Of a stretch of DNA of 64,000 nucleotides, positions 1-64,000 are shown piece by piece (position 1 is the first letter of the stretch; every line of letters begins with the position of its first letter). The notes under the pieces are model-generated. The model saw only the letters and a program-made list of their open reading frames with translations, had not been told where the DNA came from and did no database searches. A program made the translations under genes and the position numbers. The DNA is from a virus. The stretch is taken from positions 1 through 64,000 of the IMG/VR virus record IMGVR_UViG_3300026488_000027; one strand, written 5' to 3'.

Positions 1-2157
1 ACCACTTTCATAAGCGCATCTTGCAAGATTTATTGTAACTACTCTTCTACTTCCTATACCAAGACCACCATTTCCAAAACTATCCAACCCCTTCCCAAAA
101 ATTTCATTTAAATCCATCTTAAATCTGCAACATTGCATCAACTTCATTGTGCTCAAGTCCGAAATGTAAATATTAAATAGACCTTCTGTATTTAGAGCTA
201 TGAATTTATTGAAGAAATCCTCATCAAGAATGTTTTTGTTTTCATCTACAGTCACAGATATGGTAGTAACAGGAAAGCGAATAGGCATTCCGGTTATAGG
301 ATCTTTTCTGGCCATAAGTGAAGCAAAGATATATTCTATCTCAACTATAATATCAAGTATCAACTTTCTATTTATATCTGAAACATTAAACTTTGCTTTA
401 ATGAAGTCAAAATAACCGAAGTTTTCCATGATAGTTTCAAGTCCTGGCCTGTCAGATAGGGTGACATTTGTAAATGGAGACTGATTTGCTATTCTGAAAG
501 GTCTGTTCAATGGATAGATAAATCTCTGAAAATCATTTTCTATCTTCTTTCTAAAACCTTTTCTTGAAACAATTGCCTTACACAAAGATTTTAAGGTCAA
601 ATCATTCAAAACTGTTCTGTTTGTGTTTCTCATGTATTCATCAAGTAGAACGATGAAATAGCAAATGAAGAAATCAGCTGGATTGATGGCTCCTGTGCAG
701 GACTGAGACATACACATTATAGTTTCCTTTACCTGCTCTGTATAAGTTGAAGCCCATCTTGGTGGTGATGAAGGCAAGATTTCCCATTCCTGACCATCAA
801 TGAGAAGTTTCAGTGTCTGCAAAGAAACACAGTTGTGGCTATAAATACCATTAACAATCAGTGTGGTTGAAGCTGTTGTTATATCATAAATAAATTCATC
901 ATCTATATCTATTTCCATGTTTGTTGTAACTAAACTCCAATCATTTTCAAACACAGGTTCAGGACTTATCTTTGCACGATATTTAATTGTGTCATTCTTA
1001 TAAGGTTCTATTTCACACATGGTGAAGTCACAAAAACGCAAAAGATAGAATAGTTTATTAAGTAAAACTCTGTTTTCTGTTTCTATCATTTCAACTGAAC
1101 CATTATATATAGAATCAACTATACCATTCACAAAAGCACAAATAGTTTCTACATCCCACATCAAAACATCATAGGGAATAGTAAGACCTTTTTTCAAATT
1201 ATAACAACCACTTCCGAGAAGCTTCTCTACAAAAATTTCATCAAGAATACAAATATATCTTTTACCCATTGCATCAGTAACAAGAAAATTCTTTATTCCT
1301 ATTGAATCAAGAAGTTCTATTATTCTACCAGATGTAATCCCATTAACATGAATCTTCACTATACACTTATCAAGATCAACTGTTCCAGCAGCAACCACAA
1401 CACCAAAAAGATAAGCATATCTTCTATCAAAATTTGTCTTTCCATCAATGAAATCATAATCAAAGATAGTGTATAAAGTTTTCCCAACAAAACAATCTTT
1501 AGCTTCACATTCCCCTTCTTCTGTTATCATGGGATGGTTATCTGTAACAATAACTCCTCTTCCACTTGAAGTCTTTATATAGAGCATCTGTCTATGGCGT
1601 TTCTTCTTTGTCAACAACAGAACTTTTGTAAAACCATCCTTATCCAAAACAAAACAACCTTTTGGTTTCTTTACAAAAACACCATCTTCTACCTGTTCTT
1701 CTGGCTCTTCAACAAGACCAAACAGCTCTTCAAAAGAAACCAATAGAAGTTTACCTTTATACTTCGCAATGACAACTTCATCTTTGCAATAGGTATAAGG
1801 CAAATTCATTCCAACAGAAAGATCATGAACATAGATACCACCTGACAAAATGCTCTTCATTGTTTTTTCTGGATCAGCACCTATTTTATCCAACCATTCA
1901 TAAATTTTATACAAACTGACCAACTTTACATGAGGTTTCATCATTTCCGCAAGTATCCTCGATGGTGTAGAAGATGACACATTTGAGTTTGGATCAACTG
2001 TAAAACTATCTGCATCTCTATAACACTTTTCATAATTATCAATAGGATCAAGTTTAGTTATTCCATGCATTTCAAGAATTTCCTTTGCCTTCTCAGCTCC
2101 AAAATCATTCGTAAGCATATTGTTTAGCTTGTTTATAAAAGACATTGAAGATACCAT
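1..2157 (-). CDS. nrdD: Anaerobic ribonucleoside-triphosphate reductase NrdD, 3' end beyond window, interrupted by an intein
   Basis: Class III ribonucleotide reductase, which makes dNTPs from NTPs without oxygen. The reading frame is open from an ATG at 2157 (GGAGGG eight bases upstream) to the window edge, 719 codons. N-terminal residues 1-123 contain the SLYKIYEW and GGIYVHDL stretches typical of the family. After the intein the protein resumes at Cys443 with CVSLQTLKLLIDG, and near the edge has GIGSRRVVTINLAR, like the NrdD barrel. The glycyl-radical C terminus lies outside the window. The intein (residues 124-442) sits directly before Cys443, which by position looks like the conserved active-site cysteine (inference). 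NrdG follows upstream on the same strand, as is usual for this pair. Family assignment is firm; exact roles of residues are inferred. Confidence 0.9.
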   Translation of the reverse strand, partial: MVSSMSFINKLNNMLTNDFGAEKAKEILEMHGITKLDPIDNYEKCYRDADSFTVDPNSNVSSSTPSRILAEMMKPHVKLVSLYKIYEWLDKIGADPEKTMKSILSGGIYVHDLSVGMNLPYTYCKDEVVIAKYKGKLLLVSFEELFGLVEEPEEQVEDGVFVKKPKGCFVLDKDGFTKVLLLTKKKRHRQMLYIKTSSGRGVIVTDNHPMITEEGECEAKDCFVGKTLYTIFDYDFIDGKTNFDRRYAYLFGVVVAAGTVDLDKCIVKIHVNGITSGRIIELLDSIGIKNFLVTDAMGKRYICILDEIFVEKLLGSGCYNLKKGLTIPYDVLMWDVETICAFVNGIVDSIYNGSVEMIETENRVLLNKLFYLLRFCDFTMCEIEPYKNDTIKYRAKISPEPVFENDWSLVTTNMEIDIDDEFIYDITTASTTLIVNGIYSHNCVSLQTLKLLIDGQEWEILPSSPPRWASTYTEQVKETIMCMSQSCTGAINPADFFICYFIVLLDEYMRNTNRTVLNDLTLKSLCKAIVSRKGFRKKIENDFQRFIYPLNRPFRIANQSPFTNVTLSDRPGLETIMENFGYFDFIKAKFNVSDINRKLILDIIVEIEYIFASLMARKDPITGMPIRFPVTTISVTVDENKNILDEDFFNKFIALNTEGLFNIYISDLSTMKLMQCCRFKMDLNEIFGKGLDSFGNGGLGIGSRRVVTINLARCAYESG
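832..1788 (-). other. Intein in NrdD with decayed LAGLIDADG endonuclease
   Basis: In-frame insert of 319 residues between extein residue Tyr123 and Cys443. It starts with Cys (CKDEVVI) and ends with SHN before the +1 Cys, the standard nucleophile and Asn of protein splicing. A block-B-like VTDNHPMIT occurs about 95 residues in, and the C-terminal block reads IYDITT...IYSHN. Between them are two LAGLIDADG-like helices, YLFGVVVAAGTV and FVNGIVDSIYNGSV, in which the usual catalytic acidic residues before G appear as Ala and Asn. Splicing therefore looks intact while homing activity looks lost. Confidence 0.85.
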
Positions 2158-2200
2158 GACATCATCCCTCCCGAAAAAAGATTTTATTGATTAGAAAAAC

Positions 2201-2710
2201 TTAGATTACTAAAGAAAAACCAGAATCAGTTTTCTTCCACAGATTCTGGTTCTCAGTTGCAAGATAAAAATTATTGTGAAGAAATTTCTTATTTGAACAT
2301 CTTTCGTCATACCTTCCTGTTTTTACATAATCAACAACATCAAGTAAATATTGATAGTGTCTTTTTACATAATCAAAATCAAATCCGGTGAATAAAACAA
2401 ATTTTACGTCAGGAAATCTATTTTTTATTGACAGAATAAGGTTATAAATAAAAAGAACTCTTTTTTCATTATAAAGTGGTTCTCCACCAAGTAAGTGAAC
2501 TTCTTTGACAAGCTCATGAGACAGTATATTTGACAATCTTTCAACAACACTATTTACATCCTTTTCATAATCAGAAATATAGTTCCACAATTCCTTGTTA
2601 TGACAATTTTTACATTTGTGCTGGCATCCAGTAAAATAAAGTTCTACTGCAAATACATCTTCATTAATAGCATAAGGAGACACCTGTCCAACAATAACCG
2701 AGTCTTTCAT
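2201..2710 (-). CDS. nrdG: Anaerobic ribonucleotide reductase activating protein NrdG
   Basis: Radical-SAM activase that installs the glycyl radical on NrdD using S-adenosylmethionine and a 4Fe-4S cluster. The cluster motif CxxxCxxC is visible as Cys29, Cys33 and Cys36 (GCQHKCKNCHN), followed by a LLGGEPL stretch that matches the radical-SAM GGEP motif. Length 169 aa is normal for NrdG. The start has a GGAGG site seven bases upstream. It lies 43 bp upstream of nrdD in the same leftward operon, the expected partner arrangement. Confidence 0.93.
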   Translation of the reverse strand: MKDSVIVGQVSPYAINEDVFAVELYFTGCQHKCKNCHNKELWNYISDYEKDVNSVVERLSNILSHELVKEVHLLGGEPLYNEKRVLFIYNLILSIKNRFPDVKFVLFTGFDFDYVKRHYQYLLDVVDYVKTGRYDERCSNKKFLHNNFYLATENQNLWKKTDSGFSLVI

Positions 2711-2728
2711 CTTAATCCTCCAGCAAGG

Positions 2729-3022
2729 TCATTTTATTAATGAAACTCTAAAACCTTTTCCACGAAGCATGTTAGTAAGCAATTCGGCTGCTTCTAAAGT
2801 CAAAAAAGGTATGTGAACATAAATTACACACTTCTTTCCTCTCTTGGTATTATGTATATTTAAGAACAAAGTATCAATATCACTTTCAGTAAATTCATCA
2901 AAAGTAAAACACAAGGTAGCACCATCAAAAACATCACCAAAAACTTCAGTTATGCCAGAAATACAATCTAAACAGCTTAATATTTCAGTCATTATTTCTT
3001 CTGCTGTAGATATCTTCTTCAT
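2729..3022 (-). CDS. Hypothetical protein, 97 aa
   Basis: No family recognised. A mixed alpha/beta protein with an acidic middle (FDEFTESDIDTLF) and a C-terminal half with alternating hydrophobic strands and a helix (VIYVHIPFLTLEAAELL). It overlaps the end of the upstream zinc-ribbon gene by 38 bp if the first ATG is used. A start at the ATG at 2992 would leave almost no overlap, but neither start has a strong Shine-Dalgarno, so the N terminus is uncertain. It sits between the zinc-ribbon gene and nrdG in the leftward operon. Confidence 0.65.
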   Translation of the reverse strand: MKKISTAEEIMTEILSCLDCISGITEVFGDVFDGATLCFTFDEFTESDIDTLFLNIHNTKRGKKCVIYVHIPFLTLEAAELLTNMLRGKGFRVSLIK

Positions 3023-3143
3023 CCGTCTTTGTTTTATCCTTCATTTTCAAAACCTTTTCATAGAAACAAGTTGCACAAACTATATTTCCATCTGCTAAGA
3101 TAAAACCACTGCTTAATGAACATTCACACAAATAACATTTCAT
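2985..3143 (-). CDS. Small zinc-ribbon protein, 52 aa
   Basis: Two CxxC knuckles are visible, CYLC at residues 3-6 and CATC in the middle, so it probably binds one zinc ion. The frame is open further upstream to 3170, but GGAGG lies six bases before the ATG at 3143, which gives MKCYLCEC as the N terminus. The tail is charged (KDKTKTDEED). Function unknown; small zinc ribbons are common among phage regulators and adaptors. It overlaps the genes on both sides. Confidence 0.7.
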   Translation of the reverse strand: MKCYLCECSLSSGFILADGNIVCATCFYEKVLKMKDKTKTDEEDIYSRRNND

Positions 3144-3478
3144 AGCAATCCTCCGTTTTCGGTTAAACAAGGTGCAATACCCACAATTTCTTCTAAATTA
3201 AGAACTATTCTGAAACCAGAATTTCTACTTGAAAACGGAAATACTGGTTCTATGTGAAATTGAACCTGTGGTTCATTCATTTCTGAATCAATAAATCCTG
3301 TATTCATAAGATAACTCGAACAAAGAAATGGATTTTCAAGAACTATGAATTTATCTGACACACTATAATCAACAAGCTTGCCTATAACAGCTTTGAAACC
3401 ATCCTTCAATATAATTTGAACATCTGTTCCATGCAACTTTTCAAGATCTTTCATAAAATACAAAACTCCATCATTCAT
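3140..3478 (-). CDS. Hypothetical protein, 112 aa
   Basis: No family recognised. The first half, with DVQIILKDGFKAVIGKLVDY followed by KFIVLEN, has the alternating strand pattern of a small beta-barrel and recalls Sm/LSm-like proteins, but this is only a resemblance. The start has GGAGG five bases upstream. Its end overlaps the start of the zinc-ribbon gene by 4 bp, suggesting translational coupling, and thyX ends 9 bp upstream. Confidence 0.65.
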   Translation of the reverse strand: MNDGVLYFMKDLEKLHGTDVQIILKDGFKAVIGKLVDYSVSDKFIVLENPFLCSSYLMNTGFIDSEMNEPQVQFHIEPVFPFSSRNSGFRIVLNLEEIVGIAPCLTENGGLL

Positions 3479-3487
3479 TCTAACCTC

Positions 3488-4123
3488 CTATTTTACAGTC
3501 TCAAAATATGCATCAAAAATAAACTTATATTCTTCGGGAATTGCTTCATACATCTTTCTTGCAAGTTCTCTTATTTCCCAATGTGCAGCTTTGTCTAATC
3601 TTAATCTAAAGAAATTAAAAAGACTTCTTGCATTGATAGTCATAACTAATTCAGTCTTCCAACATTCAGGCAAAAAGTATTTCAAATCATCTTGACACAT
3701 ACCGAATTCTTTCATTTTCTTCATTTCCATAATCAAATTAAATACAGAATATCTTAGTGAATTCTTCTGTGAATCATCAAAATGTTCTGGAACTACAATA
3801 AATTTGTCCACATCCTGCATAGAACTTATCTGGTCAATGGCTCTGTTAAGGGTATATCTTGTGGACTTTACTGAATAGGATGCTATTCTATGTCTCACAA
3901 GCTCCTGCAACATCAACCTTGAACAACCTTCAATATGGAAGGTAAAATACAAATGTTCAAATACAGAATGATGACCTCTTTTCACCAGAGACTTTAGAAA
4001 TTCCTTATCAGCTAATCCAATAGAATCAAAATTACTGTCACTTCTACTTAAAGATTCATGACAAGTTCTCGCAGCCAAAACAACCAAGTAAAGACTTGAA
4101 TGTGAAAGAAGTCTTACCTTCAT
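3488..4123 (-). CDS. thyX: FAD-dependent thymidylate synthase ThyX
   Basis: Converts dUMP to dTMP using methylene-tetrahydrofolate, FAD and NADPH. The family signature RHR-x7-S is present at residues 77-87 (RHRIASYSVKS) and is followed by TRYT. The start at 4123 gives MKVRLLSHSS, the usual ThyX N terminus, with AGGAG eight bases upstream; a longer GTG start at 4159 has no such support. Length 211 aa is normal. It sits with nrdD/nrdG and dut, so this phage makes its own thymidylate. Confidence 0.93.
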   Translation of the reverse strand: MKVRLLSHSSLYLVVLAARTCHESLSRSDSNFDSIGLADKEFLKSLVKRGHHSVFEHLYFTFHIEGCSRLMLQELVRHRIASYSVKSTRYTLNRAIDQISSMQDVDKFIVVPEHFDDSQKNSLRYSVFNLIMEMKKMKEFGMCQDDLKYFLPECWKTELVMTINARSLFNFFRLRLDKAAHWEIRELARKMYEAIPEEYKFIFDAYFETVK

Positions 4124-4137
4124 TTGCTCTACTCCTT

Positions 4138-4314
4138 TTAGTTTTTTGTGAAAATCCACTTATCAATAAACCAGAAAACACAAGCACCAAAAGCTTGTCC
4201 TATCATCAAATTTATCCACAATGGTAATCCCTGTTTCTCAAGGAAAAGCATCAGCGGCATCATCACCCATGCTGAAACTTGCCACCTCAAATGATACAAC
4301 AAATATCTATTCAT
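4138..4314 (-). CDS. Small membrane protein, 58 aa
   Basis: Starts at MNRYLLYHLR, its ATG overlapping the end of the upstream gene (ATGAATAG), so translation is probably coupled. Two hydrophobic stretches, WVMMPLMLFLEKQGLPLWINL and ACVFWFIDKWIF, suggest two membrane passes with a lysine-rich end. No family recognised. Its neighbour encodes a papain-like fold protein, but no functional link can be shown. Confidence 0.6.
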   Translation of the reverse strand: MNRYLLYHLRWQVSAWVMMPLMLFLEKQGLPLWINLMIGQAFGACVFWFIDKWIFTKN

Positions 4315-5047
4315 GGTAATATATCTTATCTTTCCTAATGTCAAGTATTCCTACACTGCTAAATATAGGTGAAAGCTTAAACATCTTAGGTGATACTTTA
4401 TAACCGAAGTTAAACTTTTTGGTATTATTAGCGTAGTGCCAAAATCTTTCAGTTCCTAAACCAGAATTTACATAATCTTCAAGAGACATGCTTCTTGCAA
4501 GTAGCAAATCATCTTCAAATTTATTACCAAGAAATGAAAAGACTTTGACACCAGACTGATACAATATGTTAGTAGCTACCTCTGAACAAAATCCTCCATC
4601 AGGATCAACATCTTTGGTTTTCTTAATCCAATCAATGAATGGAGCTGTCACAAACCACACCAAACCAAGAAGAGAATACTTTTGCTTCCCTATCCTTTCT
4701 TCCCACAATCTATGAATCTTTGAATACTGATATTCTGAAACTTCAATTCCTTTAACATAAATTCTGTAATTCACATAATCAGTAAAAATGTTTTCAATTG
4801 TTACCTTTGGAAATGTCGCCGAAACCACCAATCCAGCACTTTCAAATGAATTAATTACATTTGCTCTATCCATAACTTTGACTTCAGACATTTTAGTTAT
4901 GAATTTCTGAAACTGCTTTTCATTCCAAATCATACCAACATGTGTTGCCTTTCCCCATGTTCTTATTTGAATCATAACTTGAACTGGAGCTATTTTCCAA
5001 TTATACTTCAATGGTTCAAACACAAGAAAATAAACTTCTTTTTTCAT
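4307..5047 (-). CDS. Permuted papain-like (NlpC/P60-type) cysteine peptidase or acyltransferase fold
   Basis: The order His-first, Cys-later fits the permuted NlpC/P60 (YiiX/LRAT-like) arrangement: His36 in ATHVGMIW near the N terminus and Cys154 in GGFCSEVA, with the KYSLLGLV stretch just before it as in that group. The substrate cannot be read from sequence; family members act on peptides, amides or lipids. 246 aa, no signal peptide. The end overlaps a small membrane protein gene and the start overlaps the ParB-like gene by 4 bp, so all three are probably translated together. Fold call moderate, activity unknown. Confidence 0.6.
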   Translation of the reverse strand: MKKEVYFLVFEPLKYNWKIAPVQVMIQIRTWGKATHVGMIWNEKQFQKFITKMSEVKVMDRANVINSFESAGLVVSATFPKVTIENIFTDYVNYRIYVKGIEVSEYQYSKIHRLWEERIGKQKYSLLGLVWFVTAPFIDWIKKTKDVDPDGGFCSEVATNILYQSGVKVFSFLGNKFEDDLLLARSMSLEDYVNSGLGTERFWHYANNTKKFNFGYKVSPKMFKLSPIFSSVGILDIRKDKIYYHE

Positions 5048-5808
5048 AACATTTCCTCCAAAGAGGTCTTAATTTTGTTCAAACAAGTTTCTATGTCATC
5101 TTCTATTGATCTTACTCTTTCACCATAAAGTGATACAAAAACTTCGTGTAGTATCTTTTGTTTTGCAAAGGGATCAGTCTCTTCTCTTTTCTCAATAACT
5201 TTGTTCAGTAGTGAATAACAATCATTATATAGAGAAGCCCACTTCAATCTCTTTTCCTTTGCTTCTGATATGGGAACTTCCATAAAATCAAAATCAACCT
5301 TCTTGGCTATAAATTCAAATGTGGCAGGAGAAAATCTTTCATTCTCAAGCAAAGCAAAACCAAATGTTACATAATATGGAACATTTATGACAGACCACAA
5401 TTCTGACTCTTTCATGTCTGGACTTGAGGTAACACTATCTATGTAAAGTGAAACAGCCTGCTGGCTTTTTTCACGAATGTTAGGTGTTTTTTCAACATTA
5501 TAATACAAGGAAAATTCATATATTTTATCATCAGGTAAAACAATTACAGGAATTTCTTTATCATTTCCAAGAATAGCCTTTGCTGCTTCTACTCTGTGCT
5601 GTCCATCTGCCACATAATAAGTTCCATCCTTCTTAACAACCAGTGGGAAAGAAACAAACCCAAGCTTTAACATAGAAGCTGTAAGAGATTGTAAAAGTGT
5701 TCTGGAAATCTTACGCTGATATTTAGAAATCTCTAAAGACTCAATAGGCACAAATTCAAGTTTCAACCGGACACCATTGATAGGTTCAGTAAACTCAAAC
5801 TCCTTCAT
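5044..5808 (-). CDS. ParB/sulfiredoxin-fold protein
   Basis: The N-terminal domain carries the ParB-N signature: ISKYQRKIS near residues 28-36, then YYVADGQHRVEAAKAIL around residues 64-80, the GxHR-type nucleotide-binding box. Phage members act as CTP or ATP switches, nucleases or DNA-modification accessories; the residues here do not decide which. The C-terminal 150 residues are unrecognised and mostly helical. AGGAGG precedes the start, and a strong TTGACA/TATACT promoter lies about 40 bp upstream, so this is the first gene of a transcript that runs on to thyX and nrdD. Confidence 0.75.
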   Translation of the reverse strand: MKEFEFTEPINGVRLKLEFVPIESLEISKYQRKISRTLLQSLTASMLKLGFVSFPLVVKKDGTYYVADGQHRVEAAKAILGNDKEIPVIVLPDDKIYEFSLYYNVEKTPNIREKSQQAVSLYIDSVTSSPDMKESELWSVINVPYYVTFGFALLENERFSPATFEFIAKKVDFDFMEVPISEAKEKRLKWASLYNDCYSLLNKVIEKREETDPFAKQKILHEVFVSLYGERVRSIEDDIETCLNKIKTSLEEML

Positions 5809-5848
5809 ACCGACAAACCTCCTTTTCCTTCAGTTTATCTTGTCTATT

Positions 5849-5876
5849 AGTATAACACAAGCAGAAAATTTGTCAA
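5849..5876 (-). promoter_or_regulatory. Sigma-70-like promoter for the ParB-like gene
   Basis: On the minus strand, TTGACA (5876-5871) and TATACT (5854-5849) are separated by 16 bp, in the gap before the gene that starts at 5808. Confidence 0.75.
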
Positions 5877-5880
5877 GTGG

Positions 5881-6330
5881 TCAAAGTAAATTTATTTCCT
5901 CAAGAATTGAACAAGCTTCACTTATTTTCTTAAATTTTTCTGGATCAGACTGGGCAAGTTTCATAAAAAACTGTGGTCTATCATTAAGTAGTTTTACAAA
6001 AAACAAAACATCTGTTAATTCTCTTGGTGGAACCCTAACTTTTTCTCCTCCAAACACAGATAAAACAAATTTAGCTGCTTTATAAGCTATATCAAGAATT
6101 CGTTCTCTACTTTCCAATTTTATCTTTTCTGACTCGTCAGCCATACTATAAAGTTTTTCAACAGTATCCCATCCAAATTCATCCAACAAAAAAGCAAAAG
6201 AAACACCTATCCCTTCTTTGGCACGAAATGCTCTTTCAAGGATTTCCTTTGGAGGTCGTTCTGAAAAATAACTCTTCTCTAAAAGAAGTTTGAAAACATC
6301 TTTTTTATCCGAAAACCTTTTTCGCTGCAT
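5881..6330 (-). CDS. Hypothetical protein, 149 aa
   Basis: No family recognised. Largely helical and charged, with KDVFKLLLEKSYF at the N terminus and repeated amphipathic helices; no Cys cluster or membrane segment. GGAG lies seven bases before the ATG at 6330. The start overlaps the end of the preceding leftward gene by 26 bp. It is the last gene before the promoter region at 5,809-5,880. Confidence 0.65.
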   Translation of the reverse strand: MQRKRFSDKKDVFKLLLEKSYFSERPPKEILERAFRAKEGIGVSFAFLLDEFGWDTVEKLYSMADESEKIKLESRERILDIAYKAAKFVLSVFGGEKVRVPPRELTDVLFFVKLLNDRPQFFMKLAQSDPEKFKKISEACSILEEINLL

Positions 6331-6553
6331 CAGCTAACTCCATTCTAAACTGTTTCACTTCTGGATTTATATCAGGAACTTTCTGAAAGAAATCTATTAC
6401 TGTTTCAACATCAAATTCTTCAAGAATCTTTCGCATTTCATCATTCATGCAAATTGTATAGATATTCATGTTCAAAAATGAATCAAGATCTCTTACTATA
6501 TTTGTTTCTTTCAACAAAAAAAGAAATCTTTTTATATTTGTTACTTCTTGCAT
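6305..6553 (-). CDS. Hypothetical protein, 82 aa
   Basis: No family recognised. Helical, mixed charge, with IKRFLFLLKETNIVRDLDSF near the N terminus. The ATG at 6553 is preceded by GGAG eleven bases upstream; a GTG at 6565 in the same frame is the alternative start. It overlaps the nuclease gene upstream by 13 bp and the next gene by 26 bp, a tight run that suggests the three are translated together. Confidence 0.6.
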   Translation of the reverse strand: MQEVTNIKRFLFLLKETNIVRDLDSFLNMNIYTICMNDEMRKILEEFDVETVIDFFQKVPDINPEVKQFRMELADAAKKVFG

Positions 6554-7086
6554 GAGTTCAGGCACTCCAAGATGGTGTCACGATCCACTATTGATAGAAA
6601 ATCAGAAAAGAGATAAAAATCAAATGGATAAGGTTTGTATAAACGAAGAATCTTCTTTCCATTAAGTTGGCTTTTTAAGTAGCATAGTTTTTTTGATACA
6701 TAAACATCTACAGCACACATAATTGGATACCGATCAAGTTTAAAAACTAAAAGACCATATCTTCCACTTTCACCTGCTTCAACTCTAAGTTTTCTCAACC
6801 ATCCAAGTAAAGGAACAGATTTATCTCCTGCAATCACTCCAAATAAGTTGAACCTTCTTGTCCTTTTACATTCAATCACAAATAAATCAAGCAGTGGTCT
6901 TCCACATTCATTGATATATGTAATATCACCAAGTTGTTTTGAAGAAATATGGCTTGCTGCTCCCGAAGCATGTGTTCTCCAGAAAACCAATTCGCCTTTC
7001 TTGTAAAGATCAGGTGCCCACCACCTTGAAAGTATTTTTGCTACATCTCTTTCAAAATCTGATCCTTTTCTCTTAGACTGAGACAT
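6541..7086 (-). CDS. PD-(D/E)XK nuclease, possible Holliday-junction resolvase
   Basis: Residues match the restriction-endonuclease core: Glu12 in GSDFERDVAKIL, Asp54 in LGDITY, and Glu72/Lys74 in FVIECKR, in the order E...D...ExK and at Hjc-like spacing. A basic, Arg-rich segment follows. Length 181 aa. It lies among recombination genes (SbcC/D, RecA-like), which fits a resolvase or DNA-end-processing role. Hjc-like proteins cleave four-way junctions during phage recombination and packaging; the specific substrate here is inferred from context only. Confidence 0.7.
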   Translation of the reverse strand: MSQSKRKGSDFERDVAKILSRWWAPDLYKKGELVFWRTHASGAASHISSKQLGDITYINECGRPLLDLFVIECKRTRRFNLFGVIAGDKSVPLLGWLRKLRVEAGESGRYGLLVFKLDRYPIMCAVDVYVSKKLCYLKSQLNGKKILRLYKPYPFDFYLFSDFLSIVDRDTILECLNSCKK

Positions 7087-7089
7087 GGT

Positions 7090-7644
7090 TCACACTCCTG
7101 TGGAACCGATTCCTTTACTTCCCCTTGTCGTAGGAAAAATAATATCAAATTTATCATAAAGTTCTTCATTAAACATAAACAACATTCTTATTGTATCTGG
7201 TATTTCATAATTTGCTGGAGTTAAAGACAACTGAAATGTCATCTGTGCTAACCTTGTTCCACTTGGGACATAAGCTTTTCCGAATTTGTTGTAAAGTAAA
7301 CTCGTATTAAAACAACATAGAATTAACTTACAATCACCTCTATAAGATGGGTCAATTGTTGCTGGAGAATTAGGAATCCACAATCCATATTTATGTAGAG
7401 AAGATCTTGGTCTTATTTCAGCCATCACATAAGGAGGAAGTTTTACCTTTACTCCAGTTTCAGCAATTACAGCACAATCTGGTGCATCATTAAAATAAAT
7501 ATCATTTAAAGGAGAAAGATCCACTCCAAAATCACTACCACTTATTCTGACATTTTTATTTTTTAGAGCAACAACAACATCAAACTTTGTGAGATTCAAG
7601 TCATGTATTGAAGTATTTTCCATCACTACTGTTTCTACAAACAT
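7090..7644 (-). CDS. dut: dUTPase (dUTP diphosphatase)
   Basis: Hydrolyses dUTP to dUMP and pyrophosphate, supplying ThyX and keeping uracil out of DNA. Motif 2 is PRSSL, motif 3 is ATIDPSYRG (the uridine-binding Asp and Tyr), motif 4 is GTRLAQM, and the glycine-rich C-terminal motif 5 is RGSKGIGSTG, which closes over the active site. Start at 7644 (MFVETV) has GGGAGG five bases upstream; an ATG further up at 7662 lies before this site. 184 aa, somewhat longer than bacterial Dut because of an insert before motif 5. Confidence 0.92.
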   Translation of the reverse strand: MFVETVVMENTSIHDLNLTKFDVVVALKNKNVRISGSDFGVDLSPLNDIYFNDAPDCAVIAETGVKVKLPPYVMAEIRPRSSLHKYGLWIPNSPATIDPSYRGDCKLILCCFNTSLLYNKFGKAYVPSGTRLAQMTFQLSLTPANYEIPDTIRMLFMFNEELYDKFDIIFPTTRGSKGIGSTGV

Positions 7645-7665
7645 AGAAACCTCCCACATCAAAAT

Positions 7666-9471
7666 TTAACATTGAACTGAAGAAACTGTTGAAATACCAT
7701 TTTCTTTTCTAACAGATATAATGCAATCAAACCTATCAGCAAATTCTGGAGAATGATCAATTACAAAAACTTGATTTTTTGTTGCAAGTTCACTAAGTAG
7801 TTGAAATACTTTATTTTTTCTTTCAAGATCAAGATTTCTAAGCGGTTCATCAAAGAAAAAGACACCTATATTCTTTCCTATAACATTTACCGCAAGATCA
7901 TGCAAGGTCAAAGCAAGAGCTATTCTGGCAACCTGCTTTTCTCCCGAAGATAAATTCTTAAATGAAAACTTATTTCTTCGCCTCTTGAAAGAAAATTCTA
8001 TCTTTGTATCATCTATGAAAACTTCAACGGTATAGTCAACACCAAGGTATTTTAAATAATGATTCATTCTATCTGCAATAAGAGACATTATATTGTGAAC
8101 TAACTTCCTCTTTAATTCAGGAAAACCATCTTTCCAAAACTGATAAATTTGTAGTTGTTTCTCAAAATCTGCTTTTGCTTCGTTCAGACTGCTTATCTTA
8201 GCAAGAACTGCATTTAGCTTTTCCTTTCTTTCTTCTTCAAGTTTACGATAAGGATTTTCTTCTGAAGTGATTGTAACTATTCTTTCAGACAAATCCTTTA
8301 TTTTAGCTCGCAACAAAGAAATTTCATCCTTTATTCTTTCCTGTTTTAATTTAAGTCTAAGTTTTTCGTGCTCAATGCTGGTAACCTTTTCTACAATGAG
8401 CTTCAACTGTGCTATTGATGATTTGATCTTATCTCTTTCATCTATTAATTTCTCCATTTCTTCTGATAATTTTTCCATCTCATTAGCAATTTCAGCACGC
8501 CTTTCTTTCAATTCAGAAGCAAGTTCTTGATTTTTTAGATTAGAACCGCACAGAGGACATCTCTTTTTCTTATTTACAAACTTTAAATGTTCACCATACT
8601 TATGATAATCTGAATTAAGAACCTCATACTGAGCTTTTAATTCTTCAAGTTTTTTATTCACTTTATCAAGATTTCTTTCATGAACACTTATTCTGTATTC
8701 AACAGTTGCAACATCCATATCTGCCAATTCTTTTTCAAGCTTTTGCATCTTTTGCTTAAGTGTTTCAGCTTCTTCCCTCAGTTTATCTATCTTATCAAAT
8801 AAACTTCTCTTTTCCTTTTCAATGTTAGCTATAACGGCCTTTCTTTCATGTTCCCACTCAACTATCTTTTCAGCATAGCTCTTTTCAAGCTCTTTGGCTC
8901 TTCCTACAAATTGTGCTATTTTCACTTCAACATCTCTAATGTTAGATTCTATTGTTTTAATCTTACCTGAAACTCTCTTTAAACATCTGTCAAACAATGA
9001 CAAATTAAACAATGTTGCAAGGAAATTCAGTCTCTGTGAAGGAGACATATCAAAGATAGAATTCCAATCTGATCCAACAAACACACAAGCAAAAAAGGTT
9101 TTTACATCACAACCAATAAATCTATTGATTATTTCTTGTCTCTGTGTTTTAGTCAAGTTTTCAGATGCACCGCTCACAAACAAATCTGATACAGTTCTTT
9201 TTACTTCAAATGGTTTGTCTCTTTCAAGAAAGAGATGAATTTCATAATCATCTTCACCTAATCTTATACATTCAGCAGAAGTTAATCCAGATGGAGAACG
9301 ACCAAACAAACCCACTGCAACAGCTTCCAGCAATGAAGTCTTTCCTGATCCTATACTACCACCAGCATCAAAGTTTTCACCTTTTACTAAAAACAATCCT
9401 TTGGTCTTTGGAATATCTATTTCAGCATCTCCAAAAGACTTGAAGTTTTTTACTTTCAACTTTCTAACCAT
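7666..9471 (-). CDS. sbcC: SbcC/Rad50-type recombination ATPase (T4 gp46-like)
   Basis: ABC-type ATPase that works with the Mre11-like nuclease encoded next to it to process DNA ends. Walker A is GSIGSGKTS at residues 38-46, the zinc hook CPLC is at 305-308 between two long coiled coils, the ABC signature LSSGEKQ is near residue 503, Walker B FFFDEP near 536, and an H-loop-like VFVIDHSP follows. 601 aa, short for bacterial SbcC but normal for phage homologues because the coiled coils are short. 3 bp separate it from the mre11-like gene. Confidence 0.93.
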   Translation of the reverse strand: MVRKLKVKNFKSFGDAEIDIPKTKGLFLVKGENFDAGGSIGSGKTSLLEAVAVGLFGRSPSGLTSAECIRLGEDDYEIHLFLERDKPFEVKRTVSDLFVSGASENLTKTQRQEIINRFIGCDVKTFFACVFVGSDWNSIFDMSPSQRLNFLATLFNLSLFDRCLKRVSGKIKTIESNIRDVEVKIAQFVGRAKELEKSYAEKIVEWEHERKAVIANIEKEKRSLFDKIDKLREEAETLKQKMQKLEKELADMDVATVEYRISVHERNLDKVNKKLEELKAQYEVLNSDYHKYGEHLKFVNKKKRCPLCGSNLKNQELASELKERRAEIANEMEKLSEEMEKLIDERDKIKSSIAQLKLIVEKVTSIEHEKLRLKLKQERIKDEISLLRAKIKDLSERIVTITSEENPYRKLEEERKEKLNAVLAKISSLNEAKADFEKQLQIYQFWKDGFPELKRKLVHNIMSLIADRMNHYLKYLGVDYTVEVFIDDTKIEFSFKRRRNKFSFKNLSSGEKQVARIALALTLHDLAVNVIGKNIGVFFFDEPLRNLDLERKNKVFQLLSELATKNQVFVIDHSPEFADRFDCIISVRKENGISTVSSVQC

Positions 9472-9474
9472 GCC

Positions 9475-10518
9475 TTATCTCCTGCAAACTCTAATCAATT
9501 CAAGACCAACTGAAATAATTTCATCTTTGTTTTCTGGTTTTTTAGAAGCTACATATTCTTGTAACATTTGTTCAAGATCAAATAATCTGTTTACTTCAAG
9601 AACCGATGATGCTTCATCAAATTCTATTTCCTCATCAATAAACAGTTTGTCAACATTCTTTATTTTGTCTCTAACAATTTCTTCAACATAAGAAGCACTT
9701 AATCCTTTTGGAATATTAATCATCAAATTAACTGGATTCTGAGGAAACAAATCAGAAATTTCTGTTATAGTGTTAACAAGCTTGTTTCTTGTATTAACAA
9801 TTCGTCTTCTAATGGTGATATAAACAGGCAATTCCGGAAGTCTGTCAATAAAATCAATCTTTTTTACTTTCCCATTATTGAACAACAAAATTCCATGGAA
9901 TAATCTTTCTGATTCAAAGAAAGAATCTCTAAAATCTCGCTGAAAAACACTTCCAACATGGAAATACTGATCATTGTGAGAAGAAAATTGATGAATGTGT
10001 CCAGCAAAAGCAAATCTAACATTATTAACATTCAAAATATCAATGACATTGCTTTCATCAGAATAAAAATTTCTTGAAAATGGCAAAAGTTGGTTATGAC
10101 AAAAAACAATTGAATTTTCTTTGTTCAAAGTAAGCTCATTTAAAACTTTTCTAAATTCAGTATAATCTCTACGATATGCAATGAAGATAAGATTTGAACT
10201 TCTGGTCTCTATTACTTCTCTATCAGTAACTCTGACCGTTATTCTGTTAAGAAATGGTGCTGTAATTGAATCATGAGAAATATCATGATTTCCAAGAATG
10301 AAAACCTTTTCTGGCACATTCAAGTTGAAAACAAATTCGTCTACAAGTTCATACAAAACATTAGGAATTCTATCTTTACTTTCAAACAAATCTCCAAGAA
10401 ATACAAACAACTGAGGTTTTAATTCATTCACTACTTTCACAATTTCATTCAAAACAAGTTTACAACGATCAAGGTAGCTCTCATGTAAGTGAAGATCTCC
10501 TACTATGGCTATCTTCAT
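9475..10518 (-). CDS. sbcD: SbcD/Mre11-type nuclease (T4 gp47-like)
   Basis: Calcineurin-like phosphoesterase nuclease, partner of the adjacent SbcC-like ATPase. Metal-binding motifs in order: GDLHLHE at residues 7-13, FLGDLFESKD, ILGNHDIS, CHNQLLP and GHIHQFS. The start at 10518 (MKIAIVGDLH) has GGGAG eight bases upstream, and its Shine-Dalgarno sits within the end of the recombinase gene. 347 aa. In T4 the equivalent pair is needed for recombination-dependent replication and host DNA breakdown. Confidence 0.93.
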   Translation of the reverse strand: MKIAIVGDLHLHESYLDRCKLVLNEIVKVVNELKPQLFVFLGDLFESKDRIPNVLYELVDEFVFNLNVPEKVFILGNHDISHDSITAPFLNRITVRVTDREVIETRSSNLIFIAYRRDYTEFRKVLNELTLNKENSIVFCHNQLLPFSRNFYSDESNVIDILNVNNVRFAFAGHIHQFSSHNDQYFHVGSVFQRDFRDSFFESERLFHGILLFNNGKVKKIDFIDRLPELPVYITIRRRIVNTRNKLVNTITEISDLFPQNPVNLMINIPKGLSASYVEEIVRDKIKNVDKLFIDEEIEFDEASSVLEVNRLFDLEQMLQEYVASKKPENKDEIISVGLELIRVCRR

Positions 10519-10523
10519 ACTTT

Positions 10524-11525
10524 CTACTCCCACAAAATGAATGAACTTGGACGATTAGTTTTTGATTCTTCAATTATATCATTCCAAACCTTTTCAACTT
10601 CTTTCCTCAAATCATTTATCTTTCCAAGCTCTATCACTTTTTCAGCAAGACCACTTGGACCAAGTCCCTTTACATCATTCCAAACCCACCAAGCACCAGA
10701 CTTAGAAATCAAACCACAATCTGAGAGAAACTTTAGGCAAGATCCAACATCATCTATACCACTATCAAAGTAAATTGAAAATGATCCAGATTTAAATGGT
10801 GCAGCAAGTCTGTTCTTCTTTATTGTGAATGTTATGTCTACACCAATAGGAAATTCCTTGTTCTTTATCTTCTTCTTGATTATGCCATCTTTCTTAACAT
10901 AAATATCAACATGTATTGCATGTCTTATTCCTCTACCACCAGAATAGGTTTCCTTTCTACCATAAACTCCTATACTTTCTCTCACCTGTGAGATAACAAA
11001 CAGAATCGCATTCTTTTTCTTTAAGACGCTCATGATTCTTTTGGCTGTTTCACTCATCTTCTTTGCTACTTCAGCTCCATAAGAAGAATCTCCTATATCA
11101 GCTTTCAGTCTGTCCTCAGTAAGTAAAGCATCAAGACTATCAACAACATAAAACAAGAAATCTTCTTCCTTCAGATTTTTAAGTCGTGTTATAAAATCTC
11201 CAAAAACATCTTCAAATGAAGAACCCGTGATAAGCTCAAAACCATCATTCTCCATTACTTTTTCATACATGGCTGGATTAAGTTGAGCAAGAAAACTATC
11301 AAGAAAACCACCTTCTACATCATTATAAACTATTTGAGGATTCAATCCTTTCTTAATGGCATAATTCAATGCATGAAACATTCCTTGCATTGCAAGAAAA
11401 GATTTTCCACTTCCCTCTTCTCCGTAAATGTGGTAAAATTTTCCAGGAACATATCCAACATCATACTTGTTAGTTATTGCAAGATTTAGCAATGTTGAAC
11501 CTGTTGTAAAACCATCAAGTGTCAT
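10524..11525 (-). CDS. RecA/UvsX-like recombinase
   Basis: Strand-exchange ATPase. Walker A is GEEGSGKS at residues 35-42, Walker B is FYVVDSLDAL near residue 124, followed by SSYGAEVAKKMSE, then AILFVISQVRE and YSGGRGIRHA, corresponding to the RecA L1/L2 DNA-binding loop region. At 333 aa it lacks the long C-terminal domain of bacterial RecA and resembles T4 UvsX in size. It sits between SbcC/D and the SSB-like gene, a typical phage recombination cassette. UvsX, a RecA variant or a RadA-like core are not separable by eye. Confidence 0.87.
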   Translation of the reverse strand: MTLDGFTTGSTLLNLAITNKYDVGYVPGKFYHIYGEEGSGKSFLAMQGMFHALNYAIKKGLNPQIVYNDVEGGFLDSFLAQLNPAMYEKVMENDGFELITGSSFEDVFGDFITRLKNLKEEDFLFYVVDSLDALLTEDRLKADIGDSSYGAEVAKKMSETAKRIMSVLKKKNAILFVISQVRESIGVYGRKETYSGGRGIRHAIHVDIYVKKDGIIKKKIKNKEFPIGVDITFTIKKNRLAAPFKSGSFSIYFDSGIDDVGSCLKFLSDCGLISKSGAWWVWNDVKGLGPSGLAEKVIELGKINDLRKEVEKVWNDIIEESKTNRPSSFILWE

Positions 11526-11797
11526 TATTCATCACCTCCACTCTTCAGCAGAACAATTCTAAATGCACGCAAAGCAATAGAAAGCCACAAAGCACTTCCA
11601 AATGACACGGAAGGAATCTTCTCAAAAACAGAGTGTAGTGCATAGAATCCACACCAAATAAGACCTGCATCCAGAACAATTTCCACAAGAACCGCAATAA
11701 AAGTTACAAAGAAAATAGCAAAGAATAAAGTTCTACTTTCTCCATAAACCTTCTTCAACTTTTCTATAAGATCCTTCAGTTTAAAGAAGCTCATCAT
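11525..11797 (-). CDS. Small membrane protein, 90 aa
   Basis: After a basic amphipathic start (LKDLIEKLKKVYGESR) there is a long hydrophobic region from about residue 24 to 52, then a second segment, FGSALWLSIALRAFRIVLL, giving two or three membrane passes. No family recognised. It overlaps the SSB-like gene by 17 bp and abuts the recombinase gene, so it is made with the replication proteins; a membrane anchor is one possibility but nothing shows it. Confidence 0.65.
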   Translation of the reverse strand: MMSFFKLKDLIEKLKKVYGESRTLFFAIFFVTFIAVLVEIVLDAGLIWCGFYALHSVFEKIPSVSFGSALWLSIALRAFRIVLLKSGGDE

Positions 11798-12575
11798 CTT
11801 CCTCTACATCAAGATTGTTTATTTCTTCCTTAAGTTCTTCAAGATCATTTATATTTACAACTTCATCAGAAACATCAATGTAACCAAAAAGATAAGTTTT
11901 CAATTCTTCATCATCAGGATACTGAAGAAGCGAAGATATTGGTTTGATTTCATTTGCAAATTCTTCTGGAACAGCACTTTCTTTTGTAGAAATTCTTACT
12001 CCAGTATATTTTGGATAACCATTTTCACCAATTTCTCTAACAAAGAAAACATCTCTACCAGTTACAGGATGGAATATATCAATCAACTCTCCAGTTTCAG
12101 GATCTTCAGTCTGTGCAAGTATTTCCTCAAACAAAGTATAAGGCAAAAGTCCAAGTTTTAATCCTTCTGCTTCACGCATTGCATCACTTCTATCCCACAC
12201 CCAAGCAAGAATAACCTTGCTTGGCTTGTAAGCAGACTTCAAAACTTCGTCAGATACCTTCTTTCTTTCGCTACAAATAACACATGGTTTACCAAGCATC
12301 TTCTGCTTACACAAGAACATCTTTCTTTCATCTCCTATGCCACGATGAAGCCAAAGAAGCCATGCAACTCCTACAAGGGAAAACTTAGGTGGAAGAATTT
12401 CTGGATTTTCCTTTGCTGGAGAAACTCCTGGAACAATCCTTATTCTGTTCTTTCCATCCTTTGGACGCCATACCTGAATATCAGGGGGAAGAAAAGTGTA
12501 AATTCCTGAAGACTTCAATACATTCTTGATTGTCTTCAGATCGTTCTTCTTTAGTCCTTCATAATCCCAGCTCAT
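11781..12575 (-). CDS. Single-stranded DNA-binding protein, gp32-like
   Basis: Shape and motifs resemble T4-type SSB: NRIRIVPG near residues 43-50, an aromatic stretch VAWLLWLHRG, a zinc-binding cluster with Cys89, Cys98 and Cys101 (KPCVICSERKK) and an acidic C-terminal tail ending DVEEDDELL, the usual protein-interaction tail. 264 aa. AAGGAGG is well placed before the ATG and a TTGACA/TATATT promoter lies about 35 bp upstream, so this is the first gene of the transcript carrying the recombinase and SbcC/D. The call rests on pattern and context, not an exact family match. Confidence 0.7.
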   Translation of the reverse strand: MSWDYEGLKKNDLKTIKNVLKSSGIYTFLPPDIQVWRPKDGKNRIRIVPGVSPAKENPEILPPKFSLVGVAWLLWLHRGIGDERKMFLCKQKMLGKPCVICSERKKVSDEVLKSAYKPSKVILAWVWDRSDAMREAEGLKLGLLPYTLFEEILAQTEDPETGELIDIFHPVTGRDVFFVREIGENGYPKYTGVRISTKESAVPEEFANEIKPISSLLQYPDDEELKTYLFGYIDVSDEVVNINDLEELKEEINNLDVEEDDELL

Positions 12576-12608
12576 CTAAAACCTCCTTAAAAGTTATTCT
12601 CACTTCAC

Positions 12609-12636
12609 AATATAAGCTCATCTTCAAATTTGTCAA
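12609..12636 (-). promoter_or_regulatory. Sigma-70-like promoter for the SSB-recombinase operon
   Basis: Minus strand TTGACA (12636-12631), 16-bp spacer, TATATT (12614-12609), directly before the SSB-like gene that starts at 12575. Confidence 0.75.
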
Positions 12637-12860
12637 GAGGAATTTTCACTTTTTTCCTGTTTCACCACAGTAACTTCTTCATGTTCACCCATTTCAGAAA
12701 GATTATGCATCATTCCCTTAAACTTTCCTCTTTCCATTCCCCATGAAAATCCATACCCTATCCCATAAAACAAAACACTAAGAGAAACAGAAACAGTAAA
12801 AACAACAGCAACATACAACAAAAGAGCTGACACTATTTGCCACAAAGTAAAGTTAAACAT
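12633..12860 (-). CDS. Single-pass membrane protein, 75 aa
   Basis: Residues 5-37 form one long hydrophobic region with SALLLYVAVVFTVSVSLSVL at its centre, followed by a charged cytoplasmic-type tail rich in Glu and Lys. GGAGG lies six bases before the ATG. No family recognised. Its end overlaps the -35 element of the promoter for the SSB operon. Confidence 0.65.
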   Translation of the reverse strand: MFNFTLWQIVSALLLYVAVVFTVSVSLSVLFYGIGYGFSWGMERGKFKGMMHNLSEMGEHEEVTVVKQEKSENSS

Positions 12861-12869
12861 GTTCTACCT

Positions 12870-12955
12870 CCAACAAAAGGATTTTGATCCAAAGAAAGGA
12901 ATCCTTTGGATGGATAAACTTTTGAACATCCACATTAATATATGTGGACAAGAAT
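12870..12955 (-). other. Intergenic stretch with two possible hairpins
   Basis: Between two leftward genes. In the minus-strand transcript CCACAT/ATGTGG can pair around ATATTA, and CCAAAGGA with TCTTTGG can form a second stem. Neither is followed by a clean U-run, so a terminator is possible but not clear. Confidence 0.3.
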
Positions 12956-12958
12956 CTT

Positions 12959-13423
12959 CTATTCATCATTTGACTCCCAGTAATCCATGGATTCTGTTGG
13001 CCACTTCTCAAGAATCTTTTTCATTTTATCTACTGCATTGACTTCTATTCCAGATGCTGCCATTATTCTAATTATGTTGCTAATCATTTCTCTTCTGTGT
13101 TCAAAAAGCATTTTTATTCTCTTCAGTTTATCAATTTCCTTTTTCAATTCAAGAAGTTTTTGATATTCTGCAACAAACTGCTCATTTCTCTTGATTGAAT
13201 TTTCAATTGACTTTTCAGTTATTTTGATTCCGTTCTGAAGAGCCTGTTCACGAATCTGCTTATCCAATTCAGCCACAAGCTTTTCAAGTTTCAACTTCTG
13301 AATGCCATACTGATACTCCAACTCAGGCAGATTACGAGTAAAATATTCAAGAGCAGGAAGATGATTTTCACATGCTTCCCATATTGAATCTGAATCAAGC
13401 TTCATAAAATCTTCCAACCTCAT
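12959..13423 (-). CDS. Hypothetical coiled-coil protein, 154 aa
   Basis: No family recognised. Residues about 35-110 are a long charged helix pair (KLEKLVAELDKQIREQAL, then FVAEYQKLLELKKEIDKL), probably a coiled coil. A TTG codon two positions earlier is in frame, but GGGAGG lies six bases before the ATG at 13423. A strong promoter with an internal inverted repeat lies just upstream, so this gene may be specifically regulated. Confidence 0.65.
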   Translation of the reverse strand: MRLEDFMKLDSDSIWEACENHLPALEYFTRNLPELEYQYGIQKLKLEKLVAELDKQIREQALQNGIKITEKSIENSIKRNEQFVAEYQKLLELKKEIDKLKRIKMLFEHRREMISNIIRIMAASGIEVNAVDKMKKILEKWPTESMDYWESNDE

Positions 13424-13452
13424 TCTCAACCTCCCTACAAAGTCTAACCTTT

Positions 13453-13481
13453 AGTATAGACCAAAATGGTCATTTTGTCAA
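13453..13481 (-). promoter_or_regulatory. Promoter with embedded operator-like palindrome
   Basis: Minus strand TTGACA (13481-13476), 17-bp spacer, TATACT (13458-13453). The spacer contains the palindrome GACCAAAATGGTC (GACC/GGTC arms, positions 13459-13471), a likely repressor site between -35 and -10. It drives the coiled-coil gene starting at 13423. Confidence 0.7.
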
Positions 13482-13489
13482 GAGAAACT

Positions 13490-14101
13490 TTAATAATTCT
13501 TGCCGAGTCGTTCCAACTCATGTTGCATCCAAAACTTCTGCATTGTAAAGTAAAAATCTTCATAGGTCTTGTTAAAGCAAAAATAAAAGACATTTCCAGG
13601 TCTTTCAAATCTTGCATAACGCAAATCAGATTTGAAGATTGGATAAATAACAACTGACTTTACACCAGCAAGATTTGTATAATTGACATCAGTAAGTGTA
13701 ATTTCAAGATTACTTTCAGGTAATGTTATCTTCTTCCCATCAAAATAATCACCACACTCAAAGTAAAGCAAAAATCTATCACTGTTCTTTAGATAATACA
13801 ACTTCCGCAAGAATCCATCAAAATACAGCTTGTATCTAAAATCAACTATTTCCAATACATTTTCAAGAAGCAATGGAACAACACCATCAAATGATGAATA
13901 TTTCTCACATAACTCCTTAACCTTAGAAATGTATTTCCTTTTGTCCCATGCTTGACCACTTTTCTTGTATGTAGCAATCGCTTCATATAGAATTTTGTTA
14001 TGGATGATCTTTCCATAATTCATGTTTCTAAAGAAGAACAACTTCGCATCATCATCCACCTCGACGACAAACTTTGATATTCTAATACTACAAACATTCA
14101 T
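13490..14101 (-). CDS. Hypothetical protein, 203 aa
   Basis: No family recognised. Rich in Tyr, Phe and Lys, with no Cys cluster or membrane helix; the middle (FRYKLYFDGFLRKLYYL) is helical and the C-terminal half is strand-rich. The start at 14101 has AAGGAGG five bases upstream. It is the first leftward gene after the origin-like region, a position where early phage regulators are common, but no DNA-binding motif is evident. Confidence 0.65.
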   Translation of the reverse strand: MNVCSIRISKFVVEVDDDAKLFFFRNMNYGKIIHNKILYEAIATYKKSGQAWDKRKYISKVKELCEKYSSFDGVVPLLLENVLEIVDFRYKLYFDGFLRKLYYLKNSDRFLLYFECGDYFDGKKITLPESNLEITLTDVNYTNLAGVKSVVIYPIFKSDLRYARFERPGNVFYFCFNKTYEDFYFTMQKFWMQHELERLGKNY

Positions 14102-14137
14102 TTTGACCTCCTTCGCCACAGTTTAGCATGTATTTCT

Positions 14138-14164
14138 AATATACCCCAGACAGCAAGTTGTCAA
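14138..14164 (-). promoter_or_regulatory. Candidate leftward promoter at the control region
   Basis: Minus strand TTGACA (14164-14159) with TATATT (14143-14138) 15 bp away, a short spacer; TATTAG two bases on would give 17 bp. It lies ahead of the gene starting at 14101. Confidence 0.5.
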
Positions 14165-14184
14165 GAAGAAAATTTGGCCGTCAG

Positions 14185-14320
14185 TTAATAACTCTAACTA
14201 AGTAACTCGAGAAATAACCCGAAAAATAACTCAAACCAAATAACTCGATAAATAACTCGAGAAATAAATCGAAAAGATAACTCGATAAATAACTCGATTG
14301 AATAATATATTTATATTATG
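14185..14320. repeat. Iteron-like repeat array with adjacent A+T run, candidate replication origin
   Basis: Nine copies of a TAACTCGA-like core begin at 14189, 14203, 14215, 14227, 14241, 14253, 14265, 14277 and 14290, spaced 12-14 bp (consensus AATAACTCGAGA; individual copies carry one or two changes). An A+T run, AATAATATATTTATATTATG, follows at once. The array lies between divergent operons and just before the helicase, primase and polymerase genes. Iterons plus an unwinding region is the classic form of an initiator-dependent origin. No initiator gene is certain; the unknown protein at 14854 is a candidate. Confidence 0.6.
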
Positions 14321-14790
14321 TGGTCTGAGAAAAGAAAAGTGATTTGAAAGAAGAAATCTTTCTTGAGTAACTATACTATCTTAGTTAAGAATAGTCTATT
14401 TAAAAAATCAATCATTTTCTTCTTTTCTCCAAGAAAGAATTAAAGACTTTGATATTCATGATTTCACTCAGATCAGGTTCAGGAAAGATCTTTGGAATGG
14501 AAGATCTTTAGTTCAACAGTGAAAAGAAGATTCTTTAAGATTCCTGTTTCAAAATTTGGTCAGGTCTTTGGTTTATCATGAGATTATCATCTCATTCTAT
14601 ATTGCAAAACCGTGTGTAGTGGAGTTAGGCTTTTCTAACAAATGAAATGGATGTAAAAATCTTCAGAAATCGTCTCTGACGCATTTTTTAATTCTGGGTA
14701 ATGGTTTTATACCTGTAGGCAATTTTGCGTGCGTCAGAGACGCTCAGAATGGATCTCAGGGGTAAAATTTTAGAATGTCCTGACCAAAAT
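14321..14790. other. Non-coding control region between divergent blocks
   Basis: No convincing gene on either strand. Contents: several short imperfect inverted repeats around AAGATCTTT and AGAAAGAA; a 10-bp inverted pair TTTGGTCAGG (14555-14564) and CCTGACCAAA (14779-14788); and a perfect 13-bp inverted pair at 14671-14683 and 14730-14742. A small RNA could be encoded here but I cannot show one. Confidence 0.5.
14671..14742. repeat. Perfect 13-bp inverted repeat, 46-bp spacer
   Basis: CGTCTCTGACGCA at 14671-14683 and its exact reverse complement at 14730-14742. GC-rich arms in AT-rich DNA, located about 60 bp before the rightward promoter: either paired protein-binding sites or a cruciform/stem structure. 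Confidence 0.6.
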
Positions 14791-14795
14791 TTGAC

Positions 14796-14823
14796 TTGAC
14801 TTTTTCGTGAATGGATGTATATT
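14796..14823 (+). promoter_or_regulatory. Rightward promoter for the replication operon
   Basis: TTGACT (14796-14801), 16-bp spacer, TATATT (14818-14823). Transcription would begin near 14830, which argues for the ATG at 14854 rather than 14815 as start of the first gene. Confidence 0.6.
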
Positions 14824-14853
14824 GAAGTTAGGAATATTTCTGTGAGGGAAGGG

Positions 14854-15744
14854 ATGAATGAATTTGGTATAGTCAGAAAGATGATAATGGACTCCCTTGA
14901 AGGAATTACTTTTGAGGAATACAAGAACCTTTGTGGTTTCGGATCATTGATTCTTGAAAACCTTTCTTTGTATGATAAGGATGGATTGGAAAACTTCAAT
15001 GAACTAATTTATGAGTTGCATGATGCCAAGAAGGTTTCATTGACACAACTTAGATATCGTGCAATGCGTCAAAATGTAAACATTACTGTGGCAAAAAATA
15101 GACAATATTATGCAATTTACTTTTTTCTTGTTGACTTTTTGACACACTATTTTAGAAAATGGAAAACCATCTATTTAACTGACAGAACCATTTTCTATCT
15201 CAGGAAAGCATACAGAAGTGAAGTTGTAGATAATTTGTTAAAAGAGCCATTTTTTGATTATTATGAAACTGAAATTAGAATCTTCAGAAGAGCTTTTTAC
15301 AGTCTTGCATTGTATCATGTATTGCTATACAGAATTCTTTTTGTAAAGAATCCTCTGAATAAAGAAATGTTTTGGACTGCACACAGATACATTATGAGAA
15401 AGATTTTGTTTTTTGTTTTCACACAGATAGCTTTAATTTGTGAAACGGAAGAGGAAATGGAAAAGTTTGCATTTTATATTGAAGAGAATCCACACAAGGT
15501 GTTCAGGTTTTATTGTGAAGAATTAAATATAGCTCCTGAAGATGTTTTTGAAGGTCTTAACATTGTTTCGTTCACAGATTTTGGTGCCGGAATAAACTCT
15601 ACAACTGTCAATTTTATCCTTGACAAATGCCAAGATTTAGACTATCTAAGAAAAGAGAACTTGACAAGAAAGGATGCTGAGGAGTTGATAAAAAAACTTT
15701 TTAAGAAGGAATATCACCAAGTTTTGGTTGGGAGTAAATTATGA
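14854..15744 (+). CDS. Hypothetical replication-operon protein, 296 aa
   Basis: First gene of the rightward replication operon, overlapping the helicase gene by ATGA. No family recognised: it is helical, rich in Tyr and Phe, with FYLRKAYRSEVVDNLLKEPF and a C-terminal basic segment RKDAEELIKKLFKKEY. The position directly between the iteron array and the helicase suggests an initiator or helicase loader, but there is no visible motif for either. A GAGGGAAGGG stretch and the promoter position favour the ATG at 14854 over an in-frame ATG at 14815. Confidence 0.7.
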   Translation: MNEFGIVRKMIMDSLEGITFEEYKNLCGFGSLILENLSLYDKDGLENFNELIYELHDAKKVSLTQLRYRAMRQNVNITVAKNRQYYAIYFFLVDFLTHYFRKWKTIYLTDRTIFYLRKAYRSEVVDNLLKEPFFDYYETEIRIFRRAFYSLALYHVLLYRILFVKNPLNKEMFWTAHRYIMRKILFFVFTQIALICETEEEMEKFAFYIEENPHKVFRFYCEELNIAPEDVFEGLNIVSFTDFGAGINSTTVNFILDKCQDLDYLRKENLTRKDAEELIKKLFKKEYHQVLVGSKL

Positions 15745-17219
15745 AAACCAGTGTGAAACTTGAAGACATTATTTACTTTCTTTCATCTTCAAAAGAGAAG
15801 TATGATAAGTGGGTAAAACACATTTTGAATTGCGATCCTATCCGCAAGTATTCCTGGTTGATTAGATTGGTTGGCAGTTTGTTTGAAATATCAGATTTAA
15901 ATAAATTAACTAAAGAAGAAATTGTTTACTGGTCTGAAAAACTGTTTGAAGATGGTAAATTAGATAAATTGAAACTTGAATTTGTGAAGTCTGTTTGTGA
16001 TAGATTTCCTGAAAATGTAACACCAGTTATGATTGAATCTTTAATTGAAAGTTTTGTATTGAGAAACATTATAGACAAATTTTACGATGATGTTATAACA
16101 CAGGATTTAATTACTTCTGAATCGGTTTTAAATTATCTATGGAGAACATCATCAATTATCAAAGAATTTAACAAATACGAAGTTGATGATGAAAATATTG
16201 AAGAAATACTTGATTCTGGAAGTTTCGAAGTAGGTGGAAAGATAGGAATAGATCTGCTTGATGATTATTTGACAGGATATCCAAAATCTGGTTATACGAT
16301 AGTTGCTGGAAAGACAGGAATAGGAAAGACTTATTTCCTGTTAAATTCTTTTATTGAAAGCTTAAAAAATGGTTATTCTGCACTTTTCATTTCACCTGAA
16401 ATGAGTTTTAGAGCTATAATCAACAGAACAGCTTTGCTGACTACAGGATTCAAACCTACATTTTTGAGAAACAAAAGTTTTTACATTGTGGATGAATTAC
16501 CTATTCCTCATGAACCTATTGAAATCAATAACGATGAACGAAAAAATTTTCAAGAGTTGAAAAAAGAATTTATAAACGAATGGTATGAAAGGCACCATTT
16601 GAAAGATAGATTTGTGTGCGCTGATGTAAGTGGAAATTTGATTTCCTTTCATACAATTGAGTCAGCAATTATAGACTTTATGGAAAAGTATGGGAAGGTT
16701 GATATTATATTTATTGATGCTCCAGAGATGTTGAGTATAAAGTGGGCGAAAAATGAATTTGATGAAATTCAGCAGAAAAGTTTGTTTTTCAATAAGATAG
16801 CGATTGAATATGACATTGCTGTTGTTGTGTCATGGCAACTGAAAAAAGACACATATAAAAAGAAATGTAATCTATCAATCAGTGATATAAAAGGTAGAAA
16901 CGAAATTTCACAGAAGGCATCTTTGATACTTGCTATCATACAAGATTCATCTGAAAAAATGTTTAATTTGCTCCGTGTTGAAACACTAAAAGTAAGACAT
17001 GATGTTCCTATTTATCCACCTCCAATAATTGTCAATTCTGCATTGAAAGATGGTAGATATGTTGATAAAGTTGCCGTGTTTGATAACAACAAGATACAAA
17101 AGTATTTGGAAAGAATTTCTGAACTTGCTAACTTGTATGATACATCAAGTAAGATTGCAAGAGATTATAGAACATTTATAGATGACAGTGGAGATGTTGA
17201 AGATGACTTCCCGTTTTGA
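15741..17219 (+). CDS. DnaB-like replicative helicase
   Basis: RecA-fold hexameric helicase. Walker A is GKTGIGKT at residues 190-197, Walker B-like IIFIDAPE near residue 322, then VVVSWQLKK (motif H3) and a basic DIKGRNEISQKAS stretch that matches the DnaB DNA-binding loop and Arg-finger region. The N-terminal 160 residues are helical and not clearly the DnaB-N domain. 492 aa. ATGA overlap with the gene before, and the primase starts inside its last codons, so helicase and primase are made together. Confidence 0.87.
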   Translation: MKTSVKLEDIIYFLSSSKEKYDKWVKHILNCDPIRKYSWLIRLVGSLFEISDLNKLTKEEIVYWSEKLFEDGKLDKLKLEFVKSVCDRFPENVTPVMIESLIESFVLRNIIDKFYDDVITQDLITSESVLNYLWRTSSIIKEFNKYEVDDENIEEILDSGSFEVGGKIGIDLLDDYLTGYPKSGYTIVAGKTGIGKTYFLLNSFIESLKNGYSALFISPEMSFRAIINRTALLTTGFKPTFLRNKSFYIVDELPIPHEPIEINNDERKNFQELKKEFINEWYERHHLKDRFVCADVSGNLISFHTIESAIIDFMEKYGKVDIIFIDAPEMLSIKWAKNEFDEIQQKSLFFNKIAIEYDIAVVVSWQLKKDTYKKKCNLSISDIKGRNEISQKASLILAIIQDSSEKMFNLLRVETLKVRHDVPIYPPPIIVNSALKDGRYVDKVAVFDNNKIQKYLERISELANLYDTSSKIARDYRTFIDDSGDVEDDFPF

Positions 17220-18174
17220 TGTAAAAGCTTTTTTGCTTGATCATAACATAAGATTTGTGTCAAGAGGAAAGAATGTTGGAAAAGAAGATGTAAATATAAA
17301 ATGTCCTAATTGTGATGACCCTTCCTTTCACCTTGGTATTTACAAAGAAACAGGAATCTTTCATTGCTGGAGATGTGATTTTAGTGGTAACTTTATAACA
17401 TTAATTCAAAAACTTCTTGGTGTTCCATATTACAAAGCAAAAAAGATAGCTGTAAGTTACAGTTATTCCACAGGTATTGAAGAAACTGAAAATAATCAGA
17501 AAAACAATGAAGTAGTCTTTCCAGATAATTCATTTCTCATTCTTGATGCACTTGAAGATGATGAAATTGAATCTTACAGACTTAAAGCTATTTTGTATCT
17601 GAAGAGCAGATTTGTCAATCCTTACAATAAGATGTTATGGATGTTTACACCGAAAACAAATGATAACTATTCTTGTCTTATCATAATTCCAGTTTTCTTT
17701 AATGGTGAAATTGTTACTTGGATTGGAAGAAGATATATTGACAAAGATCCAAGATATGTAAATTGTCCAAAAGACAAATGTATTTTAACTGTAAAAGAAG
17801 TTCTTTACAACTATGATTCTTATACTGAAGATGATTTTGTTTTTATAACGGAAGGTATATTTGATGCTCTTAGGTTTGGAAGATTTGGTTTAGCTTCATT
17901 TGGCAAGATTTTGGGTGAGAAACAACTTGAATTGCTGTATATCAAAAGACCGAGAAAGATTTTTTATGTTCCAGATAGAGATGTTTCACAGGAAGAAGTG
18001 AAAGTGAATTTTAATCAACTAAAACTTATCACGGAAACCGTTATGTTGTGGCCACCTACAAAATATAAGGATGTAGGTGAAATGAAAAAATCTGAAGTAT
18101 TGCAGTGGCTAAGAGAAGAATTATCCGAAGAAGATTTTGAAAAGATTTTTAACGAATTTCTATCAAATGCTTGA
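17203..18174 (+). CDS. DnaG-type primase
   Basis: Makes RNA primers on the lagging strand. An N-terminal zinc-binding domain has Cys34, Cys37, Cys55 and Cys58 (CPNC...HCWRC), and a TOPRIM core follows with FVFITEGIFDALRF (catalytic Glu) near residue 215 and YVPDRDVSQE for the Asp pair. At 323 aa it lacks the C-terminal helicase-interaction domain of bacterial DnaG. The ATG at 17203 is chosen because GGAG lies nine bases upstream; two earlier in-frame ATGs have no site. Overlaps the helicase gene by 17 bp. Confidence 0.88.
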   Translation: MTSRFDVKAFLLDHNIRFVSRGKNVGKEDVNIKCPNCDDPSFHLGIYKETGIFHCWRCDFSGNFITLIQKLLGVPYYKAKKIAVSYSYSTGIEETENNQKNNEVVFPDNSFLILDALEDDEIESYRLKAILYLKSRFVNPYNKMLWMFTPKTNDNYSCLIIIPVFFNGEIVTWIGRRYIDKDPRYVNCPKDKCILTVKEVLYNYDSYTEDDFVFITEGIFDALRFGRFGLASFGKILGEKQLELLYIKRPRKIFYVPDRDVSQEEVKVNFNQLKLITETVMLWPPTKYKDVGEMKKSEVLQWLREELSEEDFEKIFNEFLSNA

Positions 18175-18198
18175 CAAACTATCAAAAAAGTTTATATT
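18171..18198 (+). promoter_or_regulatory. Internal promoter in the replication operon
   Basis: TTGACA at 18171-18176 overlaps the primase stop codon; TATATT lies at 18193-18198 after a 16-bp spacer. It would drive the gene at 18219 and the polymerase. Confidence 0.65.
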
Positions 18199-18218
18199 TA
18201 TACACACTGGAGGATGTG

Positions 18219-18509
18219 ATGATTGATGATAGAATACTAAAATACTTCAAGAATGTTGCTAACAAACTTCAAATTGTTCTGTCTAAGGAATACAGTAAGA
18301 AGAAGAAAAGTCTTTCTGTTTATGCGACCAAAGATGATTTGTATCATGATTTGATCATGTATTACTTGGAATATGGTGATGAAGGAAAAGCAGAGAGTAA
18401 AGTTATTCAAAAATATCTTGAATTATTAAAAAGTATTTCGGTTGAAAGAAGTTGGGGTGAAGAAAAAGCTCTTGAAGCATTTATCTATGGTGAGAAAAGT
18501 GAAGATTGA
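18219..18509 (+). CDS. Hypothetical protein, 96 aa
   Basis: The ATG at 18219 has GGAGG five bases upstream and lies after an internal promoter, so an earlier in-frame start at 18171 is unlikely. Helical and lysine-rich (SKEYSKKKKSLSVYATKDDLYHD). No family recognised. It sits between primase and polymerase, so a replication role is possible, and its end overlaps the next gene by 23 bp. Confidence 0.6.
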   Translation: MIDDRILKYFKNVANKLQIVLSKEYSKKKKSLSVYATKDDLYHDLIMYYLEYGDEGKAESKVIQKYLELLKSISVERSWGEEKALEAFIYGEKSED

Positions 18510-19002
18510 TAATCTACGAATTACACCAAGATTTCTGACAAAAGTTTTGATAAGTATTCCTTTTTTCTGTCAAACAGGAATTGGCCCAACAAAACTTAAA
18601 TATTTTTTAGATGTTGTAAATTCTTTAAATGATTATCTGGAGGAACTTTTTTATGATTTGCAGCCAGATATGATTTATGGTTGTCCTGATAGAAATGGTC
18701 TCTTCTTTTATTCAAATGATTTAGTCTATGTAGTCTGTGATACACTCTATGTTTTTGATTTTTTCTATCACGAGGCTTATATCAACTATAAAATAGAAAG
18801 ACCCATTTTTACAAGTTTGAATATCCCACAACAGACATTCTATAATACTTTTGATCTTGTTGGAGATAAGATGATAGGACTTGACAAACCTCGCATCAGA
18901 GATATTATGTATTGTGATAAAGTAAAAGATTTTTGTTTGCTGTTAGGAGAAGTTCTTTATAATAAGAATATCGGGAGGTTAGAGAATGTCGATCTGCAGT
19001 AA
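18487..19002 (+). CDS. Hypothetical protein, 171 aa
   Basis: No family recognised. Begins with a basic segment (MVRKVKIDNLRITPRFL) and continues with many aromatic residues (YDLQPDMIYG, LYVFDFFYHEAYINY). The ATG at 18487 has no good Shine-Dalgarno and may rely on coupling with the preceding gene, which it overlaps by 23 bp; an ATG at 18442 and a GTG at 18490 are alternatives. Its end overlaps the polymerase gene by 17 bp. Confidence 0.55.
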   Translation: MVRKVKIDNLRITPRFLTKVLISIPFFCQTGIGPTKLKYFLDVVNSLNDYLEELFYDLQPDMIYGCPDRNGLFFYSNDLVYVVCDTLYVFDFFYHEAYINYKIERPIFTSLNIPQQTFYNTFDLVGDKMIGLDKPRIRDIMYCDKVKDFCLLLGEVLYNKNIGRLENVDLQ

Positions 19003-21502
19003 ATGTCCTGTGTGTAATGAAAATAGACAGAAAGTAGATTTTGATGGTAGTTGTGAAGAGTCTGGAATTTATATAGTTGGGCAGAATCCAGGTGCACGGG
19101 AAGTAGAGCAAGGAAAACCTTTTGTTGGTAGGTCTGGAACATTACTGTCCACCATGCTCCACGCAGCTGGTATAGACAGAAAAACCGTTAGAATTGGTAA
19201 TATAGTAAAATGTTTCTTTCCTCCAGGAACAGAAATAAAAAAAGATATTGTGAATGTATGCAAGCAATATGTTCTTGATGATATAAAAAAACACGAACCC
19301 AAAGTAATTATCACTCTGGGTGAAAGAGCATATTTTGGTATCACAGGAAAAGACAATTTTAGTTCACATAGATTTGTTCCAACACCTTATCCTGAACTTG
19401 GTTGTTGGATAGTTCCTTTATATCATCCAAGATTTCTTATGGAAAATAGAAGTCTTGGTTTGAAACATATGATGATAAAAATGATGAAACATGCAAAGTA
19501 TCTTACTACTGTTCCAGTCCCTCAAGTTGATAGACCTGAAGTAGAAATCTTGACGAATTTTGATGATATAGTTAAAGCTATAAGATATTTTAGAAATCAA
19601 AAGTTTGCTGCTTTTGATTTTGAAACTTCTTCACTCTATTCTCACTTTGATATTTCTTACATTGCTACATGTGCTATATCTGATGGAAAACGAACTGTAG
19701 CTTTTCCTGTTGAAAATTATTTTAACGAGAAACAGACAAAACAAATAATTAGTGAATTCATTGAATTTATACATGACAATAATGTTTCAAAACTTGTATT
19801 CAATATGTCCTTTGAAAATTATTGGATTCTTTCAAGAATGAATACTTCTTTTGAAAGAAATGACAATTTTCATGATGTTATGCTTTTATCTTATATGATT
19901 TATCCAAGAGATGGACTTTTTGGTCTAAAAGAGTTGTCAAGGGTTTGGTTAGGTGCTGATGAAACTTATGCTATAGATGTCAAGGATGTTTATTCTATGT
20001 TAAAAGAAAATCCTGAAAGTATTTATGATCTAATGATATATAACGGAATAGATGCTTACTATACATATCACATCTTTGATAGAATAGCAAATTTTGTGAA
20101 AGAAATGAGACAAGCTCTCAGAAAGAACAATCTTGACTTTGAATATAGATTTGGTTTTACGGCTGAAGAAATTTCAAATATCATAAAGTTGTTGAAGTAT
20201 TATAAAATTTCTTTCAAGTATCTTCCCATAACAGTTTCAAAAACACAATTTAATGGATGTATTCCTAACATAGAGTTTATAGATGATCTTGAATTAAGAC
20301 TAAAGAATGAACTGCACAAAGAGCTTGAAAAGATTTATTCTGATGAAAGAGTTCCTGAAAGCACAAAGAATGTTATAAAATCCTTTGGCGTTGAATGTGG
20401 AGAAAAACTTGCTCGTATTCTTGGTTTTGAAAAGGAAAATGTTTCAAAAGAAGAAAAATCTATCAAGAAAATGATTTTTGATATAAGATCATCTAAACAG
20501 CTTGCTGAATTTTTCATAAAGAATGGTTATGAACTGCCAAAAACAAGTAAAGGAAATTATTCTGTAAATGAAAGTGTTTTGAAAAATCTTGCTGAAAAGG
20601 ATAAGTTTGCCAAAAGAATTCTTACTGTGCGTGGAATAGATAAAAAACTGTCTGCTTATGTTAATACATTTAGAAAGTGGATTTTTCCAGATGGTAAGTT
20701 TCATCCTTCATACAGAATAGTATCTGAAGGAACTGCAAGACCTCTTGCAAACAAAATTAATATTCAGCAGTTTCCAAAAAGAAAAGGTAAAGAAATGAGA
20801 CAGGTGTTAAAAGCGCCTGAAGGCTATATCATTCTTGATTTTGATTATTCTGCTCTTGAAGTGAGAGTGCTTGCAATGTTATCAAGAGATCAAAAACTTG
20901 TTGAATATATATTAAATGGTATTGATTTTCACTTAGAGTGGAGTAAAAGAATTTTTGGTGAAAAATTGGCTAAGGAGAATAGAAACTTGGTTAAAAATCA
21001 GTTTGTTTTTCCTTTGTTTTATGGTGCAGGTGTTAAAACAGTATCTAATGGACTTGGCATACCAGAAGATAAAGCTGTAAAGTTAATTGATGAATTCTGG
21101 AATGAATTTAGTGGTGTAAAATTGTGGCAGGAGAAGATGTTTGCTGAATACAATAGAAATGGATGTGTTTCAAACTATTTTGGTAGAAGACGATATGCAC
21201 CTGTTAGCTGGAATGTAATTGTGAACTATCCTATACAGTCAACAGGTGTGGAATTTACCATTTATGCATGGAACAAGCTTGTTGAAAAAGGTTATTGGGT
21301 AGCAGCAGAAATACATGATGAGCTTGTTGTTTATGTAAAAGATGATGAGAAATCAATCAGACAGGGAATAAGGGATATTTATGAAGCTATGGTTAAACAA
21401 CCATGGAAGATTCTTGAAGTTGTTCCTTTGTCAATAGAAGGAAAAATAGGTTATGATTGGTATAATATGAAGGAAATAAATCTTGAAGAATACTTAAGCT
21501 AA
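18986..21502 (+). CDS. Fusion of family 4-type uracil-DNA glycosylase and family A DNA polymerase
   Basis: 838 aa with three domains. Residues 1-170: uracil-DNA glycosylase, with VGQNPGAREVEQGKPFVGRSG at 31-51, LYHPRFL near 150, and four cysteines (Cys4, Cys7, Cys76, Cys92) at the spacing of the family 4 iron-sulfur cluster. From about 205: a 3'-5' exonuclease, with AFDFETSS holding the DxE pair. C-terminal half: polymerase palm and fingers, with motif A LDFDYSALEVR near 615, a motif B region NQFVFPLFYGAG, and motif C AEIHDELVVY near 776. No 5'-nuclease domain. GGGAGG precedes the start. The phage replicase, apparently able to act on uracil in its own template or product. Confidence 0.92.
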   Translation: MSICSKCPVCNENRQKVDFDGSCEESGIYIVGQNPGAREVEQGKPFVGRSGTLLSTMLHAAGIDRKTVRIGNIVKCFFPPGTEIKKDIVNVCKQYVLDDIKKHEPKVIITLGERAYFGITGKDNFSSHRFVPTPYPELGCWIVPLYHPRFLMENRSLGLKHMMIKMMKHAKYLTTVPVPQVDRPEVEILTNFDDIVKAIRYFRNQKFAAFDFETSSLYSHFDISYIATCAISDGKRTVAFPVENYFNEKQTKQIISEFIEFIHDNNVSKLVFNMSFENYWILSRMNTSFERNDNFHDVMLLSYMIYPRDGLFGLKELSRVWLGADETYAIDVKDVYSMLKENPESIYDLMIYNGIDAYYTYHIFDRIANFVKEMRQALRKNNLDFEYRFGFTAEEISNIIKLLKYYKISFKYLPITVSKTQFNGCIPNIEFIDDLELRLKNELHKELEKIYSDERVPESTKNVIKSFGVECGEKLARILGFEKENVSKEEKSIKKMIFDIRSSKQLAEFFIKNGYELPKTSKGNYSVNESVLKNLAEKDKFAKRILTVRGIDKKLSAYVNTFRKWIFPDGKFHPSYRIVSEGTARPLANKINIQQFPKRKGKEMRQVLKAPEGYIILDFDYSALEVRVLAMLSRDQKLVEYILNGIDFHLEWSKRIFGEKLAKENRNLVKNQFVFPLFYGAGVKTVSNGLGIPEDKAVKLIDEFWNEFSGVKLWQEKMFAEYNRNGCVSNYFGRRRYAPVSWNVIVNYPIQSTGVEFTIYAWNKLVEKGYWVAAEIHDELVVYVKDDEKSIRQGIRDIYEAMVKQPWKILEVVPLSIEGKIGYDWYNMKEINLEEYLS

Positions 21503-21512
21503 GAGGTGAAAT

Positions 21513-21590
21513 ATGAATAAGGTATCAGTTTTAGTAAGCAATTTCGTTGAAACGACAACATTAACAACAAAGGACCTTCTGAAACTGTAA
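21513..21590 (+). pseudogene. 25-codon ORF with good RBS, probably a gene cut off by the IscB element
   Basis: AAGAGGTG lies correctly before ATG 21513, ten bases after the polymerase stop. The product, MNKVSVLVSNFVETTTLTTK plus five residues, ends at TAA 21588-21590 inside the left arm of the hairpin at the element's edge. Either a truncated gene whose remainder was lost on insertion or a true small peptide. Confidence 0.4.
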
Positions 21591-21593
21591 CAT

Positions 21594-21896
21594 TTTAAAA
21601 TGTTTAGTTACAGTTTCAGCGGGTCTGAGGCAGAGGTGGTCCTGATGAAGGATAAGCTGAACTTGCCGAATAGGAAGGCAAGAGGTGAAGAGGAGAGAAT
21701 TTTTCTCTCCCACCACCTACGTCCTATGGTTGCCCGTGAGGGCAGGCACCCTGGGGTGGAGCACCAGCTCCAGGCTCTGCTGGTGGTGGGGGACGAAACC
21801 CAGCCTGAGATGGTGTTGGTGAACACCCCTACCACTATCAGAGACCATGGGACATTGCCGAGGTGCAGCATAACCCCTTTATGGGAGGTAGCTTAA
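21594..21896 (+). ncRNA. Omega RNA of IscB (guide leader plus scaffold)
   Basis: About 290 bases directly upstream of iscB are strongly GC-rich in a low-GC genome and full of short stems: CTTGCC/GGCAAG, GGAGAGA/TCTCTCC, GCCC/GGGC, GGAGC/GCTCC, GGTGTT/AACACC and a final AACCCC-type stem next to the iscB Shine-Dalgarno. Known IscB systems have the omega RNA scaffold in exactly this place, with the guide at its 5' end. Here the guide would lie within about 21,594-21,619, depending on where the scaffold begins. Both strands also carry spurious open frames across it. RNA size and guide boundary are inferred. Confidence 0.8.
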
Positions 21897-23090
21897 ATGC
21901 TACATAATCAAAAAATGAAAGTTTTTGTGGTTGATGCTGAGGGAAAACCACTTCTACCTACCACACCTGCAAGAGCAAGAATACTGCTGAAAAAAGGAAA
22001 AGCAAAAGTTTACAGAATGATACCATTCACTATCCAACTAAACAGAGTGGTTAAAAATCCTGTTGGTGAATTTACTGCTGCAGTTGATGATGGTTCAAAA
22101 TATCTTGGTATAGCTGTTAAGGGGAAAAATGAAATTGTTTTCACTGCTAATGTAAAACTTAGACAAGATGTAAGCAGAAAAGTTAAGCAGAGAGCCATGT
22201 ATCGCAGGAATAGAAGGAGGAGACTTAGGCATAGACCAGCTCGGTTTATGAATAGAAAGAGAAGCAAAGACTGGTTGCCACCATCAATCAGATATAGAAA
22301 GGAAGTTGTTTTGAGGGTTCTAAATGATTTGAGTAAGTTTTTAAATATCACAAAAGTTATAATTGAGCAAGTTAAATTTGATGTTTCTTCCCTTGTGGCT
22401 GGTAGGAGGTTGAAAGGCAAGGAATATCAACGAAAAAGATATGAAGGCAGAAACTTCAGAGAAAAAGTCTTGATAAGAGACAATTATACTTGCCAAATTT
22501 GTGGTAATAAGAAAAATCTTGAAGTTCATCACATAATCCCAAGAAGTAAAGGAGGAACAAATGTTGTAGAAAATGGAATTACATTGTGTAAGAATTGTCA
22601 TAAAGCTGTTCATGAATGTAAAATAAAACTGACCGCTAACATACTATCAACGAAGCATGCTTCTGTTGCTCAACAAGGCAAATGGTGGTTATTTAGAATA
22701 TTAAAAGAACAATTTAAAAATGTTGAAATAACGTTTGGTTATATCACCAAGAAGAATAGAGAGAAACTTGGACTTCCAAAGGATCACTATACTGATGCTT
22801 GTGCAATATTAGAATGTAACAATATCATTTCGCCTGTTTATTTAATTATTCCACGCAGAAGAAGACCAGAAATAAATAATTCAACAAAGAAACATAATGA
22901 ATACAAAGGATTTAGACATTTTGATATTGTAGTTGCTTATCACAAAACTAAGGGTAAGATAATTGGTTGTGTAAGAAGTCTAAAGAAAAGTGGTTTGGCT
23001 TTGAGAACGAAATTTTCAGATAACTTTGTTGTTGGATATACAAAAAGTAAACTACTTTGGAGACCAAAGGGGTTAGTTTATGTGGTATAA
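21897..23090 (+). CDS. iscB: IscB, RNA-guided HNH/RuvC nuclease
   Basis: Ancestor-type relative of Cas9 that cuts DNA guided by an omega RNA. The N-terminal PLMP-like domain reads PLLPTTPARARILLKKGKAK at residues 18-37. RuvC-I is AVDDGSKYLGIA with Asp64; an Arg-rich bridge helix spans about 94-122; RuvC-II has Glu158 (IIEQVKFD); the HNH domain spans about 199-239 with CQIC, HHIIPRSKGG (His211/His212) and CKNC zinc knuckles; RuvC-III is HYTDACAI with Asp300. A basic C-terminal domain follows. 397 aa, within the family range. All catalytic residues are present, so it is probably active. GGGAGG, part of the omega RNA end, precedes the ATG. Confidence 0.95.
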   Translation: MLHNQKMKVFVVDAEGKPLLPTTPARARILLKKGKAKVYRMIPFTIQLNRVVKNPVGEFTAAVDDGSKYLGIAVKGKNEIVFTANVKLRQDVSRKVKQRAMYRRNRRRRLRHRPARFMNRKRSKDWLPPSIRYRKEVVLRVLNDLSKFLNITKVIIEQVKFDVSSLVAGRRLKGKEYQRKRYEGRNFREKVLIRDNYTCQICGNKKNLEVHHIIPRSKGGTNVVENGITLCKNCHKAVHECKIKLTANILSTKHASVAQQGKWWLFRILKEQFKNVEITFGYITKKNREKLGLPKDHYTDACAILECNNIISPVYLIIPRRRRPEINNSTKKHNEYKGFRHFDIVVAYHKTKGKIIGCVRSLKKSGLALRTKFSDNFVVGYTKSKLLWRPKGLVYVV

Positions 23091-23091
23091 T
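23083..23091 (+). promoter_or_regulatory. Extended -10 promoter at the end of iscB
   Basis: TGGTATAAT, an extended -10 element, overlaps the iscB stop codon. No good -35 is present. It would provide a transcript for the phosphoesterase gene at 23153. Confidence 0.45.
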
Positions 23092-23152
23092 ATAATATTG
23101 CAATATGTTAGAAAATGTTTTAAATTTTAAAACTGTTTGAAAGGAGGAATAG

Positions 23153-24082
23153 ATGGAAAAGAGCAAGTTTGAAATCATAAGAGAACTTATCAACTTCTAT
23201 AATGAAAATCTATACATACCTTCTGCAAAAATGATAGCTTCCATGTATAACATTGGATCAAAGAAAGCATATTGGATTCATGGTTATCTTACTGCAATGT
23301 TAAATGATGACAGGTATATTCGTGAAATTGAAAATGACACAGATAGAAAAACAGAATTTATAGAAGTTGTCTTTGCTGACATGCACATACCTTATATAGA
23401 TGAAAAAGCTTTCTTTACAGCAATAGATTTTTGTAAAAATCTGCCAAGAGTTGATAAGTTTGTATTACTTGGAGATGAAATTGATTTTTACCAGATTTCC
23501 TTTTGGAATAGAAATCCTAAAAAGATGTCAATAGAAGAAGAAATTGAAATGTGTAAAGACTATCTCAAACTTCTAAAGAAAGAATTTAGTGATGTTGACT
23601 TCTACATGATAGAATCAAACCATCATCTTAGACTTCAGAAGTATATTTTTTCAAATGCTCCTGAATTAGCAGGACTAAGACAACTTATGTTTGAAAACTT
23701 ACTTGACTTGAATTCACTTGGTATAAAATACATAAGCAATGAAAAGTTAATTTCAATTACAGGAAAACCATTTAGAATTGGTGGTTTGTATCACATTCAT
23801 GGGCATGAAGTTAAGACTGGTGGAATAAATGTAGCAAGAAATGTATATCTGAAAACGCAACAAAATGTAATTATGGGTCATTTCCATAGAACACAGGAAT
23901 ATATTCATAGAACTTTGGATGGAAAAGTATATGGTTGTTGGTCAGTTGGATGTCTTTGTCAGCTTACTGCTGAATATGCACCAGTAAATCAATGGAATCA
24001 TGGGTTTGCTGTTGTATATCATTTTGATGATGAATATTTTGAGGTTAAGAATTACAAGATCATAAATGGGAAGGTGTTATGA
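23153..24082 (+). CDS. Calcineurin-like metallophosphoesterase with N-terminal helical domain
   Basis: Metal-dependent phosphoesterase. Motifs in order: FADMHIPY (D-x-H), LLGDEIDF (GDxxD), ESNHHLRL (in place of GNHD), HGHEV and GHFHRT. About 70 residues precede the domain and look like a helix-turn-helix (PSAKMIASMYNIGSKKAYWI), which may place the enzyme on DNA. The substrate could be DNA, RNA or a small phosphodiester; sequence does not decide. 309 aa. AAAGGAGG precedes the start, in a leader that is repeated, inverted, before the gene at 26526. Overlaps the next gene by ATGA. Confidence 0.83.
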   Translation: MEKSKFEIIRELINFYNENLYIPSAKMIASMYNIGSKKAYWIHGYLTAMLNDDRYIREIENDTDRKTEFIEVVFADMHIPYIDEKAFFTAIDFCKNLPRVDKFVLLGDEIDFYQISFWNRNPKKMSIEEEIEMCKDYLKLLKKEFSDVDFYMIESNHHLRLQKYIFSNAPELAGLRQLMFENLLDLNSLGIKYISNEKLISITGKPFRIGGLYHIHGHEVKTGGINVARNVYLKTQQNVIMGHFHRTQEYIHRTLDGKVYGCWSVGCLCQLTAEYAPVNQWNHGFAVVYHFDDEYFEVKNYKIINGKVL

Positions 24083-24264
24083 AGAGGAAAAGCAGATATT
24101 GGTTAATTACTGGTGAAATATTCAGAAAAGGAAAGAAGTCTTATTTTATTAATGTGGTAAATCTAAAAAGTGGTAATATAGTGGAATGGAAAGAATTTTC
24201 AAACTATGGAAGCTGGAAACAACAACAAGTCTATCTACGAAACAAATATAGAACTGCTAATTAG
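24079..24264 (+). CDS. Small basic protein, 61 aa
   Basis: Starts within the stop of the phosphoesterase gene (ATGA), so translation is coupled. Basic and aromatic, with YWLITGEIFRKGKKSYFINV and a tail KQQQVYLRNKYR; strand-rich. No family recognised. Its last 8 bp overlap the end of the convergent leftward late block. Confidence 0.6.
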   Translation: MKRKSRYWLITGEIFRKGKKSYFINVVNLKSGNIVEWKEFSNYGSWKQQQVYLRNKYRTAN

Positions 24265-24994
24265 CAAATTCAAAAATTGCTGTCTGGCCAGCATAAACAT
24301 AGTCTAATTCTTTAACTAATGGATTTAGTTTTATGTGTTTTCTATTTACTGGGATTACTAAAAGTGCATAGCTTCCCCAACATACAAATTGAAGTCTTTG
24401 TCCTTGATGCACAGGTTGATTTTCATCTACAAAGTCAAGTATAGAATTTACTTCCCTATCAGCAATTGAGCAAATAACACAATCAAAGTTTTTTATTGGA
24501 TTGTATAATTCAATAACTTTTCTTTCATTTTTAAATGTGAAGTGTAAATTTTCTGGCTTTGGTTTTTTATTTGTGATTATATCATATTCTGCTGGAATCA
24601 TTGAAAGGTTTTCAGTAACAGTTGGTTCTAATTCTTTTATTGAACGGACAATTCCTTTTATTGGACTTCTACCGAGATGAACACTAAACGCAGTTAAAAA
24701 GATAGCACATGCATAGCACTCGCATTTCATTTCTGAATCTAAAACCTCGTTTATCGTGTATGATTTTCCTTTCACATTGAGAACATCTTCGTCTGGATTA
24801 TATCTTCCTATATGAACAACAATTCCATCAAATGGAGCAAAGATATATTTACTAATTTGCCATTTTGTTCTTAAAGGCATTCTATTGAAGTATAGTTCAA
24901 CAAATTCTCTTGGTGTTGCTTTTGATACCTTCTTGAAGTCTTCTGTTTGTTGCCATTCTTCCATTGTGTGCGATTTAAATAATCTAATCATCAT
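24257..24994 (-). CDS. Phosphatidylserine decarboxylase-like pyruvoyl enzyme
   Basis: Follows the family pattern along most of its 245 aa: FAPFDGIVVHIG (like SPVDG) with Asp56; AIFLTAFSVHLGRSPIKG at 97-114 with His106; FKNERKVIELYNP; DCVICSIADREVNSI; and a C-terminal CWGSYALLVIP at 205-215 with Ser208. In true decarboxylases the Asp-His-Ser triad drives self-cleavage before the Ser, turning it into the pyruvoyl cofactor; all three are present, though the usual LGST reads CWGSY. No membrane segment. Its ATG overlaps the stop of the pentein gene, so the two are made together. Substrate unknown: phospholipid, or an amino-acid-like product of the pentein (inference). Confidence 0.75.
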   Translation of the reverse strand: MMIRLFKSHTMEEWQQTEDFKKVSKATPREFVELYFNRMPLRTKWQISKYIFAPFDGIVVHIGRYNPDEDVLNVKGKSYTINEVLDSEMKCECYACAIFLTAFSVHLGRSPIKGIVRSIKELEPTVTENLSMIPAEYDIITNKKPKPENLHFTFKNERKVIELYNPIKNFDCVICSIADREVNSILDFVDENQPVHQGQRLQFVCWGSYALLVIPVNRKHIKLNPLVKELDYVYAGQTAIFEFAN

Positions 24995-26031
24995 TTACCA
25001 CCATACTCCTTGTAGTATGATTGATATTTTCTGTCTGCATAATTAAGATGAGCAAAACAACAACTTAGAGCCGCACCTTGTTTCATAAATTGCCCAATTT
25101 CAAACATGACTAAATCAAAACCATTATCGAAAGCTATCTGTTCCAGCGTTTCTATCTTTTTCATCTCAATATTAAATTCTTCTGTATCTGGTTCAAAAAT
25201 ATCTATGTAAGTTCCTGCAAAGATAGTATATCCTATTACAAGATTATTCATAATGCAAAATTCAATCACATCCTTGTCTTCAACAGGTATTATTTCAGCA
25301 TATTTTTCAACTTCTTTAAGTGCTTTCTTGTCAACATAAGGAGTAGCAACCATTACTTTATCTTCTGATAAAACGCAACAAGCTTCATCAAAATGATATA
25401 CAAAATCAGTAGTTTTTCCTAACTTTATTATCTTAGCATCAAATTTTTCTGCAATCCAATCTAAAGCTTCTTCACATGTTCTTTCTCCATATCCAGCTAA
25501 ATAAATGTTATCTTTGAGATAGCGACAATCTGGTTCTCCTTCAAATGTCCATTCTGGATCAGGAATTCTGTAAGTCTTATATCCCATTTCAGCTAAGAAG
25601 TTTTCAGCTATGTCAGATTCAGGATCTCTACCTTCAGCAGCGAAATTACTAATTATGCATGTTGGTTCTTCCACATGTGGTAGATATAGAAATTGATTTA
25701 CCCAGACCAAATCTTGCAAAAGTGGGTTTGGTGGTAAAGTTAATATCAAAGCATATTGTGAAATGACTTGGTAAATTTCAAACCACTGATTAAAAAGTTT
25801 ATCTACTGAAAATTTGTTTCCAATTAGTTCTTCATCCTCTTCCATAAATACATTATTATCAACAAATACTTTTTGTATGATAGGAGGAGACATAACAAGA
25901 ACTGTCACATCAAGATCTGATGGTGTTCTTAGCCTTTTACTTACATCAACATCTGATAGAGATTTTTCTGTGCAAAAAGGACATTTTTCTGTTGTATATA
26001 CAGCATTACATTTATCACAGATATACATCAT
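24991..26031 (-). CDS. Pentein-fold amidinotransferase/DDAH-like enzyme with N-terminal zinc ribbon
   Basis: Residues 5-20 form a zinc ribbon (CDKC...CPFC). The remainder matches the guanidine-modifying (arginine deiminase/DDAH/amidinotransferase) family: LVMSPP at 45-50, a QW..I segment, LPPNPLLQDLVWVNQ, SNFAAEGRDPES, FEGEPDC with Glu164 and Asp168, GERT with Arg184, YHFDEA with His213, and ALSCCFAHLN with the catalytic Cys at 324 or 325. The catalytic set Cys-His-Glu/Asp is therefore present. Such enzymes hydrolyse or transfer the amidino group of arginine or its derivatives. Overlaps the decarboxylase-like gene by ATGA. Exact substrate unknown. Confidence 0.83.
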   Translation of the reverse strand: MMYICDKCNAVYTTEKCPFCTEKSLSDVDVSKRLRTPSDLDVTVLVMSPPIIQKVFVDNNVFMEEDEELIGNKFSVDKLFNQWFEIYQVISQYALILTLPPNPLLQDLVWVNQFLYLPHVEEPTCIISNFAAEGRDPESDIAENFLAEMGYKTYRIPDPEWTFEGEPDCRYLKDNIYLAGYGERTCEEALDWIAEKFDAKIIKLGKTTDFVYHFDEACCVLSEDKVMVATPYVDKKALKEVEKYAEIIPVEDKDVIEFCIMNNLVIGYTIFAGTYIDIFEPDTEEFNIEMKKIETLEQIAFDNGFDLVMFEIGQFMKQGAALSCCFAHLNYADRKYQSYYKEYGGK

Positions 26032-26059
26032 TTTATTTCACCTCATCTTTAGTAAGATT

Positions 26060-26097
26060 TGTGGTCTGTCACAAATCGTGATACGGAACAGACCACA
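26060..26097. other. Perfect 10-bp stem with inner stem, between leftward genes
   Basis: TGTGGTCTGT (26060-26069) and ACAGACCACA (26088-26097), with CAC/GTG able to pair inside the loop. Upstream of the pentein gene and downstream of the 134-aa gene. No U-run follows on the minus strand, so a processing site, attenuator or operator is as likely as a terminator. Confidence 0.5.
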
Positions 26098-26107
26098 GTG
26101 TTTTTGA

Positions 26108-26125
26108 TTTAAAATGTTTAGTTAC
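26108..26125. other. 18-bp exact copy of the omega RNA leader sequence
   Basis: TTTAAAATGTTTAGTTAC, identical to 21594-21611 at the 5' edge of the omega RNA. It covers the stop codon and 3' flank of the 134-aa gene. On the plus strand it is followed by TTTTTAGC. Possible IscB target or trace of recombination. Confidence 0.6.
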
Positions 26126-26526
26126 TTTTTAGCTTTTTCAAACATCTTGCATGTATAAATAAGCTCATCAAGAAGATTTATCCATGCTTTTCTTTCTTCA
26201 GGAGTAAATTCTCCTTCAACAACATCCAGATGCTTTTCTGCAAGTATATCAAGTTTTCTTAGGAACAAATTAATTGCAAGTTTTGTGTTTTCGTCTTCAA
26301 CACCAATATCGTCTAAAAGTTTCTCAAATTCCTTGTGGAATTCTTCTTCAGAAACCGTTTCATCAGTAGCCAGTCTCTTTAGCGTTTCAAAAGAAGCTAC
26401 AAGCTGATCTGCATATTCGGGATGTTTTGATAAAATTCCAATAAGAATTCCAGACAGTGCAAAAGAAACAAGATCAGGATCAAGTTTTTTTATGACATTC
26501 TTTGTTTTGTTCCAATATTTACCCAT
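26122..26526 (-). CDS. Hypothetical helical protein, 134 aa
   Basis: No family recognised. Nearly all helix, with a short hydrophobic stretch (DLVSFALSGILIGILSKH, residues 18-35) that could touch a membrane, then acidic and basic helices. AGGAGG precedes the start within a leader that is repeated in inverted orientation before the gene at 23153. Lies between the transglutaminase-like and pentein genes at the distal end of the late block. Confidence 0.6.
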   Translation of the reverse strand: MGKYWNKTKNVIKKLDPDLVSFALSGILIGILSKHPEYADQLVASFETLKRLATDETVSEEEFHKEFEKLLDDIGVEDENTKLAINLFLRKLDILAEKHLDVVEGEFTPEERKAWINLLDELIYTCKMFEKAKK

Positions 26527-26556
26527 AGCCTTCCTCCTTTCAAACAGTTTTGAATT

Positions 26557-27339
26557 TTAAAACAAAATAAATGTTGCTGTTAGTTTATCCCAAACTTCTT
26601 TGGGATTTCCAATATTGTAAAATTTCATAGTTAACTGTGGCTCATACAATCTATACTTAAGTTCATTTCCATCTTTGTAAATTATAAGATTTATAGCATG
26701 ATAAACCACTTTGTTTTTATCTTCATCTATGAAAATTCCCCATAATATTCCGCATCCTAAGTTACCCAATTTGTGTTCAGAAAGAAACGATTTGAACATT
26801 AATGCATAATCATCACAGTCTGTTCGTTCAGGAATGTATTTGTGTTTTTCAGTGTGAAACATTGAAATTATCTTTTTGATTATTGAAAAATCCTTTGGAA
26901 CATAATATTTACTGTCAGCATACTTTATGTCGGTATGTTGATCAACAAAGGGTAGTTCTTTTACAAAATTGAGAATCACTTTGTGATCCACTTCTTCAAG
27001 ATCATCTTTAAATAATTCATAAAAATCGTCTGGAAGATGTTGACACAAGTTTTTAAAGTTAAAGTGTATTTCACTTGCATATTTGAAGAAGTTGATAAGT
27101 TTATTTAATTCAATGTTTTCATCTATTCCTACCTGGTTAAGCATGTCTAACAAAAGATTGGCAGATGGATATCTATTTCCTATCAATTCACATACATCAA
27201 GTATTGTTGTTAGTATTTTATCCTTACCATCATTAGCTTTCAAAATATTTGAGAAAGTAGTAGCTTTTTTTAATATTGTTATTAGGTTGTCATCTGGTTG
27301 TATAAGAAATGGTTCTAAAACTTGTTTAAGAGTTTGCAT
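26557..27339 (-). CDS. Transglutaminase-like cysteine protease fold protein
   Basis: The C-terminal half shows the Cys-His-acid order of bacterial transglutaminase-like proteinases: RTDCDDYALMFKSFL with Cys175, VVYHAINLIIY with His214, and LYEPQ with Glu233. The N-terminal 130 residues are helical and unrecognised. 260 aa, no signal peptide. GGAGG precedes the start and the gene overlaps the DUF4376-like gene by 14 bp. Position after the tail fibres could mean a virion enzyme that trims peptidoglycan peptides, but this is only inference. Confidence 0.6.
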   Translation of the reverse strand: MQTLKQVLEPFLIQPDDNLITILKKATTFSNILKANDGKDKILTTILDVCELIGNRYPSANLLLDMLNQVGIDENIELNKLINFFKYASEIHFNFKNLCQHLPDDFYELFKDDLEEVDHKVILNFVKELPFVDQHTDIKYADSKYYVPKDFSIIKKIISMFHTEKHKYIPERTDCDDYALMFKSFLSEHKLGNLGCGILWGIFIDEDKNKVVYHAINLIIYKDGNELKYRLYEPQLTMKFYNIGNPKEVWDKLTATFILF

Positions 27340-27922
27340 TTTGCTCCTCCGAATTTACTTCAACTATATATGTAGTATCAGGCCATCCCTGTTCCACATC
27401 ATACTGTTCTGCTTCTTCCACGCTTTGCAGTGCATCTATTGCTTTATTGTGCTGTGCCTCGGCTACAAATAGGGATTCTATGTATTTTAGCATTATGTTT
27501 CCAACTTGCACCAGCTCATAATAGGTCAGCTCAGTGAAACTGTTGTCCTTCAGCTTCCACGCAACTTTGTCTTTTGCCTTATCCAGTATTCCAAGGTTGT
27601 AAGCGTTGACCACGGCGATGATGTTAGCTCTTGTTTTTGCATCTGTTTCAAAGTGGTAGCTGTTTTCGCCTATTTGTATGATGACGCCTTCATCTTCTTT
27701 CCGTTTACGCAAATCAGCCACTTTCTGTTTGAGCTGGACTTTGAGATTGTCAAGATAGTCATCTGGATATTTTATTTCGCCATCTTCATAGATGAAGCCG
27801 ATTTCTGCTTTGTTCCATGTATCTTCATCTACAAGAATGGTGTTGGAAGATGTTGGTTTATGCTTAGATTTGTATTTGGCTTTTATTGTGTTGTTTTCAA
27901 GTAAGAAGTAGTAATACATCAT
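27326..27922 (-). CDS. DUF4376-like tail fibre accessory protein
   Basis: The middle matches the DUF4376 pattern seen beside phage tail fibres: LRKRKEDEGVIIQIGENSYH, then TDAKTRANIIAVVNAYNLG, then WKLKDNSFTELTYYELVQVG and a helix with EAQHNKAIDAL. The N terminus (MMYYYFLLENNTIKAKY) is like short fibre-tip or assembly proteins. 198 aa. It starts inside the end of the lectin-domain gene, so the two are translationally coupled. It probably helps fibre folding or is a fibre-tip component. Confidence 0.65.
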   Translation of the reverse strand: MMYYYFLLENNTIKAKYKSKHKPTSSNTILVDEDTWNKAEIGFIYEDGEIKYPDDYLDNLKVQLKQKVADLRKRKEDEGVIIQIGENSYHFETDAKTRANIIAVVNAYNLGILDKAKDKVAWKLKDNSFTELTYYELVQVGNIMLKYIESLFVAEAQHNKAIDALQSVEEAEQYDVEQGWPDTTYIVEVNSEEQNANS

Positions 27923-29052
27923 AACCCTCCAGCATTCTTTTCGTAAAGATAAATTCTTTGAACTTCTTCGTCTGTAAGGGCACGATTGAAGATGCGAATG
28001 TTATCTATGAGACCCGCTATAATGTGATTGGTGCCACCATATGGCCTATTTGCAATAAGTATTAATGGATCATAATTGTTACTTGAAGTTGGAGCATCTA
28101 TTTTCAATATGTCATCTACATATAGTTTTGTGTTTCCATTGTTAAATATTCCAATTAAGCTATGCCAACCACTATCTTGTATTATAGATATATCAACTCC
28201 TGGATCGGTTGCATCATTACCAAGATATATTTTATTCTGATAGAAATAAATAGTATTTCTATAATCACCTGTGTTTTTATTAATTATTCCTACAGCATAC
28301 CCATCTTGACTTTGTTCAAGATCTTTGACCCAAGCCGATATAGTATATGTCTTAGATGATATATCAATACCACTACTAAGAGAAATATAACTACTCCCAT
28401 CAAACTTCGCAGCCTGTCCCCATGGACTTTCTGCATACAGTTCATTACCATTCCAAGTTCCGTTGTAGTTTTCAAAGGCATCATTAGCGTTGCCCTCAAA
28501 TGGGTAGAAGGCAACCTGTGCCGTATCCCAATCTGAGATGGGAAGCCATTTAGGTTCAATTTCATGCACAACTTGACATGCTGTTGAAGAGCTTAAAATA
28601 TTATCAAATACACTTGTGTCCTTGAGAAGTGTATTTAAGTCTGAGTGGGCAGTGGGATCTAAACCTGCATATCCCGCAATAATCTTTGCACTTGCCATAG
28701 AGTTAGCACTTATCTTACTCCAGAACAGCACATTGTTTCTCACAAAATTTCTCAGAGCTTCTTCTCCAGCTATTCTGTTCATTGCTTCTTCAGAATTGAC
28801 CATCGCATTTACAAACTTTTCACTTTTCACAAACTTCTCATGCGGGACAAACATGAAGGCGTCTATGATAGAAGGTTTCTTTGCAATTTCATCTATCACA
28901 TCGTCCTGTTGCAAGATCATTTCAACTATATTTGGATTATCCACAAGGAATGACTTGAGATACATCACCTTGCCAGAGGTGGTGCCTGTATCCGCAAGAT
29001 TAGCAAACTTATCAATCATCTGCTTCAACAAATCTACACTAAATGAAGGCAT
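27919..29052 (-). CDS. Tail fibre/receptor-binding protein with LamG-like lectin domain (copy 1)
   Basis: The C-terminal half is a concanavalin/LamG-type lectin: VAFYPFEGNANDAFENYNGTW, AAKFDGSSYISLSSGI, YTISAWVKD, and LIDNIRIFNRALTDEEVQRI. The N-terminal half is helical (DLLKQMIDKFANLADTGTTSGK). The gene is a paralogue of the one at 30121: 82 bp at the 3' end are identical, the N-terminal halves are related, and the lectin centres differ. AGGAGG precedes the start. Probably binds a host surface sugar. Confidence 0.72.
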   Translation of the reverse strand: MPSFSVDLLKQMIDKFANLADTGTTSGKVMYLKSFLVDNPNIVEMILQQDDVIDEIAKKPSIIDAFMFVPHEKFVKSEKFVNAMVNSEEAMNRIAGEEALRNFVRNNVLFWSKISANSMASAKIIAGYAGLDPTAHSDLNTLLKDTSVFDNILSSSTACQVVHEIEPKWLPISDWDTAQVAFYPFEGNANDAFENYNGTWNGNELYAESPWGQAAKFDGSSYISLSSGIDISSKTYTISAWVKDLEQSQDGYAVGIINKNTGDYRNTIYFYQNKIYLGNDATDPGVDISIIQDSGWHSLIGIFNNGNTKLYVDDILKIDAPTSSNNYDPLILIANRPYGGTNHIIAGLIDNIRIFNRALTDEEVQRIYLYEKNAGGL

Positions 29053-30118
29053 TTTCCGCCTCCTTTGTCAGTATTGTTGCTGTTGTATCTGCTGAAAATT
29101 GCACATAGAAGTCTTTGGGCACAAATAAAGTTACCGTGTTGTTTGCTTTGAGCGTTATGTTCTGATCAGGCGGGTTTGACGATCCAATAGAGAATGTAAC
29201 ATCAGAGCTGCCAACTGTTAGCATCAAGATAACATCATCCTGTGCTTGGTAGACTGTATTTGCTGTGAATGAGAAAGAATCTATGTTACTAAACTTTGGA
29301 GTCCACCAGTTGGTTATTTCACCATGTAGCCATTTAGCATCTATAAATGGAGTTATATATCCATTTTCATCAAGATAGGGAATTCCATAGGGCCATGGTT
29401 TCTGGGTGAGAACTGAGAACGCTTCCCACATTGCATAGACAAGCCATATTGCTTCATCGCTTGTCTGTTTCCAGTATGTAGAATTATCATTTGGTTCATT
29501 TCCAGTATTGTTGTCCGTCATAGAAACCCAAAAAGCATCATTGTGAAAGACATAATCACCAAAAGAATATGTGGTTGCAGAATCCCATACCCCCTTGAAA
29601 TTGCCTAAACCACCATATTCAAAATACTTTCTTGCTTTTTCGGCATAATGGAAAGCAGAGTAACCTGTGTGATGACCATCGGTAACCTGGCTGTCTTCGG
29701 GAGCAACAGCCCATTTCCTCGCCTTTTCCTTGTAGTGGTAAGCTGAATAACCCTGATGCTCTCCATCATCTATCTGCTGATCCTCTGGTGAGTTAGACCA
29801 TTTGTAGGCTTTTTCTTTGTAATGGTAGGCAGAATACCCCTGATGTTCTCCGTCATCCACCTGTGTATCTTCAGCTTCCTGCGCCCATTTGTGTGCGTTT
29901 TCTTTATGCTGATAAGCAGTGTCTCTCGCATTTATGGTTTCGTCTCTTGCTTGATTAATCTCCTGCTGTGTTTGGTTGCATTGATCCGCCCAGTCGTTCA
30001 TATTGTCAGGGAGAGTTTCAACATAGCTTACAAATTCGTCTGCTCTTTCGTCAAAGTTTTCTGGATCGCTTCTTTTAGGTGCTGGCGGACAAGGTGGAAT
30101 TATCTTTGTTATAGCCAT
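29039..30118 (-). CDS. Tail fibre protein with tandem repeats and carbohydrate-binding module
   Basis: Residues about 75-165 contain three tandem repeats of 32-33 aa with the pattern DGEHQGYSAYHYKEKAxKW. A short module follows, WDSATTYSFGDYVFHNDAFW plus NNTGNEPN, of the type seen in CBM5/12-like modules of chitinases and fibres. A strand-rich C-terminal domain ends the 359 aa. Proline-rich start (IIPPCPPAPKR). The repeats probably form a shaft. Lies between two lectin-domain paralogues in the fibre locus. Confidence 0.68.
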   Translation of the reverse strand: MAITKIIPPCPPAPKRSDPENFDERADEFVSYVETLPDNMNDWADQCNQTQQEINQARDETINARDTAYQHKENAHKWAQEAEDTQVDDGEHQGYSAYHYKEKAYKWSNSPEDQQIDDGEHQGYSAYHYKEKARKWAVAPEDSQVTDGHHTGYSAFHYAEKARKYFEYGGLGNFKGVWDSATTYSFGDYVFHNDAFWVSMTDNNTGNEPNDNSTYWKQTSDEAIWLVYAMWEAFSVLTQKPWPYGIPYLDENGYITPFIDAKWLHGEITNWWTPKFSNIDSFSFTANTVYQAQDDVILMLTVGSSDVTFSIGSSNPPDQNITLKANNTVTLFVPKDFYVQFSADTTATILTKEAENAFI

Positions 30119-30120
30119 CT

Positions 30121-31341
30121 TTACAACCCTCCAACGTTCTTTTCGTAAAGATAAATTCTTTGAACTTCTTCGTCTGTAAGGGCACGATTGAAGATGCGAA
30201 TGTTATCTATGAGACCCGTAAAACCCCCGATAAGTGATCCATCTGGATCAATATACCCTCCAACAAACATACCTTTTGGAGGATATCTTGAATCATACCA
30301 ATATATGTTAGATAAACTTATTGACGCAATTACTTGATTATTTTTTCGTATAGAAAGAAGGTTATTTGCTGCATCATTTCTTATTTCTATGCAACTCCAT
30401 GTATCCAGAGGGATACTTTCTGAAAAATTTACCGTTGAGTCCGAAGAAGTCGAAGCAGCATATTTCAGATACTCACTTGTAAACTTATATCCAGCTCTAC
30501 CTACTCCACTTGACTCCCCTGCATATGAGAAAATTAGTTCACTACTACAAGGATATACAAAAAAGGTAACTGTAAATGAATCATTGTGTATATCAAAAAT
30601 CCTACTAACTAACTTTATGTTTGACTGCTCATCAAACTTCGCAGCCTGTCCCCATGGACTTGCTTCATACTGTTCGTTACCATGCCAGGTTCCATTATAG
30701 TTCCCGAAAGCATCGTTAGCATTTCCTTCAAATGGATAGTAGGCAACCTGTGCCGTATCCCAATCTGAGATGGGAAGCCATTTGGGGTTGGTTTGATGGA
30801 TGACTCTGCTGGCTGTTGATGAATTCACCACGGCATCAAGAGCAGTTTCAGAATTAGCTATGGCGTTCATGGCTGTTTCAGAGTTGGCTACAGCATTCAT
30901 AGCTGTTTCATCATTTGCCAGGGCAGTCATGTCTGAATAGGCAGTGGGGTCAAGGCCTGCTTCTCCTGCTATCCACTTCGCTATGGCCATGTCATTCTGA
31001 GATATTGCATTCCAGAAAATAGGTTTCTTTCTGACAAAGGATCTTAGAGTATCATTCAGAGCTATGTGATTCATAGCATCAACAGATTCTGCTATGTATT
31101 TTGCAAGATCTTCGCTTTGAGCATACTTTTCATGTCTTGCCAAAAGATATGCTCCTATGGTGCTTCCATTGTTTGCTATGGCTTGTAGCAGCTCTGGGAT
31201 CTGTATGATCTGGTGCACATTACTGGGATTTGTAACAAGAGAATGATATAAATAAAGAGTCTTCATATTTGTGCTTCCCGATGCAACGAGATTTCCAAAT
31301 TCATTTATCATGTTCTTCAAAACATCTTTGCTATAAGCCAT
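30121..31341 (-). CDS. Tail fibre/receptor-binding protein with LamG-like lectin domain (copy 2)
   Basis: Paralogue of the protein at 27919. It shares the N-terminal helical half, the QVAYYPFEGNANDAFGNYNG box and the C-terminal LIDNIRIFNRALTDEEVQRI, while the lectin centre is different. Residues about 140-170 contain short repeats (SETAMNAI, NSETALDAV). 406 aa. The start has GAGGGG upstream. Two near-identical ends with a variable middle suggest recombination between copies to vary receptor binding. Confidence 0.72.
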   Translation of the reverse strand: MAYSKDVLKNMINEFGNLVASGSTNMKTLYLYHSLVTNPSNVHQIIQIPELLQAIANNGSTIGAYLLARHEKYAQSEDLAKYIAESVDAMNHIALNDTLRSFVRKKPIFWNAISQNDMAIAKWIAGEAGLDPTAYSDMTALANDETAMNAVANSETAMNAIANSETALDAVVNSSTASRVIHQTNPKWLPISDWDTAQVAYYPFEGNANDAFGNYNGTWHGNEQYEASPWGQAAKFDEQSNIKLVSRIFDIHNDSFTVTFFVYPCSSELIFSYAGESSGVGRAGYKFTSEYLKYAASTSSDSTVNFSESIPLDTWSCIEIRNDAANNLLSIRKNNQVIASISLSNIYWYDSRYPPKGMFVGGYIDPDGSLIGGFTGLIDNIRIFNRALTDEEVQRIYLYEKNVGGL

Positions 31342-31352
31342 GCTTCACCCCT

Positions 31353-32258
31353 CTAAATTAGTCCTTCAACCGTTATTGAACACTGGCTCACCACTGGATT
31401 TGACAGAACGATGCTGAAGTCTCTGTAAAAGCCGTAGATTAAGAGTGAAGTGTAGTCGGTTTTCTCATTATTCAGATCCCACACAACAGGAGTTGCTCTC
31501 AGATCGGCCAGCGTTCTCTGCACCTGATCTATTAGTTCATTTTTCACTTCCACATCCAGCTCCGCTTTCTTTGCCCACTTACCCTGCTTCAGATAGGTTT
31601 CGCCAAAGTCATTTGTCTCCTTCTTGGAATAATCTAAAATTCCTGCATTCACACCAAACAGGGTGCAACCAAGATTCTTGCTTTTGCCTATGATAACATG
31701 TCCGCACTTAACTGTTGGCGAATTGTAAAGCTTTATTTCTATCTTCCATGAGGATGCTGTGAACGGTATGCTCACTTTCAAACTGTCTCTCAGGATTATG
31801 TCTCCAAAGAAGTAATCAGACCAGCAGGAGGAAGTGTTTTGCAGTAAAGATATGTCCTTTTCAATCACAGTGTTGTCATTTTCATCGGTTATCTTTATGT
31901 AGCATCTTCCCGCATAGATTCTGAAAAGGCAAATAGAGTCGGCTCCAGAAATTCCCGTAACAACAACATCTATCTCATTTTCATTCACAGTTTGGCTTGT
32001 CACATAGTTATCAAACATCTTCCACTTGTTTGTTGCCCCAAGATCCTGCCATTTTCCTGGGTTTTCAGGCGGATAGTTGCCTGTGTTGTTGTCAGCCAAG
32101 CTCTTGAATATCTTTGTGATTCCATTTGGCTGCAAGTTTTGCACAAGCACTATGTCATCCTTGTTGTATGTTGTAGAGGAATCCCACACAGGATAGCTTG
32201 TCTCCTCGGCCACATTTGAACTAACTAATGTTATGTTTTTAGGCACGATAATATACAT
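31353..32258 (-). CDS. Tail-distal protein with carbohydrate-binding module
   Basis: First gene after the tape measure. Residues 20-75 carry a module like the one in the fibre at 29039: YPVWDSSTTYNKDDIVLVQN and LADNNTGNYPPENPGKW. The rest is strand-rich with a conserved-looking C-terminal domain. 301 aa. Its ATG overlaps the tape-measure stop. By position it may attach fibres to the tail tip; no Dit or Tal motif is recognised in it. Confidence 0.62.
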   Translation of the reverse strand: MYIIVPKNITLVSSNVAEETSYPVWDSSTTYNKDDIVLVQNLQPNGITKIFKSLADNNTGNYPPENPGKWQDLGATNKWKMFDNYVTSQTVNENEIDVVVTGISGADSICLFRIYAGRCYIKITDENDNTVIEKDISLLQNTSSCWSDYFFGDIILRDSLKVSIPFTASSWKIEIKLYNSPTVKCGHVIIGKSKNLGCTLFGVNAGILDYSKKETNDFGETYLKQGKWAKKAELDVEVKNELIDQVQRTLADLRATPVVWDLNNEKTDYTSLLIYGFYRDFSIVLSNPVVSQCSITVEGLI

Positions 32259-35200
32259 CAGCTTGCCTCAGCCTGCTGCTGTTTCTCTTGCTGTTCCTGC
32301 TGTGGCATTCCATTCATATCCCATTTTTCAAGTGTGTAGCTTGTCTTCTGCATGTATTTTGCCAATTGATATATGGCACCTTTTAGTTCCATTCTTAACT
32401 CTCTGTTTTCTTTCATAAGTTCCTTGTTTTCAGCTTCAAGTCTGGCAAGCTTGGCAAAGAGTATGTCCATTGTTTTTTCGCCATAGGGCAGCGGAACGAC
32501 TGCTTCAGGTTTGTCTCCTTCACCAAGAAGAGTAACGGTTGGTTCAGAAACTATTCCGCCAGTTGCGAGTGCGGCAAAACCACCTGTTCCTGTTTCTTTT
32601 GTTACTTCAGCATGTGTTAGCGTAACAGGTTCCTGCGTGTAGTAGGAGTATGTGTATGAATAGCTGAATCCTTCTCCAGAGTAGGATGAGCTTTGATAAT
32701 AATGTCTTGTTGCAAGGCGTTGTGTGTAGCCGACGGTCTGTTTCTGGCTCTGTGTTATCCATTTTAGCCCTGCTATGAAGTTTTCAAGCTGCTGTAATGT
32801 GTTGAACATGCTTTGTTTGATATCAGTCAATTTTTTGCTTATTATGCCGTCATTTCCAAGCAATTTTTTGAGAATTTCCGTCTGCTGCTCTATTTTGTCT
32901 TTCAAAACTTCAGCTTTTGCCCCAACAACGCTGTGTATCTGCTTAAGAGTTGAAACCGTCTGGTTCTTAGCCAAATCTATTGCAGCTTTGATTTGCTGTT
33001 CCATTGAGGTTTGCTTATCCGAAGTGACTTTCTGAAGTTCATACAGATCAGAAAGCACCTTCGCCTGTATGTCGCCGTATTCTTCCGCTGTGGCTGAAAC
33101 ACCTCTTGCGCTTTCAAGATACTGGGAAACAAAGCTCATGTATTCTCTAACGGCTTCGGGTTTGCCGGTGAGAGCCTTCTGGTAAAGTTCTGTATATTTT
33201 GCGGTCTGCATCTGGAAGCGTGTTTCGGGAGTCGCCCAGACAAGCTGACCCTTCAAATCATCTATGGCTCTGCCTATGTCCTCTATGACCTGCTTGAGAT
33301 CTTCCGCCGTGCGCTTAAGTTCCTCAGCCCTTTGCTTTTCAAGGTTCCAGCGTTCGAGAACAAGGGTTTCAACTTCTCTTGCCTTCTCAAGGAGCTTGTC
33401 AGGATCCTGTATAGCCCAGAGCTGTTGCAGACCGGCTGTGATCTTCTGGCTAAAGTAGGAAATGCGTTCTTCTGTGGATTTGCCATAAAGCTGTGCTTCT
33501 TCTCTTACAGAGGCTATGCGTTCGGACAGAGCTTTTCTGTAGTCCTGCAGTCTTCTGTAAGCTTCCTCAGCCTTGCTGAGCCAGCTGTCAAGCTCGGCAA
33601 CATATTTCTCAACATCTTCCAGAGATCTTCCCACAAGATGAGGGATTTGGTCGAGAAGCGATCTGTCGGCATCCCAGTCCCTATGCTTCTCAATAATGTC
33701 TTGGACACGTTCCTTTAGTTGTTTCCACTTGTTGTATTCTTCTTCGAGTTCATTTAGTCTTGACTGGTAGTAATTGTAAGCATATTGAGCAACCTTATCG
33801 TATTCTTCAGCAGAGGCTTTGTTCCAGTCAACGGATTCCCTGTATGAATACCATAGATCTTTCCAATATGCTGACTCCTTTTTGCCAAGAATGTCTGTGT
33901 AATAATACAGAGATTGCTGTTGAAGTAGTTGTTCAAACTGAGGTATATATTTTTCCTCGGATGGTTGTTGTCTTAGCCAGCTAAGATATTCAAGAGCCGT
34001 CTCTATCTGATCTTCAGACCAGAAACCTCCATAGGCGGCGTCATGTATGATTTGAGATACATAGTTGGGATTGCTGTAAAAGGTAGCCAGATCTTCAGCA
34101 GTTACAGGAATACCTGCTTGTTGCAACTTATGTGCCCAATAATCATATTCAAGATCTTTGTATTCTTTTGCGCTTATCACATTTAACTGGTAAGCTTTTT
34201 GAGCTAAGTTCATTATTCTATTGTATGTTTCTTCAACTGAATCAGCGGTCTCTTTTAAAGCAACCGTCAGATTAGATAGCTCGGCTATCAGTTCCTCGAC
34301 TGTCATTCCGTTGGCTTCGGCTACCTGCTTCAACACAGGGTAGTAGTCTTCAAGGTGGATCAGTATGTTGTAGAGATCTTCCCAGCCAAGATGCAGATTC
34401 TGTATAGTGTCCCAAATCTGAGGATAGAGTTGCTGGAAGCGTTCTATCTGTGCTTGTGTTGCGTCATATAAGCCAAGCTGTTGTTGCAGCATGGTTGTGA
34501 GCGTGTGCTGGTAAGCATCTATTGCTTTCTGTCCAAGGTCTTCTGAAAGCAGTCCCCTTTGCTCAAGTCTTTTGACCGCATCCTCCCAGTTCATAGTCAT
34601 TGTGTAAACTTGCTTGCCGAAATCGGATATGGTGTTTTTGAGGTAGTTGTTGAAGTTTTCTATTGCCGCCATTGTGTTGGAGATGTCTTCTTTAAAGAGA
34701 TCGTAAACCTGCTGGATTTCTTCTTCGGATGATGCATTCTGGATGGCTTCCATGTAAGAGTTTATCCATTCGTTGAACTTTTCAGCATCGGCTGCATAAG
34801 CCTGTAGCTGCTCTTTTGTGAACTCCATGAATTGGGGAATGATCTCTTTGGGTAATCCCTTCTTGAGATACTCTTCTATTTCTTCACCTATATCTTTCCC
34901 CTTCCAGTTGTGTTCGTATAAAGTTATTTGATACTGCTTGAAAGCTTCTTCCCAAGTGGTGCCGAATTGGGTGTCCATCTGCTTGGCGAAGTCCATCCAG
35001 TCCTTGACAATATTAGTAACGATCTGCTTATATGCATTTTGAACTTTTCTCTCAGTCTCCTTTTCATCTTTCCCATGATCCATATCTGGGCGAATGCTAT
35101 ATGCTCCAGAAAGAGCTTGATCCATAGAAATCTCATAGGTTCCAAAACCTTCAAGTATGTGGAATTCGGGTTTCTTCTTTTTCTTTTTGCCAATTCCAAA

Positions 35201-38200
35201 TACATCACTCACAACATCTCCAAGTATATTGCCCGCCAGACCTCCAACAGGGCCAAAGAAATGATAGCCTATTGCAGTGGTGGCTCCTGATATTAAAGAT
35301 CTTTCCCAGCTTCCTGTTCTGAGATAGGTGGTCAAGCCGCCCATCAGTCCAGCAGAAGCCCAGGGATTCTGCTGGAGCCAATCTGTTACTGCTCCAAGAG
35401 GATACCAGCCTGTCTGATCAAAAGCCCATTCGGTAATGGTTGCTGGAGTCTGCCAGTAGCTGTTCAAAAGCTTTGATACATTTCCAATTAGTCCTAAACC
35501 AGTTAATCCTGCTTGTTGGTTAGATGCAGCTGCTTGTTGTGCAGTTGGGAAAATAATTCCTTTCAAGACATTACTCAGGACGCTCATTAGAGCTGTTGAG
35601 AGATAAACAGCGAAGCTATGAGCAAATGCTCTTGCAATATCATTAAATAATGCTTTGAGATAGTCTTTAAACTTTCTCAGATGTCCTCTAAACAAATCAT
35701 TAAATAGCATTTCAAAGAAGTTCTGGAATGCTTCTTTCAATCCACTGGTTAAGTTCTTAATCAGATCAAGGAGACCACTTTTCATCCATGAGTAAATCTT
35801 CTGAATTCCTTTCTCAAGTCTGTGATATTCTGCTTCGCTAATGATACCTTCTTGTTTCAGTTTATCAATGGTATTTTTCATGCGGTTAAGATAGTCTTCA
35901 GCTTTAGAAGCATTGTCAACAAGAATATCACCAAGTGGTGCCAGAATGTCTTGCTCAACTGTTTTCTTGGCAAGTTGTTTGTATTTTTCAATTGCTTCGC
36001 TAATATTGACCCCTATGTTTATCTTCAGATCTTTGAATGATCTAAGTTCTTTGATTTTGTTAATTATGTCAGTAACCTTTTCATCAATTGGGATAAGATC
36101 CTTTGTAAGTGTTCTGTAATGTTCTTTCAGTTTATTTACTACATCAGCTTCCTTTGAGTAAATTCTTTCTTTAATCTTTTCTCTTTTTTCAAGAATACTG
36201 TTTATCTTTTCATCAATTTCTTTTTCCTTTTGTTTTAAGGCTTCTCTTTGTTTATCAGTGAGAAGTGCTGATCTTTCATATTTTATCAGTTCATCTCTAA
36301 GAGATTTGTAATTTTGTATTTGATTGGTATATATGTCATACTGTTTCTTTAATTCTGCAGTAGTTCGCTCATATCTAAGATAGATTCTTTCTGTTTCAGT
36401 GCTTGCAACTTTAAGTTTGTTATTTATTTGTTCAATTAGCTGATTGTATTTTTCAGTAATTTTTATTGACTCACTTTTGTAGTTCTTATTGACCTGTTGA
36501 TATTTTGCAGCAAGTTTAAGGAGTTCCTTGTATTGATATAACTTTTCATTTTCCTGTTTCAATGTCTTGACTTTTTCTTCATCAAGTTTTAATTCTTCAA
36601 GAAGATCTTTCTTATTTTTATCACTAACAGTTGCAATCTTTTTCTTGAGATCTAATATCTTTTGACTGTATTCTGCTATCTTTTTAGTATTTTCTGCTAT
36701 AAGAGCTTCTGTTTCTTTGATTCTTTCACTTATTGATACACTTATTGTTTCTTTGAATAAACCACTTTTACCAAGAATTAATTGAGATTGTTGTGTAGCT
36801 GCTTGAGTTTTTCTTAGTTGTTCTTCTATATCTGTGTATAATTTACTTAAGGAGTTTCTATATTCTTCAAGTAAATCCTTATGCTTCTTGAATCTTATTT
36901 GTTCATTTTTAATCCAAGTATCATCACCTGTGATTCCATATGCCCAGAGATTACCTATATCTTCAGCAACTTCCTTGTGAGCTTCACCTACTTCAAGAAG
37001 TGTTTCCTTAAATTCTTTCCAATGTGTGATTGCATAAATTAATGTTGCTGTTAGAGCAGCGATTCCTGTTCCAACGAGACTTATGGTAGCGGTTAGGGAT
37101 ATAGCAGATTCAGCAGCAGCCGTCATTGCTATTTCATACTCAGTTGTTGCTACAAAAAGAGTTCTTATTGACTCATATAAAGAATCAATTACGGATAGAA
37201 GTGGTTTTGCTGCACTGGCTGCTGTAATAAATCCTTTTCCAACTAATTCTAATGTTTGAATCAGAACATTAAAACCACCAACAATTAATCCAAAACCACC
37301 TTTTATAATTTTAGCCCCAAGATTAATTGAAGCTAATCCACCCAATATAGTGCTTATTTCTAATATAACATCCCAATGACGAGAAACTTTTTCAAATGCA
37401 GTTACTACATGAGAAGCAGCTATTGCAATACTTTCTAAAACAGCCTTTAATTTTTTACCTTCTTCGGTAAGTTCAATCATTCCATCTTTTACTTTGAAAA
37501 ATCTATGTATTAATTTATCAAGAGTCTTGGTTAGTGTGTCATAGAATGGTTTAAAGGCAGGTTCAACTATTTGTAATTTGAATAGAGATTTTAATGTTGT
37601 TGATAAACCTGTTATAGTTTGTTGAACATCTCTTGCAGCATATTTAAATCCAGCAAGAATATCAGAAAGATGATAAATCAGTTCACCAGTTCTTGCCCAG
37701 TATTTAATTTGTTCCATTAATACAGGATTACCTTGAGCAACAGATCTAACAACCTCTGAATATTGTATTCCAACACCAGTTAGTAAAGCCCTTGTTTCTT
37801 GAAATATTTGTAGATTTATTCTTTGTCCCTGTGTTAAAACGGCTATTGCATTAGCTAAAGCAAGAATTCCTTCTCTTGCTTTTTTGTTGTGTAAATCAAG
37901 AGTCTGGCCATAGGCAGCAAAAGCACGAGCAAGTTTCATCATCTGTTCGCCAGTAAGAGGTGTTTGAGCAGCAAGCAGTTGAACTGTTTTGTAAACTTCT
38001 TCAGCTCTTCTTTTATTCACTTGATATGCAGTAGCTAAAATCTTCTGTTGATTTATGACGGAGGCGAGATGAGAAGTTTCAACAGCAGCAAGAGAAATAA
38101 CAGCCATTTTATGATCTTCAATGGCTTTGGCACCTTCTTTGAAAGCATCAGTTACTGCATGAACTATTCTCATTATACCACGATAAACAATTTCAGCACG

Positions 38201-38413
38201 AACAATTGTCCAGACTAATCCTCTCCAAGTTCTATCTTGTTTTACAAGTTCTCTTGTGTGTTTTTGTGTCTCTACTATGACATCTCTATAAACCTTACCA
38301 AGCTGTTTATGTGTAGAAATAGCCTCTGTTACTGTTCTTTGTAGTTCCTTTATCTGTTCAGCAGTTAGCTTTTCATGGAATTCTATGTCTATGCTAATTC
38401 TATGCTCTGCCAT
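32258..38413 (-). CDS. Tail tape measure protein
   Basis: 2,051 aa, the longest gene here. Long coiled-coil regions (about residues 520-780 and 1,540-1,800) alternate with hydrophobic segments around 360-480 and 1,000-1,130, the usual plan of tape-measure proteins, which set tail length and help DNA cross the membrane. Near the C terminus LATGGIVSEPTVTLLGEGDK followed by PEAVVPL is a common tape-measure motif. At about 0.15 nm per residue it predicts a tail of roughly 300 nm, so a long-tailed siphovirus. Preceded by the chaperone pair, as usual. Confidence 0.92.
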   Translation of the reverse strand: MAEHRISIDIEFHEKLTAEQIKELQRTVTEAISTHKQLGKVYRDVIVETQKHTRELVKQDRTWRGLVWTIVRAEIVYRGIMRIVHAVTDAFKEGAKAIEDHKMAVISLAAVETSHLASVINQQKILATAYQVNKRRAEEVYKTVQLLAAQTPLTGEQMMKLARAFAAYGQTLDLHNKKAREGILALANAIAVLTQGQRINLQIFQETRALLTGVGIQYSEVVRSVAQGNPVLMEQIKYWARTGELIYHLSDILAGFKYAARDVQQTITGLSTTLKSLFKLQIVEPAFKPFYDTLTKTLDKLIHRFFKVKDGMIELTEEGKKLKAVLESIAIAASHVVTAFEKVSRHWDVILEISTILGGLASINLGAKIIKGGFGLIVGGFNVLIQTLELVGKGFITAASAAKPLLSVIDSLYESIRTLFVATTEYEIAMTAAAESAISLTATISLVGTGIAALTATLIYAITHWKEFKETLLEVGEAHKEVAEDIGNLWAYGITGDDTWIKNEQIRFKKHKDLLEEYRNSLSKLYTDIEEQLRKTQAATQQSQLILGKSGLFKETISVSISERIKETEALIAENTKKIAEYSQKILDLKKKIATVSDKNKKDLLEELKLDEEKVKTLKQENEKLYQYKELLKLAAKYQQVNKNYKSESIKITEKYNQLIEQINNKLKVASTETERIYLRYERTTAELKKQYDIYTNQIQNYKSLRDELIKYERSALLTDKQREALKQKEKEIDEKINSILEKREKIKERIYSKEADVVNKLKEHYRTLTKDLIPIDEKVTDIINKIKELRSFKDLKINIGVNISEAIEKYKQLAKKTVEQDILAPLGDILVDNASKAEDYLNRMKNTIDKLKQEGIISEAEYHRLEKGIQKIYSWMKSGLLDLIKNLTSGLKEAFQNFFEMLFNDLFRGHLRKFKDYLKALFNDIARAFAHSFAVYLSTALMSVLSNVLKGIIFPTAQQAAASNQQAGLTGLGLIGNVSKLLNSYWQTPATITEWAFDQTGWYPLGAVTDWLQQNPWASAGLMGGLTTYLRTGSWERSLISGATTAIGYHFFGPVGGLAGNILGDVVSDVFGIGKKKKKKPEFHILEGFGTYEISMDQALSGAYSIRPDMDHGKDEKETERKVQNAYKQIVTNIVKDWMDFAKQMDTQFGTTWEEAFKQYQITLYEHNWKGKDIGEEIEEYLKKGLPKEIIPQFMEFTKEQLQAYAADAEKFNEWINSYMEAIQNASSEEEIQQVYDLFKEDISNTMAAIENFNNYLKNTISDFGKQVYTMTMNWEDAVKRLEQRGLLSEDLGQKAIDAYQHTLTTMLQQQLGLYDATQAQIERFQQLYPQIWDTIQNLHLGWEDLYNILIHLEDYYPVLKQVAEANGMTVEELIAELSNLTVALKETADSVEETYNRIMNLAQKAYQLNVISAKEYKDLEYDYWAHKLQQAGIPVTAEDLATFYSNPNYVSQIIHDAAYGGFWSEDQIETALEYLSWLRQQPSEEKYIPQFEQLLQQQSLYYYTDILGKKESAYWKDLWYSYRESVDWNKASAEEYDKVAQYAYNYYQSRLNELEEEYNKWKQLKERVQDIIEKHRDWDADRSLLDQIPHLVGRSLEDVEKYVAELDSWLSKAEEAYRRLQDYRKALSERIASVREEAQLYGKSTEERISYFSQKITAGLQQLWAIQDPDKLLEKAREVETLVLERWNLEKQRAEELKRTAEDLKQVIEDIGRAIDDLKGQLVWATPETRFQMQTAKYTELYQKALTGKPEAVREYMSFVSQYLESARGVSATAEEYGDIQAKVLSDLYELQKVTSDKQTSMEQQIKAAIDLAKNQTVSTLKQIHSVVGAKAEVLKDKIEQQTEILKKLLGNDGIISKKLTDIKQSMFNTLQQLENFIAGLKWITQSQKQTVGYTQRLATRHYYQSSSYSGEGFSYSYTYSYYTQEPVTLTHAEVTKETGTGGFAALATGGIVSEPTVTLLGEGDKPEAVVPLPYGEKTMDILFAKLARLEAENKELMKENRELRMELKGAIYQLAKYMQKTSYTLEKWDMNGMPQQEQQEKQQQAEAS

Positions 38414-38795
38414 GTCTGCTTTCCAATTCTATATCTCTTATGGCACTGTGTATCTTCATTGCTTTATAAACAAGAGTAACAATCGGATTTGGAAGCTCAA
38501 GCAGTCCTATTTTGCTGTGAAAAGGAACTTGAGCTTCCACACAACTTTTTATATCCAGTATCAATGCAAATTCATCATAATGTTTGTTAACAAATGCTAC
38601 TGGGCATTCAGTTAAAGTTTTAGTTTTATTCTTACCAACAACTATAGGATAAGCAACAACTCCTATGTGTTGTTCTTTCGGAATATAAGGACAGTGTCTT
38701 ATTCTTTTTTGATATTCATCACATTCAGAACAGTTCCAATTGTATTTGTTTGAAAAGTTTATTCCACATAATATTTCAAAATTCTCTACATTCAT
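38400..38795 (-). CDS. Tail assembly chaperone extension (T of G/GT), reached by -1 frameshift
   Basis: 131 aa, Cys-containing (FEILCGINF, WNCSECDEY), lying between chaperone G and the tape measure, where lambda has T. Its reading frame is exactly -1 to G, and the G gene ends with the slippery heptamer GGGAAAA before its stop. An ATG overlaps that stop (ATGA), so independent initiation is also possible. Its end overlaps the tape-measure start by 14 bp. No other family recognised. Confidence 0.65.
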   Translation of the reverse strand: MNVENFEILCGINFSNKYNWNCSECDEYQKRIRHCPYIPKEQHIGVVAYPIVVGKNKTKTLTECPVAFVNKHYDEFALILDIKSCVEAQVPFHSKIGLLELPNPIVTLVYKAMKIHSAIRDIELESRHGRA

Positions 38796-39097
38796 TTTCC
38801 CTTAACAGAAAGTTTCATTATACGATCAAACAGTTCATTCTGAACAGCTATGGGAGCTTCTCTTATTTTTTCCATAATAGTTTCTTTTATAGAAGGATCA
38901 TCTACCATAAGACAGGTTTCAATTACTTCAAGAGCAAGATCCTGGAATTCATCAGTATCCACCTTACCTTCTTCCGCATTGAAATCAGCCAGTCTCTTAG
39001 CATATACAAGAAATTCCTCTCTGGTAAGGGCACGGATCTTAAATTCAACGTCATCAAACTTCACTTTCTCAGTGATAAAGCTTTTCAATACGAGCAT
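38792..39097 (-). CDS. Tail assembly chaperone (G-like), 101 aa
   Basis: Small helical acidic protein (FDDVEFKIRALTREEFLVYA, IREAPIAVQNELFDRIMKL) between the tail tube and tape-measure genes, the fixed place of tail assembly chaperones. It coats the tape measure before tube assembly. The end reads AAG GGA AAA TGA in frame, which gives a G GGA AAA slip site for -1 frameshifting into the next gene. Confidence 0.75.
   Translation of the reverse strand: MLVLKSFITEKVKFDDVEFKIRALTREEFLVYAKRLADFNAEEGKVDTDEFQDLALEVIETCLMVDDPSIKETIMEKIREAPIAVQNELFDRIMKLSVKGK
38795..38801 (-). promoter_or_regulatory. Slippery heptamer GGGAAAA for -1 ribosomal frameshift
   Basis: Minus strand, in frame as G GGA AAA just before TGA (38794-38792). 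Slipping by -1 continues as ATG AAT GTA, which is the frame of the 131-aa gene. Lambda uses GGGAAAG at the same place. Confidence 0.75.
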
Positions 39098-39171
39098 AAA
39101 GACCTCCTTGAAATGGTTTTATATTCGGCCCAGGGACAAAATGAATTCCCTGGGCCATACTTATATGCTAA

Positions 39172-40218
39172 TTAAATAAGAAATCTGATTTTTATATCAT
39201 CATCAGAACCAGTATCTATTGCAGTGAAGTTGAGTCTTCTGAAGAGAATATCTTCTTTGTTTTCATTAGCAAGGTCATTAATCTGTATGTGTGGCAGTTC
39301 AATTATAACATGATTACCTTCATCACCACTATCAAGTTCTATTGATAGATTAATTGTTTCACCAGACTTGAATTTGGTAAATAGATGTTCTGGATCAGAA
39401 GTTCCAGGCAAAACTCCTTCTATAGAAAAGTTTCCAGTTACTTTTCTGCTTGTAACTATTGCACTGACAATACCATCAGCTTCAGAAGCACATTCTCTTA
39501 GTCTGACATCATTTCCACCATTGATTTCAAAACCACCAAGACAGTAAGTTGTAGAGGAACCTACTGTAAATGTCATGTTCTGAAGGAACAGTGGTTTCTG
39601 ATCAGGATAGGTAATTGTAGGAAGTGTTTCAGCTACAGGATCACCAACTATTTTACCTGTGAAGTTGAATTCAATCATAACTCTTTCACCAACTCCACCT
39701 GCTCTTATGGTATAAGTTCCAATACAACCAGCAAGGACAATAGCTTCTGCTTTATCGTCTTCTCCAGCTGCATACCAGAGCTTGAATGAAAGAGAATTTC
39801 CACTTGTAGCAAGATTTGAAGTAGGTGTGTAATACATTTCACCTATGTATTCGTCACCTGAAGAAGGAGTTCCATCAGGATCAGTTTCAACATCAGTCTT
39901 GTTATACATACAAGCTCTTAGAAGTTTTCCTACAACAGGTTCAATCAGATTGGCAGGAGAACCGCCATCAGTCCCATCTCCTCTCAATTCACAGGTAAAG
40001 CTTATAGTGCCATATACAGCAGTAACATATTCAGCATCAGCACCAAAAGTGGGTTTCATTAGATTTCTTCTCTGTGTCTTTCTGGGAAAGTTAAATGTTA
40101 TATCTTCTGCTGGTATATAAAATACATCGGAAGAACTCCAGTCTGTTGGAGGAGTTCCATAAGAAGTTTCAACATAGCCTTTTAGAACAGTTCTTTTAAC
40201 AAGTCTTGGCAAAGCCAT
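39172..40218 (-). CDS. Major tail (tube) protein
   Basis: 348 aa, strand-rich, with an N terminus (MALPRLVKRTVLKGYVETSYGT) of the kind seen in phage tail tube proteins. GTISFTCELRGDGTDGG and YTIRAGGVGERVMIEFNFTG are typical of the beta-sandwich tube fold. Strong AAAGGAGG. Its position, after the tail terminator and before the chaperone pair, supports the call. The C-terminal 120 residues could be an extra surface domain. Confidence 0.82.
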   Translation of the reverse strand: MALPRLVKRTVLKGYVETSYGTPPTDWSSSDVFYIPAEDITFNFPRKTQRRNLMKPTFGADAEYVTAVYGTISFTCELRGDGTDGGSPANLIEPVVGKLLRACMYNKTDVETDPDGTPSSGDEYIGEMYYTPTSNLATSGNSLSFKLWYAAGEDDKAEAIVLAGCIGTYTIRAGGVGERVMIEFNFTGKIVGDPVAETLPTITYPDQKPLFLQNMTFTVGSSTTYCLGGFEINGGNDVRLRECASEADGIVSAIVTSRKVTGNFSIEGVLPGTSDPEHLFTKFKSGETINLSIELDSGDEGNHVIIELPHIQINDLANENKEDILFRRLNFTAIDTGSDDDIKIRFLI

Positions 40219-40253
40219 TGTTTACCTCCTTTCAAATAGAGATTTCATTAGTT

Positions 40254-40652
40254 TCACATATTATATGCTGTTAAGATACGAACATCAGCTATTCCAAAAG
40301 GATACAGCCAACCTTCATCTGTTTCAATTCTCAACACCTTTATGGGCTTGACAGAATTACCTCCAAGGAATTTGTCAGAATAAATTATGTTTATACTTTC
40401 CTGTATCGCTTTGTTCAGAATCTCAGATGTATTATCTTCATTGTAAACCACAATTCTTAAGATTACTTCAAATTCACATAAGTCTCTATTACACACCATT
40501 TTTCTTGTCTCAACACCATCAATAACAAATACAATTGGAGTTTCATAAGGCCTAATAGATTCAGTATTTCTATATCTTCTCGTGACAGTTCTTATTTCAG
40601 TCTTGTTATTATTAATTAAATCAACTATGTAATTTAAGATTTCATTCCTCAT
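40254..40652 (-). CDS. Tail terminator-like protein, 132 aa
   Basis: Size, mixed alpha/beta pattern (helix LNYIVDLIN, strands VIFV..., FEVILRIVVYN, helix LNKAIQESINII, final strands ADVRILTAYNM) and position between the HK97 gp10-like protein and the tail tube match tail terminators. Its start overlaps the end of the preceding gene by 11 bp. The call is by order and general fold pattern. Confidence 0.62.
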   Translation of the reverse strand: MRNEILNYIVDLINNNKTEIRTVTRRYRNTESIRPYETPIVFVIDGVETRKMVCNRDLCEFEVILRIVVYNEDNTSEILNKAIQESINIIYSDKFLGGNSVKPIKVLRIETDEGWLYPFGIADVRILTAYNM

Positions 40653-41217
40653 TTTTCAATCTCGCTATAGCTTTGCTAATATATGCATAAGCAGGAATGT
40701 GAACAACATGTTTGAGAACATAAGCGGGAATTGTTAATCCACCTATCTTTCTGTATTGAATTATACCTCTTGTGAAATCAGTTTCGACTTGTCTATTTAT
40801 TGGCCATGGAGTTCCTTTCGCTGGAACTCTAAGTCTTCTCCCCTTTGATCTGATAGTTCCACCAAATTCTAAGATAGCGGCTGCTGGATGGTTTGATACA
40901 ACGCTTTGTTTCACATGAATATCAAATCCATCTTCAGTTTTTTTCACTGACTTTTCAACATCAGTCATTGAAAATGAAGTGGCTAAGCTTTTTGTGTAAT
41001 TATAATTCCATCCATGTCGTGTTGTATGTTTCATTTCACTAACAATCACAGCAATAATGTTGGCAAGTAACTTGTTTGAAATATTTGCAACAGATGTTTC
41101 TATTTGATTTGCCACATCATCAATAATTTCATCAAGAACAATTCTTGAAAAGTTAGAAGGTGTAAATTCAGTTTTAGCCTTATGTTTTGATCTTATGGTA
41201 ATTTTTAATCCATTCAT
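40642..41217 (-). CDS. HK97 gp10-like head-tail joining protein
   Basis: Contains the family's central pattern: PAAAILEFGGTIRSKGRRLR after a strand region, and a C-terminal helix ISKAIARL. An N-terminal helical part (VLDEIIDDVANQIETSV) precedes it. 191 aa, somewhat longer than HK97 gp10. Located between connector gp6 and tail terminator, as in HK97-like phages. Confidence 0.75.
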   Translation of the reverse strand: MNGLKITIRSKHKAKTEFTPSNFSRIVLDEIIDDVANQIETSVANISNKLLANIIAVIVSEMKHTTRHGWNYNYTKSLATSFSMTDVEKSVKKTEDGFDIHVKQSVVSNHPAAAILEFGGTIRSKGRRLRVPAKGTPWPINRQVETDFTRGIIQYRKIGGLTIPAYVLKHVVHIPAYAYISKAIARLKNEE

Positions 41218-41228
41218 TGAAATGAACC

Positions 41229-41804
41229 TTAAAAGATTTTATATAAGTCAAGAACAGACTTAATATTGGGTGGAATATCTTCTTTAGGGCCTATAAAGGT
41301 TACTGAAGCACCTTGACCAGCTTTCGTTAGAAGATCATATTCATTCTTTCTTATTTTATCATACTTATACACAACAAACTGACATGCAGCGTCTATAAGA
41401 TCAGATGGTATTTCATTAGTTTCCCATCCAGCTTCATAGATAGCTTTTAGAACTTTTGGTGCTTCAGTTGGAATAAACGATAAATGAACAAATCCAGTTG
41501 AAAGATCAACAAAGTAATCTTTATTTTCAATTAATTTTGTATCAGGCTCAAATTTTCTCGCTGGATCATAATAAAGTTCAAAATTGGAAATTGGAAAGTT
41601 AGATAGCATAAATGTGTTTCCAACATTACCATCAATGTATTCTGTGACTTGCTTTCTTTCAATTACTCTACCACAATAGTTTTCAATAAATTTACAAACA
41701 GCATCACAAAGTCTGTTTATAAAGTCTTGTTCATCAGTAGAAAAGCTTGTTGCATTATCATAAGTTAGATATGGCTTGACCTTATCAAAGTCTACCCATG
41801 CCAT
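41229..41804 (-). CDS. Head-tail connector, gp6-like adaptor
   Basis: Matches the adaptor family pattern: DEQDFINRLCDAVCKFIENYCGR (helix with IENYCGR), then KQVTEYIDGN, YDPARKF, and later IPSDLIDAACQFVVYKYDK. This protein binds the portal ring. 191 aa. Starts in a TAATG overlap with the preceding small gene. Confidence 0.8.
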   Translation of the reverse strand: MAWVDFDKVKPYLTYDNATSFSTDEQDFINRLCDAVCKFIENYCGRVIERKQVTEYIDGNVGNTFMLSNFPISNFELYYDPARKFEPDTKLIENKDYFVDLSTGFVHLSFIPTEAPKVLKAIYEAGWETNEIPSDLIDAACQFVVYKYDKIRKNEYDLLTKAGQGASVTFIGPKEDIPPNIKSVLDLYKIF

Positions 41805-42016
41805 TACTTAGTCTTTTTCTTCTTTCTTAGTTTTTCTTCAGCATTTTCAGTCTTCATCTTCTTTTCTTTTATTTCAACCTTAACTTCTTCAAACCAATTA
41901 GGAAATGTTTTAATTAAATATTTACCCATATCATCCTCTACATCAAAGATATTTCCTTTACCCTTAAGAACAACTTTGGTATTGGCATAAAAGTCTGTAA
42001 GAAGTTTGATCTTCAT
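41804..42016 (-). CDS. Small protein with basic tail, 70 aa
   Basis: N-terminal 45 residues look like a small beta/alpha fold (LTDFYANTKVVLKGKGNIFD), and the tail is highly basic (EKLRKKKKTK). No family recognised. In the connector region between capsid and gp6-like genes, similar small proteins are found in many head modules. Confidence 0.6.
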   Translation of the reverse strand: MKIKLLTDFYANTKVVLKGKGNIFDVEDDMGKYLIKTFPNWFEEVKVEIKEKKMKTENAEEKLRKKKKTK

Positions 42017-42050
42017 TGAAGCCTCCTAATAGTCAGTTCCATAAGATTGA

Positions 42051-42365
42051 TTATGATAGATCTACATACTTCCATCCAGTTGCTTCACCAGTATATACAT
42101 ACAGACGATAACCTGGCGTAGTTGTATTTTCATCTATAGCGATTAGAAGTGTAGGCACAGAAGTTTCTGGTGGTGTGAATGTAGAAAATCCACCACCAAA
42201 ATCACCAGAGATAACTTTGAAAGGCAGAAAACCATGTGCATCTGTAAGTAAAGCTACGTTTGGTTCTGGTTGTTTACTTGTAAGTTTTCTAAAGTTGCCA
42301 GAAAGAAAATAATAAAACTCATTTTTATCTTTATCCACTTTGAAATGATTTATATAAAAATTCAT
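42051..42365 (-). CDS. Hypothetical virion-region protein, 104 aa
   Basis: Strand-rich with VDKDKNEFYYFLSGNFRKL and TPGYRLYVYTGEATGWKYVDL. GGAGG lies five bases before the ATG at 42365. Directly downstream of the major capsid gene, so a capsid decoration or head-completion role is possible but unproven. Confidence 0.6.
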   Translation of the reverse strand: MNFYINHFKVDKDKNEFYYFLSGNFRKLTSKQPEPNVALLTDAHGFLPFKVISGDFGGGFSTFTPPETSVPTLLIAIDENTTTPGYRLYVYTGEATGWKYVDLS

Positions 42366-42424
42366 TGTCACCTCCGACCGGTAAGATGGCTGGGGCCAAT
42401 AAAGACCCCAGCCTTACTTATCTA

Positions 42425-43762
42425 TTAAGGTTTAATGTTATAGATGAGACCAACTATGTTCTGTCCTTTCCAAGGAGTATTGAATGCGAGTCTGGTAGTG
42501 GCTACTACAACAGTCTGGTCGGTATCTATTTCCTTTCTGGAAGCTATCTTTACATCTCTTCTCTTACCAATCACAAATCCAGGTCTATAAACTATTGCAG
42601 CAACAGTTGTATCAGTTGTGGTTCCATCATAAACACCAGAAGCATTGAGATCTTCTCTAACAAATGCAGAGGGAACAATAGGTATTCCAAAGATCTTACC
42701 AAGTTCACCATTAAATACAGTGGCCTGAGCACCATATTTATCTCTGGTTATAACAAGAGGATTGCCAGCGCTGTCTTTGAGGTTGATAAGATCCTTGAGA
42801 TAGACAGTTACTGAACAAACAAGAGCAAGCTCATTAGGATTCAGACCATACTTGCCCATAAGTGCTCTTGCATTGAGAATGTGATCACCATTAAGAGGAG
42901 ATCCTGTTGCATCTACCTTAGCAGATCCAAGAGAAGCAACTTTTCTATAACCATCAAAAGCTTTTCTGGGATCGTTGGCAGCAGTCACATCAGAATCCAT
43001 ATGGGTGGCAGCAGTGTCACCATTTATTATGGCAGTTTCAACAGCTTTGGCTATAGCAGTAACAAGTCTCTTTCTGGCAACATCAGCTATAGGTATGATG
43101 CTGTCCTCATTCAGTTCCTCAGAAATCCTTATCTTAGCAGCTATCTTCTTAGCATCAAGTTCAAGATTGCTGGTCATGTTGGAAGAGCTTACATCGGCAT
43201 CTATTTCGGTTCTGGTATTGGCAGTATTTTCAGCAACAAGATAACCCATTTCATCATGATAGACTATAGGATACCTATAGGGGTTGGTAGGCATATTGAT
43301 CTGTTCATGCAGATCGGCAACAGCAAGCTGAACCATAACTTCTTCAAAGAAGGTTCTGGAAAGTCCAGTAGGAACAAAATCACCACCAGTTCCAGCACCA
43401 GTAGTAAATGCCTTAAATTCCTTTTCAAATTCATTCATAAAGAGTTCATCAATCTTTTCTTCGGGAACAAATACTCTGAATGCCTGCTTAGCTATATACC
43501 AAGCATCATTGAACTGATGAATCTTCTTTACAGTTTCATCATGAGCAGGCTGGCTGAGCAATTCCTTTATTTCGTAGTTTCCAGCTTCAGCTCCACCTAT
43601 AAGAGCACCCTTTCTGACAGAAGCAACCTTGTCTTCAATTTCCTTAGCAAGTTTTTCTACAAGTTCCTTGGTTTCGGAAAGCTCCCTATCCTTGTTCTTC
43701 AAGAGATCAGTAGCTTCCTTGATAAGTTTGGTAAGTTCCTCAAATTTCTCCTTTGTAGCCAT
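42425..43762 (-). CDS. Major capsid protein, HK97 fold
   Basis: 445 aa. The N-terminal 100 residues are a charged coiled coil (LTKLIKEATDLLKNKDRELS), the delta/scaffold domain removed by the protease. The mature part reads TTGAGTGGDFVPTGLSRTF (E-loop region), KIAAKIRISEELNEDS, and a C-terminal strand pattern DQTVVVATTRLAFNTPW typical of HK97-type capsids. Cleavage may occur around the residues before TGAGTGG (inference). Strong AGGAGG. Follows the protease gene. Confidence 0.9.
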   Translation of the reverse strand: MATKEKFEELTKLIKEATDLLKNKDRELSETKELVEKLAKEIEDKVASVRKGALIGGAEAGNYEIKELLSQPAHDETVKKIHQFNDAWYIAKQAFRVFVPEEKIDELFMNEFEKEFKAFTTGAGTGGDFVPTGLSRTFFEEVMVQLAVADLHEQINMPTNPYRYPIVYHDEMGYLVAENTANTRTEIDADVSSSNMTSNLELDAKKIAAKIRISEELNEDSIIPIADVARKRLVTAIAKAVETAIINGDTAATHMDSDVTAANDPRKAFDGYRKVASLGSAKVDATGSPLNGDHILNARALMGKYGLNPNELALVCSVTVYLKDLINLKDSAGNPLVITRDKYGAQATVFNGELGKIFGIPIVPSAFVREDLNASGVYDGTTTDTTVAAIVYRPGFVIGKRRDVKIASRKEIDTDQTVVVATTRLAFNTPWKGQNIVGLIYNIKP

Positions 43763-43784
43763 AACTATACCTCCTTCTAAAAAG

Positions 43785-45017
43785 TTATTTGTCTTCTTTC
43801 AAAGACTTAATTATGGATTTCAATTCAACTATGGTTTCTTCCAAGATTTTCTCTTCTTCAACCTCTTCTTCCTTTATAGTCTTAGTCTCAATGGCTTCAG
43901 CAATCTTCTGATCAATTATTTCGTTAAGTTTGCTTTCCACTTCAGATATGAATTTCTTTCCAAGTTCATCAAATTTGTCATTGATAATGTCTTCGCACAA
44001 AGCAGAAATTTCCTCAGCATTCAAAACGCTCATTTTCTGCTCCATGTCTTCCTCCTCAGCCTGTTTCTGTCTATATATGTTATTGTCTTCATTAACATTA
44101 TCACTTGTAATAGACTTTTCACGCTTCCAGGGAGGAACATCATTCCACTTCTTGTAATATGATTCAACCACTTTTTTAACCTTTTCCTTATCAGCTTCAG
44201 GAATATTTACTCCACCTCTTGCACCCTGCAGAACAGCAGCTATTGTCATGATTGCTCTCTTACATGCATGAGGCTTACCATCAACTATATAAACAAAAGG
44301 AAGCTTATAAGCTGTAAGTTCCTCTTTTCTGTCTTTATCATACCACATGAAACATTTCTTATACTTATCAAAATTGATCTTATCTGGATCACCAGAACCA
44401 TCAGATGAAGCCCATTTTCTGCACTGTTCAATAGCAACTCTTTTATCCCAAGGTTTATCTATTATTGGAAGATTCTTAAATGGCTCAACAGCTTTTTCTT
44501 CCTTATTGTGTCCATATTTAACATTCAAAATTTTTCCATCAGTTGAAACTTCAAAAATGGCTTCATGGTTTGCGGGAACGGTAACAACAGAAATTTCATG
44601 CAGATCAAGTTCTTTTATTACTCTTATACCATCCTTAGTCCATTCTTCACCACCTTCAGGAATGGAAAATCCAATGGAGAAGGTTTTAACTATTCCCTGT
44701 TCTATCATTTTCCATACAGTGTCAGCAGGTTCAAATCCCTGACCTATCTTGGCTCTTATCCACAAACCTTTGTCAGTTATCTTATAGCCAATAACAGTTC
44801 CTATTGGTTGGTTCAAATCATGATTGAACAACAAAGTAGCTATTTTCATAAAAGTATTCATTGTTTTTTCAAAAGCTTTAGGTTCTACAATGTCTTTCAC
44901 TCGGTCAACAACATTAGTAGAAGCAAATCCTTCAATAATTCTTTCCTTCTTGTCAACAGTTTTTATCTCCCAAGAATCATTAGACATTATAAAACCTTTT
45001 ACATATCTCACTCCCAT
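43785..45017 (-). CDS. Prohead protease with C-terminal XkdF-like extension
   Basis: Residues 15-150 match the HK97 prohead protease family: IIEGFASTNVVDRVKDIVEP, LLFNHDLNQPIG with catalytic His66, KTFSIGFSIP with Ser114, and LHEISVVTVPANHEAI. It cuts the capsid delta domain during maturation. After residue 190 an extension follows with FMWYDKD, GKPHACKRAIMTIAAVLQGA and a coiled coil, of the XkdF-like kind, possibly a scaffold. 410 aa. GGAGG precedes the start. Confidence 0.87.
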   Translation of the reverse strand: MGVRYVKGFIMSNDSWEIKTVDKKERIIEGFASTNVVDRVKDIVEPKAFEKTMNTFMKIATLLFNHDLNQPIGTVIGYKITDKGLWIRAKIGQGFEPADTVWKMIEQGIVKTFSIGFSIPEGGEEWTKDGIRVIKELDLHEISVVTVPANHEAIFEVSTDGKILNVKYGHNKEEKAVEPFKNLPIIDKPWDKRVAIEQCRKWASSDGSGDPDKINFDKYKKCFMWYDKDRKEELTAYKLPFVYIVDGKPHACKRAIMTIAAVLQGARGGVNIPEADKEKVKKVVESYYKKWNDVPPWKREKSITSDNVNEDNNIYRQKQAEEEDMEQKMSVLNAEEISALCEDIINDKFDELGKKFISEVESKLNEIIDQKIAEAIETKTIKEEEVEEEKILEETIVELKSIIKSLKEDK

Positions 45018-45053
45018 GACTATCCTCCTTTTGTCTTCAAAAGTTATATGTTT

Positions 45054-45902
45054 CTAACAACTTGAAAGTCCTAATTCTTCTTCGGTGGATAAATATGGTT
45101 TGACATAATCAGCATACTTTCCAAAATCTACTCTTCCCTCATAGTTGATTATTTTTACTTCACCAAATTTTTCTAAGGCATGATTGAATCTTGTTATTGT
45201 TTGTTCATTCCATACATATCCAAATTCAGGTGGCATATTTTTGTAATCAATTATTAATTTCACTTTCTTTAGATCTTTGTGAGCTGCATCAAGAATTTTG
45301 AAACAATATCTTATCCAGTATGATTTCTTGGAAACGATAAATGGGAAAATGTAGAACCGAATGTATTCCCCATTTTCTACAACACATTTATGATTACAGC
45401 AGTATTTTTCATGTTTTTCGTAATAGATGCAATGTTCTTCTCCACATGCCTTACACATTATATTTTCACAATTCAAATGTATCCCAGATAAAATCAACTT
45501 GGCACTTTTCATAAATGTTCCTGTATTATCATAGAATTTTTCAAAGTCATAATTGATAAATTCCTTTATTAGAGGTCTAAGCATAACATAAGCAAGCATT
45601 TTGGCTCTAACATCCACATCTTGAATTCTTGGTATTAGTTTGTAAATACATTTGGTTGAAACATTCCGTTCAAAATACTTATTAACAAGTATGTATTCAC
45701 CTATTGAAATCACAAACTTATACAGTTTCTTATAGCAAGGACAAATCTTTCTGTCCTCTTCTATATCTATCTTGTTTTTGTAAAATTCCAGTTCGAAAAT
45801 GGCTGTAATTAACTTTTCAAATCTTTTAGCCTCTTTTAAATCAATTTTCAGATCAAATTCAAGTATCTTTTGTAGTATGTTTTCTTCATTTAGACATACC
45901 AT
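45054..45902 (-). CDS. Hypothetical Cys-rich protein in head module, 282 aa
   Basis: No family recognised. A central cluster, CENIMCKACGEEHC then KYCCNHKC (about residues 144-171), could bind zinc or iron-sulfur. Flanking regions are helical with a late strand/helix part (LKKVKLIIDYKNMPPEFGYV). Its start overlaps the end of the coiled-coil gene by one codon boundary and GGAG precedes it. It lies between portal and protease, where an extra gene of this type is unusual. Confidence 0.6.
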   Translation of the reverse strand: MVCLNEENILQKILEFDLKIDLKEAKRFEKLITAIFELEFYKNKIDIEEDRKICPCYKKLYKFVISIGEYILVNKYFERNVSTKCIYKLIPRIQDVDVRAKMLAYVMLRPLIKEFINYDFEKFYDNTGTFMKSAKLILSGIHLNCENIMCKACGEEHCIYYEKHEKYCCNHKCVVENGEYIRFYIFPFIVSKKSYWIRYCFKILDAAHKDLKKVKLIIDYKNMPPEFGYVWNEQTITRFNHALEKFGEVKIINYEGRVDFGKYADYVKPYLSTEEELGLSSC

Positions 45903-46331
45903 CTAAATATCTCCATCCTTATTCAGCTTTGCGAAAATGAACAACACCTTATCAATCGTTGAAGAGAGCATTTCAACCTTGTGTAGAATTTCCTCAAATT
46001 TGAGTTTCATATCAGAAGTTGCATCGTCACTTGATTTTGAAAATTTATCAATTGAAGCTAAGATCGTTCTCATTGTTTCAACTACGCTTTGCAGATCTTT
46101 GTTAATTATTTTCAGTGATGATACAATATCATCAACCTTATCATCAAAAACATCTTGGCGAGTTCTAAAGTTGTCAAAATCATGTTTTAATCTATAATAG
46201 CACCTATCCTTTTCCCTTCTTTGTGTATCTCTCCACACAATAAAGAAAACACCAAGGGCAGTTATCAAAGTAAGAGTTTCAGTTAAACCATGTGTAGATG
46301 CAAAATCAAGAAATTTTATTAGTGCGTCCAT
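45903..46331 (-). CDS. Membrane-anchored coiled-coil protein, 142 aa
   Basis: One hydrophobic segment (TETLTLITALGVFFIVW, residues 17-33) followed by a long charged helix with heptad pattern (DDKVDDIVSSLKIINKDL, KFEEILHKVEMLSSTIDKV). No family recognised. Its place inside the head module suggests a virion or assembly role, but a holin-like or spanin-like role cannot be ruled out. Confidence 0.6.
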   Translation of the reverse strand: MDALIKFLDFASTHGLTETLTLITALGVFFIVWRDTQRREKDRCYYRLKHDFDNFRTRQDVFDDKVDDIVSSLKIINKDLQSVVETMRTILASIDKFSKSSDDATSDMKLKFEEILHKVEMLSSTIDKVLFIFAKLNKDGDI

Positions 46332-46337
46332 TACTTA

Positions 46338-48419
46338 TCACCTCTGATGAAAAGTTAACCAGCAACGGCAATTAATTGAAAGATTTGCAGGCAAACTCTT
46401 GTCTCCTGGATGATCTGCTTTATAACCACCAACATCAAATTTTTCATCTATGGGAATTTTCTTTCCATCAAGAGCAGCATGTTCAGGACGAGTTTTTTCA
46501 TCAAGAACACAATTCCACTTCTTCATTTTGTAACCAGCTTCTTTATGTATTTCAAGATTAATTCTATTCAGCAGATAAGTTGTTTCTGTTCTTGCTATCA
46601 ATCGTATTCTTTGTCCAACAACATCATTAACAAGCTTGTTATAAACATGATCAATTGCGTGTTCTAAAGATTGCTCACTTTGAATAGCTTTTGTTATATG
46701 ATTTATAAGTTGTTTTCTTGTAGTTTCATCAATAATATCAGTAATTTGATAAGCCCAGTCCGTTATAATCTTTCTTATATTCTTAGGAAGTTCTCCTGTT
46801 AAAACAGAAAGATCAGGATTGATTTGTCTTTTTATGTCAAAGTAGAGTCTTTCTGCAATTGACATGAATTTTTCCACAATTTCTTCAGCAGTTAGAGTTC
46901 TTGCATATCTAAGTGCTGCATTAATTTCCTTTTCAAGTTTCGACTCTGAAACTATTATCATAGCTGAAATGGAAGAGAGCAATTTTTCTTTAAATCTATC
47001 CTTTTGCTGGCTATAATATTTTGGCAATTCATTAATGAAATAGTTTTCTACCACAGAATGAATTAATAGCCAGTCTGCTTCAGATTGATAAACGGTTTTT
47101 GTTTCAAAGAATTTTGCTGAATTGTCTGCTGCCTCACTGTCTGGTTTAAGTGTTTGATCTGGATTTCCTTCTTCGTTTTCAGGTTTTCTACCAGGTTCAA
47201 CAGGGGTCATATTAAGAGGCAGCAAGAATTCATCACCACCTTCAACAGGTGGAAGATCAAAGAAGTGAACTCTAACTTCATTTCTGGTCATTACACCTCT
47301 ATCCATAAGGATACCAGCAACTCTTGCTCTGACCAGCTTATTTTCCTTCAGCGCTTCAACACCACTGTAATCAAGAACGAATTTTAAGTTTTCATTTTTA
47401 ACTATCTTATGCAGATTGAAATTGATTGTATCTTCAAGGTCTTTTGCAAGGGGAATAATTGTATCTTCCCAGAAAGATCGTCTTGCTTGTTCCATTCCAG
47501 AATAGTTTGCCTGTCTTAAACCAAGAACTTCAGGAGGAACTTTGAATACTGCTAAGATAGCATATAGTGCTTTCTCATGTGCCTCAATAGCCTGCATATC
47601 TTTAGGAACAACATTGATTGGTCTGAATTTCAATCCTTTTTCAAGAATTGGTATTTTGAATGCATTTGAACTACTTGCGTAAAATTGCGCCCATCTGTTT
47701 TCAAGATAGGTTTTCATTTCTTTTGTCAGAATATTATCAGTTTCAAGAACTCCTCTAAGATGAGTTCCATATTTGAAATATTTATTCAAGATATCTAAAC
47801 TTTCTTGTAGTGTTTCAACTGGCAAGTCAAGAGAAGCCATAGGAGATAATCCATACAAATCGTCAAATGGATTTTGATATTTGAAGTGTATTATTTCATC
47901 TTGTTCATAAATTATTTCTTTACCATTAGGAAGTCTGTAGACATACTTGAAGGAATTTGGCCCATCTTGTTTAATAAACATTCTGTGTGGTTGAAGTAAA
48001 TATATTGATAAAACTTTGCCAGTTTTTGTTTTGTTCAATTCCCAATAAGCATTTCCAGTCAATTCTAAACTTTCAACTGTGCCTTCAAGCAATATTCTAA
48101 AACTGTAATATGGATTAGGCTTCCTTATCAGTTTATAAAGTTCATTATTATAATCAACAAAGCTTTCTCCATCAGATGTTATCCGCAATGTTTTTGGCTC
48201 AAGTGTTTTTATTGCCGTGGCCTTCTTGTTAATACAAGCATAAATGTAGGGAGTTGCAATGAAACTTTCTACAAATGAACCAAAATCATAAGGTTTTACT
48301 TTCTTTCGCTTTCTTCCAGCAACATAAGGATAGAATTCCTGAGAATAAAATCTATCTAATTCTTCAACCGATTCATTATTTGGTTTCTTCGCTTTTCTTC
48401 TAAAAAGTTTCCATATCAT
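46338..48419 (-). CDS. Portal protein fused to MuF-like minor head domain
   Basis: Residues about 40-420 match HK97-type portals: PYIYACINKKATAIKTLEP, NAYWELNKTKTGKVLSIYLL, FKYQNPFDDLYGLSPM and KVPPEVLGLRQANYSG. A helical region follows, and the last 90 residues are a MuF/SPP1 gp7 domain: RLIARTETTYLLNRINLEIH, WNCVLDEKTRPEHAALDGK and LSINCRCWLTF. Portal and MuF are normally separate genes, so this is a fusion. 693 aa. The portal forms the packaging and exit ring. Confidence 0.87.
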   Translation of the reverse strand: MIWKLFRRKAKKPNNESVEELDRFYSQEFYPYVAGRKRKKVKPYDFGSFVESFIATPYIYACINKKATAIKTLEPKTLRITSDGESFVDYNNELYKLIRKPNPYYSFRILLEGTVESLELTGNAYWELNKTKTGKVLSIYLLQPHRMFIKQDGPNSFKYVYRLPNGKEIIYEQDEIIHFKYQNPFDDLYGLSPMASLDLPVETLQESLDILNKYFKYGTHLRGVLETDNILTKEMKTYLENRWAQFYASSSNAFKIPILEKGLKFRPINVVPKDMQAIEAHEKALYAILAVFKVPPEVLGLRQANYSGMEQARRSFWEDTIIPLAKDLEDTINFNLHKIVKNENLKFVLDYSGVEALKENKLVRARVAGILMDRGVMTRNEVRVHFFDLPPVEGGDEFLLPLNMTPVEPGRKPENEEGNPDQTLKPDSEAADNSAKFFETKTVYQSEADWLLIHSVVENYFINELPKYYSQQKDRFKEKLLSSISAMIIVSESKLEKEINAALRYARTLTAEEIVEKFMSIAERLYFDIKRQINPDLSVLTGELPKNIRKIITDWAYQITDIIDETTRKQLINHITKAIQSEQSLEHAIDHVYNKLVNDVVGQRIRLIARTETTYLLNRINLEIHKEAGYKMKKWNCVLDEKTRPEHAALDGKKIPIDEKFDVGGYKADHPGDKSLPANLSINCRCWLTFHQR

Positions 48420-48439
48420 ATACTTTCTCCTTTATGTTT

Positions 48440-51091
48440 TCACAAATATATGCTAAAAGTTTCATCTTGATCAATAAATTCCTCTTCATCAAGTTTTATA
48501 TCAATAAAGCTAATATTGACAGTATCAGAACCTACTATTTCTCTTGCAGCTTCTCTTGCAAAGAAAGATGCCATTACCGTATCAGAAAACTTAGAATGTG
48601 GAAAGGTTTTCAATTCTTCCAACCAGACACAAAGAGAACAATCACAACCATCTGGATGTTCATCCTTCATAGGGATTCTCCACAATCCTTTTTCAAATTC
48701 AGCAGCCATTGATGGAAGTCCTTTTTCAGGGTCAAACTTTTGGTTTCCTGTTCTATAACCTTCAATAGGTAAATCAACAGAACCACTTATAGCATTTATC
48801 CAGTCAATTAAGGCTTGCTGGTAAGCATTGTTCTCAATCTTGATTATCTTATGTTTAAACCTTTCATATTCATTCAGTATCATTTTCGCTGTTGTAACAC
48901 TATCCCATCGTCCTATCTTAATAGAAACAGGAATTCTATGTCCTTTTTCATCCATAGCTAAAGTAAAAATAACATTTCTTGCACTTTGTTTAGTTCTGCC
49001 AGCAGCTAAATCTACTCCCATCACATAGATCCAGTTGTCTTTTGTTTCACCAAAGCTTAATGTGAAATCATAACATCGTTCTATTGCATTTCTATTAAAT
49101 ACGAAGTCTCTATCTGAAGCTACTTTACCTTGATATGCTCTTGCAAAGGCTGTTGGGCCAATTTCTTCAAGTTTCTTTTTCAATGCTTCTCTATCCATCC
49201 ATTCAGGCCAGATAGGAGTAAGTTTATCATCAACAATATATTCAACAACTTCATACAAATCAGTTCTTTCTTTGAGCTTCAATGAAAGTTCTCCTTCCTT
49301 GTATGGAGTAAATATGTAGATAAACCAGCCACCTGGTGAATCCAGAACATTCATCCATGTGTTATAAAATGCTTCTTCCACTTTTTTTAAGTTTTCTGGA
49401 TAAACAAGAGCGTTCCTTTGACCAATTATATCATCAAACACAATCAAATCACAATTCGAAAGGGTTAGGAATGGACAGCAGAATGAATGACCATTCTTCA
49501 CTTGTATATCATACACTATTCCATCATACTCTTTTTCTTCTATCTTTCTTATGGGTATATAATAAAACAAATCATCACTCTTCCATCTTGTAGGCTTATA
49601 GTTGTGTTTCTTATCTTTGAATAATAGATCAGTAAGAAATCTTTCTTCTGATTTAAAGGACAATCTTATATTGAAGACTTGCTTACTGTTGATCTTTCTA
49701 CCTTGTATAAACTGTTTTTTTCTCTCAGATCTAACAATGGATGGTAAACAATCAAAATCACTCACAAGCAAAGGTAACATGGTTGCAATATGCTGAGATG
49801 ATGTGGTGATATTAATCTTATTTCTTACTTTACAACCATCTCCTCTTATATATCCTTTCAAGAACTCATATTTATTTTTCTTTGAAGCTGAAATCACCCA
49901 AGTTGGTAATATTTTATTTGGCGCTTTGTGCCCAAAAGTTGTTAGCAACTGCCAAATGAATTTGTCATGAAAAACTACCTGTGTGGTTGTTTGAGTTTGA
50001 TATATTTTAGCTCTAATTCCAAATTTATTTAAGATCGAAACAACATCATTGATATAGTCTTGTTCGTGTTTTCCAAATGACAAAATCACTCTATAACCAT
50101 TCTTTTTACCAACCATCTCTACATCTGTTCCATTTTCTATCCAATTAGCCAAACATCCTTCAGCTAAGTAATATCCAAGAAATCTCCAGAAATCTGTATC
50201 ATAATATAACTTTTCAAATTGTCTTTGTCTTTCCTTATTTGAAAAGACTTTGTGTGTTCCAACAAATCTTGCTTTTGGAAAAGCAAGCATATATTTCTTC
50301 GGATTTTGTGCTATTTTTTCAGCTTCAACCCATTCTACTTTTGGGATGTTGTTTTCAATATATCTAACCAGAATTTTGTGATTTGAAGTTACTTTAACTG
50401 TAGCAAAATTTTGCATTGCTGATTGTATATGATATACCTTACCTTTGTAGTGATGATTCATTGTAGCAATAACTCTTTCAAATTTTCCTGTTATACTGAA
50501 GACAAAATCTCCTTTCTTAATTTCTTCTATTGGTTTTAGTCCTTTACTTGTAATAATTGGTGTTCCTTCAACAACACAGTGTGACCCTGTTGCTGCTGAT
50601 AGCACGCCATAAGCTTCTACTGATGGGTCTGGTGAAATTAATTCTCTTTCAACATAAAGTTGTTGCGAAGACCAACTTTCTGTGTCAGCAGGTTTTAGAT
50701 GTGGATACAATTGTCTAAGTCTTGGATTTCTCTCAAGATGTGTTTTCAAGAACTTAATTCTCTGCCTGGCCATTTGTTCACTTTCACAAACTATCTTAAT
50801 TCGTAAATTAGGATTTTCACCAAGCAATGTGAGGATATATCCGAGAACAATGGTTGTTTTCGAGTGATTTCTGGCAAACTGTATTATAACTCCTTCTTTA
50901 GCTTCTTTTGGATCAAGCTTGCCAAGCTTAACTAACTCCTTTTGCATTCTCACTTTTTCACATGCTTTGATGACAGCCTTATGTGGTTCTCCATAAGGAA
51001 TAAAGTTCGGTATTCCCCATGAAAGGATATATTCTATGGCTGCAAGTTTATTTGAACGGATTTTTTGAAGTAGAAGTTTTTTGTTACTCAC
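48440..51091 (-). CDS. terL: Large terminase subunit with intein
   Basis: ATPase and nuclease that cuts and packages DNA. A variant Walker A is QFARNHSKTT at residues 71-80, Walker B is CDLIVFDDIIG after the intein, the coupling region has FIYIFTPYKEG, and the RNase H-like nuclease begins at YVMGVDLAAG. 883 codons, of which the intein is 375; the spliced protein would be 508 aa, normal for TerL. It overlaps the small-terminase candidate by 4 bp. Confidence 0.92.
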   Translation of the reverse strand: MSNKKLLLQKIRSNKLAAIEYILSWGIPNFIPYGEPHKAVIKACEKVRMQKELVKLGKLDPKEAKEGVIIQFARNHSKTTIVLGYILTLLGENPNLRIKIVCESEQMARQRIKFLKTHLERNPRLRQLYPHLKPADTESWSSQQLYVERELISPDPSVEAYGVLSAATGSHCVVEGTPIITSKGLKPIEEIKKGDFVFSITGKFERVIATMNHHYKGKVYHIQSAMQNFATVKVTSNHKILVRYIENNIPKVEWVEAEKIAQNPKKYMLAFPKARFVGTHKVFSNKERQRQFEKLYYDTDFWRFLGYYLAEGCLANWIENGTDVEMVGKKNGYRVILSFGKHEQDYINDVVSILNKFGIRAKIYQTQTTTQVVFHDKFIWQLLTTFGHKAPNKILPTWVISASKKNKYEFLKGYIRGDGCKVRNKINITTSSQHIATMLPLLVSDFDCLPSIVRSERKKQFIQGRKINSKQVFNIRLSFKSEERFLTDLLFKDKKHNYKPTRWKSDDLFYYIPIRKIEEKEYDGIVYDIQVKNGHSFCCPFLTLSNCDLIVFDDIIGQRNALVYPENLKKVEEAFYNTWMNVLDSPGGWFIYIFTPYKEGELSLKLKERTDLYEVVEYIVDDKLTPIWPEWMDREALKKKLEEIGPTAFARAYQGKVASDRDFVFNRNAIERCYDFTLSFGETKDNWIYVMGVDLAAGRTKQSARNVIFTLAMDEKGHRIPVSIKIGRWDSVTTAKMILNEYERFKHKIIKIENNAYQQALIDWINAISGSVDLPIEGYRTGNQKFDPEKGLPSMAAEFEKGLWRIPMKDEHPDGCDCSLCVWLEELKTFPHSKFSDTVMASFFAREAAREIVGSDTVNISFIDIKLDEEEFIDQDETFSIYL
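49454..50578 (-). other. Intein in terminase large subunit with LAGLIDADG endonuclease
   Basis: Residues 172-546. It starts CVVEGTPIITSKGLKPIEEI and ends LTLSN before the +1 Cys. Block B is VTSNHKILV. Two LAGLIDADG motifs, FLGYYLAEGCL and FLKGYIRGDGCKV, keep their acidic residues, so the homing endonuclease is probably active. The penultimate residue is Ser rather than the usual His, which can slow but does not always stop splicing. The insertion is just before Walker B. Confidence 0.9.
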
Positions 51092-51411
51092 TGTTCAACA
51101 AACTCCGATTCAAGAGTTGCCAATCTCTTTTCCATTTCAACAATATCATCATCAACAGTTTCATCTTCTCTATTATCATGTTTACTAAGTAACTTTTCTG
51201 ATTTCCTTATTTCTGCATTGAGAATCTGAATAGCCTGCACTATATCCTTTACTTTCAATGATTTAGAGTTTTGCAGAAGTTCATTTAACTTCTGCAACAA
51301 TTCTCTTCTTGTTTCAAGTGCATTTATAAGAAATTCCTTTTCACTTTCTTTTATTGCAGCTCTAAAATCTTCATCTATTGACATCAGAAACTTTACATAA
51401 GAATCCCTCAT
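51088..51411 (-). CDS. Putative small terminase subunit, 107 aa
   Basis: Helical and charged, with a predicted coiled coil (FLINALETRRELLQKLNELL) and acidic C terminus, directly before and overlapping terL, the standard place for TerS. No clear helix-turn-helix is visible, so the call is by context. The ATG at 51411 has GGAGG six bases upstream; an earlier in-frame start at 51435 precedes that site. First gene of the leftward late block; no TTGACA promoter is seen ahead of it. Confidence 0.55.
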   Translation of the reverse strand: MRDSYVKFLMSIDEDFRAAIKESEKEFLINALETRRELLQKLNELLQNSKSLKVKDIVQAIQILNAEIRKSEKLLSKHDNREDETVDDDIVEMEKRLATLESEFVEQ

Positions 51412-51488
51412 TGGTTTCCTCCAGCTTGTTTTCATTATTTATATGATGAACTTAATGAAGAAGAGAACATATAAGATAGGGCTAATCT

Positions 51489-51782
51489 ATGTTTAAATTG
51501 TGTTTCAGTTGTAAATTCTTTTCTATTGATGGTTACTATTGTTCTTGTGGCAAAGGTAAATATAAGAATATCGGTTTTCTAACAGTAAATCCTTTATTCT
51601 TCGTAAGAAATGATCCAAGTCTCCTCTCCTGCCACTATCCTTTAAAAACAGCCTATCTAATTAGTTGTCAAATGATAGAAAGTCTTAAGAAAGAGATCAT
51701 CAATAAGAAGAAAGTGGTTTCCTCTAAACAGTTGAAAAAACTTGAAAAACAAATTTCTGGTAAAACTAAAAAACGCTCTTGA
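51489..51782 (+). CDS. Small Cys-rich protein, 97 aa
   Basis: N-terminal Cys cluster CFSC...YCSCGKGKY (residues 5-20) followed by one more Cys pair and a basic tail (KKLEKQISGKTKKRS). Similar to small zinc-binding phage proteins but no family recognised. First rightward gene, divergent from the late block. Shine-Dalgarno weak (TAGGGC). Its last bases contain the -35 of the next promoter. Confidence 0.6.
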   Translation: MFKLCFSCKFFSIDGYYCSCGKGKYKNIGFLTVNPLFFVRNDPSLLSCHYPLKTAYLISCQMIESLKKEIINKKKVVSSKQLKKLEKQISGKTKKRS

Positions 51783-51808
51783 CAAAGCTTCATGTTCTTC
51801 TTATACTA
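51780..51808 (+). promoter_or_regulatory. Strong sigma-70 promoter for the lysis-side block
   Basis: TTGACA (51780-51785), 17-bp spacer, TATACT (51803-51808), about 40 bp before the secreted protein gene at 51847. Confidence 0.85.
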
Positions 51809-51846
51809 CTCTTAGCAGTCAGAAGATTTTGTTGAGGAGGTTAACC

Positions 51847-52170
51847 ATGCTAAAAAAGTTTTTAGTGGGATGTTTAGCAGCAGGAATCATAACCACATCA
51901 TCTTTTGCAGCTGACGATCTTGCATGTAGATTAGGTTATAAGACACATGTGGTATGTTATGATATGGCTACAGCTTTTCCAACTTTGTCGTGTTCGAGCA
52001 TAAGTTATGATTTCTTCTATAAAATTTATAGAAAAACAAATGATCCACTTTTTGCCAAAGTTCTTTCTTCTATTTGCAAAACATCATGTGAAATACAAAG
52101 AAACGGTGGAAGAAAACTTTCTTATGTAAACTATGAAAAACTTATCTGCGAGAGGAGGTATGGAAGATGA
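51847..52170 (+). CDS. Secreted Cys-rich small protein with signal peptide, 107 aa
   Basis: The N terminus MLKKFLVGCLAAGIITTSSF plus A is a classic Sec signal peptide, with likely cleavage after SFA before ADD. The mature part of about 86 aa has six or more Cys (LACRLGYKTHVVCYDM, TLSCSSIS, SSICKTSCEIQ), suiting disulfide bonds outside the cytoplasm. GAGGAGG precedes the ATG; the frame is open further up but only this start follows the strong promoter. First gene of that transcript. A superinfection-exclusion or envelope role is possible; no family recognised. Confidence 0.7.
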   Translation: MLKKFLVGCLAAGIITTSSFAADDLACRLGYKTHVVCYDMATAFPTLSCSSISYDFFYKIYRKTNDPLFAKVLSSICKTSCEIQRNGGRKLSYVNYEKLICERRYGR

Positions 52171-52826
52171 TTTATACTTACTTTTTCTCAGGTTTTGCGG
52201 CAAATGGTAAGTCATCTTTGATTGATTCAATTGAAGGATTTGTTCCCAAAGGTTATACTGTGGTCAAGATTGGCGAAGCAGCCAGAAATGTATTGAAATT
52301 AAATAACTTTCTATTTGACAAGTGTGATATGAATGAATTTGAAAAACAGATTCTTGCTTCAGAATATTACATATTGCAGTTTCTTGGTGAATTGGTTGAC
52401 AAAGATGAAACTGATGAAAAGAATAATATTGTAATACTGAAAGACAGATTTATTCTTGATGTGGTTACATTTATGGTAATTAAGAAGCAAATAACGATGG
52501 AAGATGCTGCTGATCTGTGCAGAGCATTCTTTATGGAGCATTCACAGAAAGTGATACATAATTTTCATCTTTCGAATAAAATTATTTTGATTAATGGAAC
52601 TGAAAATGAAGAATTTATTAAGAAAGCCATGCAAGATCCAGCAAGAAAGGAAACACTTGATGATTTCATTTCAATGCAAAGAAAATTTTATAGAATATGG
52701 TGGCAGTTGGCAGATAGAATGAATCTGTCAGAAAGATTTGATATAGTAAAATTTGCTCATCCTATTGATGATCCGATGACTCCATTCAAGATAATAAGCT
52801 TTATATTGACTGAATTGAAAGGATAA
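52167..52826 (+). CDS. P-loop kinase, NadR/AAA_28-like
   Basis: Walker A is GFAANGKS at residues 9-16, and a later LKDRFILDVV (DR.. motif) and KKAMQDPARKETL fit the NadR-like ribosyl-nicotinamide kinase or nucleoside kinase group. 219 aa. It may phosphorylate a nucleoside or NAD precursor; sequence alone does not decide. Overlaps the preceding gene by ATGA and abuts the deaminase-like gene, so nucleotide salvage is a fair guess. GGAGG precedes it. Confidence 0.65.
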   Translation: MIYTYFFSGFAANGKSSLIDSIEGFVPKGYTVVKIGEAARNVLKLNNFLFDKCDMNEFEKQILASEYYILQFLGELVDKDETDEKNNIVILKDRFILDVVTFMVIKKQITMEDAADLCRAFFMEHSQKVIHNFHLSNKIILINGTENEEFIKKAMQDPARKETLDDFISMQRKFYRIWWQLADRMNLSERFDIVKFAHPIDDPMTPFKIISFILTELKG

Positions 52827-53200
52827 TGGATAGTAAGGGGAAGACCATAGCAATACTTCAGCTTCCTAATGGCAAGATTATTACAAGAGAAAATCTTTGT
52901 TTATCTGGCTCATTGAAAGTAAAGATTTTTGGTATAGAATATGATAGTTGGCATGCTGAAGTTAGATGTATTCTTACTCTGATGAAGAATTCTTATTTTC
53001 TAAATCTGGTAAGACAAGAAAAATGGTTAGGTTTGACTGTTTTGAGATACAACAGAAAAGGAAAGCTGGCACCCAATTCAAAACCTTGTTCTGCTTGCTG
53101 GAAAGTTCTGAAAATTTTCAAGAAAAGATATTTGGGCCTTGACAATAAGTTTGAATTGACTTATATTAAAGATGGAAAGATAGAGAAGACTTCTTTGTAA
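52826..53200 (+). CDS. Cytidine/dCMP deaminase-fold protein
   Basis: The zinc site of the deaminase fold is clear: SWHAEVRCI with His43 and Glu45, and KPCSACWK with Cys88 and Cys91 (PCxxC). LTVLRYNRKGKLAPNSKPC matches the strand and loop before the second motif. 124 aa, short. It could deaminate dCMP or cytidine to feed ThyX with dUMP, or act on RNA or DNA; the substrate is not visible. It overlaps the kinase gene by one base. Confidence 0.78.
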   Translation: MDSKGKTIAILQLPNGKIITRENLCLSGSLKVKIFGIEYDSWHAEVRCILTLMKNSYFLNLVRQEKWLGLTVLRYNRKGKLAPNSKPCSACWKVLKIFKKRYLGLDNKFELTYIKDGKIEKTSL

Positions 53201-53212
53201 GAGAGGTGTTGA

Positions 53213-53491
53213 ATGAGCTGGAATAAAAACACAATCTATTCAAAGGTTTATGATACTATTGTAAGTGAATGGAAAAAGAATGGTGATGTGGTAGTTGAAG
53301 CTACATGTCCCGTTCCTGTTTATGGTTTGAATGACATAGATGACACTTATCGTCTGAGAATTGCTGTAAATAAAACGAGAGCAAAGCTTATTTATGAATT
53401 TATTCTCAGAACAGACGATTGTGATACGCCAGATTTTGTGAATGCGAAAATTGTTGATTTAGATAGAAACCTTTTGACGGAGGAAGAATAA
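53213..53491 (+). CDS. Hypothetical protein, 92 aa
   Basis: Strand-rich middle (VVVEATCPVPVYG, YRLRIAVNKTRAKLIYEF) and acidic C terminus ending LTEEE. No family recognised. GAGAGGTG precedes the start, and its stop overlaps the next ATG. Confidence 0.6.
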   Translation: MSWNKNTIYSKVYDTIVSEWKKNGDVVVEATCPVPVYGLNDIDDTYRLRIAVNKTRAKLIYEFILRTDDCDTPDFVNAKIVDLDRNLLTEEE

Positions 53492-53757
53492 TGAAAATAT
53501 CAGAGTTTAAGCAGTATCTTGTTAGTCTCTTTTCTGAATCACATGATGAAAAAGAAGCAGATGAAATAATACAGTTTGTTTCAGCTAATGTTGATTTTGA
53601 TGATATAGACTTTACTGATCCTGACGCAGAAATAACCACTTCAGACGCACTTCTATTTACTTTCTGGTATGGAATTCTTTCGGCAATAATCAATCCTGAA
53701 GCAACCGAAAATGCTTTAAATATCGTTGCTGAAATGAATAACCAGACTGTAAACTGA
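53491..53757 (+). CDS. Hypothetical acidic protein, 88 aa
   Basis: Helical with a very acidic centre (SANVDFDDIDFTDPDAEITT) and hydrophobic C-terminal helix (ALLFTFWYGILSAIIN). No family recognised. GGAGG eight bases before the ATG, which overlaps the preceding stop. Confidence 0.6.
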   Translation: MKISEFKQYLVSLFSESHDEKEADEIIQFVSANVDFDDIDFTDPDAEITTSDALLFTFWYGILSAIINPEATENALNIVAEMNNQTVN

Positions 53758-53771
53758 TGCGAGGTTGAAAA

Positions 53772-54134
53772 ATGAAAAACAAGCTATATACTTACAAAGT
53801 AATAAAGATAAATAGAGTTGTTGATGGTGACACTGTGGATGTCACAATTGATTTAGGTTTTAACATTTTCAAGAAACTAAGAGTTCGTTGTCTTCACTAT
53901 GATGCGCCTGAAGTTTATCATGCTTCTGAAGAGGAAAAGAAACTTGGATTAATAGCTAAACAGAAACTTGAGGAACTTCTTTTTTCATCAATACAAGAAA
54001 GTGGTCTCTACTTAAGAACTTACAAAGATCCATCCATTTATAGCAGATGGTATGGTGAATTTATTACTGAAAATCAATTAAATATCAATTTGATCATGAA
54101 AGAATACTGCAGGCAACTGAAGAAGGAGGTTTGA
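53772..54134 (+). CDS. Staphylococcal nuclease-like (SNase) protein
   Basis: YKVIKINRVVDGDTVDVTID at residues 8-27 and LRVRCLHYDAPEVY at 36-49 match the thermonuclease fold: Asp19/Asp20 and Thr21 in the metal site, Arg39, Asp44 and Glu47 in the catalytic group. 120 aa, ending before the last Arg-containing helix of long family members. No signal peptide, so it would act inside the cell, for example on host DNA. GAGG precedes the start. Confidence 0.83.
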   Translation: MKNKLYTYKVIKINRVVDGDTVDVTIDLGFNIFKKLRVRCLHYDAPEVYHASEEEKKLGLIAKQKLEELLFSSIQESGLYLRTYKDPSIYSRWYGEFITENQLNINLIMKEYCRQLKKEV

Positions 54135-54136
54135 AA

Positions 54137-54721
54137 ATGCTTGGTGTCGATAACATGCTTCTTATTAAGACACCAAACAAAAGCATGAAGTTGACACTTG
54201 GAGAACTTTCTCCTTATATTGTGGGAAATGTTTTTTATTCTCTTCCATCCGTAATAAATGAATATAGATTGATAGACTATCTCACTGGGATTAAGATAAA
54301 TCATGAAAAAGCCGAATTTGAGTTTAGAGATATTCAAGTAGTCTCCTTCAACGACAAGCTGAATTTATTTGAATGGGATGAATTAGTAAAGATTGAAGAA
54401 TTCCTTTATTCTGGAGATATTTATTTCATTAGCAATGTTTTCATTGACATTGAAGTTACAAACTTGAATGACATTGTATTTTGTGATTGTAAAAACCATA
54501 AGATTATTCCCCATGTTGAAGAATTAGATATTTTCTGGAAAGGATCAAAATATCAATATTGCATGTTAAAATATACTGGAATAGGAAATCACCCTCACTA
54601 TCATTCTTTATCCACAGTCATAAAGAAACCAACTTCAAAAAGACCAGTATTTAAGATTTGGTTGAAGAATAATAATTGTGTTGTTCTCAATAACCATGTT
54701 GTGAGGTGTAAAAATGAATAA
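54137..54721 (+). CDS. Hypothetical protein, possible Hint-like fold, 194 aa
   Basis: The ends recall Hint (intein/hedgehog) blocks: NMLLIKTPNKSMKLTLGEL near the N terminus and VFKIWLKNNNCVVLNNHVV near the C terminus, but no catalytic N-terminal Cys or Ser and no splice context. Otherwise unrecognised. AAGGAGG is eight bases before ATG 54137; a TTG two codons earlier is less likely. Upstream of the endolysin gene, which it overlaps by 8 bp. Confidence 0.55.
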   Translation: MLGVDNMLLIKTPNKSMKLTLGELSPYIVGNVFYSLPSVINEYRLIDYLTGIKINHEKAEFEFRDIQVVSFNDKLNLFEWDELVKIEEFLYSGDIYFISNVFIDIEVTNLNDIVFCDCKNHKIIPHVEELDIFWKGSKYQYCMLKYTGIGNHPHYHSLSTVIKKPTSKRPVFKIWLKNNNCVVLNNHVVRCKNE

Positions 54722-55247
54722 AAACTTCGATATTGCTTTCAAAATGGTTCTTACCTTTGAAGGAGGTTTAGTAAATGATCCTGATGATCCTGGTGGGATT
54801 TCGAAATATGGTCTCAGTCAAAGAGCCTATCCAAATTTAAATATTGCTGAGTTGACCATTGAACAAGCAAAGGAAATATACTTTACCGACTATTGGATAA
54901 AAGGAAAATGTCACAAATTACCTGATGGAATAGATATTTATCATTTTGATACTTGTGTGAATGTTGGAATAAGAAGAGCAAACAAATTTTTACAACTTGC
55001 AATAAACAAATCTTCAAAAACTGGATATATTAAAGTAGATGGCATTATAGGGCCAAAGACATTGGGCATGTTAGCTACTATACCTAACTATAAAGTTCTT
55101 ACTGAATATGCTTGCATTAGAAATGACTATTATGTAAGATTAGCAAGCAGAAAGAATTTGCGAAAATTTCTCTCAGGATGGATAAGAAGATCAACGAAAG
55201 CTTTTGGTATATGCATGGCAAAAATCTTCGTTGAACAGGAGGAATAG
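54714..55247 (+). CDS. Endolysin, GH108 N-acetylmuramidase
   Basis: Cleaves peptidoglycan at lysis. The family start is clear: MVLTFEGGLVNDPDDPGG with catalytic Glu16, then ISKYGLSQRAYP, then YFTDYWIKGKCHKLP. A C-terminal peptidoglycan-binding region has GIIGPKTLGML. 177 aa, no signal peptide, so it needs the holin encoded next. GAGG precedes the start. Confidence 0.92.
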   Translation: MNKNFDIAFKMVLTFEGGLVNDPDDPGGISKYGLSQRAYPNLNIAELTIEQAKEIYFTDYWIKGKCHKLPDGIDIYHFDTCVNVGIRRANKFLQLAINKSSKTGYIKVDGIIGPKTLGMLATIPNYKVLTEYACIRNDYYVRLASRKNLRKFLSGWIRRSTKAFGICMAKIFVEQEE

Positions 55248-55249
55248 CC

Positions 55250-55741
55250 ATGGCACCATGGATACCTTTAGTTGGTGGGTTGGCTTCAAAACTATTTGAT
55301 ATTATTGACAAAGCTATTCCTGATAAAAGTAAAGCAATGGAATTGAAACATGAAATTCATCTTGAGTTGTTGCAGTTTCAGAATCAGTTATTACAAGCAC
55401 AAAGAGATATCATAGTGGCTGAAGCTACGGGTCATTCTTGGTTACAAAGAAATTGGAGACCATTGCTTATGCTGGTGTTCACATTCATAATTGCATGGAA
55501 TTATGCTATCTTTCCAATTATCAGTATTTTTGCACCTCGATTGAAACAACTTCCTATTCCACCAGAAATGTGGGCATTGTTAAAAATTTCAATATCAGGT
55601 TATATAATTTCAAGATCGGGAGAAAAGATCGTTACAATTGTAAAAAACAAAGACAATTCAAAAATGAATTCCAAGAAAAACAACAAATTCACAAAAATAG
55701 TCAAAGAAACACTATTTGAAGATGATGATGTTATTATGTAA
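55250..55741 (+). CDS. Holin of the 3-TM (GTA-type) family
   Basis: Matches the family pattern IIVAEATGHSWLQRNWRPLLML, followed by a hydrophobic helix (VFTFIIAWNYAIFPIISIF) and a second weaker one. The N terminus (WIPLVGGLASKLFDII) is also hydrophobic, giving three membrane segments. 163 aa with a basic tail. It opens the membrane so that the endolysin reaches the wall. Directly after the endolysin gene, AGGAGG before the start. Confidence 0.85.
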   Translation: MAPWIPLVGGLASKLFDIIDKAIPDKSKAMELKHEIHLELLQFQNQLLQAQRDIIVAEATGHSWLQRNWRPLLMLVFTFIIAWNYAIFPIISIFAPRLKQLPIPPEMWALLKISISGYIISRSGEKIVTIVKNKDNSKMNSKKNNKFTKIVKETLFEDDDVIM

Positions 55742-55749
55742 AGGTAGTT

Positions 55750-55932
55750 ATGAAATTTGAAGAAATAGTAAGGAATTGTCAAGTCTATATTGATCCGAGT
55801 TATTTGAGGATATGCTGTCCTGTTTGCGAAAATCATAACTTTGTAGATTATGAAATTGATTATGAAAGCAGAAGGATAGTCTGTTACTGTCAATCTTGCA
55901 AAATCAAATTTGTTGTGATGGAAGATGATTAG
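55750..55932 (+). CDS. Small zinc-binding protein, 60 aa
   Basis: Two knuckles, CCPVCENHNF (residues 22-31) and CYCQSCKIKF (residues 45-54), suggest one zinc ion. Acidic tail. AAGGTAG precedes the ATG. No family recognised; follows the holin gene. Confidence 0.6.
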   Translation: MKFEEIVRNCQVYIDPSYLRICCPVCENHNFVDYEIDYESRRIVCYCQSCKIKFVVMEDD

Positions 55933-55956
55933 AAATACTTGGAGCGGAGGTATAGA

Positions 55957-56316
55957 ATGAGAAAAGAAACTTTTGAGTTTTTCAGTTCTATCTTTGGTTC
56001 TAACAAAATAGAGTATTATCAAAGTGAGATCAGAAAAGCTCTAAATTGTATTGGTGAATATAAACATGATCATGGTTTTATTCATCCAAATATAATTCTT
56101 TATATTCAATCTAATCTTGATGATCTTTGCACAAAGTCATTCATCTATACCGTTCTGGAAAGCTTCATTGAAGGAAAAGATGAATTAGAAGTTGATGACA
56201 TAGATTCTTTCTTTGTGGCTGATCCAGAAGAAATTCTTTTGTTAGCTAAAAGATATGTTGATAATTATAAAGGAAAAAGCATGCAAAATATCAAAAATGG
56301 GTCTGAGAATAGTTAG
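55957..56316 (+). CDS. Hypothetical protein, 119 aa
   Basis: Helical, with FEFFSSIFGSNKIEYY at the start and an acidic stretch (ELEVDDIDSFFVADPEE). GGAGG lies seven bases before ATG 55957, so an in-frame start at 55939 is unlikely. It converges on and overlaps the leftward gene at 56291 by 26 bp. No family recognised. Confidence 0.6.
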   Translation: MRKETFEFFSSIFGSNKIEYYQSEIRKALNCIGEYKHDHGFIHPNIILYIQSNLDDLCTKSFIYTVLESFIEGKDELEVDDIDSFFVADPEEILLLAKRYVDNYKGKSMQNIKNGSENS

Positions 56317-56509
56317 GTTTGTCTGTGATTCTATGAGAGAGTATTGTGCCACCAAAGGCTTCAACATAAGCAAGGGCATCTTTGATGGACATTATTTGTG
56401 TGGCTACAACAACTTTTTCTCCATCTGGTGCAAATTCAAAAATAGACTTCATCGGTCTTCCTGTTTTTCCGTCCTGCCAGACTACAACAAGAAATTTTCC
56501 TCTTGACAT
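56291..56509 (-). CDS. Isolated leftward small protein, 72 aa
   Basis: The only leftward gene inside the rightward block. The start has AGAGAGG seven bases upstream, and the protein looks real: strand pairs KFLVVVWQDGKTGRPMKS and FEFAPDGEKVVVATQI, then a helix, DALAYVEAFGG. No family recognised. Its start codon and Shine-Dalgarno lie within the consensus promoter of the opposite strand, so the two directions must compete. Possible switch regulator (inference). Confidence 0.6.
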   Translation of the reverse strand: MSRGKFLVVVWQDGKTGRPMKSIFEFAPDGEKVVVATQIMSIKDALAYVEAFGGTILSHRITDKPNYSQTHF

Positions 56510-56531
56510 TTTAACCTCTCTGTTTTATAAT
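56503..56531 (+). promoter_or_regulatory. Consensus sigma-70 promoter
   Basis: TTGACA (56503-56508), 17-bp spacer, TATAAT (56526-56531): a perfect match. It reads rightward into the gene at 56561 and overlaps the translation start of the leftward gene. Confidence 0.88.
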
Positions 56532-56560
56532 ATATGCAGAAGCTGGCAAAGGGGGCCAGA

Positions 56561-57028
56561 ATGAAAAGATATTACGTCAACTTAACTGCTGGGCTGGCTT
56601 ATTCAAAAAAGGTAGATAGTGATATTGTTTATTGTCATTTACAGTCTTCACACATAGAAAGTAAAGCATGGAACAAATTTTTTATGAGTTTACCAGATGA
56701 TTTACTTTTTCATTTGGCATTAGGACATGAATGTTATATAATAGATTGCTCTGCTAACAATGGTGGAAAATCTAAGGTGATTAGATTAGGTATTCCAGCT
56801 ATAAAATTATTGCTAAACAAGAGATGGTTTGATAAATTTGAAAGGATTGAACCTTTTGATTTAGATTATTGCAAAAGAATTCTTGATATGGCAGATAAGA
56901 ATGTGAAAAACAAAGTGGATTATTTCAAGAAGTTTCTGAAAACTAAGGAAATAAAGCTATTTGGTTTATATGAAAGACTTGAAAAGGAAGATAGTGAAGA
57001 AATAATTAAGGGCTTTCTGGGGAGGTAA
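56561..57028 (+). CDS. Hypothetical protein, 155 aa
   Basis: Mixed alpha/beta, with a basic start (MKRYYVNLTAGLAYSKK) and a charged helical C terminus. AGGGGG lies seven bases before ATG 56561, directly after the consensus promoter. An in-frame ATG at 56534 lies at the transcription start and is unlikely. No family recognised. Confidence 0.6.
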   Translation: MKRYYVNLTAGLAYSKKVDSDIVYCHLQSSHIESKAWNKFFMSLPDDLLFHLALGHECYIIDCSANNGGKSKVIRLGIPAIKLLLNKRWFDKFERIEPFDLDYCKRILDMADKNVKNKVDYFKKFLKTKEIKLFGLYERLEKEDSEEIIKGFLGR

Positions 57029-57031
57029 AGA

Positions 57032-57370
57032 ATGAATGAATTTCTTAGTTTTTATCATCTTTTTAATGTTATTGAGCCTGTTTGCACTATCTTTGTTGTG
57101 CTTTCTGTTATTTCTCTTGTTATTTCAATTATTTACATTACTGACTACTCATCTGACCAAGAAACAAAGAGCAAATTTAAAATGGCTTTATTGAGTTCTG
57201 TGTTTGTATTATTTATTTCTATCGCTATTCTTTCTGCATTTTCCATTAGAATGAACAATTTATTTACCAAGTATGTTGCTAATGATTGCAAGAATCTGAA
57301 GAAGGCAGCTTTAATAACCAATGATGGTGAATATAAAATTAAATATTTCGAAATGTGTGTGGAGAGGTGA
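57032..57370 (+). CDS. Membrane protein, 112 aa
   Basis: Two hydrophobic helices, VCTIFVVLSVISLVISIIYI and LLSSVFVLFISIAILSAF, with a charged loop between and a hydrophilic C-terminal tail. GGGGAGG precedes the start. No family recognised; may act with the lysis genes or at the membrane in early takeover. Confidence 0.6.
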   Translation: MNEFLSFYHLFNVIEPVCTIFVVLSVISLVISIIYITDYSSDQETKSKFKMALLSSVFVLFISIAILSAFSIRMNNLFTKYVANDCKNLKKAALITNDGEYKIKYFEMCVER

Positions 57371-57374
57371 TAGA

Positions 57375-57602
57375 ATGAAATGGATCTTTATTGATGGAAG
57401 ATATGTGAATCTTGACCAGGTGACACAGATAATAATTGATCCACCAAATGCACCTGAAAAGAAGTGGACAGTTGAATTCAGACTTGTTAATGGTGATATG
57501 TTTTATGTGAAGATGGAAAAGGATCGGTTATACTTATTGAAAATCTTTCTAAATAGAGAACTGGATGTGACAACTATTCCACTTGAGGAGGAAGAACTAT
57601 GA
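57375..57602 (+). CDS. Hypothetical protein, 75 aa
   Basis: Strand-rich start MKWIFIDGRYVNLDQVTQII and RLVNGDMFYVKME, acidic end. GAGAGGTG precedes ATG 57375. Its stop overlaps the next ATG. No family recognised; the shape resembles small immunity-like or regulatory proteins but nothing proves it. Confidence 0.55.
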   Translation: MKWIFIDGRYVNLDQVTQIIIDPPNAPEKKWTVEFRLVNGDMFYVKMEKDRLYLLKIFLNRELDVTTIPLEEEEL

Positions 57603-57829
57603 AAATGAAGAAAGACAGGTTGTATAAAATAGTGAATGATGCCATTAAGAAAGCACCTAAACAAGCAAAGGATGGATGTTATGGCCCATGGGCTTCTGTA
57701 GAAGAATATGATTATGTTATCTTTTTACACAGATGCTGCCGAGACACTCAACTTGTTCATTATATCTATCAAACATTAGAAGAACATGATATAGATACAA
57801 CAAAAATACTGATTTTGACTGAGTGGTAG
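57599..57829 (+). CDS. Hypothetical protein, 76 aa
   Basis: Basic helical start and central CYGPWASVEEYDYVIFLHRC, ending DTTKILILTEW. Coupled to the previous gene by ATGA. No family recognised. Confidence 0.55.
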   Translation: MKMKKDRLYKIVNDAIKKAPKQAKDGCYGPWASVEEYDYVIFLHRCCRDTQLVHYIYQTLEEHDIDTTKILILTEW

Positions 57830-57831
57830 TC

Positions 57832-57975
57832 ATGAGAAATAAATGGAAAGAATGGAAATACACCTTAACAAAGACTAAGGCGAGAAGAAAAGTAAAAAGG
57901 TTGACACACAAAGCTGAAAGAAGAAATAAAAAGAAAGAAATAAGAAAATATCTGAGAGGAGGAACTGATGAATGA
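57832..57975 (+). CDS. Very basic small protein, 47 aa
   Basis: An ORF of 48 codons filling the gap between two genes, starting two bases after a stop. The product is almost entirely Lys/Arg helix (TKTKARRKVKRLTHKAERRN). Shine-Dalgarno weak. Could bind nucleic acid. Moderate doubt that it is made. Confidence 0.45.
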   Translation: MRNKWKEWKYTLTKTKARRKVKRLTHKAERRNKKKEIRKYLRGGTDE

Positions 57976-58002
57976 CAAAACACTTATGATGGAGGTAGAA
58001 AA

Positions 58003-58584
58003 ATGAAAGAAGTAAAATTTAGAGCAAAAGGAATAGAAGATAATAAATGGCACTATGGTCAGCTGATATGGAATAGATATTTGGATGAATATTTTATCAT
58101 GGAAGAGTTTTATTTAGATAATTCTTTTATTAAAGTATCTCCAGAAACCATATGTCAATTCACAGGTAAAAGAGACAAGAATGGAAACGAAATTTATGAA
58201 TTTGATATTGTTAGAGGAGATTTTCCCTATGCAGAATATGGAATTGTAATTTGGGATGAGGATAGATGTGGGTTTTACATTTTACCAGTTAATGTTCTTT
58301 TTAAGATTGCATCAGACAAATACTACAAAATGAATGCAAATAAATTAGAGGTATTTGGAAATATATTTGATGATTCAGATTTGATTTTTGATGAAATGAT
58401 TAAAGAAACTAAAGATGAACAAGCTAAGGAATTACTTAATGATTTAAAAGAAAAAGGTGTTAAAATAGATGTAAAGCTATTGATAGATTTCATTAAAAAA
58501 CCACCTAAAAGTAAAACATTGGAAGTAAAACTAACAAGACTAATACCTTATTGCTATAAAGAAAGAATAAGGAGCGAAAAATGA
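58003..58584 (+). CDS. YopX-family phage protein
   Basis: Family pattern is clear: EVKFRAKGIEDNKWHYGQLI, then VSPETICQFTGKRDKNGNEI, YEFDIVRGD, and LEVFGNIFDDSDL. YopX proteins are widespread in phages with no proven function. Beyond residue 130 a helical charged extension follows. 193 aa. GGAGG precedes the start; the next gene overlaps by 4 bp. Confidence 0.83.
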   Translation: MKEVKFRAKGIEDNKWHYGQLIWNRYLDEYFIMEEFYLDNSFIKVSPETICQFTGKRDKNGNEIYEFDIVRGDFPYAEYGIVIWDEDRCGFYILPVNVLFKIASDKYYKMNANKLEVFGNIFDDSDLIFDEMIKETKDEQAKELLNDLKEKGVKIDVKLLIDFIKKPPKSKTLEVKLTRLIPYCYKERIRSEK

Positions 58585-59132
58585 ATGAAAAAGAATATGT
58601 CAAAATTATAGAATCAAAAGATCAATATTACCCTCTTTACAAAATCTTTTTTGATTTTGATATTGAATCTCCTATTCTGTATGCAGATGTAATCAAAATT
58701 CTTGAAGAAGCAGATGAAAAAACGAAAATTGAGTTATATCTAAATTCTTATGGTGGTTACATAGACACAGCCATTCAGATAGCAGATGCAGTAGAAAATT
58801 GTAAAGGTGAAACAGAATCAATTATCTACACAGCTTGTTCCGCTGCGTCTATCATTGCATTATCTGCTAAGAAGATTAACCTTAGACCTCTTTGTAAAAT
58901 GATGATTCATCCAATACAAATTAAACAGGATTTTCTTGATGATACAATAAGGCATGTAAGATATGCCAATGCTTACAATGAATGGGAAAAGAAGGTGTTT
59001 CAAAAATATTTTAAAGGATTCTTAACGGAAGAAGAAATTTCAAAAGTTGTTGAACAAAGATACGAAATTTGGTTGTTTTATGAAGACATAAAAGAAAGAA
59101 TAAGAAAAATGAGGAGGGAGAATGATGAATGA
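58581..59132 (+). CDS. ClpP-like serine protease
   Basis: Matches the ClpP fold: LYLNSYGGYIDTAIQIADAV at residues 52-71, IIYTACSAASIIALSAKK at 81-98 with candidate catalytic Ser90, and MMIHPIQ with His110. 183 aa. In phages ClpP-like proteins usually sit in the head module, but this one lies among early-type genes about 15 kb from the capsid gene and the phage already has a prohead protease. It may act on host proteins or as a ClpP decoy (inference). Confidence 0.8.
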   Translation: MNEKEYVKIIESKDQYYPLYKIFFDFDIESPILYADVIKILEEADEKTKIELYLNSYGGYIDTAIQIADAVENCKGETESIIYTACSAASIIALSAKKINLRPLCKMMIHPIQIKQDFLDDTIRHVRYANAYNEWEKKVFQKYFKGFLTEEEISKVVEQRYEIWLFYEDIKERIRKMRRENDE

Positions 59133-59445
59133 AAAACTGGAAAAACTAAAGGAAATAAGTAAAATACTATCAGAAGAATTTGAAAAGCTGAAACAAAATA
59201 TGTTAAAAGAAGGTGAAGAGGTATGGAATAATCTAACCTATGATGAAAAACTTGCTCTTTTGTGTTACATATCTAAGATTTTACATGAACATGCCATGGA
59301 AGGAGGAACCTACCGTTATCTCATCTATGAAAGGTTTGGTTTTGATATGGATGCTTATGCTCCACTACAATTATGTGGTCTTTTAGCAATTCATAATTTG
59401 ATTTCTGGTAAGTTAAAAATTGAGTTTGAAGATGAAAATAAATAG
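59122..59445 (+). CDS. Hypothetical protein, 107 aa
   Basis: Helical N terminus (KLEKLKEISKILSEEFEKLK) with coiled-coil character, then a helical globular part. GAGGAGGG precedes ATG 59122; another ATG follows at once. Overlaps the ClpP-like gene by 11 bp. No family recognised. Confidence 0.6.
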   Translation: MMNEKLEKLKEISKILSEEFEKLKQNMLKEGEEVWNNLTYDEKLALLCYISKILHEHAMEGGTYRYLIYERFGFDMDAYAPLQLCGLLAIHNLISGKLKIEFEDENK

Positions 59446-59457
59446 AGGGGTTCTAAA

Positions 59458-60021
59458 ATGTATATGTATAAATATATACGAAAGAATAAGTTGGTTAAAA
59501 ATTATCCTGAAGTTATGGAAAAGCTAAAAGTAAAAGAATATTGGAGGAATAGGGCAGAGTTTCTGTTAGATGATATCCAAAATTGTAAAATTGAGTTTGC
59601 TTTAATTTCAAAAATTTCCAATTTTCTAAAAGATTTAAAAAATACCCACTTTGTTTTAACCGATGAAGTAGAGTTATACTACAACAGATGTAATAAAATC
59701 TTAAATTGGGTTGTTTCTGAACTTTCTATTGCTAATGGTAATTTTAAGGAAGATATTAAATTTGATGCTAAGAGACACTTAGAATACCTTTGGGAAATGT
59801 TTTTGAAGACTTTTGTAAGAATGGTAGATGAAATGGGGAAATCAATTGTGGAAGAGATAGAAAAATTCGAGAGATTTATTGAGACTGAGCCTGAAGATTT
59901 GGATTGGTTTTATGATGCTGATGTTGTTTCAAGAGATATGAAAAGGAAAAGCTCTGCTCCATGTGCTGGTGAATATGCTCGTGATGATCATGTTGAAGAC
60001 TATGATTGGTGGGATTTTTAA
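59458..60021 (+). CDS. Hypothetical protein, 187 aa
   Basis: Helical, with a basic start (YKYIRKNKLVKNYPEVM) and a strongly acidic, aspartate-rich end with DWFYDADVVSRD and DDHVEDYDWWDF. AGAGGGG precedes the start. No family recognised. Confidence 0.6.
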   Translation: MYMYKYIRKNKLVKNYPEVMEKLKVKEYWRNRAEFLLDDIQNCKIEFALISKISNFLKDLKNTHFVLTDEVELYYNRCNKILNWVVSELSIANGNFKEDIKFDAKRHLEYLWEMFLKTFVRMVDEMGKSIVEEIEKFERFIETEPEDLDWFYDADVVSRDMKRKSSAPCAGEYARDDHVEDYDWWDF

Positions 60022-60038
60022 ATAAATAGGAGGAGAAG

Positions 60039-60617
60039 ATGATAGAGAAAAAGACTAATCTTGACATTTTCAAAATGTTCTTTGAAGGAAATATGAAATT
60101 TTCATGTGAAATGGATCTACAAAAATCACAATACGCTCTATTCTTTGAGACAGAAAACATAAAAATACCATTTTTCACAACCGACACATTGACAGAAAAG
60201 GACTTGATAAATGAAATTATACAAAGATTCAACCAACTGATCATAATCTATGAAATCAAAAACAGGATAGTTGATGGGGAATATATTCCTGTTCTATTCA
60301 GATTTGAAGAAATAAACAAAGAATTTGAAAAACCAGTCAACATATTCACCTTAGCCGAATTAGCAAACTATCTTCCATATGATCATGAATTAGCAGAAAG
60401 AATTTCAGTAGATTACAACTTACTTCTTTTCTTGAAATCTCTACATACTTTAAGAGAAAACATACCATGGAAAGGTTTCGCCATTGCCTTAAAAACCATA
60501 CCTCCCTTCATTGAAGTGAACTTAGAACACATCATTAACAAATTCAACAAAGAAAACAATGCAAATATCAAGATAGAAAGAAAGAATGCTATTTACATAC
60601 TGACCAATAGTTTATAA
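60039..60617 (+). CDS. Hypothetical protein, 192 aa
   Basis: Strand-rich first half (YALFFETENIKIPFF) and helical second half. AGGAGG precedes the start. No family recognised. Confidence 0.6.
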   Translation: MIEKKTNLDIFKMFFEGNMKFSCEMDLQKSQYALFFETENIKIPFFTTDTLTEKDLINEIIQRFNQLIIIYEIKNRIVDGEYIPVLFRFEEINKEFEKPVNIFTLAELANYLPYDHELAERISVDYNLLLFLKSLHTLRENIPWKGFAIALKTIPPFIEVNLEHIINKFNKENNANIKIERKNAIYILTNSL

Positions 60618-60629
60618 GACAGAATCATC

Positions 60630-60998
60630 ATGCACAAGTTTAAAATAGCCATAGTTGGTTCCAGAAAATACAATGACTATCACAAAGTTGAAAAAGAATT
60701 CTTCAAGCTTTTGAGTGACTTAGGAAGACCAAAAGAAAACATACTTATAATATCAGGTGGCGCTAAAGGTGTAGATACCATAGCACAACAAATAGCAAAA
60801 AACCATGGAATACCCATTCTTATCTTCTATCCCAACTATTCAAAATATGGTAAGAAAGCACCTCTAATAAGAAACATTCAAATCATAGAACATTCTGACT
60901 TTATACTTGCTTTTCCAACAAAAGATTCAAGAGGAACAAGGTTTGTCATAAAAGAAGCAGAAAAGAGAAAACTTCCTTGCAGAATGATAGAAATATAA
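60630..60998 (+). CDS. SLOG/DprA-like Rossmann protein (YspA/DUF2493 type)
   Basis: Family pattern over the full 122 aa: IAIVGSRKYNDYHKVE, ENILIISGGAKGVDTIAQQI, a proline/tyrosine loop YPNYSKYGKKAPLIRN, and SDFILAFPTKDSRGTRFVIK. SLOG domains bind nucleotides or nucleotide-derived signals and occur in phage and anti-phage systems. Weak Shine-Dalgarno; 12 bp after the preceding gene. Confidence 0.85.
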   Translation: MHKFKIAIVGSRKYNDYHKVEKEFFKLLSDLGRPKENILIISGGAKGVDTIAQQIAKNHGIPILIFYPNYSKYGKKAPLIRNIQIIEHSDFILAFPTKDSRGTRFVIKEAEKRKLPCRMIEI

Positions 60999-61016
60999 CT
61001 AAAAGGAGGATAAATA

Positions 61017-61490
61017 ATGAAACTCTTTGATCCATTAAGGGAAGAAATGATAGAAATAAATGAAAGTGATAAGACAGTAAAAAGAAAGAAAATAAAGAAT
61101 AATACTTTTGAAATTAATAAATGCAAAATATTTACTTTCAATAAAGCGTTTATAAAAAAGTTAAATGAAAATGCACAAGCAAAAGCAGTAATCAAAATGA
61201 GAGATTACTTTAATTATGATTTCATAGGTTCAAGATATGCTGGTGAAGAAATAAGAAGAGAAATTGACAAATATCTATCCGAGGGCTACAATAAGATTGT
61301 AGTAGACTTTACAGGAATAACAGGAATCACTCAAGCATTTGGTGATGAGGTCTTAGGAATATATATTAGAGCATACGGAACTAAATGGGTCAGAAAATAT
61401 CTTGAATTTAAAAATCTTCATCCTAATGTAGATGCTGTCTTAAGATTTGTCTGGAATTATTCAAAGAAAATGAAATCCCAGGAAAAATAA
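61017..61490 (+). CDS. STAS-like (DUF4325) protein
   Basis: The C-terminal 95 residues match the STAS-like family: YDFIGSRYAGEEIRREID, KIVVDFTGITGITQAFGDEV, then FKNLHPNVDAVLRFVW. About 60 residues of charged extension precede it. Such domains often pair with a GHKL kinase, not seen here. 157 aa. AGGAGG precedes the start. Last gene of the rightward block. Confidence 0.78.
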   Translation: MKLFDPLREEMIEINESDKTVKRKKIKNNTFEINKCKIFTFNKAFIKKLNENAQAKAVIKMRDYFNYDFIGSRYAGEEIRREIDKYLSEGYNKIVVDFTGITGITQAFGDEVLGIYIRAYGTKWVRKYLEFKNLHPNVDAVLRFVWNYSKKMKSQEK

Positions 61491-61500
61491 CTTTAATATA

Positions 61501-61659
61501 ACCTTCAATTATAAAATCTCAGAGAAAATGGTTCATAATCTTTAATTTCAAAAATACCAAAAAAAGAATTTGGTATAACCTGAATTTTAGAAACCTCAGA
61601 AAAAATAATTTGGTATAGTCCTAATCCTAAAAACCTTGGAAAAAATGGTTTTGGTGTTG
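61501..61659. repeat. Four tandem degenerate 39-41-bp repeats
   Basis: Units at 61501-61539, 61540-61578, 61579-61619 and 61620-61659. Units 3 and 4 share CCT-AAT--TA-AAACCT--G and AAAAAAT--TT-GGT; units 2 and 3 end in TTTGGTATA. Non-coding; the unit lengths are not multiples of three. Likely binding-site cluster at the end of the rightward block. Confidence 0.6.
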
Positions 61660-61969
61660 TTCTTCCCCTCCCCTCCTTTCTCATTTTCGTGGACGCCCAT
61701 ACCCTTATAATGTTTGATAAAAACAACAAATAGTGAAAAAACATAAGAAAAACAATAACTTAGAAAAATTATGTGAAAAAGATAACAAATGAAGTGTTTT
61801 ATTTTTGTAGTGTTTTAGGTGGTAAGAAAAGAATAAAAACAGTAAGGGGTTAATAAAAATCTGTCATTTTTGATTAGTTTTATTATAGTGAGGGAACCTG
61901 AAATATATCGCAATCACAAGTCCTAATAAACAGTAAAATTTTAACCTTGATAAAAAACCAAAATGACAA
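61660..61969. other. Non-coding A+T-rich stretch
   Basis: No gene seen. Contains a pyrimidine run TTCTTCCCCTCCCCTCC, a -10-like TTATAAT at about 61,704, an inverted CRP-like half site (CAATCACAAG, 61911-61920) and a TAAAATTTTAACC sequence that recurs at about 62,517. Confidence 0.4.
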
Positions 61970-62434
61970 CTATTTTTCAACCAGGTTTTGGACTCTAACA
62001 ATATCTTCACCTAAAGAGAAGGTTGAGATTGCTCTTAAGGTATTGATAAATAAAGGATTATTAGCAAAATCATAAACCAAAACTTCATTATATCTGAAAG
62101 TGAAAAGATCAAAAAGACAATTAAATCCTCTATTGTTTGGTGTTTGCTCTAAGTCCCTAATAATAATGATCCTTTTATGGTAAGATGGGTAATTTTTCAT
62201 GATCTCTTTAACCAAATGAGTGTTTTTATAATAGTGTTTTTTAGATCTAAAGATAAAGAGAATGATTTTAGAATGAGGTTTTGGGTTGAAACCTAAAGAC
62301 CTTATAAGAGAATAGAGGGAGTTTGTATCTATCTTCCTGATTTTCAAGATTTTTCTTCTTTTCAAACCTCTTTTTAATCTATAAACTGTTAAATGATGGA
62401 AACCTAAAAACTGCATTATATGTCTTGTTCTCAT
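61970..62434 (-). CDS. Hypothetical protein, possible DNA-binding N terminus, 154 aa
   Basis: Basic N terminus with TRHIMQFLGFHHLTVYRLKR followed by RRKILKIRK, which could be a helix-turn-helix (FHHLTVYRLKRGL), then a mixed fold with IILFIFRSKKHYY and RIIIIRDLEQ. GGAGG lies six bases before ATG 62434. No family recognised. Flanked by CTTGTGATTG motifs on both sides. Confidence 0.6.
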   Translation of the reverse strand: MRTRHIMQFLGFHHLTVYRLKRGLKRRKILKIRKIDTNSLYSLIRSLGFNPKPHSKIILFIFRSKKHYYKNTHLVKEIMKNYPSYHKRIIIIRDLEQTPNNRGFNCLFDLFTFRYNEVLVYDFANNPLFINTLRAISTFSLGEDIVRVQNLVEK

Positions 62435-62710
62435 GGCTTCCTCCATAAGCTATTATTGTGTCTCTATTATTATATGGGTTGCACGACTATATCGTGGTAT
62501 ATAGCCGAATAAGCTATAAAATTTTAACCCCTATTTTACTTGTGATATTTTTCACTAAATTGAGTGTAAAATAATAGTTTGCTTGTGATTGTGATAACTT
62601 TCTTATTTGTGGGTAATATTTAGGTAAGCTTGGAAGATATACTATCTTAACAAAAATAGTAAATTATTACCGGCGTGCTCGTGATCACATTCACAAATAG
62701 AGGGAAAAAT
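62435..62710. promoter_or_regulatory. Control region with inverted repeats and CRP-like sites
   Basis: No gene in 314 bp. Holds a leftward TATAAT (about 62,477), a near-palindrome CTATATCGTGGTATATAG, the motif TTGTGATTGTGATAAC (62583-62598) and CTCGTGATCACATTCACAA (62678-62696), which recurs inverted at 63971. Confidence 0.5.
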
Positions 62711-62741
62711 ACAGGGCAAGGGACTAAACCCCTTGCCCTGT
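62711..62741 (-). terminator. Rho-independent terminator for the leftward gene group
   Basis: Perfect 12-bp arms ACAGGGCAAGGG (62711-62722) and CCCTTGCCCTGT (62730-62741), 7-base loop; the minus strand continues ATTTTTCCC. It ends the operon whose last gene stops at 62749. Confidence 0.88.
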
Positions 62742-62748
62742 GGTATGG

Positions 62749-62985
62749 TTAATTATCGGAAAATAGTTCATTAAAATCTTCAAATAAATCCTTATAATAA
62801 TGGTTGAGGTAATGGTTAAAATACTCAATTACTGAATCCACAATCTCTTTACCATCCAACTTATAAAACTCTTCTATATGTTCCAAAGTCTTGATCAGGG
62901 CTTTTTCCAAAAGATATGGATGTTTTCCAAAACTACTTAAAAAAGAAAAAACATATGTTTTTTTATGCTTTTGTGTCAATCTCAT
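62749..62985 (-). CDS. Hypothetical protein, 78 aa
   Basis: Helical with aromatic residues (YVFSFLSSFGKHPYLLEKAL, FNHYLNHYYKDLFEDFNELF). It starts in a TAATG overlap with the preceding gene, with GGGGGTG upstream. No family recognised. Confidence 0.6.
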   Translation of the reverse strand: MRLTQKHKKTYVFSFLSSFGKHPYLLEKALIKTLEHIEEFYKLDGKEIVDSVIEYFNHYLNHYYKDLFEDFNELFSDN

Positions 62986-63311
62986 TACTCACCCCCACAA
63001 AATCTTTCATAAAACTCCTCTAAGTTGATATAATATCTTGTTTTGTCCCTCCCAGTCTCCACTATTGGCACCCCCATATCAACAAACAACCTTACTATTT
63101 CCATATATTTACTCTGGCTTATTCTATTCTTTATCACCCCCCCTGCTTGTAGATAGTCGTTGAAGACAGACACACTAAGCCGAGTAACACCATCGGCAAG
63201 GAGCTCAGGACACAACTCCTTGAGCTCCTCAATAAATTTTTTCACATGATCCTCATATGAAGACCTTTTTAAGGCTTCCCTTTTCTTTTCCAAAATTTTT
63301 TTCAACAACAT
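62985..63311 (-). CDS. Hypothetical protein, possible winged helix, 108 aa
   Basis: Basic start (LLKKILEKKREALKRSS), then a C-terminal half with the order helix-helix-strand-wing (QSKYMEIVRLFVDMGVPIVE, then GRDKTRYYINLEEF) that resembles a winged helix. GGAGGTG lies before ATG 63311. Probably a DNA-binding regulator; no family recognised. Confidence 0.58.
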   Translation of the reverse strand: MLLKKILEKKREALKRSSYEDHVKKFIEELKELCPELLADGVTRLSVSVFNDYLQAGGVIKNRISQSKYMEIVRLFVDMGVPIVETGRDKTRYYINLEEFYERFCGGE

Positions 63312-63359
63312 CCTCACACCTCCCAAACATTGTTTTATTTTAGGTTTAGTAAAATAAAA

Positions 63360-63385
63360 AGGATTAGGGACTCGGCCCTAATCCT
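63360..63385 (-). terminator. Rho-independent terminator overlapping a stop codon
   Basis: AGGATTAGGG (63360-63369) and CCCTAATCCT (63376-63385) form a perfect 10-bp stem; the minus strand continues TTTTTATTTT. The TAG of the gene at 63378 lies inside the stem. Genes further left need read-through or another promoter. Confidence 0.87.
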
Positions 63386-63782
63386 CTTCTTCTTCGTAAA
63401 CATCCTCATACTCTTCAAAACCTTCATCCTCTACAAAACCATAGGGGGAGGGAGCATCCTCCAAAATAGCCACTATGTTTCCAACGCTTGAGTTTATTTC
63501 GACCTTACCATTAGACACAAACTCAACCCCGATCTCTCTTTCTTCAAAAATATCCAACATCCCTCCAAACAAAAACTCTACACTACCCTCTGGCACTCCC
63601 ATAACCAAACCCTTAGAAGACAAATTAATAGATATTCTATCATCCTCATTTTTAAAGTAAACATTTCCTGTAATAGATTCTCTTTTCCAAAACCTAAAAC
63701 CTTCAGGCAAATACACGCCTACATAGTGTCCATATCCACCCAAATACAAATATTTTCTTTCATTATCCCATATCATCCTCAT
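63378..63782 (-). CDS. Hypothetical acidic protein, 134 aa
   Basis: Strand-rich body (YLYLGGYGHYVGVYLPEGF, ISINLSSKGLVMG) with a very acidic C terminus (EEYEDVYEEEED). GGAGGT lies six bases before ATG 63782. No family recognised. Ends inside its own terminator. Confidence 0.62.
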   Translation of the reverse strand: MRMIWDNERKYLYLGGYGHYVGVYLPEGFRFWKRESITGNVYFKNEDDRISINLSSKGLVMGVPEGSVEFLFGGMLDIFEEREIGVEFVSNGKVEINSSVGNIVAILEDAPSPYGFVEDEGFEEYEDVYEEEED

Positions 63783-63804
63783 CCTTCCACCTCCCTTGGT
63801 TTTT

Positions 63805-63831
63805 GAGCTTGAGGTTTTATCCTCCAAGCTC
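63805..63831 (-). promoter_or_regulatory. Hairpin in the 5' leader of the acidic-protein gene
   Basis: GAGCTTGAGG (63805-63814) pairs with CCTCCAAGCTC (63821-63831) with one bulge. It lies about 25 bases before the start codon, upstream of the Shine-Dalgarno. A leftward TATATA at about 63,842 could be its -10. Confidence 0.4.
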
Positions 63832-63970
63832 GCCGATAACTATATACCCTCTTTTACCCTTATGCAACCCCCTTTTTCAAATTTTTTATTGTGATTTTTT
63901 CCTTATTTATCAGGGACTTAGGATTAGGTAGATTTTTTCTATTTTAGTTATTTTAGATTTTTATGTTTGA

Positions 63971-63989
63971 TTGTGAATGTGATCACGAG
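63971..63989. repeat. 19-bp inverted copy of a CRP-like site
   Basis: TTGTGAATGTGATCACGAG, exact reverse complement of 62678-62696. It contains TGTGA-N6-TCAC, close to CRP/FNR-family sites. The pair flanks three leftward genes. Confidence 0.6.
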
Positions 63990-64000
63990 GAATTTGTTAT

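What the first reader, a model, noticed from the sequence alone, without database searches (positions are those of the whole stretch)
21594..23090. Complete IscB-omega RNA locus inside a phage replication operon
IscB keeps all RuvC and HNH catalytic residues (Asp64, Glu158, His211/212, Asp300), and a GC-rich structured leader of omega RNA type lies directly before it. No transposase is present. Sitting just after the phage DNA polymerase gene, it could serve the phage, for example to cut competing phages or to home, rather than act only as an IS passenger.
Basis: partly seen in the sequence, partly recalled or inferred. Interest (0 to 1): 0.85.

Follow-up and report, generated by a model that had tools for sequence, protein, structure and literature searches.

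The report
Phage IscB–omega RNA homing-like element
A bacterial virus carries a complete, intact copy of an RNA-guided DNA cutter (IscB with its guide RNA) slotted precisely between two of its replication genes; the layout predicts that it cuts the same spot in related phages that lack it, which would make it work like the classic phage homing endonucleases but aimed by RNA.

Summary
Confirmed, with corrected boundaries. ORF 21897-23090 is an intact 397-aa IscB: RRXRR and HNH domains, conserved RuvC/HNH catalytic residues, and a predicted fold matching solved IscB-omega RNA complexes. The leader is a genuine omega RNA. It hits Rfam HEARO below the gathering score, but covariation is decisive: 27 of 39 stem pairs show compensatory changes, and a nexus-type pseudoknot pairs in 40 of 40 cells. 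The closest relative (81% aa) sits in an unrelated place, a Desulfobacterales chromosome, so the unit (about 21573-23143) is mobile. No IS200/605 TnpA lies in the record. Four empty/filled pairs (three in Staphylococcus phages, one for the 81% relative) show one geometry: the guide is the 5' flank, and the next host bases fit an NNRR TAM, in three of four within a Shine-Dalgarno-like site. The window fits the same scheme (CAACAAAG|GAGGAATAGATG). Best reading: a standalone IscB element with homing geometry, addressed to its own empty site in related phages. IscB in viral genomes is already published. New here are the precise anatomy, the shared geometry and cultivable test pairs. The window's own empty site and any activity are inferred.

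The parts
14815..21502 (+). Replication operon upstream: ORF 14815, DnaB-like helicase 15741-17219, primase 17182-18174, small ORFs, UDG-exonuclease-family A DNA polymerase fusion 18986-21502
21513..21590 (+). Small ORF (25 aa) whose last codons lie in the element; predicted original form is 22 aa ending ...TTKEE* directly before the ATG of the downstream gene
   Evidence: sequence; the original form is a reconstruction (inference)
21553..21572 (+). Predicted guide (CGACAACATTAACAACAAAG), phage flank immediately 5' of the element
   Evidence: geometry of four empty/filled pairs; guide position relative to adaptor hairpin, PMC9640706
21573..21625 (+). Guide-adaptor hairpin (GACC...GGTC base, 13-bp perfect stem 21579-21591/21607-21619); its first base is the element's 5' end
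21622..21896 (+). Omega RNA scaffold (HEARO match 21662-21873); pseudoknot 21762-21765 with 21862-21865
21897..23090 (+). IscB, 397 aa; D64, E157, H211/H212, H297, D300 conserved; dN/dS to nearest relative about 0.06 (dS near saturation)
23091..23143 (+). Inferred 3' tail of the element ending ...CTGTTTGAAAG, which rebuilds the first half of the downstream Shine-Dalgarno
   Evidence: weak match to L096 tail; homology is solid only to about 23084
23144..23149 (+). Predicted TAM GAGGAA (NNRR), second half of the Shine-Dalgarno of the next gene
   Evidence: NNRR from PMC9640706
23153..24082 (+). Downstream metallophosphoesterase (phrog_221), still intact

Best explanation
A standalone IscB-omega RNA mobile element (about 1.57 kb, 21573-23143), inserted between the DNA polymerase/small-ORF and metallophosphoesterase genes of a tailed phage. 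The omega RNA takes its 5' guide from the flanking phage sequence (about 21553-21572). IscB loaded with it should cut double-stranded DNA where that sequence is followed by an NNRR TAM. In the resident genome the element separates guide-matching sequence and TAM (GACC follows the guide; its third and fourth bases are not purines), so the carrier is protected. In a co-infecting relative without the element the joined site ...CAACAAAG|GAGGAATAG would be cut, and recombinational repair from the carrier would copy the element in, i.e. RNA-guided homing, with removal of element-free competitors as a by-product. Shown: IscB, omega RNA fold, mobility, exact geometry in four other insertions. Inferred: the window's empty site, cleavage, homing.
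For: IscB identity and fold; purifying selection; omega RNA covariation including pseudoknot. A relative with 81% aa / 78% nt identity sits between mobA and a CNNM-like gene in a Desulfobacterales MAG, with homology stopping at both ends; related genomes have the two genes adjacent without the element, L203 being the closest. One phage contig carries three divergent copies; the two compared in detail have different flanks. Staphylococcus phages with and without the element: VL10/CIFT vs Romulus, JDF86 vs phiSA_BS1 (flanks over 99% identical), Golestan vs PSU4: guide equals left flank, and the next empty-site bases GTGA, GAGA, GGGA and (L203) GAGG all fit NNRR. The adaptor hairpin starts at the first element base in the window, L096, JDF86 and Golestan. 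Joining the window flanks gives an ORF ending TAG immediately before the next ATG with GGAGG in place. The phage encodes RecA-like, SbcCD-like, RusA-like and (weak hit) gp32-like proteins for repair. Homing endonuclease genes of other families are found near phage polymerase genes (PMC10448857).
Against: No empty-site relative of the window phage was found, so its target is a reconstruction. The 3' end of the element rests on weak similarity. No transcription or cleavage data. Homing is demonstrated for none of the compared phages. The HEARO score is below Rfam's gathering threshold.
Confidence: 0.72

Rival explanations
1. A passenger of the IS200/IS605 (ISC) kind that lost TnpA and is moved in trans by a transposase elsewhere; IscB keeps it in place by cutting excised sites, with no phage role.
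For: IscB is historically tied to IS200/605 elements; the MAG carrying the 81% relative has two Y1 TnpA genes elsewhere; the element occurs in chromosomes and phages.
Against: No TnpA in the phage record or in the five clade-mate viral records searched; few IscB loci are near TnpA at all (PMC9755519); the phage insertions compared lie between genes with a replacement Shine-Dalgarno or recoded gene start.
Confidence: 0.17
2. Phage-domesticated weapon: the guide addresses other phages or the host, and homing is not the point.
For: A phage intron endonuclease does mediate interference competition (PMC11620839).
Against: In all four pairs with a known empty site the guide equals the insertion-site flank, not a foreign sequence; no other strong guide match in the window genome, none in viral contigs.
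Confidence: 0.08
3. A decaying remnant without activity.
For: Only one copy in the record; no activity data.
Against: Intact ORF, dN/dS about 0.06, all catalytic residues, intact adaptor hairpin, stems and pseudoknot.
Confidence: 0.03

Closest known systems
IscB / HEARO OMEGA nucleases (OgeuIscB, HfmIscB, MG35-1)
   Same: RRXRR, RuvC and HNH with catalytic residues; upstream omega RNA with adaptor hairpin and nexus-type pseudoknot; NNRR TAM geometry; usually no TnpA; often viral (over 16% of fragments, PMC9755519)
   Different: 397 aa versus about 495 in OgeuIscB; adaptor hairpin sequence free to vary, HEARO score below gathering; sits in a phage replication operon
Silviavirus and Baoshanvirus IscB elements (annotated HNH endonuclease, hypothetical protein or HEARO)
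   Same: Presence/absence between genes in phage genomes; guide equals 5' flank; NNRR follows in empty relatives
   Different: 31-33% aa identity to the window protein; different insertion sites
Freestanding phage homing endonuclease genes
   Same: Neighbourhood of DNA polymerase, mobile, predicted to cut the allele lacking the element
   Different: Specificity comes from an RNA taken from the flank, not from protein-DNA contacts
TnpB of IS200/IS605
   Same: RNA-guided cutting of element-free sites acts as a gene drive in plasmids (PMC11870625)
   Different: TnpB has RuvC only, guide at the RNA 3' end and an upstream TAM (own knowledge)

Membership tests
IscB | RRXRR plus split RuvC with inserted HNH | tested here: met
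IscB | RuvC and HNH catalytic residues | tested here: met
   D64, E157, H211/H212, H297, D300 conserved
IscB | Fold of IscB-omega RNA complexes | tested here: met
   AlphaFold pLDDT 76.8; best ten PDB hits are IscB/IsrB, E 1e-25 to 1e-17
HEARO / omega RNA | Match to Rfam HEARO at gathering score | tested here: not met
   45.8 bits versus 83; clade-mates 36-45 bits. This is a score cut-off, not a structural feature; the full model aligned
HEARO / omega RNA | Conserved stem architecture | tested here: met
   27/39 pairs with double changes
HEARO / omega RNA | Nexus pseudoknot | tested here: met
   40/40 pairs, 0 of 20000 shuffles
HEARO / omega RNA | Guide directly 5' of the adaptor hairpin, equal to the element's flank | tested here: met
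   in four related insertions; for the window by analogy
HEARO / omega RNA | RNA-guided DNA cleavage with NNRR TAM | not testable with these tools
   empty sites fit NNRR; no assay
ISC (IS200/IS605) transposon | Y1 transposase TnpA in the element | tested here: not met
Homing endonuclease element | Presence/absence at the same site in related genomes | tested here: inconclusive
   met for Staphylococcus phage relatives; no relative available for the window phage
Homing endonuclease element | Cleavage of the empty allele and copying into it | not testable with these tools
   inference only

The most novel reading that the evidence does not exclude
IscB elements in phages are RNA-guided homing elements: they take their guide from the left flank and insert between guide sequence and an NNRR TAM that is often the downstream gene's Shine-Dalgarno. 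Their 3' end supplies a replacement Shine-Dalgarno, and they spread among co-infecting phages without any transposase.
Probability: 0.5. Interest if true: 0.72.

Novelty: new member of a known kind. Interest (0 to 1): 0.52.

Why it matters
The natural role of IscB, the ancestor of Cas9, is not settled in the papers I could read. Phages offer a clean test: matched pairs with and without the element exist in sequenced, cultivable Staphylococcus phages, and the window shows the same geometry in an unrelated phage. If confirmed, phages carry programmable homing endonucleases that retarget simply by moving.

Tried and rejected
Single-protein scans for relatives of the polymerase, metallophosphoesterase, portal and helicase gave no phage holding this locus. 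A 19-mer across the predicted empty junction found only two contigs with the same unrelated sequence, treated as chance. Guide plus NNRR: none. I first took the scaffold motif near 21620 as the element's 5' end and the upstream hairpin as host sequence; the empty sites and folding showed that the hairpin is the guide-adaptor hairpin and belongs to the element. A shared insertion site with Cetobacterium plasmid p3 (IscB next to a metallophosphoesterase) was rejected: the two proteins are not similar. A 4-bp target-site duplication was considered and dropped: the Staphylococcus copies do not show it consistently, so the NNAG before the TAM is better read as the element's own 3' end.

Full report
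Observation. The ORF at 21897-23090 encodes 397 aa with RRXRR (3.2e-54) and HNH (1.5e-13) domains. Solved IscB proteins are the best sequence matches (HfmIscB 9k2z, 2.3e-75 with the clade profile), and the AlphaFold model (pLDDT 76.8) retrieves IscB-omega RNA complexes first. Against its nearest relative dN is 0.12 and dS about 2 (near saturation), so the protein is under purifying selection.

Omega RNA. Rfam reports nothing at gathering level, but HEARO aligns over its whole length to 21662-21873 at 45.8 bits. Several clade-mates score 36-45 bits, also below the cut-off of 83. The leader folds 5.6 standard deviations better than shuffles. In an alignment of ten relatives, 94.7% of cells pair against 77.2% in shuffles and at most 51.5% in slid versions, and 27 of 39 pairs change on both sides. 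A pseudoknot between the hairpin loop (window 21762-21765) and the segment 21862-21865 pairs in 40 of 40 cells through several pair types, shuffled mean 27.9, 0 of 20000 reaching it. This corresponds to the nexus pseudoknot of OgeuIscB (PMC9640706).

Boundaries. The closest relative, L096 (81% aa), lies in a Desulfobacterales MAG between a mobA-like and a CNNM-like gene; nucleotide similarity of 78% stops at both ends. Relatives have these two genes adjacent without IscB; L203 gives the clearest empty site. Empty: GAAGATATGAG|GAGGTT; filled: GATATGAG|GACCTTCT...TGAGGAGGTTAAAA. In the window the corresponding left junction is CAACAAAG|GACCTTCT. The first bases of the element form the base of a hairpin (GACC with GGTC, then a 13-bp perfect stem in the window) directly 5' of the scaffold, which is the guide-adaptor hairpin. 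Its sequence varies freely between relatives while pairing is kept; combined p = 3e-4 over ten loci, strongest in the window and L185 and weak singly elsewhere.

Independent insertions. Staphylococcus phages give three more pairs: VL10 and CIFT phages versus Romulus, JDF86 versus phiSA_BS1, and Golestan versus PSU4. In each the 5' flank of the element equals the sequence that, in the empty relative, is followed by GTGA, GAGA or GGGA; with GAGG for L203 all four fit the NNRR TAM reported for OgeuIscB (chance about 1 in 256). In JDF86, Golestan and L096 the break is inside a purine-rich Shine-Dalgarno-like stretch and the element's right end supplies a replacement; in VL10 it is inside the start of the next gene and the right side carries a copy with a changed but synonymous serine codon (AGT to TCG), which would block recutting. 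Related elements (81-92% identical) sit at three different places in these phages, so they move. A clade-mate phage contig (G006) has three divergent copies, with two compared copies sharing a sharp left boundary.

The window in this light. Leaving out 21573-23143 in a script, to show the empty site, joins the small ORF (MNKVSVLVSNFVETTTLTTK) to GAG GAA TAG, immediately followed by the ATG of the metallophosphoesterase, with GGAGG as its Shine-Dalgarno. This natural operon junction supports the boundaries, but it is a reconstruction: no relative with the empty site was found.

Mechanism. Predicted guide about 21553-21572, TAM GAGG(AA). The resident copy is protected because GACC follows the guide. 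The record lacks TnpA and encodes RecA-like, SbcC/SbcD-like, RusA-like and weakly gp32-like proteins, so break repair by recombination is plausible. Homing endonuclease genes of other families also cluster near phage DNA polymerase genes (PMC10448857), and cutting by such an enzyme can suppress a co-infecting phage (PMC11620839). TnpB acts as a gene drive in plasmids (PMC11870625). Homing is thus the best-supported mechanism; a trans-mobilised IS passenger is the main rival.

Novelty. IscB in viral genomes and without TnpA is published (PMC9755519), so this is a new member of a known kind. The shared insertion geometry, and its presence in cultivable phage pairs, is what makes it worth following; I did not find it described in the papers searched, which is a limited library.

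Noticed in passing
48440-51091 (-): Terminase large subunit carries an intein with LAGLIDADG domain (Intein_splicing 1.2e-9, LAGLIDADG_3 5.7e-10); the related contig L176 lacks about 0.6-0.7 kb there, an empty site. So the phage holds two different mobile nuclease elements.
   Followed up: partly
18986-21502 (+): Fusion of a uracil-DNA-glycosylase superfamily domain, 3'-5' exonuclease and family A DNA polymerase in one protein.
   Followed up: no
24257-24994 (-): Phage-borne phosphatidylserine decarboxylase-like protein (PF02666, 1.9e-23), next to the replication operon.
   Followed up: no
L007 (VL10) 2170-3800, L199 (CIFT) 860-2500: Silviavirus IscB insertion leaves a target copy at the right side with a synonymous serine codon swap (AGT to TCG) inside the guide-matching stretch, as expected for protection from recutting.
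   Followed up: partly
L182, L185 (G006): Two IscB copies in one phage contig have nearly identical omega RNA scaffolds but unrelated adaptor hairpins; how the hairpin is replaced on moving is unexplained.
   Followed up: partly
7666-11525 (-): SbcC/RecN-like ATPase, calcineurin-like nuclease (SbcD-like) and RecA-like protein side by side, a T4-like recombination set.
   Followed up: no
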